Positions 1 through 38,434 of a stretch of DNA of 38,434 nt are shown here, piece by piece. A program made the translations under genes and the position numbers. The notes below the pieces were generated by a model. That model did not search any database. It worked only from the letters and a program-made list of their open reading frames with translations, and was not told the origin of the DNA. The stretch is from Cyanobacteria bacterium FACHB-471. GTDB taxonomy: Bacteria > Cyanobacteriota > Cyanobacteriia > Elainellales > Elainellaceae. The DNA lies in the NCBI GenBank assembly GCA_014695345.1, contig JACJOC010000015.1, forward strand, positions 1-38,434, given 5' to 3'. Each line of letters starts with the position of its first letter. The first letter of the stretch is position 1.

Positions 1-113
1 ACTCCTCAGCTAGATCCTCTCTGGTGCGATGATGGTTTGGTTCTAGAAGGCGCAGGTAACGATTTCTGGCGATCGCCCAGCTTCACGATCGAGATGGAGA
101 CAGGAACAGGCAA
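1..113. repeat. Terminal redundancy, left copy (identical to 38322-38434)
   Basis: The 113 bases at the start match the last 113 bases exactly, with the res reading frame continuous through the overlap. This is how an assembler reports a circular molecule. The unique circle would be 38,321 bp. A real 113-bp direct repeat or terminally redundant linear DNA is possible but less likely, because the repeat lies inside one open gene. Confidence 0.93.
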
Positions 114-2805
114 AACCTACGTCTACCTCAGAACCATCTATGAGCTACGCAAAACCTATGGCTTCAGCAAGTTCATTATTGTCGTTCCCAGCGTTGCTAT
201 TTACGAAGGAGTAATCAAATCCTTCCAGATCATGCAAAGCCACTTCCGATCGGTCTACAACAACGAAGTGGTCAATCTGGTTCCCTATGATGGAGCGCAA
301 ATCAGCAGGGTGCGATCGTTTGCGACATCTAGCTTTGCTGAAATTATGGTGATGACTGATGCTGCATTCAACAAAATCACCAACAACTTATATAAGCCGA
401 GTGAGAAGTTACCGGGGGAATTGCTTCCTTACCAGTACATCCAGGAAACCCGCCCAATCGTCATCCTAGATGAACCTCAGAGTATTGATACAACTGAGAA
501 AGCGAAATCTGCGATTCGGACTCTGCATCCACTCTTCACGTTGCGGTACAGTGCAACACATCGTTTCAGTCCCAACTTAGTTTACCGCCTCACTCCAGTT
601 GAAGCATACCGTCAGAATCTAGTGAAGAAGATTCAAGTTGTTGGCTTAACAGAGCTAGATAACCTCAATCAATCCCCACTAGCTCTAGAATCTGTAGCAC
701 AAAATCCTTTTGTTGCTAAAGTCAAAACTCTAGTTCTAGAGCGAGGGACGGCTAAAGAAACAACAGTGACACTTAAGCAGGGGGATAACCTTTACAACAA
801 AACCCACCGTGAAGAGCATCTAAGTGGCTATATCGTTGAAGAAATCAACGTGACAAAGGGCAGCGAGTTCCTGCAATTTGAAAATGGGTTGCGGATCTCT
901 CTAAGAGGAGCCTGTCCGTCTCGTCCTGAAATCTTCCGTGCCCAGATCGAGGAAACGATCAAGCAGCATATGAAGACCCAGGAAGCCCTGCATTCCCAGG
1001 GAATTAAGGTGTTATCTCTATTCTTCATCGATCGCGTCGCTAACTACGCCTCCGAGACTGGATTCATTCGCACTGCCTTTGATGAAGCTTTCAATCGAAT
1101 TAAACGGCAGCATCCTCTGTTTGAAGACCTTGAAGCCACAGAAGTGCGCGAAGGCTACTTTGCTAAAAACAGAACTCGCACTGGGGATGAAGAGGCGATC
1201 GACACATCTAGCCGTAATCAAGCAGAGCGAGAGGCAGAAAAGGCAGCATTCAACTTGATTATGAGGGATAAAGAGCAATTGTTATCTTTCAATGGTTCCA
1301 GAGCCTCTGTATCGTTTATCTTTGCTCACTCTGCCCTGAAGGAAGGTTGGGATAATCCCAATGTGTTCCAGATTTGTACTTTGAATCAAACAACCTCTGA
1401 CATTAAGAAACGGCAGGAGATTGGACGTGGATTACGTCTTTGTGTGAATCAAGACGGGGAGCGTGTATTTGATGAAGATGTTAATGTGTTGACAGTAGTT
1501 GCAAATGAGAGTTATGAAACGTATGCGGCTACCTTGCAACAAGAGTATTTAGAAACTGGTGAAGAATCACCTCCAAAGCCCAAGCGTCCTAAAGAGGCAC
1601 ATACAGAGCGTAACGACTCACTGTTCAACAGCGCGGAATTTCAAGAATTCTGGTCTAAGCTTTGCCAGCAAACCTCCTATAACGTTCAGATTGACACAGA
1701 AGCTGTCATTGAGGAATGTGTAACACTGCTAAATGGTGCAATGTTCCCTGAACCAAAAATAATTTTGACGAGGGGACGGTTTGTGCTAACGGAATTTACA
1801 GTTTCGCTAGATTCTGTTCAAGGTAATAAAGCAAAAGTTTCAGTTGAAGTTCGAGATTCAGACGGTAATACAGAACAGAGCGGAAGATTGTTTAGTATTC
1901 CTCCCCTTTACACAATAAAGGCACGAGATAACTTAGCTAAAGTTTGTAAGGATGAGCGGTTGAGAGATTATACGGTTTTGGAAGTTATCGAAGATGGAGA
2001 TAACTCATGCATTCAATTCACTAACCATGAAGAACTGACTAAATATCGACAAATTCACTTCTGCACTGAGAAGGGTCAAAAACCTGATGAACAAGCAGTT
2101 CGGACGTTGAGTGATACTTATCCTATCTTCAATTTAATCGATCGCACTGCCAAGGAGACAACCCTAACTCGTCCAACCATTAACCGGATCTTCCAGGGAA
2201 TGCGCGATGATAAAAAATCAGCATTATTTAAAAACCCAGAAGGTTTTGCAGGAGTATTCATTTCAACCATTAAAGAAGCTGTTGCTGAACATATTGTGCG
2301 TAGATTAGAGTTTACGGTTTCCTCTAACAGAGCTTCTCATGAGGTAGAAAAACTATTTCCGCCACAAAAGGCATTCCCCCAGAAGGAGCTAATCGCTGCT
2401 GGAGAACAAGGACTTTATGACAAGGTGCAAATTGATTCTGGTGTAGAGGAGCGGTTTGTTGAGCATCGCCTCAAGACTGACTCTGATAAGGTAATTGGTT
2501 ACTTTAAGTTCCCGCCAGCTTTTAAAGTTTCCCTGCCTAAAATTGTTGGAAACTATAACCCAGACTGGGGAATTTTGAGACAGAGCGAGGATGGCAAGCA
2601 GGTTCTACAACTGGTTAGAGAAACAAAGAGTGCTAGGGGGTCCCGAAATCTTGATCAACTACCTTCTCCTCGAGAGAGGTGGAAAATCGAGTGTGCAGAG
2701 AAGCACTTCAAAGTAATTGGCATTGACTACCGTCCCACAAGCGATGAGGATTCTTCTTGGTGGACTAGCAAGGATAACCCTGTTCAAAATTCACTGCTAG
2801 CGTAA
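1..2805 (+). CDS. res: Type III restriction enzyme Res subunit, main part (starts at 38106 across the circular join)
   Basis: ATP-dependent translocase/endonuclease of a type III R-M system; it acts with Mod on unmodified DNA. Numbering on the joined 1006-residue protein: Walker A TGTGKT at 106-111, DEAD-like box DEPQ at 229-232, then SATHR (motif III), a region reading KEGWDNPNVFQ, and the arginine-finger motif QEIGRGLRL. The C-terminal endonuclease carries a PD-(D/E)XK pattern: PDW with D927, then ETK with E946 and K948. All key motifs are present, so the enzyme looks intact. A TTG at 37 could be mistaken for the start, but the frame is open upstream through the join to the ATG at 38106. 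It is the last gene of the operon that begins at 32468. It contains HIP1 octamers, unlike mod. Confidence 0.95.
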   Translation, partial: TPQLDPLWCDDGLVLEGAGNDFWRSPSFTIEMETGTGKTYVYLRTIYELRKTYGFSKFIIVVPSVAIYEGVIKSFQIMQSHFRSVYNNEVVNLVPYDGAQISRVRSFATSSFAEIMVMTDAAFNKITNNLYKPSEKLPGELLPYQYIQETRPIVILDEPQSIDTTEKAKSAIRTLHPLFTLRYSATHRFSPNLVYRLTPVEAYRQNLVKKIQVVGLTELDNLNQSPLALESVAQNPFVAKVKTLVLERGTAKETTVTLKQGDNLYNKTHREEHLSGYIVEEINVTKGSEFLQFENGLRISLRGACPSRPEIFRAQIEETIKQHMKTQEALHSQGIKVLSLFFIDRVANYASETGFIRTAFDEAFNRIKRQHPLFEDLEATEVREGYFAKNRTRTGDEEAIDTSSRNQAEREAEKAAFNLIMRDKEQLLSFNGSRASVSFIFAHSALKEGWDNPNVFQICTLNQTTSDIKKRQEIGRGLRLCVNQDGERVFDEDVNVLTVVANESYETYAATLQQEYLETGEESPPKPKRPKEAHTERNDSLFNSAEFQEFWSKLCQQTSYNVQIDTEAVIEECVTLLNGAMFPEPKIILTRGRFVLTEFTVSLDSVQGNKAKVSVEVRDSDGNTEQSGRLFSIPPLYTIKARDNLAKVCKDERLRDYTVLEVIEDGDNSCIQFTNHEELTKYRQIHFCTEKGQKPDEQAVRTLSDTYPIFNLIDRTAKETTLTRPTINRIFQGMRDDKKSALFKNPEGFAGVFISTIKEAVAEHIVRRLEFTVSSNRASHEVEKLFPPQKAFPQKELIAAGEQGLYDKVQIDSGVEERFVEHRLKTDSDKVIGYFKFPPAFKVSLPKIVGNYNPDWGILRQSEDGKQVLQLVRETKSARGSRNLDQLPSPRERWKIECAEKHFKVIGIDYRPTSDEDSSWWTSKDNPVQNSLLA

Positions 2806-2995
2806 TAGGGGTGTAATCAGGATACGTGTGATTTAGTGCCATGCGATCGCTGAAATACTTGAGTAGGAAGGAACCTAGCAAAAAATATCGAAACTTGCCC
2901 GTAAATAATAGCTGGGTTACTGACAAAACTTACGGCAGAATCGGCTTCCCAGGTTACTCTAACGCAATCCCTTGTAGCATTTGCCTTTTGGCATT

Positions 2996-3018
2996 AAAAA
3001 CCCCGCTTAATAGCGGGG
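2996..3018 (-). terminator. Rho-independent terminator for the leftward hydroxylase gene
   Basis: Read on the minus strand, CCCCGC - 6-base loop - GCGGGG (3018 to 3001) is followed by TTTTTAA, a standard intrinsic terminator about 90 bases past the stop of the 3107-4147 gene. It may also stop rightward res transcripts, though that side has no T run. The 63-codon frame at 2841-3032 runs through this hairpin and is not called as a gene. Confidence 0.75.
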
Positions 3019-3106
3019 CAGAGCGTAATTAGGTTGAGCCAAACATAACACTAATCAAGCAGGTAGAATGAGCGCTATGCAGAGCAGAAGGACCTCTGGA
3101 AATTCT

Positions 3107-4147
3107 TCAGAGAGGGGCGCTCTGTTGATAACTCCGAGTGTATTGCAACCACAACTGGTTAGTCAGAAGGTTTAACCAGTATAGAAAGAATATTACGGGG
3201 TCTTTTGTTACGACAATTTCAAGTACATGCCTTTTAGCTTGGAACAAAATTTGCCCAACAATGTCTTCACTGGAGGTTTCAGCCGGAGCCAAAAGGAGTA
3301 TCTGACGAATCGTGCAGGGGGCTATTTTTCGGGTTGATGAAGGGAACGGAGGCTGGCTGGGTGACGAACTGACCCACCAACATTCCTTGCGAGCAATTGC
3401 ACGATTGTTCGTAACAGTCTGAAGGAACGGTAGGAGCAGATGCTGGGAGGCAGCATCTATTAGAACCAAGATATCTACAGAATCTAGGCTAACTTCTGGA
3501 GTCACCTCAGTCACAATTGCGCCTTCTTGCTCAAAGCCTTCTGCAAGAGCCGTCCCTAAGGGGCTACCCATGTTCATGATTGCAACCCGTTTACCTCTAA
3601 GCGACAGTGCCGTTCCGATTAATTGGTCGAGTAGTGTATATTTCCCTCCAAGATAGGCTTGTGGATTGAGGAAATGATGCCCCCAATGATAAGCAAAATT
3701 GACAATCCATCGTCCTGGGGAGGCTTCAGCCTGTCTAGCCTGATGCAAAAAATCGGTCTCTTTGGCTAGCCCAAAACCGTGCAAGATGACTGACAGAATC
3801 TCTCGTAAAGCTTGAACGACCCCAACACTTGTGCCGAGAGCTATCCAGCTGTGAGTCATTAATGTCGCTGCTGACGCGAGAATTAGCGTGCCGGAAAGCA
3901 TAACAAGGCTCTCAGGCAATCCATGTCTCCACTGAGACTTGCGCCAAATCTCCTCACTGGTTATTACGTAGGTATGCTCGTGGGGGTCAAGTTTGTAGGC
4001 GTCATGATGCCAACGATGAAACCACTTGTACAGAAGCGAACATCTGTGACAAGCAAGATGCCATAGATCACGCATCAATTCCACCCAAATCGCCGAAAGT
4101 AGGGACGAAGAAATTAGTCCAAAAAATTGGAAAAACAGAGTTTGCAT
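3107..4147 (-). CDS. Bifunctional sterol desaturase-like / short-chain dehydrogenase-like membrane protein
   Basis: 346 residues. The N-terminal half has the three histidine boxes of the fatty acid hydroxylase/sterol desaturase superfamily: HLACH near residue 29, HRWHH near 44-48 and a YHWGHH box near 153-158. These ligate a membrane di-iron centre, and hydrophobic segments lie between the boxes. After about residue 182 comes a Rossmann-like start (KRVAIMNMGSPLG), as in bacterial sterol desaturase-SDR fusions. The C-terminal domain (about 160 residues) is short for a full SDR and no YxxxK motif is obvious, so it may not be catalytic. AGGAAAA precedes the ATG. It is a monocistronic leftward unit. 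The lipid or aldehyde substrate cannot be read from the sequence; an unusual plasmid cargo gene. Confidence 0.72.
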   Translation of the reverse strand: MQTLFFQFFGLISSSLLSAIWVELMRDLWHLACHRCSLLYKWFHRWHHDAYKLDPHEHTYVITSEEIWRKSQWRHGLPESLVMLSGTLILASAATLMTHSWIALGTSVGVVQALREILSVILHGFGLAKETDFLHQARQAEASPGRWIVNFAYHWGHHFLNPQAYLGGKYTLLDQLIGTALSLRGKRVAIMNMGSPLGTALAEGFEQEGAIVTEVTPEVSLDSVDILVLIDAASQHLLLPFLQTVTNNRAIARKECWWVSSSPSQPPFPSSTRKIAPCTIRQILLLAPAETSSEDIVGQILFQAKRHVLEIVVTKDPVIFFLYWLNLLTNQLWLQYTRSYQQSAPL

Positions 4148-4309
4148 TGCGTTTTCCTAAGAGTCGTAAAATTCGCAAATGCTGTTTTGACGCCTACTCC
4201 GAAGTGAATCAGCACCAATAACAAGTGGGCTGATTTAGAATAGATAAGGCGCGAAGATAGATTCCGCAAAAATCTAATCTTCTGTCTAGCAGGCATTTGC
4301 CTGGTCAAT

Positions 4310-4358
4310 AGAAGGGTAGGGATCAAGCTGAAGGCAAGTTCCTACCCTTCTTGTTTTT
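4310..4358 (+). terminator. Stem-loop with T tract, no upstream gene on this strand
   Basis: An 11-bp perfect stem (AGAAGGGTAGG at 4310-4320 with its complement at 4341-4351), a 20-base loop, then TGTTTTT. It has the form of a rightward terminator, yet no rightward gene precedes it after 3032. It may end a small RNA or be a relic. Confidence 0.5.
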
Positions 4359-4359
4359 A

Positions 4360-4890
4360 GGTTAGCACCGAAAGGCATAACCGGTGTTCAGGGAAAATCA
4401 GCTGATTTGATTAAATAGGGACAACTTCTTCAAGCGTAACTTTTCTAAAAAGAATTCAACAGAAGAGGCTAAAGTCCTTGTAAAACAAAGGCTTTAGGCA
4501 GTAAAACCATGAGAGGGCTTGTAACTTTTTTGGTACACGGCGATGAAAAATTCGCGACCTCATGAACACCCTTTCGCTTTTTTGCTGCTCTCGCATAAAC
4601 AAGTAAAAGCTCTTTTACTGATTTTTTAAGTACCTGACAGCTTATAAGAATGTTTTTACTTAAGCAGTGTTTTAGAAGGTTAAAGAAAAAATGGGCAGAT
4701 TTCGTGTTGTAATATACATAGTTATTGCTTTTTGCTGTTCACCGATTATGCAGAAATACTAAAATTCCAACCTTAAATAAGCCTCAACTTGACAGTTTAG
4801 TTGTCTAGCGATAGTGCGATAGCTATACAACTCGTGTCTAAACACTAAGATCAAAGTTGTAATAAAACTTAACAAAAGAGCTTTATCCTG
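4360..4890. other. AT-rich gene-free leader with further stem-loops
   Basis: I see no convincing gene here. Contents: an imperfect inverted repeat at about 4468-4499 (AAAGTCCTTGT against ACAAAGGCTTT); a near-continuous palindrome AGTAAAAG-CT-CTTTTACT at 4602-4619 followed by ATTTTTT, which looks like an intrinsic rightward terminator; and TTGACA at 4789-4794 as a possible -35 box for the 4891 gene, with no well-spaced -10 (TATACA at 4824 is too far). With 4310-4358, this makes 500 bases unusually rich in structured elements. Confidence 0.4.
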
Positions 4891-7800
4891 ATGAGTTCAA
4901 ACCAACCATCGCCACCTCGTAGACGTGGACGCCCAAGAAGATCAGATAGATCACAGCAACAAAATACTTCCTCAGGAGAAGCCTTAGAGAGAGAAAAAGC
5001 TCGTACAGAGCGAATCTGTCGAGATTTACTAGAGGGATATACCGACGGTTTCGAGCTAGATAAAGAAAGAGATAAAGCAGCTAAATACTCAGAGAGTAGT
5101 GCTGCTAAGCAATGGGGAATCAATCGTGGCAAGATGGCTAGGCTCATCGAAGCGCTCTATCCAAATAGCAAAGAAAAGAGAAATTCAAAAAGTTCGAATC
5201 AGGAATCTATAGCTACGCCACAACTTGTTCCTCTTTCCTTATCTGAACTGGTAGAAATTTTAGGAAATTTGGCACAAAGAAATTCTCCAGAAAAACCTTT
5301 AACTCGAGAAGACAGCTTGCGACTTGTTCAAAAATTTGTTGAATTAGATCCTGAAGAGAAAGCAAAGTTGAGGCTCAGCTCTAAAAATTATAATGCTGTT
5401 ATACAACAAGGCATTAGGATTATTGAACTGGATGATCATGGTGATTATTTAGAGGAGGTTCTAAAGTTTTACGATTCTTTATTTGAACAGCCAAGAAATC
5501 TTCCAGTCGCAAAAGTATCTGAACAAGACGAGATAAAAACAATTATAAGAAGTGTACTCAAAGAATATCAAATCAATGCAAATGATGAAACAGTTTCAAA
5601 CTATCTCGGGATGGTTAATTCTATTAGACTAAGGATAGAAACTGAGTCGGGAATGAATAATATTAAAACTGACAAAGATAGACTAACTAATCAATTCGTT
5701 AAATCTTTGACTCAGTCAGTAGTTGAAAATGCGATTTTAACCAGTAATTTGCCTATATTTATAGGATATTTTGATATCAAAAAAGTTGATCCTCTTCCAT
5801 TATTCCTGAGAAACAAGAATCAGGATAAGGAGCTATTAAACCCTTTCTTTGATTCATTAAGAGAGTCAATGAATATAGTTGAAAACCAACATGCTCATAC
5901 AATACGAATGAATTTTTATGTAAAAATATCCGATCAATTTAGAGAAGAATACAAAATTTTGTTTCCTGAAGAGCAGGATATTGAGAATTCTGAGGTATTT
6001 AAGTTCTATATTGAAAGTTCAGGAACAGGTGGTAAAATCACTCATCTTGCAAGACTTGTTAGTCTCTCTTTGTTAAAGGATATTCCATGTTTAGCAAGAT
6101 ACTTTCCAGTTGCTCATGACATTTTATTGGTTTCTCCAGGGGTTTTAAGAGCAAATAATTCTAGTCCACTTTTGTATCATACACTGACAACATTATGCGA
6201 AAAGAAGTATATAGAGACAGCCCTCAAAGAGGAAAAATCTTATACTTCAGTTTGCTCTAATCAACAAGCTTTTTATGGAAACTATTGCGGTTTTGATTTA
6301 CTTGAATGTGCAGTAAATTCAACCTTGATTGCTAGATTGAGAGCTATTAAGAAAACTGGGGTAAAGCCAATAGAATATCTTACTCAGCTTTGCCATCGAA
6401 ATGAAAGACTGGATCAATTTAAGAAAGCTTTGTCTTATCTTAAGTCCTACCCTTTTTCGCTCCTTGCTATGCAGAGCCATTTAGAGAAAACCATCTTTCA
6501 TGAAGTGTTAGCTTCTAATCCTAATCAACTAATCTCAATTCTAGATACCGAAATAGAATCGAATAGTTTTCAGAAATGGAGTGAAATTACTCATGAGGCA
6601 TATTTAGAGCTTATCGATGCTTATTTAACAGAAGGTTTGTACAAAAGTGCAGGCAAACTCATTGAAAGAATAAAAAGCTTCATAGAAGATGAAAGAAACT
6701 TCGAAGCTATCGGTAGCACCATTCGCACTAAGTTTGAAATTTGCCTTGCAAGATACTTTTCTATCGTTGTAGGTGTAGATGAATTTAATAATCCAGATCG
6801 AGGACACTTTACAGAGCCGTTAGTCCTAGTTAAGAAGGCACTTAGCCATCTTGATAATGCAGAAAGGATTTTGGAGGAGCGACAGAAGAAGTATGAAGTA
6901 ATTAACGAACGAGCACAATCTAGCTTTTCTCCATTTTTCAGTCTACGTGCTCAAATATCCTTTCACAGAGCAAAATTACATTTGTTCTACTCAATTGCTG
7001 ATGATCAGTCTCTTAAAGCTGAAGAAAGTAATTTACCAGGCCATCTTAATTCAATTTTTTTATTAGAAAAAGCCAGAATTTTCTCAGGAATAGATGGTGA
7101 TACAGAATTCTATTCTTATTATTCTGCCTATCAAGCCATTGCTTATATTGTTGCTGCCTTCCTACTAGAAGAAAATACTTCTCAGTTTTCGAGAGAAAAC
7201 TGCCTGAGCTGGGCATATAGGTTGATTGAGCATGCAGTTGTTTGCTACTCAGATATGGGCAATGATTGTTACCAAAAAATCAAGGAGAAGAGCGGAATTG
7301 GTTCTGGGGAATCTAATAAAGAAGATATGGGAGTTCGCCCTTATGGAGGTTATGAAATTCAAAACATTCCGTCTATTAGAGAAATTCCCAAGAGCAGTGA
7401 GCCTCAGCCCTTCTATTTCAGAAACTTAAAGAGATCACCTAATCAGAATTTTATTTACTTAGATATGGAAGCTCTTTCTGTAGAAGCAAATGATCTAAGG
7501 ATTTTCAAATCAACTCAATTAACCGACGTTTATCTCTTTGGAACCTATGCATGTGTTATTTTATTCGCAAGGGGACTGCATATTCTATGTACGGCTAATA
7601 CTCCTGAAAACTTTTTTACTGAAATTGAATTAGCAAGTAGATTGTTCACTTATGCTTGGGCCAGTGCTGAAGACGGTTGTGTATCCATGCCTTCTGACAA
7701 GTCTAATAGCAGCTATAGATTGGAAAGAAGATTTTTTCTAGGTAATACTAATAGATCCGAATCTAGGGCTTATAACGAATATTGGGAAGAATACTACAAC

Positions 7801-8253
7801 AGGTTTTCACCTCTATATCAACAGGAGATTGCTTCTATCAGGGACATTTATCCTCACAGAGTTACCGAAATAGCAGACTTTGGGAAAATATTTGCTGCAG
7901 TATGTAAGCTATTATTACTTCACTGTAATATGTCTACGGAAGACCTTTGGGACTGTCCTAAGCGTGATGAGCTTGAGACGGATATAACTGCACTCCTGGA
8001 GCAACTACACAGTGCCTCTTCAAAACCAATAGATGAACCTGACTATCGTTGTGGGCAGCACAAATTTAACGAACACTTCTATCGTTCCTTTAATCGCATT
8101 AAAAGATACCTTATAGGTGAAACAACAGGCAAACTGAACGAGTTTATTTCAAATCCTGAAAGACTTGGTATAAGCCAACTAATGTCTATTCGAGACGAGC
8201 TAGTGAAAATAATTTTCAGATATTTGTTTGAGCAAAGTGGTAGAGATATTTGA
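4891..8253 (+). CDS. Large orphan protein with N-terminal AT-hook, unknown function
   Basis: 1120 residues; I do not recognise the family. Residues 8-18 (PPRRRGRPRRS) form an AT-hook-like basic motif, so DNA contact is plausible. A charged, Gln/Ser-rich linker follows, then a stretch resembling a small helical domain (AAKQWGINRGKMARLIEALYP, about 72-91). The rest is predominantly helix-forming, with a TPR-like stretch near 570-600. No P-loop, nuclease signature, signal peptide or membrane segment was seen. The gene is visibly more AT-rich than its neighbours and I find no GCGATCGC inside it, unlike most of the plasmid, which suggests recent transfer. The start at ATG 4891 is the first Met; the Shine-Dalgarno is weak. 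It stands alone between a long leader and a dispersed repeat. A defence or DNA-binding regulatory role is only a guess. Confidence 0.85.
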   Translation: MSSNQPSPPRRRGRPRRSDRSQQQNTSSGEALEREKARTERICRDLLEGYTDGFELDKERDKAAKYSESSAAKQWGINRGKMARLIEALYPNSKEKRNSKSSNQESIATPQLVPLSLSELVEILGNLAQRNSPEKPLTREDSLRLVQKFVELDPEEKAKLRLSSKNYNAVIQQGIRIIELDDHGDYLEEVLKFYDSLFEQPRNLPVAKVSEQDEIKTIIRSVLKEYQINANDETVSNYLGMVNSIRLRIETESGMNNIKTDKDRLTNQFVKSLTQSVVENAILTSNLPIFIGYFDIKKVDPLPLFLRNKNQDKELLNPFFDSLRESMNIVENQHAHTIRMNFYVKISDQFREEYKILFPEEQDIENSEVFKFYIESSGTGGKITHLARLVSLSLLKDIPCLARYFPVAHDILLVSPGVLRANNSSPLLYHTLTTLCEKKYIETALKEEKSYTSVCSNQQAFYGNYCGFDLLECAVNSTLIARLRAIKKTGVKPIEYLTQLCHRNERLDQFKKALSYLKSYPFSLLAMQSHLEKTIFHEVLASNPNQLISILDTEIESNSFQKWSEITHEAYLELIDAYLTEGLYKSAGKLIERIKSFIEDERNFEAIGSTIRTKFEICLARYFSIVVGVDEFNNPDRGHFTEPLVLVKKALSHLDNAERILEERQKKYEVINERAQSSFSPFFSLRAQISFHRAKLHLFYSIADDQSLKAEESNLPGHLNSIFLLEKARIFSGIDGDTEFYSYYSAYQAIAYIVAAFLLEENTSQFSRENCLSWAYRLIEHAVVCYSDMGNDCYQKIKEKSGIGSGESNKEDMGVRPYGGYEIQNIPSIREIPKSSEPQPFYFRNLKRSPNQNFIYLDMEALSVEANDLRIFKSTQLTDVYLFGTYACVILFARGLHILCTANTPENFFTEIELASRLFTYAWASAEDGCVSMPSDKSNSSYRLERRFFLGNTNRSESRAYNEYWEEYYNRFSPLYQQEIASIRDIYPHRVTEIADFGKIFAAVCKLLLLHCNMSTEDLWDCPKRDELETDITALLEQLHSASSKPIDEPDYRCGQHKFNEHFYRSFNRIKRYLIGETTGKLNEFISNPERLGISQLMSIRDELVKIIFRYLFEQSGRDI

Positions 8254-8420
8254 TTTTGCGATCGTCACTTTGATCAGAGTTGAGCATCTCTGTCGTTTTT
8301 TCACTTTATCTACAGAGTAAGGACAAATAGTAGCAGGCTTGCCAATACGATCCCTTGCTATTTCCATTGAATGACCGACACTTGATTTAGCATGCTTTTG
8401 TATAGCACCAAGGTGGGTGA

Positions 8421-8454
8421 CTGCTCCGCTGAGTTTAACTACACCCCTAATTGC
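8421..8454 (+). repeat. Dispersed repeat, copy A
   Basis: 34-base unit beginning CTGCTCCGCTGAGTTTAACT. Related copies: 32342-32375 (31 of 34 identical), 12868-12892 (23 of 25), an inverted copy at 12836-12854 and an inverted copy at 19036-19055 (19 of 20). Four of the five lie wholly in gaps between gene blocks; the fifth (19036-19055) overlaps the GTG start of the 19047 gene. Confidence 0.75.
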
Positions 8455-8505
8455 CCCTAGTTGCAGCGCCCTTTCAACTACCCCAAGTAACCCTGAAGCC
8501 CCTCC

Positions 8506-9072
8506 TCAAGCTACATCAAACCCGGTATCAACCTGCTTCAGCTTCTCATCTACCGCTGCCTGGTCTACCCCCAGGTAAGCTTGAAGCTGCGACAGAGACT
8601 TGTGACCGCTCACTCGCTTCAGTTCGTGCAGTCCCCATCCTCTCTCATGCAGGTGAGTCAGTCGAGATCGCCTAAAGCTGTGCAAGCTCACCCCTTCAAA
8701 ACCCAGCAGTTTAGCCGCTAACTTGACGTGCTTCTCTACTGCCCTGGCTGTGATGTGTCCAGACTTGGAGCCAGACGGAAAGAGATAGCCTGCTGCTGGC
8801 TTAATTCGCTTCAGTACCTTTTGCAACGGCTCTGACATAACTACTTTGCGCGTCTCATTGGTTTTCGTGTTGGGAACCGGAAAAACGACATAGCCATTTC
8901 TCAGATGCTCAACCCGCAGGTTCACCACCTCGCCAATCCTGCCAGCAGTTAAGTAGCAGATTTGGACAATCGCCCGGTAAGGGTCATCCAGTTCACCAAA
9001 CAAATCTTGCAGTTCATCCGGTTCTAAAATTGCAGCGCTGCCGGATCGATTCGTCTTCCCGTCACGCGGCAT
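8506..9072 (-). CDS. Tyrosine recombinase (catalytic domain only)
   Basis: 188 residues, about half the length of a classical phage integrase. It contains only the catalytic domain, with the full set visible: R45 (TAGRIGEV), K70 (NTKTNETRK), H131-x-x-R134 (HSFRR), H157 (SGHKSL) and Tyr166 (QAYLG). The N-terminal core-binding domain is missing, as in some small plasmid and integrative-element recombinases. It could resolve plasmid multimers or move cassettes. Its targets are unknown; nearby candidates are the dispersed repeat 52 bases past its stop and the TTGCCGAAAA palindromes around the NACHT gene. The frame stays open after its TGA for about 100 codons; I treat this as chance. Confidence 0.88.
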   Translation of the reverse strand: MPRDGKTNRSGSAAILEPDELQDLFGELDDPYRAIVQICYLTAGRIGEVVNLRVEHLRNGYVVFPVPNTKTNETRKVVMSEPLQKVLKRIKPAAGYLFPSGSKSGHITARAVEKHVKLAAKLLGFEGVSLHSFRRSRLTHLHERGWGLHELKRVSGHKSLSQLQAYLGVDQAAVDEKLKQVDTGFDVA

Positions 9073-9279
9073 AACTCATCTCAGAAAAGTCTCCTCCCCA
9101 TTCTATTCGTATTCCGGCTGGATTACGAACGAACTCATTGCGTTTGGCGGCAGCTTTGCTGAACTTAGCCAGAGAATAAAGCCCTATTGCTCAAAATGCT
9201 CTCTTATTGAGAATGCAAAGTCTTCAACGTTTACACAGTGAGACTGGTGAGACTTAGGCTAAGAGTTTTTAAAGAGACA

Positions 9280-9498
9280 ATGGGTAGATAACCTAACCTG
9301 AATGTCTCGACCGGAGTACCGATAGAGTGGAAGGCGAAGATTGAGGCGATCGTCACTAAGACCGGGCGCAACTCATCCCAAGTACTACACGAGGCGATCG
9401 CCCTCTACTTGGGAGAGAATGACGCTTCGACTGTTGGAGTGGTGCTTCAAGGCATTTTGAGCAGACTTGAGGCGCTGGAACAACAGCAGTCGTATTGA
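9280..9498 (+). pseudogene. Small ribbon-helix-helix-like protein with an in-frame stop at codon 4
   Basis: From ATG 9280 the frame reads M-G-R-stop and then stays open for about 68 codons. It gives a convincing small protein: VSTGVPIEWKAKIEAIVTKT, a segment starting GRNSSQVLHEAIALYLGE, then a coiled C-terminus. The pattern matches RHH/CopG-type plasmid proteins. AAAGAGAC precedes the ATG. The TAA at 9289-9291 is one change from CAA, so this is probably a gene broken by a nonsense mutation. Alternatively translation starts at CTG 9298. The frame is too short to appear in a 60-codon ORF list. It may once have been a regulator or antitoxin. Confidence 0.6.
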
Positions 9499-9539
9499 TG
9501 AGACAGCCTAACGTTGTAATGCCAGTATTAGCGGGTGTA

Positions 9540-10124
9540 TCAACGATTAGCTTGGAATGATTGGAATTTACGAAAAGTGCGGCAGGCTTGCCCCTTGAGC
9601 AAATAGATGAGCAAAGCACTATCCAACAGAAGTTCAAATATTTGGAATTGGTTGCCGAAGTGGTTTGGGTCCCAATAGCTGACTGGACTATAAAACCGAA
9701 CTGTCCAGTTCAAGGGGAAGAACAACAACGGTCCATCATCATGATGGGTCAGGATATCAATGGCACTGTGGAATAGACATGCCATAAAGAACCAGAACCA
9801 CCAACGCCTTCCAGACTCAATATTCCTTCTTGATCGCCATATAGCACTTACTCCCAACAGCAGCATGACAGGTGAATGTAGCGAATTATGGCAGGCGATC
9901 CAGAAGGGATCGTGGAAATAGAGATCATCGAACATCAAACGAGTTGTCTCTGCCATCGTTAAGCCTTGAAGGAGATGGTAGTAGACCAACCCACCGATCG
10001 AAAGCAGCCATAGGGGCAGATCAGGTACCACAGAACCCAGTAAGAATGCTCTTTTGACGATCGGAACTCGTGGTAAAGCCTTATCGAGTGCCGCTGTCAT
10101 GATGAAGTGAGAGGGTGTATTCAT
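9540..10124 (-). CDS. YdjM/DUF457-like membrane-bound putative metal-dependent hydrolase
   Basis: 194 residues. It starts MNTPSHF, then has LLGSVVPDLPLW (about 27-38), HNSLHSPVMLL near 79-89 and FHSAIDILTHHDDG near 117-130. His/Asp pairs between hydrophobic helices at these spacings are typical of the LexA-binding inner-membrane putative hydrolase family (YdjM/YbcI, DUF457). At least four hydrophobic segments are visible. The biochemical role of the family is not established. The gene is leftward and alone; its start lies about 350 bases from the divergent ParA gene. Confidence 0.72.
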   Translation of the reverse strand: MNTPSHFIMTAALDKALPRVPIVKRAFLLGSVVPDLPLWLLSIGGLVYYHLLQGLTMAETTRLMFDDLYFHDPFWIACHNSLHSPVMLLLGVSAIWRSRRNIESGRRWWFWFFMACLFHSAIDILTHHDDGPLLFFPLNWTVRFYSPVSYWDPNHFGNQFQIFELLLDSALLIYLLKGQACRTFRKFQSFQANR

Positions 10125-10474
10125 GGGAGCAGTTCAACGATGACAGTAGTCTAATTTTCATGCACAACTTACATGGTTCTGAGATTGACGTTATTGGCGA
10201 CATCGCTAGCTGCTTGCAATGCTTCCTTTGCTGGCTTTTCCTCACATTCAATCTAGGTTTTCAAAGATTGTCACTTTTTCATAGAAATTCTGACAATCAT
10301 CAACGGCACGAGAATTTATTCTCCTCCAGAGTAATAGAAGAGGGTTATACTCTTTCCTTAGAGATTTGAATTTTTGAATTGGCGAAAATATAGATTTTTG
10401 CCTTGTTAGCATTTCACAAATAGACATTGCCAGCAATGCGGAGTACAGTCCCTTTAAGGAATGGAGGAAAGACT
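10125..10474. other. Intergenic control region upstream of parA
   Basis: About 350 bases between the divergent YdjM-like and parA genes. An 84-codon rightward frame (10115-10369) lacks recognisable features and I do not call it. The notable element is the inverted repeat at 10381-10402, listed separately. Confidence 0.5.
10381..10402. promoter_or_regulatory. Inverted repeat, candidate partition operator
   Basis: GGCGAAAAT-ATAG-ATTTTTGCC, 9-bp arms with one mismatch, 73 bases before the parA start. The same half-site recurs as TTTCGCC-AA-GGCGAAA at 11450-11465 inside the end of the ParB-like gene. That suggests a sequence read by the ParB-like protein or by ParA. Confidence 0.45.
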
Positions 10475-11071
10475 GTGCTAGTAACCGTCGCAGGCTTCAA
10501 GGGAGGGGTAGGCAAAACTACAACTGCCGTTCATTTGTCCTGCTACTTCTCCAAGAAGGGCAGCACACTGCTAGTAGATGGCGATCCAAATCGCTCAGCG
10601 ACAGGCTGGAGCAAGCGAGGTGAACTGCCCTTCAAGGTTGTGGATTTGATGGCGGCGGCAGCCCATAGCCGCAACTTTGAACACGTCGTCATTGACACCG
10701 CAGCTCGACCAGACAAATCGGAGTTGGAAGCGCTGGTGGATGGCTGCGATCTATTGGTTCTACCAACGTCCCCTGATGCCCTAAGTCTTGATGCCATGCT
10801 CCAGACCGTTGATCTTCTGCAATCGCTAGGAGGCGATCGCTATAAAGTCCTCCTAACTATGGTTCGCCCAAAACCCGTAAAAACCGCACAGCAGGCAAGG
10901 GAGGCATTAACTGACTCCGAAATTCCTTTATTCAAAAAGGACATTCGGCAGTTCATAGCTTATGAAAAAGCGTCCTTATTAGGAGTGCCTGTCTATGAAG
11001 TGAAGGGTGATCGGAACGCTCGACTGGGTTGGGCAGACTATCAGGCTGTTGGACGGGAGATATTGCCATGA
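10475..11071 (+). CDS. parA: ParA-family partition ATPase
   Basis: 198 residues from the GTG at 10475, chosen because GGAGG (10463-10467) sits seven bases upstream; an in-frame ATG at 10436 and TTG at 10427 are alternatives. The deviant Walker A KGGVGKTT is at residues 9-16, the DGDPN motif follows at about 36, then VVIDTAARP (Walker B region) near 72-80. This is a small MinD/ParA-type ATPase that lacks an N-terminal DNA-binding extension. Such ATPases position plasmids on the nucleoid together with a centromere-binding partner. The stop codon overlaps the next start (ATGA), so the two genes are translationally coupled. Confidence 0.92.
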   Translation: MLVTVAGFKGGVGKTTTAVHLSCYFSKKGSTLLVDGDPNRSATGWSKRGELPFKVVDLMAAAAHSRNFEHVVIDTAARPDKSELEALVDGCDLLVLPTSPDALSLDAMLQTVDLLQSLGGDRYKVLLTMVRPKPVKTAQQAREALTDSEIPLFKKDIRQFIAYEKASLLGVPVYEVKGDRNARLGWADYQAVGREILP

Positions 11072-11478
11072 GCAATGCAGATGCTTTCAAGCGACTGGTG
11101 AAGAATCGTCAGCAGCAGACGGAGCAACTTACCGAGGCAGAGCCACCCCCTGAAAAGGTAAGCACCCCAATAGAGCAACCGACTATAGAACCATCGCCTC
11201 AACCTCCGGTTGAGCAGCAACCACAAAAGAGGGGCAGAGGTAGACCAGCGACAGGCAAGCGTAGTGATGATGCTTGGCTAGGACGAACCTATTACGTCAA
11301 ACGTGAAACCGATCTGGACGTTGAAGACGAATTGCTCAACCTAAAACGGCAGGGGATCGAGATAGATAAGTCTGAATTGGTGGATTCTCTACTTGCTGCC
11401 TGGGTGGAGTGGCGACATGGCAAAGATTCGGAAATTTTGCTTGGTGAAATTTCGCCAAGGCGAAAAGGCAAAGAATAA
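11068..11478 (+). CDS. ParB-like centromere-binding partner with AT-hook
   Basis: 136 residues from ATG 11068, which overlaps the parA stop; a longer frame from 11029 is unlikely. Residues 1-50 are polar and Pro/Gln-rich. KRGRGRPATGKR at about 54-65 is an AT-hook. The C-terminal 60 residues (YYVKRETDLDVEDELLNLKR, then KSELVDSLLAAWVEW) look like a ribbon-helix-helix domain, the usual partner of small ParA proteins. It is not a ParB/Spo0J-type protein. Inferred role: binds the plasmid centromere and autoregulates the operon. Confidence 0.75.
   Translation: MSNADAFKRLVKNRQQQTEQLTEAEPPPEKVSTPIEQPTIEPSPQPPVEQQPQKRGRGRPATGKRSDDAWLGRTYYVKRETDLDVEDELLNLKRQGIEIDKSELVDSLLAAWVEWRHGKDSEILLGEISPRRKGKE
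11450..11465. promoter_or_regulatory. Palindrome within the end of the ParB-like gene
   Basis: TTTCGCC-AA-GGCGAAA is a perfect 7-bp palindrome that repeats the half-site of 10381-10402. Candidate centromere element. Confidence 0.35.
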
Positions 11479-11507
11479 CCCCTGAGAATGTAGATTCTCA
11501 GGGGTTA
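11476..11507 (+). terminator. Strong hairpin spanning the ParB-like stop codon
   Basis: TAACCCCTGAGAAT - GTAG - perfect 14-bp complement. The stem begins at the TAA stop codon. There is no T run afterwards, so it may act as a transcript-end stabiliser or a DNA-level cruciform or centromere rather than a classical terminator. Confidence 0.5.
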
Positions 11508-11571
11508 GGAAAGCACTGACGACAGCGAGCGCTAACACGGAGAACGTTTGTGATGATTTTATGAACATGTC

Positions 11572-11599
11572 GGTGAAATCGCTGTTTGTCTATTTCACC
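11572..11599. other. Inverted repeat before the HsdR-N gene
   Basis: GGTGAAAT and ATTTCACC are separated by 12 bases, 61 bases upstream of the 11660 start. Possible operator. The rest of the 11508-11659 gap shows nothing else that I can support. Confidence 0.3.
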
Positions 11600-11659
11600 C
11601 CCCGGTTTCGCTGGGCACTCTAGGGAAGATTTGTGTAACCCCATGCTCTAGGAACTTAT

Positions 11660-12778
11660 ATGGATTTCGCTGATCAAATCAAAGCTCTTGCAGCAAAAAC
11701 CCAAGGAATACTAAGTAATATTCGGACAGAGGAGGCTACAAAGCAGTATTTAGTGATTCCTTTTATTCAAGCTCTTGGATATGACGTTTTCGACCCTAAA
11801 GAAGTTGTCCCAGAGTTTGACGCAAACGTAGGAGCTGCAAGAAAATACAAGCTTGATTACGCCATATTCAAGGATGGCAATCCCATCATCTTAATTGAAT
11901 GCAAAAACAAGGAGGAGAAGTTTGCTGATAAGTGCCATGCTTACAGCCAGCTTTTCCATTACTTTGCAGCGACGGATGCTCGAATTGGAGTTTTAACCAA
12001 TGGAGTAATTTACCAATTTTATGCGGACTTAGAAAAAGCTCACAAAATGGACGAAAAGCCATTTCTTGAGATTGATATGTTAAATCTCAAAGAGGCGTTA
12101 GTTGATGAGCTTAAGAAGGTTACAAAGTCTGCTTTTGACATTGACAAAATGGTGACAGCCGCTACTGAGCTGAAGTACGTAGGCGGCATACTAGGGATAC
12201 TGACAGAGCAATTAACTGCTCCCTCAGAAGATTTTACTAAAGTGTTTTATAGTCAGCTTTGCCCAGGCAAAGTATTTAGTCCTACTGCGAAACATCAATT
12301 TGCTGACTACATGAAAAGAGCATTGAGGCAATTTGTAAGAGAACAAATTAGTAATTTGCTTGATGCCTCAGGTTTTACAGGTGGCACTCCGGTACAGCCT
12401 CATACGCAATCTTCGGATTCATCTAGCAGCACTGATGATTCTAGTGAATCTAAGCCAGCTAACAAAATCGTGACTACTGATGAGGAACTGGAAGGGTTCT
12501 ATATCGTAAAATCCATTCTTCGAGAAGTTGTTGATCCTAGCCGAATTATTCACCGCGATGTTCAGAGCTACTTTGGGATTTTGCTTGACGACAACAAGCT
12601 TAAACCTATTTGTAGGCTTCACTTCAATACCCCTAGCAACAAACGTATTGGGCTTTTTGAGCATGGTGGCGAGGAAAAGCAGGAAGAAAAATTTAATGTG
12701 GAGAAGATAGATGATATTTACAAATATGCTTCACAGCTCAAGGCAACTGTAGAACACTACGAGAGAGCTAAAGCTTAA
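11660..12778 (+). CDS. Solitary HsdR N-terminal-domain nuclease-like protein
   Basis: 372 residues. The N-terminal 170 residues resemble the HsdR_N nuclease fold: TEEATKQYLVIPFIQALGYD, then KLDYAIFKDGNPIILIECKN with the PD-(D/E)XK set D66, E80, K82, followed by QLFHYF (a QxxxY-like motif). No helicase, methylase or specificity partner is nearby. A Ser-rich linker (about 252-270) leads to a C-terminal domain of about 100 residues (ELEGFYIVKSILREVVDPSRI), which is common in stand-alone proteins annotated as type I restriction enzyme or methylase. It could degrade foreign DNA or RNA or act with an unlinked partner. The nuclease residues are intact. Confidence 0.8.
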   Translation: MDFADQIKALAAKTQGILSNIRTEEATKQYLVIPFIQALGYDVFDPKEVVPEFDANVGAARKYKLDYAIFKDGNPIILIECKNKEEKFADKCHAYSQLFHYFAATDARIGVLTNGVIYQFYADLEKAHKMDEKPFLEIDMLNLKEALVDELKKVTKSAFDIDKMVTAATELKYVGGILGILTEQLTAPSEDFTKVFYSQLCPGKVFSPTAKHQFADYMKRALRQFVREQISNLLDASGFTGGTPVQPHTQSSDSSSSTDDSSESKPANKIVTTDEELEGFYIVKSILREVVDPSRIIHRDVQSYFGILLDDNKLKPICRLHFNTPSNKRIGLFEHGGEEKQEEKFNVEKIDDIYKYASQLKATVEHYERAKA

Positions 12779-12835
12779 CGTGAGAAGCGATCACTCTCAC
12801 TCGACGAACTAAGCCGTTTTGGAGCATGGCTTTGG

Positions 12836-12892
12836 GGTGTAGTTAAACTCAGCGAAGCATTCACCCACTCCGCTGAATTTAACTACACCTCT
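12836..12892. repeat. Dispersed repeat, copies B (inverted) and C (direct), forming a 19-bp-arm palindrome
   Basis: GGTGTAGTTAAACTCAGCG (12836-12854) faces CGCTGAATTTAACTACACC (12871-12889), with one mismatch in 19 and a 16-base loop. Each arm matches the copies at 8421, 19036 and 32342. It sits 57 bases past the HsdR-N stop and could form a cruciform or serve as a recombination target. Confidence 0.75.
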
Positions 12893-12897
12893 GTTTC

Positions 12898-12992
12898 AGT
12901 AACATTGCCGAAAATGAACATTGAGCGATCGCGTGTAGCACGGTCTAAAGCCTTGGTCTGTCGAGAATGAGGATAAGTAACATTGCCGAAAA
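12898..12992 (+). repeat. 17-bp direct repeat AGTAACATTGCCGAAAA, two copies
   Basis: Exact copies at 12898-12914 and 12976-12992, 78 bases apart. The second forms the left arm of the palindrome at 12983-13009. A HIP1 site lies between them. Confidence 0.7.
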
Positions 12993-13009
12993 CGGGTCAT
13001 TTTCGGCAA
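12983..13009. repeat. Palindrome TTGCCGAAAA-7-TTTTCGGCAA, left flank of the NACHT gene
   Basis: Perfect 10-bp arms with a 7-base spacer (CGGGTCA). Its counterpart lies at 17435-17460, beyond the 5' end of the NACHT-HEAT-TIR gene. Two inverted arms around a 6-8 base centre is the architecture of tyrosine-recombinase core sites. An operator or terminator is possible, but there is no T run. Confidence 0.6.
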
Positions 13010-13106
13010 AGATACCACTGATAATTATCGTCGCTCGGTAAAGGCAGTGTTCTGTTGCATCCCAATGCAGTTTTTCTGAGCAGAGGCTATTTCTCCCTCG
13101 ATTCGT

Positions 13107-16100
13107 TTACCCTACTCTAGTTTTTTTAATCTCTTCAGCAGCTTTACGAATGCCCTGAGCGATCGCCGTGAATGCCTCGTCTTCATTACTCCATTGCGTC
13201 ACAGATTTTGCACCTGCACCGTGGGCAATAGGCAATGCTTGAAGTTTGCCAAAGGGCGCACTTTGCCAGTCGCAGGGTTTGAGCAAGATGGGGATGACCC
13301 GGGCTTCGCCATTGTGATGGCGCTCCAATGCCCGTTGCATTTCCCTGTCATAGCAGTAGTCGGATGCCATAAAGTTGGCGCTGATCAGCAGCAAGATGAT
13401 ATCAGCGGTGTTGAGGTTACTGTCAATCGCCTGTGCCCACTCAGTTCCGGCAGAGATGTCGCGATCGTGCCAGGTGCTAATGATGCCCTGGCGTTTGAGT
13501 AGCGCGAGGTGGGTAGCGAGGGTGTCTCGCAACGCTTCATCTTTGTGGGCGTAGGAGAAAAAGAGTTTCATGGAATGGGATATTTGAGTGAGAGTGTAGT
13601 TGTAAAACTTGCAGCTAGCTTGAATAGCAAGAATAATGCCATGAGCCGTTGTACCTGACTCTGTGGGAACTGAGGTTAAGAGTTGTGGAAGAGACGGAAC
13701 GATTCGATCTTTAGATTTTTCTACAATGCTGCCTAATGCCTCTGCGGACCTCCAACGCACCTCAGGGTCAGAATCTTCCAGGAGTTTGAGTAACCCTGGA
13801 ATGGCTTCTGAGGAGTTCAGTGTGCCTAATGCCTCTGCGGACCTCCGGCGCACACCAGGGTCAGAATCTTCCAGGAGTTTGAGTAACCCTGGAATGGCTT
13901 CTGAGGAACCCAGCTTGATTAATGCCTCTACGGACCTCCAACGTACACTAGGGTCAGAATCTTCCAGGAGTTTGAGTAACCCTGGAATGGCTTCTGAGGA
14001 ACCCAGCTTGATTAATGCCTCTGCGGACCTCCAACGCACACTAGGGTCAGAATCTTCCAGGAGTTTGATTAACCCTGGAATGGCTTCTGAGGAACCCAGC
14101 TTGATTAATGCCTCTGCGGACCTCCGGCGCACCTCAGGGTCAGAATCTTCCAGGAGTTTGATTAACCCTGGAATGGCTTCTGAGGAACCCAGCTTGATTA
14201 ATGCCTCTGCGGACCTCCAACGCACACCAGGGTCAGAATCTTCCAGGAGTTTGATTAACCCTGGAATGGCTTCTGAGGAACCTAGCTTGATTAATACCTC
14301 TGAGGAACTCCAACGCACCTCAGAGTCAGAATCTTCCAGGAGTTTGAGTAACCCTGGAATGGCTTCTGAGGAGTTCAGTGTGCCTAATACCTCTGCGGAC
14401 CTCCGGCGCACCTCAGGGTCAGAATCTTCCAGGAGTTTGAGTAACCTTGGAATGGCTTCTGAGGAGTTCAGTGTGCCTAATACCTCTGCGGACCTCCAGC
14501 GCACCTCAGGGTCAGAATCTTCCAGGAGTTTGATTAACCCTGGAATGGCTTCTGAAGAACCCAGCTTGATTAATGCCTCTGCGGACCTCCAGCGCACCTC
14601 AGGGTCAGAATCTTCCAGGAGTTTGATTAACCCTGGAATGGCTTCTGAGGAGTTCAGTGTGCCTAATACCTCTGCGGACCTCCAACGCACCTTAGGGTCA
14701 GAATCTTCCAGGAGTTTGAGTAACCCTGGAATGGCTTCTGAAGAACCCAGCTTGATTAATGCCTCTGCGGAACTCCAACGTACATCAGGGTCAGAATCTT
14801 TCAGGAGTTTGAGTAACCCTGGAATGGCTTCTGAGGAGTTCAGTGTGCCTAATACCTCTGCGGACCTCCAACGCACCTCAGGGTCAGAATCTTCCAGGAG
14901 TTTGAGTAACCCTGGAATGGCTTCTGAAGAACCTAGCTTGATTAATGCCTCTGAGGAACTCCAACGTACATCAGGGTGAGAATCTTTCAGGAGTTTGAGT
15001 AACCCTGGAATGGCTTCTGAAGAACCCAGCTTGATTAATGCCTCTACGGACATCCAGCGCACACCAGGGTTTGAATCTTCCAGGAGTTTGAGTAACCCTG
15101 GAATGGCTTCTGAAGAACCCAGCTTGATTAATGCCTCTGCGGATCGCCGACGCACAACAGGGTCAGAATCTTCCAGGAGTTTGAGTAACCCTGGAATGGC
15201 TTCTGAAGAACCCAGCTTGATTAATGCCTCTACGGATCGCCGACGCACAACAGGGTCAGAATCTTCCAGGAGTTTGAGTAACCCTGGAATGGCTTCTGAG
15301 GAACCCAGCTTGATTAATGCCTCTACGGATCGCCGACGCACAACAGGGTGAGAATCTTCTGTGTTCATTTTTAATTGAGTAGGATTCTGAGTTCCTGACA
15401 ACTCACTTTCGCTTTTGGCGTGGTCAACTAAGTTCTGATCAGTTTCCCCAATGGCTTGCAAAACATCTTCCACACTGCGCTGCACAAAAGATTGAGGATG
15501 TTGGCGCAGCTTCCTCAATTTAGGGAGCGAGTATTCTGAGCGAAGCCGCATCAGAATTTTGGCAGCACTGCGGCGCACATCCGCATAAAGGTCTTCCATT
15601 GCAATCAGCAATCCATCGATCGCCTCTTCAGATCTCAACGCGCCTAACGCAAGAACGGCATGTTGGCGAACCTGAAAATCTTTGTCTTTGAGTCGTTTTA
15701 ATAGGTCTGAGACGATCGCACTGGGTCTCATTTTGGCGTAAAGCTGAAGTTTTAACCACTCTGGTATTTCTTGTTGATCTGCTAGCTTAAAGGCATCTAC
15801 TAGCCCAACCATCGTCTCCTGAAATTGTGGTTTCACCTCTCCTGCCAACCGTGCTCCCAACATCACATCCACATCCAACGCCAGTTTAATGACTCGCTCT
15901 GCTAACGCTCCATCGTCTACCAACGCCAGCATCAACGCTACTGGCTCTGTCCATTTGAGGTAATTGAGATACTGCTGCTGTAGCGATAGATCTGACATCT
16001 GCCCGACTCGTGTGAGCAGATATTCAGCTGCATAATATTCTTGAATCAGTTGGTGCCGAAACTCAATCTGTTCTCCATTGGTCTGAATCAGGTGATGCCG

Positions 16101-17261
16101 CAACAGGTCATCTAAACACTTGCGGGCTGCGCCTTCAGGTTGCGCTTCTTTTGACTTCAGGCGTTCGACAAAGACTTGGTGGACTTCATCTTTAGAAATG
16201 GCAACTCGCAGTTCAACATCGAGAATCGGACGATTGCGATTTGCATCCAACGTAGAGAGAGGACGACTGTGCATCATGGCAAATGCCAGAGCTTGCAACA
16301 GAACTGACCACCAACGGCGATCGCTCTCCGCAATGACATCGTGCTTCAGACGATGCTCATAGCTTTTAGTAAAAGTGCGAAACACTCCACCCAAATTAGT
16401 CGGAATCTGTCCAGTTTGCTTAAACAAGCTGCACAACATCCACAGCAGCAGGGGCGTTTGCCCAAATTCCCGCAGCCGCTCGCCCAACTGCCGCAGCATC
16501 GGTTCTGCTTTGTCTTCTAGATGCGCTCGCACAAAGCTTTGCATTTGAGCCATTGTGAGGGGCTGCATTTCTAGCTTCTTTTCAACACCAAAATCCCCTC
16601 CCAGATTGAGATCTCGTGTTGTGAAGATGATCGGCACCTGAGGATAATTACGCTGTAACTTAGCAACATCGTGTCGCGCCGCTTCAGAAGGCAACTCGTT
16701 TAGCCCGTCTACCAATAGCAACAGACGGTTGTGGAACAGCAAATTCTCGATGACGGTCCGATCGAGATTGAGACCGTGTCGTCTAAAAAAGTTACGGATG
16801 AGATCGAGGATCGACGTTTGCCAGAGACGAAGTTCCACCAACACTGGAATCAGCCTTGGTTCATCCTGGGAAGCAGGGCTAGAGGGAAGCGCTTCCTCCA
16901 ACAATAGCCGTGCCAGTGCTGTCGATTTACCCGAACCCGGACGACCGATCAGCAATACATGATCGCTGGCGTATTTACGAATTCCTTCTAAAACAGGCAA
17001 CCGTTCAACCTGCTCTTGAACATCTGGGCGATTTGAGGGGACACTTTCTGCCGCTGATACTGCTTCCTTCTGAACGGTCTGAACCATCAAGCTAAAGTCA
17101 AAGGAAGCATCCCAGGATGGGGGCTGACGTTTTAAGGTTTCTTTGCCTTCTACATCATGCAACGTATAGAGTAACCACCACTGCTGATAGTGATGGCAGA
17201 TCGATTGCAGATAGGGCTGAAAGTCGAGCGTGTCGCTTTCGTTGGAAGTCGCGTCCGCCAT
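13107..17261 (-). CDS. NACHT-HEAT repeat-TIR protein (STAND NTPase, putative antiphage effector)
   Basis: 1384 residues from ATG 17261; a TTG seven codons upstream (17282) is an alternative. Domains in order: a short N-terminal region; a NACHT NTPase with Walker A GRPGSGKST (106-114) and Walker B LLLLVDGLNELP (about 197-208); a helical region; degenerate HEAT units; 17 near-identical 31-residue HEAT units (DNA 13722-15302); and a C-terminal TIR domain from about residue 1231, starting FFSYAHKDEAL, with SANFMASDYCYDREM carrying the expected catalytic Glu. STAND proteins sense a ligand with their repeats and oligomerise; TIR effectors usually consume NAD+. TIR at the C-terminus is the reverse of many described systems. 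No partner gene is evident, so it probably acts alone. Palindromes flank the gene (12983 and 17435). Confidence 0.93.
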   Translation of the reverse strand: MADATSNESDTLDFQPYLQSICHHYQQWWLLYTLHDVEGKETLKRQPPSWDASFDFSLMVQTVQKEAVSAAESVPSNRPDVQEQVERLPVLEGIRKYASDHVLLIGRPGSGKSTALARLLLEEALPSSPASQDEPRLIPVLVELRLWQTSILDLIRNFFRRHGLNLDRTVIENLLFHNRLLLLVDGLNELPSEAARHDVAKLQRNYPQVPIIFTTRDLNLGGDFGVEKKLEMQPLTMAQMQSFVRAHLEDKAEPMLRQLGERLREFGQTPLLLWMLCSLFKQTGQIPTNLGGVFRTFTKSYEHRLKHDVIAESDRRWWSVLLQALAFAMMHSRPLSTLDANRNRPILDVELRVAISKDEVHQVFVERLKSKEAQPEGAARKCLDDLLRHHLIQTNGEQIEFRHQLIQEYYAAEYLLTRVGQMSDLSLQQQYLNYLKWTEPVALMLALVDDGALAERVIKLALDVDVMLGARLAGEVKPQFQETMVGLVDAFKLADQQEIPEWLKLQLYAKMRPSAIVSDLLKRLKDKDFQVRQHAVLALGALRSEEAIDGLLIAMEDLYADVRRSAAKILMRLRSEYSLPKLRKLRQHPQSFVQRSVEDVLQAIGETDQNLVDHAKSESELSGTQNPTQLKMNTEDSHPVVRRRSVEALIKLGSSEAIPGLLKLLEDSDPVVRRRSVEALIKLGSSEAIPGLLKLLEDSDPVVRRRSAEALIKLGSSEAIPGLLKLLEDSNPGVRWMSVEALIKLGSSEAIPGLLKLLKDSHPDVRWSSSEALIKLGSSEAIPGLLKLLEDSDPEVRWRSAEVLGTLNSSEAIPGLLKLLKDSDPDVRWSSAEALIKLGSSEAIPGLLKLLEDSDPKVRWRSAEVLGTLNSSEAIPGLIKLLEDSDPEVRWRSAEALIKLGSSEAIPGLIKLLEDSDPEVRWRSAEVLGTLNSSEAIPRLLKLLEDSDPEVRRRSAEVLGTLNSSEAIPGLLKLLEDSDSEVRWSSSEVLIKLGSSEAIPGLIKLLEDSDPGVRWRSAEALIKLGSSEAIPGLIKLLEDSDPEVRRRSAEALIKLGSSEAIPGLIKLLEDSDPSVRWRSAEALIKLGSSEAIPGLLKLLEDSDPSVRWRSVEALIKLGSSEAIPGLLKLLEDSDPGVRRRSAEALGTLNSSEAIPGLLKLLEDSDPEVRWRSAEALGSIVEKSKDRIVPSLPQLLTSVPTESGTTAHGIILAIQASCKFYNYTLTQISHSMKLFFSYAHKDEALRDTLATHLALLKRQGIISTWHDRDISAGTEWAQAIDSNLNTADIILLLISANFMASDYCYDREMQRALERHHNGEARVIPILLKPCDWQSAPFGKLQALPIAHGAGAKSVTQWSNEDEAFTAIAQGIRKAAEEIKKTRVG
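13722..15302 (-). repeat. Tandem array of 17 x 93-bp repeats coding HEAT units
   Basis: Each unit reads SSEAIPGLLKLLEDSDP, then a variable residue, VR, R or W, R/S/M, S, V/A/S, EAL, and ends IKLG or GTLN. By count there are 17 full units (17 x 93 = 1581 bases), preceded by a partial one. Differences concentrate at the residue after DSDP (V, G, D, E, K or S) and at the R/W and IKLG/GTLN positions. The high DNA identity means recent duplication and probable recombination between units. The long open frames on the opposite strand (13663-15351) are by-products of this repeat. Confidence 0.93.
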
Positions 17262-17434
17262 GCAGAGTAAATAAGCTGGCAAGTAAGAGAAACTTCACTC
17301 TATGCTAGGCGATCCCCTCTGGAGCGCATGTGATTTGCGTACAGTATGGGTGCTTCACTTGAGAAATCTCGTATAGCCAATTCAGGTTACTAAAGGGTGT
17401 ATGAACCCAAACAAACATGGATTGCTGATAACCT

Positions 17435-17460
17435 TTGCCAAAAAGAGGCATTTTCGGCAA
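17435..17460. repeat. Palindrome TTGCCAAAAA-6-TTTTCGGCAA, right flank of the NACHT gene
   Basis: Nine of ten arm positions match, with a 6-base spacer (GAGGCA). The right arm is identical to that at 12983-13009. It lies between the NACHT gene start and the small gene ending at 17475. Confidence 0.6.
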
Positions 17461-17474
17461 CGTTTTGTCCAAAC

Positions 17475-17726
17475 CTAAGCTTGCCTTAAAGCCTTTGCAG
17501 CCGCCTCCAGTATTAGGCGTGCTCGCTCCCGAGCAGCTTTCTCTACCTGTTGCAGGCTATCGTCAGTTGAAGGATTTACTATGACTTCAATTTCTACCAG
17601 CTCTCCAGAAAGTTCAGGGTTTGGATTATCAATGTTTGCACCAAGGCTGACTCTAATGCTGCCGTCCTGGACAGGTACATACTTTGTGACGGTAAAACCT
17701 TCACCATGAGCGTGGACAAATTCCAT
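17475..17726 (-). CDS. Small protein of unknown function
   Basis: 83 residues, not recognised. It has a beta-rich N-terminal half and a C-terminal amphipathic helix (EKAARERARLILEAAAKALR). GAGGAAG six bases before the ATG supports the start. It is transcribed in the same direction as the NACHT gene, 213 bases ahead of that gene's ATG, and could be co-transcribed, although the 17435 palindrome lies between them. Confidence 0.6.
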   Translation of the reverse strand: MEFVHAHGEGFTVTKYVPVQDGSIRVSLGANIDNPNPELSGELVEIEVIVNPSTDDSLQQVEKAARERARLILEAAAKALRQA

Positions 17727-17785
17727 ACAGCTTCCTCATTGGGTTGTTCCTGAAATTCTGCCAAAGGTTCTTATGGATTTAGAGG

Positions 17786-17816
17786 CAGCAGCCATCAAAG
17801 GCTTTGACGGCTGCTG
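17786..17816. terminator. Near-perfect 15-bp hairpin between two leftward genes
   Basis: CAGCAGCCATCAAAG (17786-17800) pairs with 17802-17816 except for one G-T position; the centre is one base. No clear T run follows on either strand. It probably ends the leftward 17978-18853 transcript or is an inverted-repeat relic. The rest of the 17727-17977 gap holds HIP1 sites only. Confidence 0.45.
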
Positions 17817-17977
17817 TTAAATCACGTAATTCAGAAACGGTATAGCTTAAGGCAAGCAAATAGCCTCTAAATTGCTTTACTAATTGTGCCTTAGAACTTT
17901 CACTGAAGCGGCGATCGCTAGGAGACTCGAAATTGGCTCAGACTTGTTTCAGTAATTTTCAATCAGCGATCGCGCTA

Positions 17978-18853
17978 TCACGAGTCTTCGCTTGCGGGGT
18001 CTAGAGGACCTGCATGAAAGCCAGTTATAGCTATGCCTTCAATAGCAACATTGGGACCGTAGACAATAGGGTGCAATCTTTCAAGAGAGCTGTAGACAAA
18101 AACATTTCTATTGGAATGAGGTAGTCCGTAAACCGCCATAGAGTCTCCAGTTCTAAGGTAGTCTTCTGCTGCGACGCGTGGCATACATGTAGCCATCAAA
18201 TTGCTTCCAACACCGCTGTAACGGTCAGCGACAAAGAAAACGGCATCAATCAGTGCTCGCAAAAATGCTATGGGTCCGGCTTTCTTCTTAGCGCAACGGC
18301 GGATATGCCGCCAGATAGCATGTTTTTCGTCTTGTCGAAGAGTTTGTCCTGCACCAGCAATAGAAAATCCTTCCGAGCTTTGCCCCCATCCATTTATACG
18401 CATGAGAAACTCATCGGAGGGCTGAGCAAGCCATTCTCCGTTCTCATCTAGAGCGTTTGAAATTGTGCAAAGCAATGGCTGCAAGCCGTCGTCCTCAGGA
18501 AGCCTGCACCAGCCTATGCCCACAAATGCATGCCGCAAAAAATGTTCTGGACATCTCTTTCTCCTAAGGTTTCTAAATTCTTGAGTGGATTGGGCTCGAA
18601 CACGTTCGCAGGCTACTCCTAAATCCTGAATTGGTCCGTTTGCCAAAGTTTGGGCTAGCCATATATCGGTTCTCTTTCCAGAAATTTCAGCTAAGCCGGT
18701 ATAGCAAAATGACATTCGCCCACCAACTAAAGTGGACTTGTTACTTTCGTCATCAACAACGACACCCGAATTCGATCCACCGAGCATTGTCAAGCGGCGA
18801 TCGGAAACTTGGTAAATGTATTCTCCTGATGTGCATGTGAGGATAAAAGTCAT
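17978..18853 (-). CDS. Putative Ntn-hydrolase with proteasome-like active-site spacing
   Basis: 291 residues, not a family I can name. If the initiator Met is removed, the chain begins at Thr1, with Asp17 and Arg19 in the motif VSDRRLT and a lysine at 38 in NKSTLVGGRMSFCYTGL. Proteasome beta subunits and HslV use Thr1, Asp17, Arg19 and Lys33 followed by a short hydrophobic strand and Gly, so the match in order and spacing is striking; the Lys is five residues late, as if by a loop insertion. Inference: a proteasome-fold N-terminal nucleophile hydrolase needing only Met removal. The substrate is unknown, and no ATPase (HslU/Mpa-like) partner is visible. No signal peptide. It is a stand-alone leftward gene next to the NACHT-TIR block. 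Confidence 0.7.
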   Translation of the reverse strand: MTFILTCTSGEYIYQVSDRRLTMLGGSNSGVVVDDESNKSTLVGGRMSFCYTGLAEISGKRTDIWLAQTLANGPIQDLGVACERVRAQSTQEFRNLRRKRCPEHFLRHAFVGIGWCRLPEDDGLQPLLCTISNALDENGEWLAQPSDEFLMRINGWGQSSEGFSIAGAGQTLRQDEKHAIWRHIRRCAKKKAGPIAFLRALIDAVFFVADRYSGVGSNLMATCMPRVAAEDYLRTGDSMAVYGLPHSNRNVFVYSSLERLHPIVYGPNVAIEGIAITGFHAGPLDPASEDS

Positions 18854-19035
18854 TGGTGGAGCTTTCTATATTGGGTAAAAATTTGCTCAAGTGTATTCTC
18901 ACTTCTCAGCTACTTGTGTGACAGCGATCGCTCCCTCAACAGCTCAAAGCACTCGCCTCAAACTTCCAAAATGTCGCGATCGCACCCTGGACCCCAAGTA
19001 GTACGAAGTCCACATCCAATCCAAACTTGAGTCCG

Positions 19036-19055
19036 AGTTAAACTCAGTGGAGCAG
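19036..19055 (-). repeat. Dispersed repeat, copy D (inverted)
   Basis: AGTTAAACTCAGTGGAGCAG matches the complement of copy A (8421-8440) at 19 of 20 positions. It overlaps the GTG start codon of the 19047 gene, so insertion of the repeat may have supplied that start. The rest of the 18854-19046 gap shows two HIP1-type sites only. Confidence 0.65.
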
Positions 19056-20309
19056 CCATTCATCCCGCTGCCACACAAAGACATGCAGAGTGATTTTTCT
19101 CCCCTCCCAATCTCTGACAGGAGCTTACACCAATGGGCAGAATGCCTTTTGGAGAAGCCCAAAGTTCTGCAAGATATAGTTCTTATTCCGGTTCCTCAAT
19201 CCCTATTGTCTCTTCCCTATGAGGCGCGCCGACGATCGCCCACTGTGCAAAAGACATTGAATGAGTGGGAGAGACAGATTCGAGAAGACGATTTATGTTT
19301 TGGGCTTGAAGAACGCTGTTGGATTCCACGAGTTGAAATTTATATTCCCAATACCCCTCACGGGCAGCAGCTCATCCAAATTGCAACGGAGATCGGCAAG
19401 ATTCCTCTTCTAGCAGGTATCGTGCCGAAAAATCAAGAACAGGCCTATTGGCTTAAAACGCTCCACTACTTTTACCAAGCGAGAGGAATTCTCTTTGCTT
19501 ACAAGCTGCTCAGAGGAATTCCAAACCCAAGCAGCACAAAAGGCGTATTTCAACAGTATTTTTCAACGTCTATTATCCGCAACCTCAAACTCGTTAACGA
19601 AGTCGATATTGCCGAATATCAGCTTATTAGCGCAGGTGAGCCCTATCTTAAAAGCTGGATGGCTGGCAGGCAACAACCCCATCCATTTCAGGATCCGCTT
19701 CAACTTTTCCTGGAAATTGAAAAGCAAGCGTTTTTACAGGGGTGGGAACTGGGACCCAACAATGCTGGCGATTGGGTCTCGATTGAAGACCAGAAAGACC
19801 TGCTTTCTGTCCGTGTTTTCTTGCTTCAACAATTCCAGTGGACTGAATTCAAACGTATTGAGAAACGTGGAACTTATAAGGAGCAGGAGCGGAGATATTT
19901 AAAATTTCTCCAGAAAAACGGCTGGTACGGTCGTTTTATCCTCGCTCTTCGTTCTCACGGCGAACCTAACCTCGAAGCTCTGCGCTTTCACAACGGACCT
20001 AAGCTCGAAGAGCCTTGGAAGCAATACGTTGAAGCTTTAAGGGATAGCAAGATCGCCTACATTGATGATTTTTACTGGCGTAAAGGGTTGCCCTATAAAC
20101 GCAAAGAAAACACGGTAGAACCTAAGCCTATTCCCTGCTCATCAATACCGCCTGATCAATGTAACTGTCCTTTTCGCAGCTTGGGGACCGATCTCTCGGC
20201 TTCAAATTGCCTCAAGTTGTTACAGGAAGCAACGAAAAAAACAGCAGAGCGCGCTCGAGTAAAGGGGAGCCTCAATTCACTTGGCTATCTACTCTGGGTT
20301 TGGGCTTAA
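19047..20309 (+). CDS. Hypothetical protein, unknown function
   Basis: Up to 420 residues from GTG 19047, or 408 from ATG 19083; neither has a clear ribosome site. I do not recognise it. It is rich in aromatic and charged residues (FLQKNGWYGRFILALRSHG near 289-307), globular, without membrane segments. Near the C-terminus, a CNCPF pair and a later Cys in SASNCLKLL might bind metal. It precedes the large serine recombinase on the same strand by 250 bases, so a recombination accessory role is possible but unsupported. Confidence 0.65.
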   Translation: MEQPFIPLPHKDMQSDFSPLPISDRSLHQWAECLLEKPKVLQDIVLIPVPQSLLSLPYEARRRSPTVQKTLNEWERQIREDDLCFGLEERCWIPRVEIYIPNTPHGQQLIQIATEIGKIPLLAGIVPKNQEQAYWLKTLHYFYQARGILFAYKLLRGIPNPSSTKGVFQQYFSTSIIRNLKLVNEVDIAEYQLISAGEPYLKSWMAGRQQPHPFQDPLQLFLEIEKQAFLQGWELGPNNAGDWVSIEDQKDLLSVRVFLLQQFQWTEFKRIEKRGTYKEQERRYLKFLQKNGWYGRFILALRSHGEPNLEALRFHNGPKLEEPWKQYVEALRDSKIAYIDDFYWRKGLPYKRKENTVEPKPIPCSSIPPDQCNCPFRSLGTDLSASNCLKLLQEATKKTAERARVKGSLNSLGYLLWVWA

Positions 20310-20417
20310 TATTCCTTAATCGATTCCTGAAAGCGGATTTTTTCAAGTTTGACTCTGCTTAGCTGTAAATACAGATAGCAATTTCTTTGAGCAATTAAGT
20401 CAAAACAAGTAATCGAT

Positions 20418-20443
20418 TCAAATTCCTAAGAATGGGAATTTGA
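20418..20443. promoter_or_regulatory. Inverted repeat upstream of the serine recombinase
   Basis: TCAAATTCC and GGAATTTGA form perfect 9-bp arms with an 8-base centre, 117 bases before the recombinase start. It could be an operator or an att half-site. The remainder of the 20310-20559 gap is AT-rich with nothing else clear. Confidence 0.4.
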
Positions 20444-20559
20444 CAGGCTTTTATGCTCAAAAAAATCAGCCTTTTGCTATTAGTTGTGCAAACCCACTTC
20501 CCAATGGCGATGCACAATTTTTGACGACTTAACCACTTGTGAATTAAGGAAGACTTTCA

Positions 20560-22164
20560 ATGATTAAAGGCAATTCCAATCGATTTCAAATTATCAAAGT
20601 AGTTGCTGAGGAACCAGAGTTTGGATATATTGTCGCTTATGCCAGAGTATCGAGTCGGGAACAGGCACTAAACACTCACGCACTCGAGCAACAACTTGAG
20701 CGGCTGAAAGTCGCTGGAGCAACGCTAATTATTTATGAGATTCAGAAGGGGAAGAAGGATGATCGTCCTGGGCTCTTGTATACGATGAGTTTGGTCCGGG
20801 AAAAGAAGATCTCTGAAGTGATCGTTACACGGTTGGATCGATTAGGTCGAACTGTTCCTTTAATCCGCAAAAATATTGCCGTTTTTCAAGAGACCGAAGT
20901 CAACTTACGAGTTCTTGATCAGCTAATTGATCTAAAAACCTCGCAGGGGATGTTCATGATCAATCTACTCGCAAGTTTGGCGGAAATGGAGGTAGACCAG
21001 TTATCAGAACGGGTGCGGCACGGAAAACAGCACAGCCGGAACCAAAACGCTGCCTGTGCATGCGTTCCGTTTGGTTATCGAGTTGAGGGTATCGCCTATC
21101 AACTCGATCAGGTTCCTTTTCTTTGCCTGCTTGACCAGCGCCCAGAAAATTACCAGGAATTATCGGAAGAAAGCGACATCACGAAACTACCAGGTATAAC
21201 AGTTGCCCAGTTGGCTCGCGATTGTATTGATATCTTTCTCACAACGAAAGGCTTGAGTAAAGCAGTCAGAGTGATCAGCCAGAAATATGGAATTGGACGA
21301 TGCCATTCTAAGAAAAATGGAAACGACAAAATCTTTCATTGGACCCCTGCTGGACTGAAGCGATGGCTGCTTAACGCGGTTTTGCAAGGACATACGGTTT
21401 ATAACCAACGCAGGATAACGCCAACAGGGCAGCGCAAGCAGAACAGCCCTGAGGACTGGGACATTCGGCTTAATACCCATACGAGCGATCGCCTATTAAC
21501 AGAGCAGGAGGCAGAAGAAATTAAGCAGATAATCGAGTTCAATGCCTCTCATTTGGGAGCTGCTCTACTTAACTATGATCCTTCAAACGTAGATACCTAC
21601 AGTCCCTACGCCTACCTTCGTAATTTGGTTTACTGTGCTGAATGCCAGTCAAAGGCAATGAGCAAAAGCCGAGAAAGTACTGACCGCAAGAGAAGGTACT
21701 CCTACTATGCCTGCCGCCACGTTCGCAAGGGCTGTAACAATTTGAAGGGAACCAGAAAGGAGTTGATTGAGACTGCGATCATTAGTCACTTACTTCAACA
21801 GTCTGTTGCACTTCAATCCACCGACCTTAATACAACCCCTCAATCTACTGGTTCGGTGCCTACTAAATCAGAGAAGCTTCAGAAGCTAGAAGCTCGGTTG
21901 TCAAAGCTTGAGGAAATTACTGATACCGACCCAGAGTTAGAAGGGCTAAAGCAAAAAACTCGCCAACAGATTCAGGAAGAACTAAATCCCTTTTCAGCTA
22001 GAGCTTTAGAAAGCCGCAGCGTCAAGGAAATTATCCAGGCTGGCAACAATCTTGTGATTTGGCACACTTTGTCTGCTGATGACAGGGTACTGATCTATCC
22101 CAGGCTGATCGATCATGTCACGATTCGAAATGGCTCTGTGGAATCGGTTGTTCTTAAGGATTAG
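20560..22164 (+). CDS. xisF-like: Large serine recombinase, XisF-like
   Basis: 534 residues. The N-terminal resolvase domain has YARVSSREQ, with the nucleophile at Ser31, and VTRLDRLGRT with the conserved arginines, followed by the long helix LLASLAEMEVDQLSERVRHG. A recombinase domain follows (about 215-340), then a zinc ribbon with paired cysteines (CAECQSK, later YYACRHVRKGC, about 364-396) and a coiled-coil end. The length and layout match cyanobacterial XisF, which excises the fdxN element during heterocyst development. Here it may drive plasmid integration or excision. TAAGGAAG precedes the ATG. All catalytic positions are present. Confidence 0.9.
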   Translation: MIKGNSNRFQIIKVVAEEPEFGYIVAYARVSSREQALNTHALEQQLERLKVAGATLIIYEIQKGKKDDRPGLLYTMSLVREKKISEVIVTRLDRLGRTVPLIRKNIAVFQETEVNLRVLDQLIDLKTSQGMFMINLLASLAEMEVDQLSERVRHGKQHSRNQNAACACVPFGYRVEGIAYQLDQVPFLCLLDQRPENYQELSEESDITKLPGITVAQLARDCIDIFLTTKGLSKAVRVISQKYGIGRCHSKKNGNDKIFHWTPAGLKRWLLNAVLQGHTVYNQRRITPTGQRKQNSPEDWDIRLNTHTSDRLLTEQEAEEIKQIIEFNASHLGAALLNYDPSNVDTYSPYAYLRNLVYCAECQSKAMSKSRESTDRKRRYSYYACRHVRKGCNNLKGTRKELIETAIISHLLQQSVALQSTDLNTTPQSTGSVPTKSEKLQKLEARLSKLEEITDTDPELEGLKQKTRQQIQEELNPFSARALESRSVKEIIQAGNNLVIWHTLSADDRVLIYPRLIDHVTIRNGSVESVVLKD

Positions 22165-22289
22165 AACGATCCAGGCAACTCTGAAAACTACTTCAGGGAA
22201 ATAGGGTAATCCTATGTTTTTGTATCCGTCTCTTCCCAATCTACCCATCAGTTTTACTGCTGCTATTCTCAACTCTTAGGAGATCCATC

Positions 22290-22670
22290 ATGAGTTTTCA
22301 AGATGTTTTTAGCTTGAACCAGCTAAGGTGCGAAATTGCCATGCAGCAATCACTCAAGCAGTGGCAAGGACCCAAGATTTACGGGGCAAAGTGCCCGTTT
22401 TGCGGTTCAATAAAGTATATGAAATACAGCCTGGACAAGGGTAGACAGCGTTACCGTTGTCAGCAATGCAGGCGTCGATTTACGGAACGTACTCAGTTTG
22501 AGTGCATTTGTCAAATTCCTGGAAAAACGGTCAGATGCCACGAATGTCCTGGCTTTCAAACATTTGTTGGAATTATGCAGCAACACACAGATAAATTGCG
22601 AGGGTTGAACTTGCAGCAGTTACAGAAACTAAAGGAATGCTTGAAAACATCAGAAAACCCCGATCATTAG
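22290..22670 (+). CDS. Small double zinc-ribbon protein (transposase InsA-like N-terminus)
   Basis: 126 residues from ATG 22290, preceded by TTAGGAGATC. The first zinc ribbon KCPFCGS...RYRCQQCRRRFTERT (about 34-67) matches the DNA-binding ribbon of IS1-family InsA and related transposase N-termini. A second Cys cluster follows (ECICQ...VRCHEC, about 71-84). No transposase catalytic domain follows, so this is either a stand-alone DNA-binding regulator or a captured transposase fragment. It lies 125 bases after the recombinase on the same strand and shares the next terminator, so it may be a recombination directionality factor; that role is inference. Confidence 0.7.
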   Translation: MSFQDVFSLNQLRCEIAMQQSLKQWQGPKIYGAKCPFCGSIKYMKYSLDKGRQRYRCQQCRRRFTERTQFECICQIPGKTVRCHECPGFQTFVGIMQQHTDKLRGLNLQQLQKLKECLKTSENPDH

Positions 22671-22709
22671 ATGGGGTCATGAGAGCAAAGCTGTCATGAA
22701 GGAAACAAG

Positions 22710-22741
22710 GCCCTGACCACCATGTTAGGGCTTATTGTTTT
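22710..22741 (+). terminator. Rho-independent terminator after the recombinase block
   Basis: GCCCTGA - 8-base loop - TTAGGGC (one G-T pair), followed by TTATTGTTTT. Another GC-rich hairpin (ACCCC against GGGGT) lies just upstream at about 22656-22676, at the stop codon of the zinc-ribbon gene. Confidence 0.65.
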
Positions 22742-22917
22742 AGTTAGGGTTAAATGGCGAATGCCTTAAGTCAATGAACACAGCAAGACTTACATACTAT
22801 TAGTAGTCCCAAAAGTTTTTGTGAGATGGAAGATACCGTTTTATTAGCCAGTCTACTTTTCAACTGAGTCATGTACTACTGGTCGTCCTCATGGTCTGAC
22901 TTGACTGGTGGTATGGC

Positions 22918-23037
22918 TTGACCGAGTTCCAAAGAGTGGCTCAGATAGAGTTAGGTAGACCGATCGCAATGGAAGAAATTCATCTAGCGGCACGACATCT
23001 AGCCGGTTTTAGTGTCATTAACTATCCTCATGAGTAA
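22918..23037 (+). pseudogene. Possible gene remnant
   Basis: A 39-codon frame from TTG 22918 has protein-like composition (TEFQRVAQIELGRPIAMEEI, then HLAARHLAGF). There is no ribosome site and a stop lies just upstream. I do not recognise it. It may be the tail of a lost gene or chance. The rest of 22742-23106 holds nothing else clear apart from the hairpin at 23032-23060. Confidence 0.2.
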
Positions 23038-23060
23038 ATGACTGAAATAAGCATTTACTC
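23032..23060. terminator. Hairpin downstream of the replication gene
   Basis: GAGTAAATG and CATTTACTC are perfect 9-bp arms with an 11-base loop, 47 bases past the stop of the leftward gene 23107-24888. There is no T run on the leftward strand, so termination is uncertain. Confidence 0.4.
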
Positions 23061-23106
23061 CTAGAAGTAGTCCTTACGAGGTGTTGAAGAATGCCCATTG
23101 AGCAGA

Positions 23107-24888
23107 TCAGTATTCACCAGAATTAAATTGCCATAGCCGATAGAGCAACAGAGGCAGCTCAGATTGGGTCAGCTGTGCCCAGCGCTTACCTTGGAAGTTA
23201 TCGGCAGTAAACTGCTGAACCTGGGCAACAGTCCAGCCTAGATGCTTGATTTGATGCCTAATGCCGACTGTCATGTCGCTCAGGTCATGGCTCTCGAAAG
23301 CGGGCTCAAGTTGGGAGGAATCCCTTTTCGCTGTTCGAGGAGGGGAGACGTTTGGAGGGACGGTAGTCTCGCTCAGGAGTAATTCTGCCTGTGGAAAACT
23401 CTCATTCCCCCTCCCTGGACCCTCCCCTTTCCGATCCAAAGGAAGTTTTGAAGGAGGTTGGTCAGACGCTAGCGCTTCACCCTTCATATAGGGGATAGTG
23501 TGTAATTCCTCTGCAGGAGCGGCTTTCGGAGCTTGAGTAGAGGGTTCAGAGGGGAGAGCCAAAGTCGTTGAAGCTGGCTCAGTGGGCGCAATTACATGCT
23601 CTTGGGGTTGCCATAACTCTTTGTACTTCTGGAGGGTGCTGAAGCTGCACTTAGCGAGCTGGGCGATCGCTTTCATGCGGGCGGTTGTGCCGTCGGGTAG
23701 TTCGCCTCGCGCTTCGAGTTCTAAGAGGGCGGCTTTGATCCGGCTCTGTGCGTCTTCTGCCCGCTGGCGGTTGAAGCAGACGATGTTGTTGCCTCCTTGT
23801 GGCGCTCGCCCTCGTTTTGGACTCGTGCCGAGTGCCCAGTAGTGATTTTCAGCGGCGCTTGCCCAGTCTTCGGCTCGTTTGCGGATCTCATGCTGATGTC
23901 GGCACCATTGGTTGTAGCCAGGGCAGTGAGTAGCTATCTCTTCGACGTAGAGGGCAAGTGCTTCTCCGGTTAAGCTGGCAAACACAACCCCGTAGCAGGC
24001 GATCGCTTTCAGCAGCTGGTTGGTCTGCCCGTAGGCAGTCCAGCCTTGTTCCATTTCGCTTTGCAGGTCTTGTTTCCAGGAGTCGATTTTGTTGGAGCGG
24101 GAGGCTCGACGGGTGTGATGTGCTTTGCGGGCACGGACGAGCGCTTTTCCCAGTTCCTCCATGTCCTGTCCGGCAGCAGCGGTATCCCAGGCTCCAAAGA
24201 ACTGCTCCAGGTTGCCTCGGATGGGTTGAAGATCGTCATTCAGGAGGGTTGAACCGGAGCCGGGTTGCAGGGGCAGCCGATGCGCGTTGTATTCGACTGT
24301 CTTTCCGGCTTTTCCGTAACTTTTGACGTTGGGGAAGACTTCTAACTGTCCAGGGTAGAGGAAAAGTTTTTGGGTTGAGAGGCACTGCTTGAGTGCGACT
24401 GCTAGAGCAAAGGTGGGGACGGATGCGGGCAGGGGAATGTAGAGGTGTAAGCCACCACTCCAGCTGGAGCGAATCAGAATTGTGCGATAGATACCAATAG
24501 TTTCTAGGGTGGCTCGGATGGTGGATAGGATACCGGGGGTGTGACTCGGGTGGTATTGCCCATCTTTGTCCAGGTCAATTAGGGCGTAGGAGGTGGTGGT
24601 CCCAAAGCGAACGCCGACGAGTTGAGCTGCGTCTTGCCACAAGTTCAAGAGAGTGCGGGGACGCAGCGGATATCGAGTTAAGGTTCGCCAGGCTGCTTTT
24701 TCGGTGGCATCGATTGGGCTGTCGGCGACGATGGACTGCCAGCGGTAGGGGAAGGTTTCGCAGAGCCGTTTGCCTAAGGGGTCTGCTGGAAAGGGTTCAG
24801 GTAAGTTGTGTTTAGCAGGTTTTTGAGCTGCTGTTTTACTTAGGCTTTGCCTTGATTTGGAGATTTGAGACGAAGGGGAATTCAGCAT
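23107..24888 (-). CDS. AEP primase-polymerase-like plasmid replication protein
   Basis: 593 residues from ATG 24888, chosen because TAGGAAAC precedes it; a TTG at 24990 would add 34 residues. It carries the signature of archaeo-eukaryotic primases in order: ALIDLDKDG (D105, D107), SGGLHLYIP (H148) and QLEVFPN (E183), then a basic region, CPGYNQWC-type cysteines and an HTH-like stretch (AQLAKCSFSTLQKYKEL, about 414-430). AEP proteins with such tails act as replication initiators or prim-pols on plasmids. This is the only replication gene I find. The Pro-rich part (about 470-525) contains LPLDRKGEGPGRG, which looks like a repeat element captured in frame. The structured region 25040-25229 lies upstream. 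Confidence 0.78.
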   Translation of the reverse strand: MLNSPSSQISKSRQSLSKTAAQKPAKHNLPEPFPADPLGKRLCETFPYRWQSIVADSPIDATEKAAWRTLTRYPLRPRTLLNLWQDAAQLVGVRFGTTTSYALIDLDKDGQYHPSHTPGILSTIRATLETIGIYRTILIRSSWSGGLHLYIPLPASVPTFALAVALKQCLSTQKLFLYPGQLEVFPNVKSYGKAGKTVEYNAHRLPLQPGSGSTLLNDDLQPIRGNLEQFFGAWDTAAAGQDMEELGKALVRARKAHHTRRASRSNKIDSWKQDLQSEMEQGWTAYGQTNQLLKAIACYGVVFASLTGEALALYVEEIATHCPGYNQWCRHQHEIRKRAEDWASAAENHYWALGTSPKRGRAPQGGNNIVCFNRQRAEDAQSRIKAALLELEARGELPDGTTARMKAIAQLAKCSFSTLQKYKELWQPQEHVIAPTEPASTTLALPSEPSTQAPKAAPAEELHTIPYMKGEALASDQPPSKLPLDRKGEGPGRGNESFPQAELLLSETTVPPNVSPPRTAKRDSSQLEPAFESHDLSDMTVGIRHQIKHLGWTVAQVQQFTADNFQGKRWAQLTQSELPLLLYRLWQFNSGEY

Positions 24889-25039
24889 AAGGTTTCCTAT
24901 CCCTGTGGGTGTGCAGGGACAGAGAGCGCTGTACTGACCGATCGAGTTAGCGTAGGTGGCTAGTTCGATGAAGCAATTTTTGGCATACAAAAGCTCTCCG
25001 TCCCGAATTTACAAGGGATAGAGAGCCATACGTCGTTCT

Positions 25040-25099
25040 ATTAGGGGTGATAAAAAGTTATCGAAAAAGTCTTGTCAGCTTTGACAAGATCACCCTAAT
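25040..25099. promoter_or_regulatory. Nested palindrome upstream of the replication gene
   Basis: Outer arms ATTAGGGGTGAT (25040-25051) and ATCACCCTAAT (25089-25099) differ by one extra G. Inside lies CTTGTCA-4-TGACAAG (25071-25088). It sits about 150 bases before the replication start, where a Rep operator or origin would be expected. Confidence 0.5.
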
Positions 25100-25198
25100 A
25101 TAGACGCATGATGAGGTAAGAGATCTAACGACTGCGGCCAAGCAATCTAAGTTAAAATCTCCTCTATCCCAAAATGATTCAAAAAATCAGCCTTCAAG

Positions 25199-25229
25199 AC
25201 CCCTTCTGTTTCCCGCAGTTGGGGTTTTT
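25199..25229 (+). terminator. Small rightward terminator, antisense to the replication leader
   Basis: ACCCC - 17-base loop - GGGGT followed by TTTT. It lies in the 590-base gene-free region 24889-25479, upstream of and antisense to the replication gene, as expected for a copy-control antisense RNA. The stem is short. I see no gene in the rest of this gap. Confidence 0.35.
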
Positions 25230-25479
25230 GGCTTCTAGGGTTGCCTAGAACATGACGCTTACCTCTCTTGCAGAACTCAAACGCTTTAACCGCACTTCAG
25301 ACCTTCAATGATTGATCTTGCGGTTTGCAGAGTAGTTTACCTGATCTAGCCAGCGATCGCTCGATTGTCCGACATAAAGCTAGAGAAATGAGCGTCACCG
25401 TCGTAAGCAGCGGAGTATCACCCTTATATAGCAATAGCCGTTTGCATAATACAAAGTGAGTGAGTGATAGACGATAGCT

Positions 25480-26061
25480 TTAGTCTTGCGCTTTAAGAAT
25501 CTGGTCAACAGTCAGATTCAGACGAGGAAAGGCTTCAGAGCGTACAGTTTCGTCGTTGGAGAAGTAGCCAAACTCCTCATAGACTCTGCCTCTTAGTGTC
25601 CAGACAGAGATATAACCCTCCAAAGCATTCACAATCCAATACTCTTGAATGCCTGCATCTGCATACTCTGCTCGTTTCGTGCCAATGTCTGTTTTTGCGT
25701 TACCAGGGCTGACAGCTTCGATCGCCACTAGCGGGGGATTCCCAACCTTAAACACTGCGGTCTGATCTTGAAGCGATTCCCACTGCTGCACTGTGCAAAC
25801 AATCAGGTCAGGGTCACGACCGCGATCGCGTGTTTCAGAGAGAGGTATCCGAACCTGCGCGGCAAAAGGTTTGCAGAGTAAAGGTAAATGTTGTTCTGCA
25901 AAGTGAGCCTTCAGTTTTTCATAGAGATACAGAACGATATCAGCGTGCTTCCCTCTGGGTGGGGCCAATTCGACAACTCTCCCATCAATAAACTCAGTGC
26001 GCCTACCGTCATAAGGGCGCTGCAAATACTCTTCATAGGTCAACAGTCTCGCTTGGGTCAT
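25480..26061 (-). CDS. Uma2-family (DUF820) PD-(D/E)XK nuclease-like protein
   Basis: 193 residues, the usual length. Motifs: LTYEEYLQRP at the start, RTEFIDGRVVEL, DPDLIVC (about 83-89), PPLVAIEAVSPGN (about 108-120) and KRAEYADAGIQEYWIVN (about 128-144), the classic Uma2 layout with the acidic and Lys residues of the nuclease core. Uma2 genes are very numerous in cyanobacteria and their biological role is unsettled. It starts 10 bases after the stop of the RHH gene, so the two form an operon that resembles an antitoxin-toxin pair; that reading is inference. Confidence 0.9.
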   Translation of the reverse strand: MTQARLLTYEEYLQRPYDGRRTEFIDGRVVELAPPRGKHADIVLYLYEKLKAHFAEQHLPLLCKPFAAQVRIPLSETRDRGRDPDLIVCTVQQWESLQDQTAVFKVGNPPLVAIEAVSPGNAKTDIGTKRAEYADAGIQEYWIVNALEGYISVWTLRGRVYEEFGYFSNDETVRSEAFPRLNLTVDQILKAQD

Positions 26062-26071
26062 GGCAATTGCC

Positions 26072-26239
26072 TCACTTGCCTTGCTTGCCTGAGGGTTGGT
26101 TCCAGTCTTCCATTTCTCGCTCTAAGAGATAGCTGATCAAGTTAGATAGCGATCGCCCTTCGGCAGTCGCCCTCCTTTCCAGCTTTTCCGCGAGTTGGTC
26201 ACTTACGCTTGCAAAAACTTTTTTTGCCACTCTCGACAT
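26072..26239 (-). CDS. Ribbon-helix-helix (CopG-like) protein
   Basis: 55 residues from ATG 26239 (MSRVAKKVFASVSDQLAEKL, then ERRATAEGRSLSNLISYLLE); an upstream start at 26287 is unlikely. This is the standard RHH pattern, beta strand then two helices with GRSLSNL at the turn. It is first in an operon with Uma2 and divergent from the ParM-like gene. It probably represses its own operon through the inverted repeat at 26302-26323. Confidence 0.8.
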   Translation of the reverse strand: MSRVAKKVFASVSDQLAEKLERRATAEGRSLSNLISYLLEREMEDWNQPSGKQGK

Positions 26240-26301
26240 AAAATAACGCCTCTTGGGTTGATAGTAGCCCCATTCTGTACAAATCAAGTGACTTACTGTG
26301 C

Positions 26302-26323
26302 ATAGTTGTATATTTCCAACTAT
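26302..26323. promoter_or_regulatory. Inverted repeat between divergent RHH-Uma2 and ParM operons
   Basis: ATAGTTG-TATATTTC-CAACTAT, perfect 7-bp arms with an AT-rich centre, in the 162-base divergent promoter region. Candidate operator for the RHH protein and/or the ParR-like protein. Confidence 0.5.
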
Positions 26324-26401
26324 ATGCTAATATCGCCAGCATGGAGCGGCAAACGCAAGCGAACGACCGCAAGCCGACGCAAAGTAATTCAGGAGAGAAG
26401 A

Positions 26402-27367
26402 ATGGCAACAGGGATCGCCACCAGGAGCAAACATACGCGCCTGGTCAGCTTTGAAAACTCGAATAGCTGGATTAAGCGCCACGACTCTGAGGGGACGCTG
26501 GTAATTCAGGCAGGCTACCGGGAAAACCCGACCGCCTATGCCCGGCACGATGAAGAGAACCCCATTGTGATCATTGATGGGCAGCTTCCCCGCTGGTATG
26601 GCGCTTTGGCTTGCCAGGGGCAGCACGTTCGGATTCATGGGCGCTCGAAGATTGAAACCGCTCGCGAGGCGTTCTCCGCCTGCCTGCGTCCATCCGATGA
26701 CGGCAGAGATCTAATCGTGGTGTCCTCTCACTGGGATGTTCGAGCTTTAGATTCCCTCAAAGCTGCTCTGGAAGGTCAATACAAAGTTATTCGCAATGGG
26801 GTTGAGATTCGCTGCGTCGTGACTCAAGTACTTCCCGTGTTGGAAGGAATGGGCACATACAACGCGCTTCAGCCGTCCCTCCGCCCTGGCTCAACCCTGC
26901 TGATTGAGCTTGGCTTTGGTACGGCTGAAGAATTCCTGATTGATGCCTCTGGCGAGATCGTTGACGGTCGCCCGGTCGATAACTTGGGCATCTACAACCT
27001 GGTGAATGCGATCGCCGATGACCCAGCGGTTCGGGCACTGGCAACGGATGCCAGTGGAACGATCAACATTTCGCTGATCTCCCGCTGTCTCCAGTGCGAC
27101 ACGCTCGGCAAGATTGATGAGCGCAACTGGCAAGCGATCAAAGCAAAGTACGTCGCCGAATACCTCAAAACCTTTCAGGGCTACATCAAGACCAATTACG
27201 CCGCCCAATCTCAGGCAATCACAAACATTGTTCTAACCGGTGGTGGTGCTGCATTGCTTAGCTCAATTCAGCCGAAAGTCGCGCAGGTTTTCACCATTCC
27301 AGATCGCCCTCAGACTGCATCTGTTAGGGGTTCTTACGAGCATCAGATGAGCCTGGTTGGGGTGTGA
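26402..27367 (+). CDS. parM-like: ParM/StbA-like actin-family plasmid segregation ATPase
   Basis: 321 residues from ATG 26402, preceded by CAGGAGAGAAGA; a longer frame from 26306 lacks a ribosome site. Actin-fold signatures: phosphate-2-like LLIELGFGTAEEFLID (about 168-183) and the adenosine motif NIVLTGGGAALL (about 280-291). The phosphate-1 position reads VSFENSNSW near residue 16, where actin-like proteins usually have Asp; here it is Glu. Such proteins form filaments that push plasmid copies apart with a ParR adaptor. It is first of a rightward operon that runs to 31501, with the ParR candidate one base away. Confidence 0.82.
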   Translation: MATGIATRSKHTRLVSFENSNSWIKRHDSEGTLVIQAGYRENPTAYARHDEENPIVIIDGQLPRWYGALACQGQHVRIHGRSKIETAREAFSACLRPSDDGRDLIVVSSHWDVRALDSLKAALEGQYKVIRNGVEIRCVVTQVLPVLEGMGTYNALQPSLRPGSTLLIELGFGTAEEFLIDASGEIVDGRPVDNLGIYNLVNAIADDPAVRALATDASGTINISLISRCLQCDTLGKIDERNWQAIKAKYVAEYLKTFQGYIKTNYAAQSQAITNIVLTGGGAALLSSIQPKVAQVFTIPDRPQTASVRGSYEHQMSLVGV

Positions 27368-27368
27368 A

Positions 27369-27641
27369 ATGGCTCAAAAATCCCGGTCGGCTCAGTTGAC
27401 AGCAACCGCTTGGGAGTACTGCCGGGTACTGGTTGATGCCGGAGAGTATTGCTCCATTGATGATGCAGTTTCTGATCTGATCATGCAGGCAAGACGGAGT
27501 ACGACTCATCCGCCGACCCCAAAAGTAATTCAACCCGCATCCACACAGCCAATTCCCATCAGTACTCCCCCAGTACTCGCCAGTACTGAGCAAAAGCCAG
27601 AGAACCCTATCCAGGCTTTAGCTGAACTCAGTTTTGATTAA
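27369..27641 (+). CDS. Small ParR-like adaptor candidate
   Basis: 90 residues from ATG 27369, one base after the actin gene stop. The N-terminal 45 residues (SAQLTATAWEYCRVLVDAGE, then YCSIDDAVSDLIMQAR) look like a small helical DNA-binding fold. The C-terminus is Pro/Thr/Ser-rich and ends ENPIQALAELSFD, a short hydrophobic-acidic tail of the type by which ParR contacts ParM filaments. Position and layout support a ParR role; sequence alone does not prove it. Confidence 0.65.
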   Translation: MAQKSRSAQLTATAWEYCRVLVDAGEYCSIDDAVSDLIMQARRSTTHPPTPKVIQPASTQPIPISTPPVLASTEQKPENPIQALAELSFD

Positions 27642-27668
27642 CATCAACCCCACATGACAGGAGGTCAT

Positions 27669-27926
27669 ATGCCATCTATTCGGCTCTCAGGAGATGTAGA
27701 GGCGATCGCCCAAACGGTTTCAGAGCAGAGAGGTTTAGGCAGTACCAGAACGGCAATAGAGGCAATCGTTCGCTGTTACTGGCAAGACTATTTAGGCGGG
27801 AAGCGTTCCTCTATCGAACCAGCAGCCCCTTCGCCAGCGGGCGGCTTTGCCGATACCGCAAGGGTCGCCCCTGCTGCTGAATCTGCACCTACCGATTTCC
27901 GGTTCACCGAACCCATCGAGCTATGA
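27669..27926 (+). CDS. Small ribbon-helix-helix-like protein
   Basis: 85 residues from ATG 27669, supported by AGGAGG seven bases upstream. MPSIRLSGDVEAIAQTVSEQ followed by STRTAIEAIVRCYWQDYL fits an RHH-type DNA-binding protein; the C-terminal half is Ala/Pro-rich and ends FRFTEPIEL. Its stop overlaps the next start (ATGA). It is a second DNA-binding protein in the operon, possibly the centromere binder instead of the gene before it. Confidence 0.65.
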   Translation: MPSIRLSGDVEAIAQTVSEQRGLGSTRTAIEAIVRCYWQDYLGGKRSSIEPAAPSPAGGFADTARVAPAAESAPTDFRFTEPIEL

Positions 27927-28150
27927 ACCAGCCACTCAAACTCATTGCCGCTCTATTCCTCCGAAACCTCAACCGCCAAGCCCCAATTGAACTGTTTGTC
28001 GCTGCGCTGCTGGCGCTGTTGATGGGTTTAGCACTGCCTTGGGTGTTCAAGCTGCTGGCAATTGCCATCTTCCCGGCGATGACCATCTGGTCGATTTTTC
28101 TACTGATGTTGGGGCTAACCAAACTGTTTCGAGAACTGCTCAACGATTAA
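27923..28150 (+). CDS. Small two-helix membrane protein
   Basis: 75 residues with two long hydrophobic segments (about 24-40 and 44-65: FVAALLALLMGLALPWVF and LLAIAIFPAMTIWSIFLLML) and a basic N-terminus (FLRNLNRQ). The ATGA overlap with the preceding gene indicates coupled translation. Not recognised. It is the first of three membrane proteins in the operon. Confidence 0.7.
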   Translation: MNQPLKLIAALFLRNLNRQAPIELFVAALLALLMGLALPWVFKLLAIAIFPAMTIWSIFLLMLGLTKLFRELLND

Positions 28151-28225
28151 CCAGCCGCCTCTCCACCACAGATCAACGGCTGGCAACTCCCACAAACACC
28201 TAAATTCATAGGAGATTCCTTCATC

Positions 28226-28732
28226 ATGGCTCACAAAGCAGAATTACTCGGATATCAAGGCGCTACAGGCGAGTTTTTTGACACGCTTCAGGAGCTTTAC
28301 GGCATAAGGCTGGAAGCTCTCAACGTAGATGAAAAGCTGCTCCTTTTAACTAGCATCTTTGCCTATCACCTCAATAGCACCGGCGAGACGATGGAGGATG
28401 TTTGGAAGCCAGATAGTAACAGCCCTCGCTCCATCGAGATATTCGGCATTTTGAAGGGGCTTGAGGAATTCGAGCCTTCTCGTCAGTTCGCCTTTGCTGA
28501 GGCGCTGCTGAACCAGGTTAAATCGTCCTACCGGCTGCACGAGCAATTCTTGAAGCAGCTGACAAAGGCAGGAGTCGAGGAAGAATTAGCGGCTCAGGTT
28601 GCTGCAATCCTTGCTAGTGGGGGCGATCGCACTGAAGCAGAGTGTGAACTAGTGAGTGAAGCCTGGGAGCAAGTTTTCAAAGTTGATGAGGGACTCGCTA
28701 AGCGGATTGAGCAGGCAATGGGGCAGGAGTAA
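28226..28732 (+). CDS. Soluble helical protein of unknown function
   Basis: 168 residues, preceded by TAGGAGATTCC. Acidic and almost entirely helix-forming, with no membrane segment. FDTLQELYGIRLEALNVDEK and EQVFKVDEGLAKRIEQAMGQ flank the protein. I do not recognise the family. It lies inside the actin/ATPase operon, with four bases to the next start. Confidence 0.7.
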   Translation: MAHKAELLGYQGATGEFFDTLQELYGIRLEALNVDEKLLLLTSIFAYHLNSTGETMEDVWKPDSNSPRSIEIFGILKGLEEFEPSRQFAFAEALLNQVKSSYRLHEQFLKQLTKAGVEEELAAQVAAILASGGDRTEAECELVSEAWEQVFKVDEGLAKRIEQAMGQE

Positions 28733-28736
28733 AGGC

Positions 28737-28883
28737 ATGACTTACCAGTTCTACGCCCGAATTAGTGCAGGATGCCTCGCTACCATCCTGCTCCTGATTG
28801 GGATTGCCTACGTCAAAACATCCCCAGTCGGTGACTTAATCCACGATCGCCTTGAAGCGGCAAGAGAGCGGCAAGATGGCTAA
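28737..28883 (+). CDS. Single-pass membrane peptide
   Basis: 48 residues from ATG 28737 after GGAGTAAAGGC; a longer frame from 28656 is not needed. One transmembrane helix (residues about 8-26, ISAGCLATILLLIGIAYV), then a charged tail (HDRLEAARERQDG). It overlaps the next gene by 8 bases. Not recognised. Confidence 0.6.
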   Translation: MTYQFYARISAGCLATILLLIGIAYVKTSPVGDLIHDRLEAARERQDG

Positions 28884-29628
28884 ATTTACAGCGAATAAAC
28901 CCGGTGGTTCTACCCCTTCTAGCCCGGCTAACACTGGGGGGAAGAGTGAGTTTGATCAGCCTGAATCAAAAGGGTGGGAAGGATTAGACGCTGCTTTAGA
29001 TGCCATGCACGATGTGCTTACCCTTCTCCCTCACATTTACCTGTGGGTGACCGGACGAGGGGCAGCGATTCTGTACGGGATTGCCACGATCTACTTTGTG
29101 TTTGTGTCGGCTGAAGGGTACTGGCAGGTGCTCGATCCAGGTGCCCCAAGCTTTGTTCTAAAACCTTACGGGGGTGATGATGCCAATCCTTTAGACATCA
29201 TTGTTGCTGCCCTTTCCATTAGCTTCTGGTTCTCATTCCTGTTTAGCGCTGTCATCAATGCCATTCAAGCGCGAGTGTTCAGAGGCATTGGTATCAATAT
29301 TGCGAAGCAGCGGCTGAAAGAGGTTGAGGGGGAAGTTCTACCCGACAAGCCTAAGAAGGCGATCGATATTGTCGGTGTCCGGTGGAAGCAATACAAGCGA
29401 GCCGGAATGCTGGAGATTCGCAAACAAGGCTTTGTGATTCTGTCTACCTACGCCGTTGACATCATCATGAGCTATCAAAACCATCCCTTCGGCTATTGGT
29501 TTGGAGTCACTATCTCTCGCCTGGTCTGGTTCATTCTGTCGGTTGTGGCGGCTGAGTTGGCAGGCTCTATGTTCTGGGACGCAGTGGAAGACTTTAACCG
29601 TACTCGCAGGACCAAGACCGCTGATTAA
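28876..29628 (+). CDS. Multi-pass membrane protein, unknown
   Basis: 250 residues from ATG 28876. A polar Gly/Ser/Pro N-terminus of about 30 residues is followed by hydrophobic segments near 63-79 (AAILYGIATIYFVFVSA), 108-128 (DIIVAALSISFWFSFLFSAV) and 215-235 (FGVTISRLVWFILSVVAAEL), with a basic loop between (KQRLKEVEGEVLPDKPKKAI). It could be a membrane platform for the downstream ATPase. No named family recognised. Confidence 0.75.
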   Translation: MAKFTANKPGGSTPSSPANTGGKSEFDQPESKGWEGLDAALDAMHDVLTLLPHIYLWVTGRGAAILYGIATIYFVFVSAEGYWQVLDPGAPSFVLKPYGGDDANPLDIIVAALSISFWFSFLFSAVINAIQARVFRGIGINIAKQRLKEVEGEVLPDKPKKAIDIVGVRWKQYKRAGMLEIRKQGFVILSTYAVDIIMSYQNHPFGYWFGVTISRLVWFILSVVAAELAGSMFWDAVEDFNRTRRTKTAD

Positions 29629-29689
29629 TTGATTTGTTGAACGGAGTGGGGAAACCCGCTCCTATTGATGCTTTTAGAGACTAACGCCG

Positions 29690-31501
29690 ATGAATTTTGA
29701 AGACTACTTACTTCAGGGGAAGATCTTAGACGCGCTGCGCTACCGGGTTGGAGTTTTGCAGCGCACCGCAGACAAAGAGCGTAGCAACTGTGATGGGGCA
29801 AGACTGGTTAGCTTAGGGGCGATCGCTATCTCCTTGCCGTTTGTGGCTCCGTTGCCCGGTGTGGGAGTGATGGCTGGCATTGCTGGGTTTAGCTACCTGG
29901 GCACGGTTTGGCGAGACTTTCAAACTTCTGGCAAGCTGTGCCTGCTGCCGGGAAGTCGAATCGGTGCAGGAGACATCCTGAGCATCTTTGGACTGGCAGG
30001 GGAGGAGGTATCCCCTAGAGAACAGCAGCTAATGAAGGTGATGGATTTTCTGCCCTATGAGCAGCGGGTTGAGTATGCCGTCCTGGTCGATGATGAACCG
30101 GCGATCGCTGACCTATTGAAGCGACTGCCAGCGCAAGATCGGCTTGCAGGCTACGCCTACATGGTGCGCCGAATGGCTTTAGGTGATGTCAAAGCGCTGG
30201 ACTTGGTTGAGGTGAAGGCGGCGATCGCGGCTGAACCAGTAGAGCCAACTGATTCAGTTCCACCTACCCAACTTCAGCCACCAAGCGCGGCTCTACCAGC
30301 GGTCGAAGGCAGCGCTACTCAGGCAGAGCCAAGCGATCTCGAAGAGATACCCGCAAGGGGTCGCCCTGCGATAAGTGCCCCATCCACTACTACCGAACTG
30401 CTACCAGCGGCACCACGAGGAAAGTCACCCATCAGCTACCTTATTGGCGATCGCCTGCGAACTTCGCTGATTGTTGCAGTTTCAGGAGGCGGCAAAGACT
30501 ACCTACTAGCCAATGCTTTAAGGTTTTTCTTGCCCAAGTATCCAGACTTCAAGGTGGTAGCAATGGACTGCAAGGATGACGAGAAGGAGTACGGCTATTT
30601 AGGGGATCTGCCCGCTGTCTCAGTGCATCGACTGAATGTGGCGATCGCCTCCGACGGAGAGGTGGTTGAATGGGTTGAGCGATGCTTGCAGGAGTTTGTC
30701 GGCATTACTGAAAAAGCCTTGCTTATCTGCAATGAAGGTACGTTGATTCGAGCCAAAAGCAAGCGCTACATCGACGTAATTGATGGACTGGTTAGCTCTG
30801 GTGACTCCCGCGAGAAATACGCCTGGGAAGCAGGGCAATCAGCTCACGCCGACGATCTAGGCATCAATGGTGCAGCTCGCTCTAGATTTCGCCCTTTGAT
30901 CATTGGACTGAAGGGGGAGGAGATGCAGGTAGAAGCCATCCTGCAAGCCAAGTTTGTGGCAGATTCCGCTCGTAATATGGACGACTTCAGAGCACAGATG
31001 ATGCGGTCTCCCGTTAACCGCGCCTGGTCGGACGGGCAAGCCTGGTATGCAATGCCAGAAATGGAGAATCACTGCGGGTATGACCGGGACACCCGACAGT
31101 TTCTGCAAAAGCTCGATTCTGTGCGTTCCCTAGAAAGTTGTTTAACGGCAGACGTAGGGGATGAATACCATCCTGAGCAATTTGATTTGAATGCCTCTGA
31201 AACTGATTTAGAAGTGTTGGAAAAGCTGTTTGATGAGGTGATTGGCAACGCTGAACTAGTCAATGAAGTCGCAACTGGAAGCAAGTCTAATGAGCTACCA
31301 GGTGGGGCAATTGCCATTCATGAATACGCACTTAGACAGCCTGATGAATGGGTGAAGGTACGGGACATTCAACGGGCAAGTCTATCAGCACTAAAAGGGT
31401 GTGTAGTAGAGCAGATCAGGGAGTTTATCTTACTACTTGAAAAGCATCATAAAGGTGATGCAGACGATGATAGCCCGACAGCTTACAAGCCCGTCAGATA
31501 G
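29690..31501 (+). CDS. Membrane-anchored P-loop ATPase, possible DNA-transfer or segregation motor
   Basis: 603 residues. A hydrophobic hairpin at about 39-73 (LVSLGAIAISLPFVAPLPGV onward) anchors the N-terminus. After a Pro/Ala-rich linker (about 185-245) comes an ATPase core: LIVAVSGGGKDYLL with K269, VVAMDCKDDEKEYGYL (like the DxK segment of VirD4/FtsK-type motors) and a Walker B-like KALLICNEG. The P-loop is atypical: Ala263 replaces the first Gly and Asp270 the usual Ser/Thr. A C-terminal helical domain ends the protein. It is the last gene of the actin operon, and its 3' end already contains two copies of the iteron motif. TraD/VirD4-like function is inference; no relaxase is present. 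Confidence 0.72.
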   Translation: MNFEDYLLQGKILDALRYRVGVLQRTADKERSNCDGARLVSLGAIAISLPFVAPLPGVGVMAGIAGFSYLGTVWRDFQTSGKLCLLPGSRIGAGDILSIFGLAGEEVSPREQQLMKVMDFLPYEQRVEYAVLVDDEPAIADLLKRLPAQDRLAGYAYMVRRMALGDVKALDLVEVKAAIAAEPVEPTDSVPPTQLQPPSAALPAVEGSATQAEPSDLEEIPARGRPAISAPSTTTELLPAAPRGKSPISYLIGDRLRTSLIVAVSGGGKDYLLANALRFFLPKYPDFKVVAMDCKDDEKEYGYLGDLPAVSVHRLNVAIASDGEVVEWVERCLQEFVGITEKALLICNEGTLIRAKSKRYIDVIDGLVSSGDSREKYAWEAGQSAHADDLGINGAARSRFRPLIIGLKGEEMQVEAILQAKFVADSARNMDDFRAQMMRSPVNRAWSDGQAWYAMPEMENHCGYDRDTRQFLQKLDSVRSLESCLTADVGDEYHPEQFDLNASETDLEVLEKLFDEVIGNAELVNEVATGSKSNELPGGAIAIHEYALRQPDEWVKVRDIQRASLSALKGCVVEQIREFILLLEKHHKGDADDDSPTAYKPVR

Positions 31502-31680
31502 TCCCAAAAAGAGCTCTAATCGACACCCGACACATTTTACCTGACACCCAACGCTTACCCGACAAATTGCTGAAGCCTTTGCTTGACAAACCCGACAAGC
31601 TACCCGACAGCTTTTTGCTACTGTCGGGTAGCCACCCGATACCCGACAGCACGCAACAGTCCACCCGACAACTTTTTGAG
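31473..31680. repeat. Iteron-like array of ACCCGACA
   Basis: Six exact direct copies start at 31525, 31557, 31590, 31602, 31641 and 31673. One inverted copy lies at 31622-31629. Near copies start at 31473, 31489, 31539 and 31634. Three of the steps are 32-33 bases, about three helical turns, so one face of the helix could be bound. The array lies directly after the ATPase gene and before an AT-rich stretch, as in iteron origins or centromeres. The 71-codon frame at 31567-31782 crosses it and a terminator, and is not called. Confidence 0.75.
31600..31631. other. Hairpin made from one direct and one inverted iteron
   Basis: CTACCCGACAG - 10-base loop - CTGTCGGGTAG, perfect 11-bp arms. The loop begins CTTTTT. 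It could extrude as a cruciform inside the array or end a leftward RNA. Confidence 0.6.
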
Positions 31681-31768
31681 CGGCACCCCACAGTGGTAAA
31701 AATAGAAAATCTCTTACTACAGAAGCAGAGGTTTCTGTTAGGAAAACACCCTTTCAATCTAATTGAAA

Positions 31769-31798
31769 GCCCCCAGTCCTAAAACTGGGGGCTTCTTT
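31769..31798 (+). terminator. Bidirectional Rho-independent terminator
   Basis: GCCCCCAG - 8-base loop - CTGGGGGC followed by TTCTTTT on the plus strand. On the minus strand the same stem is followed by TTTCAATT. It closes the actin/ATPase operon. Confidence 0.8.
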
Positions 31799-31947
31799 TA
31801 CCTCTTAGACCTCTGAATCATCTGACTCCCTAAACAGAAGACGGTGACAACCATAAACAAGGGTGTACTCCAGTCCGCTATCCCATAATGTTCACCTCCA
31901 GGAGACGGAGGTTGCCCTTCATTTCCTTTTGGTAGAACGAGAATCAC
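31798..31947 (-). CDS. Possible small membrane peptide
   Basis: A 49-residue leftward frame from GTG 31947: PKGNEGQPPSPGGEHYGIAD, then a hydrophobic stretch STPLFMVVTVFCLGSQMI and a basic end QRSKR. It stops exactly at the bidirectional terminator, which supports a real transcript. No strong ribosome site is visible at the GTG and I do not recognise it. Confidence 0.35.
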   Translation of the reverse strand: MILVLPKGNEGQPPSPGGEHYGIADWSTPLFMVVTVFCLGSQMIQRSKR

Positions 31948-31949
31948 AT

Positions 31950-32284
31950 AATCATCAGTCTTTTGAAGCTGTTATTCTTTGAATATTTTTTTCTTGTGTA
32001 TTTTTTCGTTTTTACACTTGAATTAAGATGTTCAATTAAGATGCCTACAGGTCAAACGCCCTTCAGCAAAATAAGCCTACCCCTCCTCTTTTTTCTCTCC
32101 GAAATCTTTATACTTTTTAAGTAACAAAAGCTACAACATAGCTTAGGCAATCCTTAGGACTCTTCAACCTTTCCTACCTATAGTCCAAATTCAGTCTAGT
32201 CAGAATTGGTGGCACTGTTTTACACGGATCTCCGCTCGACCTCAGCGGCCGCCTTGACGAAGGGGCTGGCGGAAGGTGACATCC
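31950..32284. other. AT-rich gene-free region beside the iteron array
   Basis: Runs of T (for example around 31985-32013) and two direct copies of AATTAAGATG at 32021-32030 and 32034-32043, 13 bases apart, are compatible with a DNA-unwinding region. AAGCT and AGCTT face each other near 32126-32142. No gene is seen; bases 32240-32284 are GC-rich. Confidence 0.4.
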
Positions 32285-32328
32285 AGCAATACTGTCCTTC
32301 AGCTGTCTGGAGGGCAGTATTGCTTTAT
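32285..32328 (+). terminator. Strong hairpin upstream of the defence operon
   Basis: AGCAATACTGTCCT (32285-32298) pairs with 32311-32324 at 13 of 14 positions (the other is G-T), and TTATT follows. It would insulate the defence operon from upstream transcription. Confidence 0.6.
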
Positions 32329-32341
32329 TCGTGGTGAGGGG

Positions 32342-32375
32342 CTGCTCCGCTAAGTCTAACTACATCCCTAATTGC
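32342..32375 (+). repeat. Dispersed repeat, copy E
   Basis: 31 of 34 bases match copy A (8421-8454), in the same orientation. It lies 92 bases before the HTH gene that opens the defence operon. Copies E and A bracket the whole block 32468 to 8253 around the circle. Confidence 0.75.
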
Positions 32376-32432
32376 ACCATCTTCATCATCTTTTTCAATT
32401 TGTGTTTCTTTTCTAAAGGTTATGGGAATTTT

Positions 32433-32462
32433 ATAGATATCACTCTACATAGGGTTATCTAT
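32433..32462. promoter_or_regulatory. Inverted repeat just upstream of the HTH gene, candidate operator
   Basis: ATAGATA (32433-32439) and TATCTAT (32456-32462) are perfect 7-bp arms, 16 bases apart, ending five bases before the HTH start. This position suits autoregulation by the HTH protein. Confidence 0.5.
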
Positions 32463-32467
32463 GAAAC

Positions 32468-32722
32468 ATGATAGATAGTGTGTTCTCTAAAGCTGTGATT
32501 TATCCGCAGGACAATGCAAATTTAATTTTGGAACTTCGCCAACGGTTTGGGTTAACTCAAGAACAGTTTGCTGCAAAGCTTGGGGTAACTTTCGCGACCG
32601 TTAATCGTTGGGAGAATCGACGCGCCAAACCCTCTCGCCTTGCTCTTCAATCTATTCGAGGTGTGCTTGAACAGATGGGAGAATCTGGACAGGATTTATT
32701 AACGAAGTACTTCTCCAACTGA
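32468..32722 (+). CDS. XRE-family HTH regulator of the defence operon
   Basis: 84 residues. The HTH core runs LRQRFGLTQEQFAAKLGVTF followed by TVNRWENRRAKPS (about 23-55), a typical Cro/CI-type fold as also found in HigA-like and R-M controller proteins. It is 42 bases before the helicase gene on the same strand. By position it would repress or time expression of the helicase, nuclease, Mod and Res. Confidence 0.88.
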   Translation: MIDSVFSKAVIYPQDNANLILELRQRFGLTQEQFAAKLGVTFATVNRWENRRAKPSRLALQSIRGVLEQMGESGQDLLTKYFSN

Positions 32723-32764
32723 TTAGGCAAAGACTGTACTAAATATATTCAAGAAGGAATTTGA

Positions 32765-35362
32765 ATGGCTTTAACTAGTCTAACCATTCAAGATCTTTGG
32801 GCTGCTATAAAACCTAAAAGATTTGAACCGACTGACAACCAGGAGAAAGCTATCCTTCATACTGAAGGGCCATTGTTTCTAACAGCTGGACCCGGTTCTG
32901 GAAAAACAAGAGTATTACTATGGCGGACGCTTAATCTCATTGTCTTTCATAACATTAAACCTGAAGAAATTTTCCTTAGCACCTTCACTGAAAAAGCTGC
33001 TTTTCAGCTCCAAGAGGGATTGAGATCACTCCTGGGACTTGTCACAAACATAACGGGGGTTCCTTATGACCTCTCTCACATGTATGTGGGAACAGTCCAT
33101 TCACTTTGCCAGCGGTTACTTACAGACCGAAGACTTTCAAATGGCGGACGCAGACCGATTAATCCAGCATTAAAGGATAGCTTAGAACAGTATTTTTATG
33201 TCTCCGATCGTCGCTACTGGTCGTCTGCTACTGCGGCGGTTGGTTTTCCTGCTGATGTAGATGAAGCAAACAAAGTTATCACTCAGTATCTCAATAAAAC
33301 TCCATCAAGCTCTAGACACGTTGCAGCTACACAATGCATTAGCTTGTTCAACCGTTTCTCAGAGGAGAGCGTTGATCCATCTGCAATTCGAGAGCGAACA
33401 GAGGATGAGACGCTGAAGGCTTTAATTGACCTTTACGACTACTACAAGCGATCGCTTACGCCTGAAACTGGTGTTCCTTTTATAGACTTTGCCTTGTTGC
33501 AACAGAAAGCCTTTGAGCGCCTGGAGCAGTGTCTTGCTTCTGAAACTGTTTTTAAGCACGTCATTATTGACGAGTATCAGGACACAAACACGATTCAAGA
33601 GCGGCTATTTTTCAAACTAGCAAAAGGACACAAAAATATTTGTGTGGTGGGAGATGATGATCAAGCACTGTATCGCTTCCGGGGTGCTACAGTCGAGAAT
33701 TTCGTTCAATTTCCAGAACGTTGTCAGCATTATCTTGAAACTGATGCAACACCTATTCCTTTAAATACGAACTATCGCTCCAGGCGCAAGATTGTTGAGT
33801 TTTACACCGACTTTATTTCCCGTTGCAACTGGAAGCGCGGTTCTGGTACGGGGCATTATCGAATTGCCGACAAGGACATTCAAGCCCATAGCCAGGATGA
33901 GCAGCCTTCGGTCATTGTTAGTACTGCGGGTAGCCCGGATAATGTATGTGCAGAAATTGCTGATCTGGTAAAGCGACTAGTTGATGAAAAGAAGGTTGAA
34001 GATCCCAACCAAATTGCATTTCTTTTCCCATCGCTTAAGAGTGCTCAGGTTGAGCGAATGCGGGCGGCACTGGAAGCGGTAGGGCTGCGTGTGTATGCAC
34101 CTAGAGCTGGGCGATTTCTTGAGGTAGAAGAAGCTATTTCTATCTTTGGTATTTACCTCAAGATTTTTGGGAAGCCCGATCGCGGTGATTTTAAGGGCAA
34201 TGACTACAACGAATTCCACAACTGGATGGAATCCTGTCTTCGAGATGCCGATCGCCTATTAAAAACTGATAAAACGCTAGCAACCTATGTTGAAGATCGA
34301 AAACGCGAGATTTCAACTGCTTTAAATGACTATCGCATTCTTGTAGAGGTTGCAGCCCGTCATCAATGGGACTTAAATCAGCCTTATGACATTGATTTGA
34401 TGATGCGATCGCTTCTCTCCGCTGGTGGACTATCGGAGACAGCAAAAAAGAATTTAAGCAATAGCTTCTTCGGACGGATTGCAAAGAAGCGGGCTGAGGA
34501 AGGACAGCCTTTCATGCTGAGCTATGTCATCACTCGAATGACTTCGATCGACTGGAGTGTGCTGGATTTGTTCTACCGCATCTGTGCCTTCGACCACTTC
34601 AGAGCAATGTTTAACTTGGCAGAGAAGGGGACTGATGAGGGACCTATCTGCAACCTGGGACTTATTACCCAGTATCTTGCTCGGTTTATTGATACCTACT
34701 CTGCCGTCATTAAAGCTCCCTTTCTCCTAGATGGAAAGTTTCGTAATACCTTCTTTATGAGATTCCTCTACAGCCTGTTTCGCTTGGGGGAGGCGGAATA
34801 TGAAGATGCCGATGATCCCTTTCCTAAAGGGCGTGTTCCTTTTCTAACAGTTCACCAATCAAAAGGATTGGAGTTTCCTGTTGTGGTACTGGGGAATCCT
34901 CGAAAGGACGATCGCGGACCTCAGCAGGTTGAAAAGATTGTGCGCCCGTTGCTCGATCGAGAAGGAGAGCCGTTAGACCGGATGTCACAGTTTGACATCA
35001 TGCGAATGTTTTATGTAGCACTCTCTAGGGCTAAAAACCTGCTTGTCATTGCGCACTATAGCGGTCGCGGACAATCTATCAGCGAACCCTTCAAAACCCT
35101 TCTCAATGGGCAGGTGGATCGCATTCCTAGTCTGAATCTAGACACATTACCAGCCGCGAAGGTAGAAGCAGATAATTTGACCAAGAACTACTCCTACACC
35201 AGCGACTATCTGCTTTATCAGAAGTGCCCAAGGCAGTACATGATTTTCCGAAAGTATGGGTTCGTTGCCTCTCGATCGCAGACGCAGTTTTTCGGGAATC
35301 TGGTTCATAAAACCATTGAAGACTTGCATCACTTGCTCATTGCCCGGAGAACTCAGCTATGA
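32765..35362 (+). CDS. UvrD/Rep-type superfamily 1 helicase carrying the start of a split RecB/AddB-like nuclease domain
   Basis: 865 residues. SF1A motifs: Q-motif TDNQEKAI (23-30), Walker A AGPGSGKT (41-48), IIDEYQDTN with D269/E270, GDDDQALYRFRGA (about 295-307), NYRSRRKI, TVHQSKGLEFPVVVLGNPR (about 695) and FYVALSRAKNLLVI (about 750). The last 60 residues (YTSDYLLYQKCPRQYMIF, then FGNLVHKTIEDLHHLL) are the opening of an AddB/AdnB-type nuclease domain: C821 would be the first Fe-S ligand and H848 the GxxxH histidine. The rest of that domain is in the next gene, which overlaps by ATGA. Start ATG 32765 follows AGAAGGAA. Probably a DNA-end-processing motor in a defence complex. Confidence 0.9.
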   Translation: MALTSLTIQDLWAAIKPKRFEPTDNQEKAILHTEGPLFLTAGPGSGKTRVLLWRTLNLIVFHNIKPEEIFLSTFTEKAAFQLQEGLRSLLGLVTNITGVPYDLSHMYVGTVHSLCQRLLTDRRLSNGGRRPINPALKDSLEQYFYVSDRRYWSSATAAVGFPADVDEANKVITQYLNKTPSSSRHVAATQCISLFNRFSEESVDPSAIRERTEDETLKALIDLYDYYKRSLTPETGVPFIDFALLQQKAFERLEQCLASETVFKHVIIDEYQDTNTIQERLFFKLAKGHKNICVVGDDDQALYRFRGATVENFVQFPERCQHYLETDATPIPLNTNYRSRRKIVEFYTDFISRCNWKRGSGTGHYRIADKDIQAHSQDEQPSVIVSTAGSPDNVCAEIADLVKRLVDEKKVEDPNQIAFLFPSLKSAQVERMRAALEAVGLRVYAPRAGRFLEVEEAISIFGIYLKIFGKPDRGDFKGNDYNEFHNWMESCLRDADRLLKTDKTLATYVEDRKREISTALNDYRILVEVAARHQWDLNQPYDIDLMMRSLLSAGGLSETAKKNLSNSFFGRIAKKRAEEGQPFMLSYVITRMTSIDWSVLDLFYRICAFDHFRAMFNLAEKGTDEGPICNLGLITQYLARFIDTYSAVIKAPFLLDGKFRNTFFMRFLYSLFRLGEAEYEDADDPFPKGRVPFLTVHQSKGLEFPVVVLGNPRKDDRGPQQVEKIVRPLLDREGEPLDRMSQFDIMRMFYVALSRAKNLLVIAHYSGRGQSISEPFKTLLNGQVDRIPSLNLDTLPAAKVEADNLTKNYSYTSDYLLYQKCPRQYMIFRKYGFVASRSQTQFFGNLVHKTIEDLHHLLIARRTQL

Positions 35363-36198
35363 CAGAGGCAGATATTGAAGCTCAAATTCGAGAAATGTTT
35401 GAGGAGAACTACGAACTTCTCCAGGCTGAAGGGGGCCATGCTTTAACCCAAGATGGAAAAAATGCAGCCCTGCGCCAGGTGCTTCTCTATTGGCAGAAGA
35501 TGCGAGATGTGGCAGAGAATGTGACCGATACGGAGGTAAAGCTCAACCTACCGGATCAGATGACACCCAAGGGGCGGAAATATGGGATTGAGGGTGTTGT
35601 AGACATTATCCGCGAGGACGATCGAACGGTGATGTATGACATCAAAACCCATGATTATGACTATGTGAATAAAAACAAGGAGCTGTACGAGAAGCAGCTT
35701 AATGTATATGCCTATATCTGGCAGAGCTTGAGAGGGCAGGAACTTGACCAGACTGCGATCATTGCAACAGCCTTTCCGACGGCTGTTCAGGAAGCCCTTG
35801 ATAGAGATGATGAGCGACGGCTTGCCGCTGCTCTGGAGGAATGGAACTTACTGATTGATATTCCCTTTGACCAACTGCATGTAGGGCAGACGATCGCTGA
35901 TTTTGGGGCGGTTGTCGATGCGATCGAAGAAAACAAATTTGCTCCAGCCTCTGTGGAGAAGCTGAAAACGCGATTTGCAGCTAGAGGACGGGAACTGCTG
36001 TTTGCAACTCAGGTTTGTCGTAACTGCGATGCTCGGTTTTCTTGTTCGTCCTACCGAAATTATGTGGTGTCATCAGGTGGGCGATCGGATTCAACGTTTG
36101 CTCGGTACTTCCAAGAGTTTGGAAGTGATTCGGAACAAGAAGAATGGCTGACGGCAAATCTTGACGCAGCACCGTCACCAGAAGCTTTTGAAGTTTAA
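35359..36198 (+). CDS. PD-(D/E)XK nuclease, remainder of the split AddB/AdnB-like domain with Fe-S cysteines
   Basis: 279 residues. Core: GIEGVVDII with D82, VMYDIKTHDY with D94 and K96, EKQLNVYAYIW with Q113 and Y117: motifs II, III and IV of RecB-family nucleases. At the end, CRNCDARFSC gives C220, C223 and C229 in the Cx2Cx5C spacing of the AddB/Cas4/AdnAB iron-sulfur staple, whose fourth Cys is normally N-terminal. That fourth Cys and the motif I His lie in the preceding ORF (C821, H848). The ORFs differ by one reading frame and overlap by four bases, so the two chains must assemble, or ribosomes must slip, to give a full domain. Confidence 0.88.
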   Translation: MTEADIEAQIREMFEENYELLQAEGGHALTQDGKNAALRQVLLYWQKMRDVAENVTDTEVKLNLPDQMTPKGRKYGIEGVVDIIREDDRTVMYDIKTHDYDYVNKNKELYEKQLNVYAYIWQSLRGQELDQTAIIATAFPTAVQEALDRDDERRLAAALEEWNLLIDIPFDQLHVGQTIADFGAVVDAIEENKFAPASVEKLKTRFAARGRELLFATQVCRNCDARFSCSSYRNYVVSSGGRSDSTFARYFQEFGSDSEQEEWLTANLDAAPSPEAFEV

Positions 36199-36228
36199 CT
36201 AAGAACCCTGGAATTTGGAGAAGAGACA

Positions 36229-38091
36229 ATGGTAATTGCACCCCTACAGCGGAATTTTTCTTTAGACCAAGAACGGTTGGAACTCTTGAAGCAGATCGTT
36301 CCTGAAGTATTTGCAGACGGCAAGATTAATTGGGAGACGTTGAAGGAATCTTTGGGCGAGTACCCGGAGGAGGATGAGCCAGGAGTGGAGCATTTTGGGT
36401 TGAGTTGGGCTGGCAAACGGGAAGCTCGAAAGGTAGCTAGTCTTCCAACTAGGGGAACCCTTATACCTGTTCCAGGTAAGGGAATAGACGAAAAAACAAC
36501 CAGAAATATTTTCATCGAAGGCGATAACTTAGAAGTTCTAAAACTTCTACAAAAGAGCTATGCTGGGCGGATAAAAATGATTTATATTGATCCACCCTAC
36601 AACACAGGAAATGATTTTATCTACAATGATAGTTTCTCTGAATCTATAGATACTTATTTGAGTAGAACTGGACAGACAGATGATAGCGGAAAGCTTTTAA
36701 CTTCAAATCCTAAGGCAGGAGGAAGGTTTCATTCAAACTGGCTAAGTATGATGTATCCCCGCCTAAAATTAGCAAGAAATTTGCTACAGGATGACGGGTT
36801 GATTATTATTAGTATTTCTGATCATGAAGTTGCACACCTGAAGCTCCTACTCAATGAAATATTCGGAGAAGAATGTTTCTTGGCACAACTTGTTTGGAAG
36901 AGCCGACAATTTCCTGATTCAAGAGCAACAAGCCACATTTCTACAGATCATGAGTACATCTTGGTTTATTCAAAAGACTCTGATTGTAGCTTTAGGGGTG
37001 TTCAAAGGGATGAAAGTAAATTTAGTAATCCAGATAACGATCCAAGAGGTCCTTGGATGAGTAGAAGCTTACTAGGACTTGCAACTGTTGAGAAAAGACC
37101 CAATCTTCATTATGAAATGATAGATCCTGTCACTGGAGCTTCTTATATGCCTCCTGCTAATACTGGCTGGAGATATTCTAAAGAGAGGATGCATCAGTTG
37201 ATTAGGCAGGGGTATATTTTGTTCCCTAAAAAGGCGGATGGCAGACCAAGAGAGAAGAAATTTCGCTCTGATTTGGCAAATGAATTTATTTCCTTTCCAA
37301 CAATAATTGACAATATATTTACAGCTCAAGGTACAGCAGAGATAAGGGATTTGTTTGGCTTTGAGGCATTTGATTTTCCAAAACCTGCTGTGTTAATAAA
37401 AGCTTTGATAGAGCAAACTACTGGCAAAGAGGATTTGATTCTTGATTTTTTTGCTGGCTCTGGCACAACTGCACAAGCAGTTATGGAGTTGAATCTACAG
37501 GACGGTGGATCTAGAAAATACATTTGTGTACAATTACCTGAAGATCAATCAATTTCTAAAGAAGCAATTAAAAGAGGATACGAAAATATATCTGATTTAT
37601 CTAGAGAGCGCATTCGAGAAGTGGCTATAAGGATTAAAAAGAAATCAAAGGAAAATTTGGATTTTCATAACTCACAACAAGACCTGGGCTTCAGGGTATA
37701 TAATCTTCACAGATCCAATTTCAAGGCTTGGTCAAATCACCTTGGACAAAATTTTGAAGAAATTCAGGCTTCATTTTTAGATTTTGAAGACTCATTGGTC
37801 AATGGATGGAAGGAACAAGACGTAATTGTAGAGATTCTCCTTCATGAAGGCTTTCCTTTGGATAGCGGAATGAACTATCAGAACCATTTTCCTAAGAATA
37901 AAGTTTTAGTAGTTGAATCTACCTCTGTAGCACATCAATTATTCATCTGTCTGGATGAATCAATTGCTGATGAAACCACTCAACAACTCCAACAGCTTGA
38001 GCATGATGATGTCTTTATTTGCCTGGATATTGCATTAACGGATCAAGCCAAGATGCGGCTCTCCGACGTTTGCAACATTAAGACGATCTAG
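36229..38091 (+). CDS. mod: Type III DNA methyltransferase Mod subunit (beta class)
   Basis: 620 residues. DPPYNTGNDF at 121-130 (motif IV) precedes DFFAGSGTT at 406-414 (motif I), the beta-class order typical of type III Mod enzymes, which methylate adenine N6 and carry target recognition between the two motifs. The central region (about 200-380) is the putative target-recognition domain. GGAGAAGAGAC precedes the ATG. The stop is 14 bases before res. The second half is visibly more AT-rich than the 5' end and I see no HIP1 octamer in the gene, which suggests exchange of the recognition region. Confidence 0.95.
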   Translation: MVIAPLQRNFSLDQERLELLKQIVPEVFADGKINWETLKESLGEYPEEDEPGVEHFGLSWAGKREARKVASLPTRGTLIPVPGKGIDEKTTRNIFIEGDNLEVLKLLQKSYAGRIKMIYIDPPYNTGNDFIYNDSFSESIDTYLSRTGQTDDSGKLLTSNPKAGGRFHSNWLSMMYPRLKLARNLLQDDGLIIISISDHEVAHLKLLLNEIFGEECFLAQLVWKSRQFPDSRATSHISTDHEYILVYSKDSDCSFRGVQRDESKFSNPDNDPRGPWMSRSLLGLATVEKRPNLHYEMIDPVTGASYMPPANTGWRYSKERMHQLIRQGYILFPKKADGRPREKKFRSDLANEFISFPTIIDNIFTAQGTAEIRDLFGFEAFDFPKPAVLIKALIEQTTGKEDLILDFFAGSGTTAQAVMELNLQDGGSRKYICVQLPEDQSISKEAIKRGYENISDLSRERIREVAIRIKKKSKENLDFHNSQQDLGFRVYNLHRSNFKAWSNHLGQNFEEIQASFLDFEDSLVNGWKEQDVIVEILLHEGFPLDSGMNYQNHFPKNKVLVVESTSVAHQLFICLDESIADETTQQLQQLEHDDVFICLDIALTDQAKMRLSDVCNIKTI

Positions 38092-38105
38092 GGAGAGCAA
38101 ATATC

Positions 38106-38434
38106 ATGGCTAAGAATCTCAAGCTTAAATTTGACCCCGATCAAGATTATCAACTCAAGGCAATTCAGAGCGTAGTTCAACTTTTTGAAGGATTGCCCAA
38201 GTACGAACGAAGTCTGCTGACCCGTGAAGACGAGATTGTTTCAAATCTTCCGCCTGATGAAATTCTCTCTGAATCATGGCTGGAAGAGAATCTGTTGGCT
38301 GTTCAGAGGCAAAACGATCTTACTCCTCAGCTAGATCCTCTCTGGTGCGATGATGGTTTGGTTCTAGAAGGCGCAGGTAACGATTTCTGGCGATCGCCCA
38401 GCTTCACGATCGAGATGGAGACAGGAACAGGCAA
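38106..38434 (+). CDS. res: Type III restriction enzyme Res subunit, 5' part (continues at base 1)
   Basis: ATG at 38106, 14 bases after the mod stop codon, opens a frame that runs off the end of the window and continues in the same frame at base 1, because 38322-38434 duplicates 1-113. Joined, the protein is about 1006 residues (72 codons from 38106-38321 plus 934 from 1-2805), the usual size for type III Res. This part holds the N-terminal region before the helicase core and, in the duplicated tail, the start of the Walker A region. The tight spacing to mod indicates co-transcription and a Mod-Res complex. The cut is an artefact of linearising a circle, not a truncation. Confidence 0.93.
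   Translation, partial: MAKNLKLKFDPDQDYQLKAIQSVVQLFEGLPKYERSLLTREDEIVSNLPPDEILSESWLEENLLAVQRQNDLTPQLDPLWCDDGLVLEGAGNDFWRSPSFTIEMETGTG
38322..38434. repeat. Terminal redundancy, right copy (identical to 1-113)
   Basis: Exact repeat of bases 1-113, in the same res reading frame; see 1-113. Confidence 0.93.

What the first reader, a model, noticed from the sequence alone, without database searches (positions are those of the whole stretch)
32468..38434. Five-gene operon joining a helicase-nuclease pair to a type III R-M system
HTH, UvrD helicase, RecB/AddB-like nuclease, Mod and Res are on one strand with gaps of 42, -4, 30 and 14 bases, wrapping through the origin to 2805. Seen: gene order, intact catalytic motifs in all four enzymes, and a palindromic operator candidate at 32433-32462. 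Known: type III R-M normally consists of mod and res alone, and AddAB/AdnAB-type helicase-nucleases process DNA ends. Inference: the helicase-nuclease degrades DNA opened by Res, making a two-stage restriction system under one regulator. I do not know a named defence system with this composition.
Basis: partly seen in the sequence, partly recalled or inferred. Interest (0 to 1): 0.85.

Follow-up and report, generated by a model that had tools for sequence, protein, structure and literature searches.

The report
Restriction system with split helicase-nuclease
A plasmid, probably of a cyanobacterium, carries a DNA-cutting defence system joined to a helicase and nuclease that look able to chew up the cut DNA; this kind of partnership is already in print, but here the nuclease is divided between two genes, and that division is kept in distant bacteria.

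Summary
HTH, UvrD helicase, PD-(D/E)XK nuclease, Mod and Res lie on one strand with the stated gaps; Res crosses the ends of a circular contig. Mod and Res match EcoP15I. The composition is not new: Hudaiberdiev 2017 reported UvrD-Cas4-like fusions beside type III mod/res.

Cys1 and GxxxH end the first ORF; the active site and Cys2-4 are in the second. The break sits at the same place in four more loci from two phyla, in one clade, under purifying selection. That clade is less tied to type III: one locus has complete type I R-M, one type I remnants, two none. A nuclease-only relative sits between an AAA+ gene and EcoP15I-like mod/res.

Most likely: degradation of DNA after restriction; untested. 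A new variant of a known kind.

The parts
32285..32324 (+). terminator-like stem upstream of the operon
   Evidence: 18 pairs, 8 G-C
32429..32466 (.). imperfect inverted repeat, operator candidate
   Evidence: 16-nt arms, 81% complementary; 6 of 300 shuffles reach the score
32468..32722 (+). HTH regulator, 84 aa
   Evidence: PF01381 9.4e-12
32765..35362 (+). UvrD-type SF1 helicase, 865 aa, ending with the first piece of the nuclease domain (C821, GxxxH at 844-848)
   Evidence: PF00580 1.5e-56, PDDEXK_1 profile 7-50; alignments
35359..36198 (+). second piece of the PD-(D/E)XK nuclease, 279 aa (D82, D94-x-K96, C220, C223, C229)
   Evidence: PF12705 1.9e-08; model
36229..38091 (+). Mod, type III methyltransferase, 620 aa
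   Evidence: PF01555; EcoP15I Mod 4zcf_A 1.4e-62
38106..38434 (+). Res, N-terminal part; the last 113 bases of the window repeat bases 1-113
1..2805 (+). Res, remainder (1006 aa in all), SF2 motor and C-terminal PD-(D/E)XK
   Evidence: PF04851, PF19778; EcoP15I Res 4zcf_C 8.4e-48

Best explanation
A type III restriction-modification system of the EcoP15I class (Mod methylates, Mod-Res cuts unmethylated DNA) that carries its own end-processing enzyme. Shown by sequence: the operon, the motifs, EcoP15I homology, and that the UvrD ORF and the nuclease ORF are two pieces of a protein that other relatives make as one chain, the break being conserved in a clade. Inferred: the two chains assemble into one helicase-nuclease, the first giving the motor, Cys1 and the GxxxH helix, the second the D/DxK active site and Cys2-4, held by an Fe-S cluster. 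Inferred: after Mod-Res cuts incoming DNA, this enzyme loads on the ends, unwinds and degrades the fragments, so that the cut phage or plasmid cannot be religated or repaired; the ATGA overlap makes the chains in step. Inferred: the HTH protein represses or times the operon.
For: Operon and motifs. Mod/Res homologous to EcoP15I. Helicase inside a 100 SH-aLRT clade with the fused UvrD-PDDEXK proteins (quick trees). Fused relatives stand before mod and res: 14 of 22 PLSDB records have one Res family downstream and 2 more other mod/res; 16 of 18 IMG/VR loci over 800 bits. Different R-M lineages are used: window Mod is 24-30% identical to the Vibrio-group Mods, and window Res has no significant blastp match to their Res. 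Same break in W, L225, L226, L233, L234; ATGA in three of five, GGAG before the ATG in four of five; nuclease dN/dS 0.049 (L233/L234), pN 0.10 against pS 0.80 (L225/L226). Nuclease piece models as a PD-(D/E)XK core, with the Cys2-4 stretch under pLDDT 50; best solved fold AddAB. On fused relative L098 the break maps to the loop 750-757 between two helices.
Against: No experiment and no complex prediction. Of the five split loci with a helicase only the window has type III; L233 has complete type I R-M, L234 type I remnants, L225 and L226 no R-M found in the stretch. Fused relatives without mod/res: Annamia L010, Fusobacterium L200, Natronococcus L015, L110 and L017 with an RNase T gene, and L232 with at most a weak Res-like neighbour. 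Six plasmid relatives of the window Mod, opened out of 809 records, have no helicase-nuclease within 6 kb. A different third gene 5' of mod was reported as not needed for methylation or for in vitro cleavage (Murray 2021).
Confidence: 0.5

Rival explanations
1. The helicase-nuclease is a second, independent defence layer (Gabija-like or DNA-end sensing) that shares the operon and regulator with the R-M system and acts when restriction is blocked or evaded, not on Res products.
For: Partners vary: types III and I, RNase T, or none; PADLOC models that match the motor are GajB and a reverse-transcriptase-associated helicase.
Against: Direct placement before mod/res in most fused loci and joining to different R-M lineages point to a shared pathway.
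Confidence: 0.22
2. It is a plasmid maintenance or repair enzyme: a RecB-like resection machine that repairs breaks, including those made by the plasmid's own Res on under-methylated DNA.
For: Fold and motor resemble AddAB and UvrD; R-M-free copies exist (L010, L225, L226).
Against: Association with mod/res is far more specific than with plasmid backbone genes, and occurs on phage and chromosomal contigs as well.
Confidence: 0.15
3. The two ORFs are joined by programmed frameshifting and make one chain as in relatives.
For: The second frame is open 13 codons upstream of its ATG, so a 43-nt overlap exists in which a -1 shift is possible.
Against: I saw no classic slippery heptamer in the overlap (reading only); a GGAG lies 9 nt before the ATG, and in L225 the stop comes 2 nt before the ATG.
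Confidence: 0.08
4. The split is decay: a frameshifted pseudogene of a fused helicase-nuclease.
For: Other members are broken (Geminocystis L198, Enterococcus pXD5 L203, Peribacillus L011, L234 helicase tail).
Against: Same break in five loci of one clade over two phyla, catalytic and cysteine residues kept, purifying selection.
Confidence: 0.03

Closest known systems
UvrD-Cas4-like (pfam12705) fusion beside type III mod/res (Hudaiberdiev et al. 2017, PMC5704561)
   Same: homologous SF1 helicase and Cas4/RecB-like nuclease placed before mod and res; HTH genes sometimes present
   Different: there one polypeptide; here two ATGA-coupled genes broken inside the nuclease domain; Mod/Res of another lineage than in most fused relatives seen here
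Type III R-M, EcoP15I class
   Same: Mod and Res homologous, motifs present
   Different: classically two genes; here two more enzyme genes and a regulator
Type III R-M with an extra ATPase gene 5' of mod (Murray et al. 2021, PMC8259958)
   Same: third gene immediately 5' of mod, found by the authors near such systems in more than 500 genomes
   Different: described as SF2-like and without PD-ExK; ours is SF1 with a nuclease. Whether the two genes are related was not tested here
AddAB / AdnAB / RecB
   Same: UvrD-type motor with a RecB-family nuclease; AddAB is among the best solved folds of both models
   Different: no second helicase-like subunit; NCBIfam cut-offs far from met
Gabija (GajB)
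   Same: UvrD-like helicase in a defence operon
   Different: no GajA found; GajB models match only the motor

Membership tests
Type III R-M (EcoP15I class) | Mod with DPPY before FxGxG, homologous to EcoP15I Mod | tested here: met
   4zcf_A 1.4e-62
Type III R-M (EcoP15I class) | Res with SF2 motor and C-terminal PD-(D/E)XK | tested here: met
   4zcf_C 8.4e-48; motifs
Type III R-M (EcoP15I class) | ATP-dependent cleavage that needs two inversely oriented asymmetric sites | not testable with these tools
   needs the enzyme
UvrD-Cas4-like + Mod + Res (2017) | helicase in the clade of the fused proteins | tested here: met
   100 SH-aLRT; quick trees with long-branch warnings; compared with fused proteins found here, not with the paper's own list
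UvrD-Cas4-like + Mod + Res (2017) | mod and res adjacent | tested here: met
UvrD-Cas4-like + Mod + Res (2017) | helicase and nuclease fused in one polypeptide | tested here: not met
   stop at 35360-35362, restart at 35359; same break in four relatives
AddAB / RecBCD | family model cut-offs; second helicase-like subunit | tested here: not met
   AddA 104.2 bits against 707.65, RecB 82.1 against 696.05; no second such subunit in the 26 distinct window ORFs scanned with Pfam
Cas4 of CRISPR adaptation | cas4 model cut-off and cas1/cas2 neighbours | tested here: not met
   23.9 bits against 65; no cas1/cas2 among the 26 ORFs scanned
Gabija | GajA next to GajB | tested here: not met
   no such neighbour among the ORFs scanned
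Fe-S RecB-family nuclease | four cysteines, one before and three after the catalytic core, binding a cluster | tested here: inconclusive
   cysteines present: C821 in the first ORF, C220/C223/C229 in the second, conserved; the cluster itself was not shown

The most novel reading that the evidence does not exclude
A helicase-nuclease whose single Fe-S nuclease domain is built in trans from two genes, one giving Cys1 and the GxxxH helix at the end of the motor, the other the active site and Cys2-4, and which serves as an exchangeable post-cleavage module for both type III and type I restriction systems; the catalytic piece can also be recruited next to another motor (AAA+ in L240) before EcoP15I-like mod/res.
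Probability: 0.35. Interest if true: 0.7.

Novelty: new variant of a known kind. Interest (0 to 1): 0.55.

Why it matters
Restriction enzymes cut phage DNA, and clearing the fragments is usually credited to host RecBCD-like enzymes (general knowledge). An R-M operon that brings its own end-degrading enzyme, joined to several mod/res lineages and to type I R-M, would make post-cleavage degradation a selectable part of restriction. The conserved break inside the nuclease domain gives a clean handle: the catalytic piece can be removed without touching the motor, and a nuclease that works only when two chains meet would be a built-in safety catch.

Tried and rejected
Rejected: decay of the nuclease gene. 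Set aside, not excluded: programmed -1 frameshift (no slippery heptamer seen by reading; ribosome-binding site before the second ATG). Rejected: AddAB, Gabija and Cas4 membership (and Pfam scans).

Led nowhere or against me: protein searches with the window nuclease found only the window itself in 292 genomes of the phylum and 36 of the family, which would have wrongly made the split unique; the profile searches found it. Later searches with the split-nuclease profile added no new locus in 9, 63 and 10 genomes. In PLSDB the L226 nuclease matched 7 records, all with the fused or Peribacillus-type gene, and the L233 nuclease none, so no second plasmid with the split type was found. IMG/VR gave one relative, L240, without UvrD. 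Megablast of window 20000-36200 against plasmids: no match. In some searches only two candidates per genome were scored, so those counts are lower bounds. The neighbour HMMs were built from the relatives themselves. Paper searches for a later named system: 33 and 44 none; others gave the two papers used and others that did not describe it as far as listings, abstracts and passages showed; 41 did not explain the PADLOC name TmtA. So 'no named system' rests on open-licence papers only.

Not done: test whether Murray's ATPase gene is related; a model of the two-chain complex; a bootstrapped tree.
Full report
Observation. The window's first and last 113 bases are identical, so the contig is best read as a circle of 38,321 bp, and Res is one frame of 1006 aa across the join. 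The genome has 7.15 Mb in 118 contigs and this contig is its C26. The host is probably a cyanobacterium: the 18 plasmid records that match the window's 603-aa protein (29690-31501) belong to eight genera (Tolypothrix, Nostoc, Aulosira, Trichormus, Calothrix, Microchaete, Fischerella, Scytonema) that I know as cyanobacteria. The genome gave one match to the Res nuclease family PF19778, this one (the control genomes gave 0 of 14).

What the genes are. Mod and Res match EcoP15I (1.4e-62 and 8.4e-48) and PADLOC type III models. The helicase carries UvrD motifs and the nuclease a PD-(D/E)XK core. PDDEXK_1 begins at the end of the helicase ORF (profile 7-50, 21.6 bits, just under the cut-off of 22) and goes on in the next ORF (59-246, 35 bits). 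Aligned plasmid relatives make a single protein of about 960 aa with the same order. In the window C821 and the GxxxH motif end the first chain; E59, D82, D94-x-K96 and three C-terminal cysteines are in the second.

Relatives with the fused protein. tblastn of the Vibrio fused protein against 72,556 plasmid records gave 22 at E <= 1e-60. In 14 of 22 a Res of one family (C-terminal TnsA-like domain) lies about one mod-length downstream by coordinates (Spirosoma has two more genes between); eight of the 14 were opened and show mod in between. Priestia and Peribacillus have other mod/res; a second Priestia record was not opened. Five of 22 have none: Annamia (intact), Geminocystis (gene in pieces), Nostoc (cut short beside an IS1380 transposase), Fusobacterium (beside a metallophosphatase and an AAA_23 ATPase) and Natronococcus. 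Conversely, of 21 records with that Res family, the 14 with at least 80% of it all have the helicase-nuclease; seven Enterococcus records hold 42-73%, and the one opened has no helicase-nuclease and lies beside IS1216.

In IMG/VR, of 18 loci over 800 bits among the best 80, 14 have Mod and Res of the common family, 2 (L098, L111) have RadC, a TmtA-like protein and other mod/res, 1 (L106) has a methylase gene close to the contig end, 1 (L110) an RNase T gene. L115 and L116 look like one sequence on two contigs. Five fused relatives of the window's class (L227-L231; L230 cut by the contig end, L231 in two ORFs) all have Mod genes or fragments next to or near them and four have Res pieces or genes; L232 from the other phylum has only a weak Res-like neighbour. 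A phage record has helicase-nuclease, a small gene, Mod and Res.

Mod and Res differ between loci. The Vibrio Mod is 51-54% identical to six others of its group; the window Mod is 24-30% identical to that group (homologous but distant), and the window Res has no significant blastp match to their Res. Six plasmid relatives of the window Mod, opened out of 809 records, have no helicase-nuclease within 6 kb; four of the six have another gene between mod and res. So the helicase-nuclease has been joined to different R-M lineages.

The split is real. Searches with the window nuclease alone found nothing else in 292 and 36 genomes. A profile search found helicase ORFs that end at the same place: G848 and G954 in the window's class (8 of 388 genomes matched, the window's own included) and G433 and G633 in the phylum of a Lachnospiraceae genome (5 of 398, that genome included). 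Each is followed by a 272-273-aa nuclease, 61-65% identical to the window's in the first two and 44% in the others. The ATG overlaps the stop as ATGA in the window, L226 and L233; in L225 it follows after 2 bases; the L234 helicase tail is frameshifted. GGAG precedes the ATG in four of five. The five form one clade with 100 SH-aLRT in a quick tree that warns of long branches elsewhere. Selection is purifying: nuclease dN/dS 0.049 for L233/L234; for L225/L226 synonymous sites are saturated, pN 0.10 and pS 0.80. In a count over five fused genes, 2.6% of 20,094 possible breaks would give a start within 2 nt of the stop with a 4-base or longer Shine-Dalgarno match. Six other loci with separate helicase and nuclease (L021, L112, L195-L197, L235) are split elsewhere, before a whole nuclease, and form another clade; the 2017 paper mentions unfused pairs, mostly in Clostridiales, and may mean these.

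Structure. The nuclease piece alone models as a PD-(D/E)XK core, pLDDT about 90 for most of residues 1-190 and under 50 for 215-255, which holds Cys2-4; a missing Cys1 partner would explain this, other causes are possible. AddAB is its best solved fold (4.4e-5, TM 0.35). In fused relative L098 (mean pLDDT 82.1) the break falls in the loop between helices 729-749 and 758-775; UvrD and AddA are the nearest solved folds.

Contexts of the split clade. Window: type III. L233: HerA-like and NurA-like genes, helicase, nuclease, HsdM, HsdS, HsdR on one strand. L234: pieces of HsdM, HsdS and HsdR domains in one ORF. L225: ParA-like gene downstream, PLD-domain gene upstream, a PLD-SNF2 helicase gene on the other strand, no R-M found. 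L226: similar layout, neighbours mostly not scanned against Pfam, no Mod/Res by my HMMs. L240 (IMG/VR): a nuclease with the same core but another N terminus and no UvrD, between an AAA+ ATPase and Mod (39%) and Res (43% to the window's). So the catalytic piece is seen beside EcoP15I-like mod/res twice, once without the helicase.

Mechanism. Most likely the enzyme degrades DNA after restriction. Shown: gene order, homology, motif conservation, the conserved split. Inferred: assembly of the two chains, the Fe-S cluster, loading on ends made by Res, regulation by the HTH protein. The 2017 paper (passages and section 8 read) proposed an ancillary role in defence through site-specific unwinding and cleavage. 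Murray 2021 (abstract, part 1 of the results, two sections) describes another extra gene, called SF2-like without PD-ExK, not needed for methylation and absent from the partially purified cutting enzyme: a warning that such genes may act outside cleavage.

Novelty. Helicase-nuclease plus mod plus res is in print since 2017. The break inside the nuclease domain, its clade and its type I partner I did not find in the papers searched (open-licence papers, mostly listings and passages). Hence a new variant of a known kind.

Noticed in passing
window 13107-17282 (-): 1391-aa protein with NACHT, HEAT repeats and a C-terminal TIR domain: an NLR-like defence candidate on the same plasmid.
   Followed up: no
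window 11660-12778 (+): 372-aa protein with a type I HsdR N-terminal domain; no motor domain matched.
   Followed up: no
window 4891-8253 (+): 1120-aa protein without a Pfam match in a low-GC stretch; one plasmid relative, in Pseudanabaena sp. PCC 7367 (27%).
   Followed up: partly
window 8506-9072 (-), 10427-11071 (+), 20560-22164 (+), 25480-26061 (-): Phage-integrase family, ParA-like, serine recombinase and Uma2 genes.
   Followed up: no
L098:9207-22199 and L111:9252-21935: RadC, fused UvrD-nuclease, a SACS/NO VEIN protein (PADLOC TmtA; nearly full length in L111), mod and res, with an HTH-M78 gene in L098: another enlarged type III-like operon.
   Followed up: partly
L110:4368-8616 and L017:8262-12490: Fused UvrD-nuclease followed by an RNase T/DEDDh exonuclease gene instead of mod/res.
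   Followed up: partly
L240:7343-15102: AAA+ ATPase, window-type nuclease piece without UvrD, Mod and Res in one run.
   Followed up: partly
L233:3660-17122: HerA-like and NurA-like genes, split UvrD-nuclease and HsdM-HsdS-HsdR on one strand: two end-processing machines beside a type I system.
   Followed up: partly
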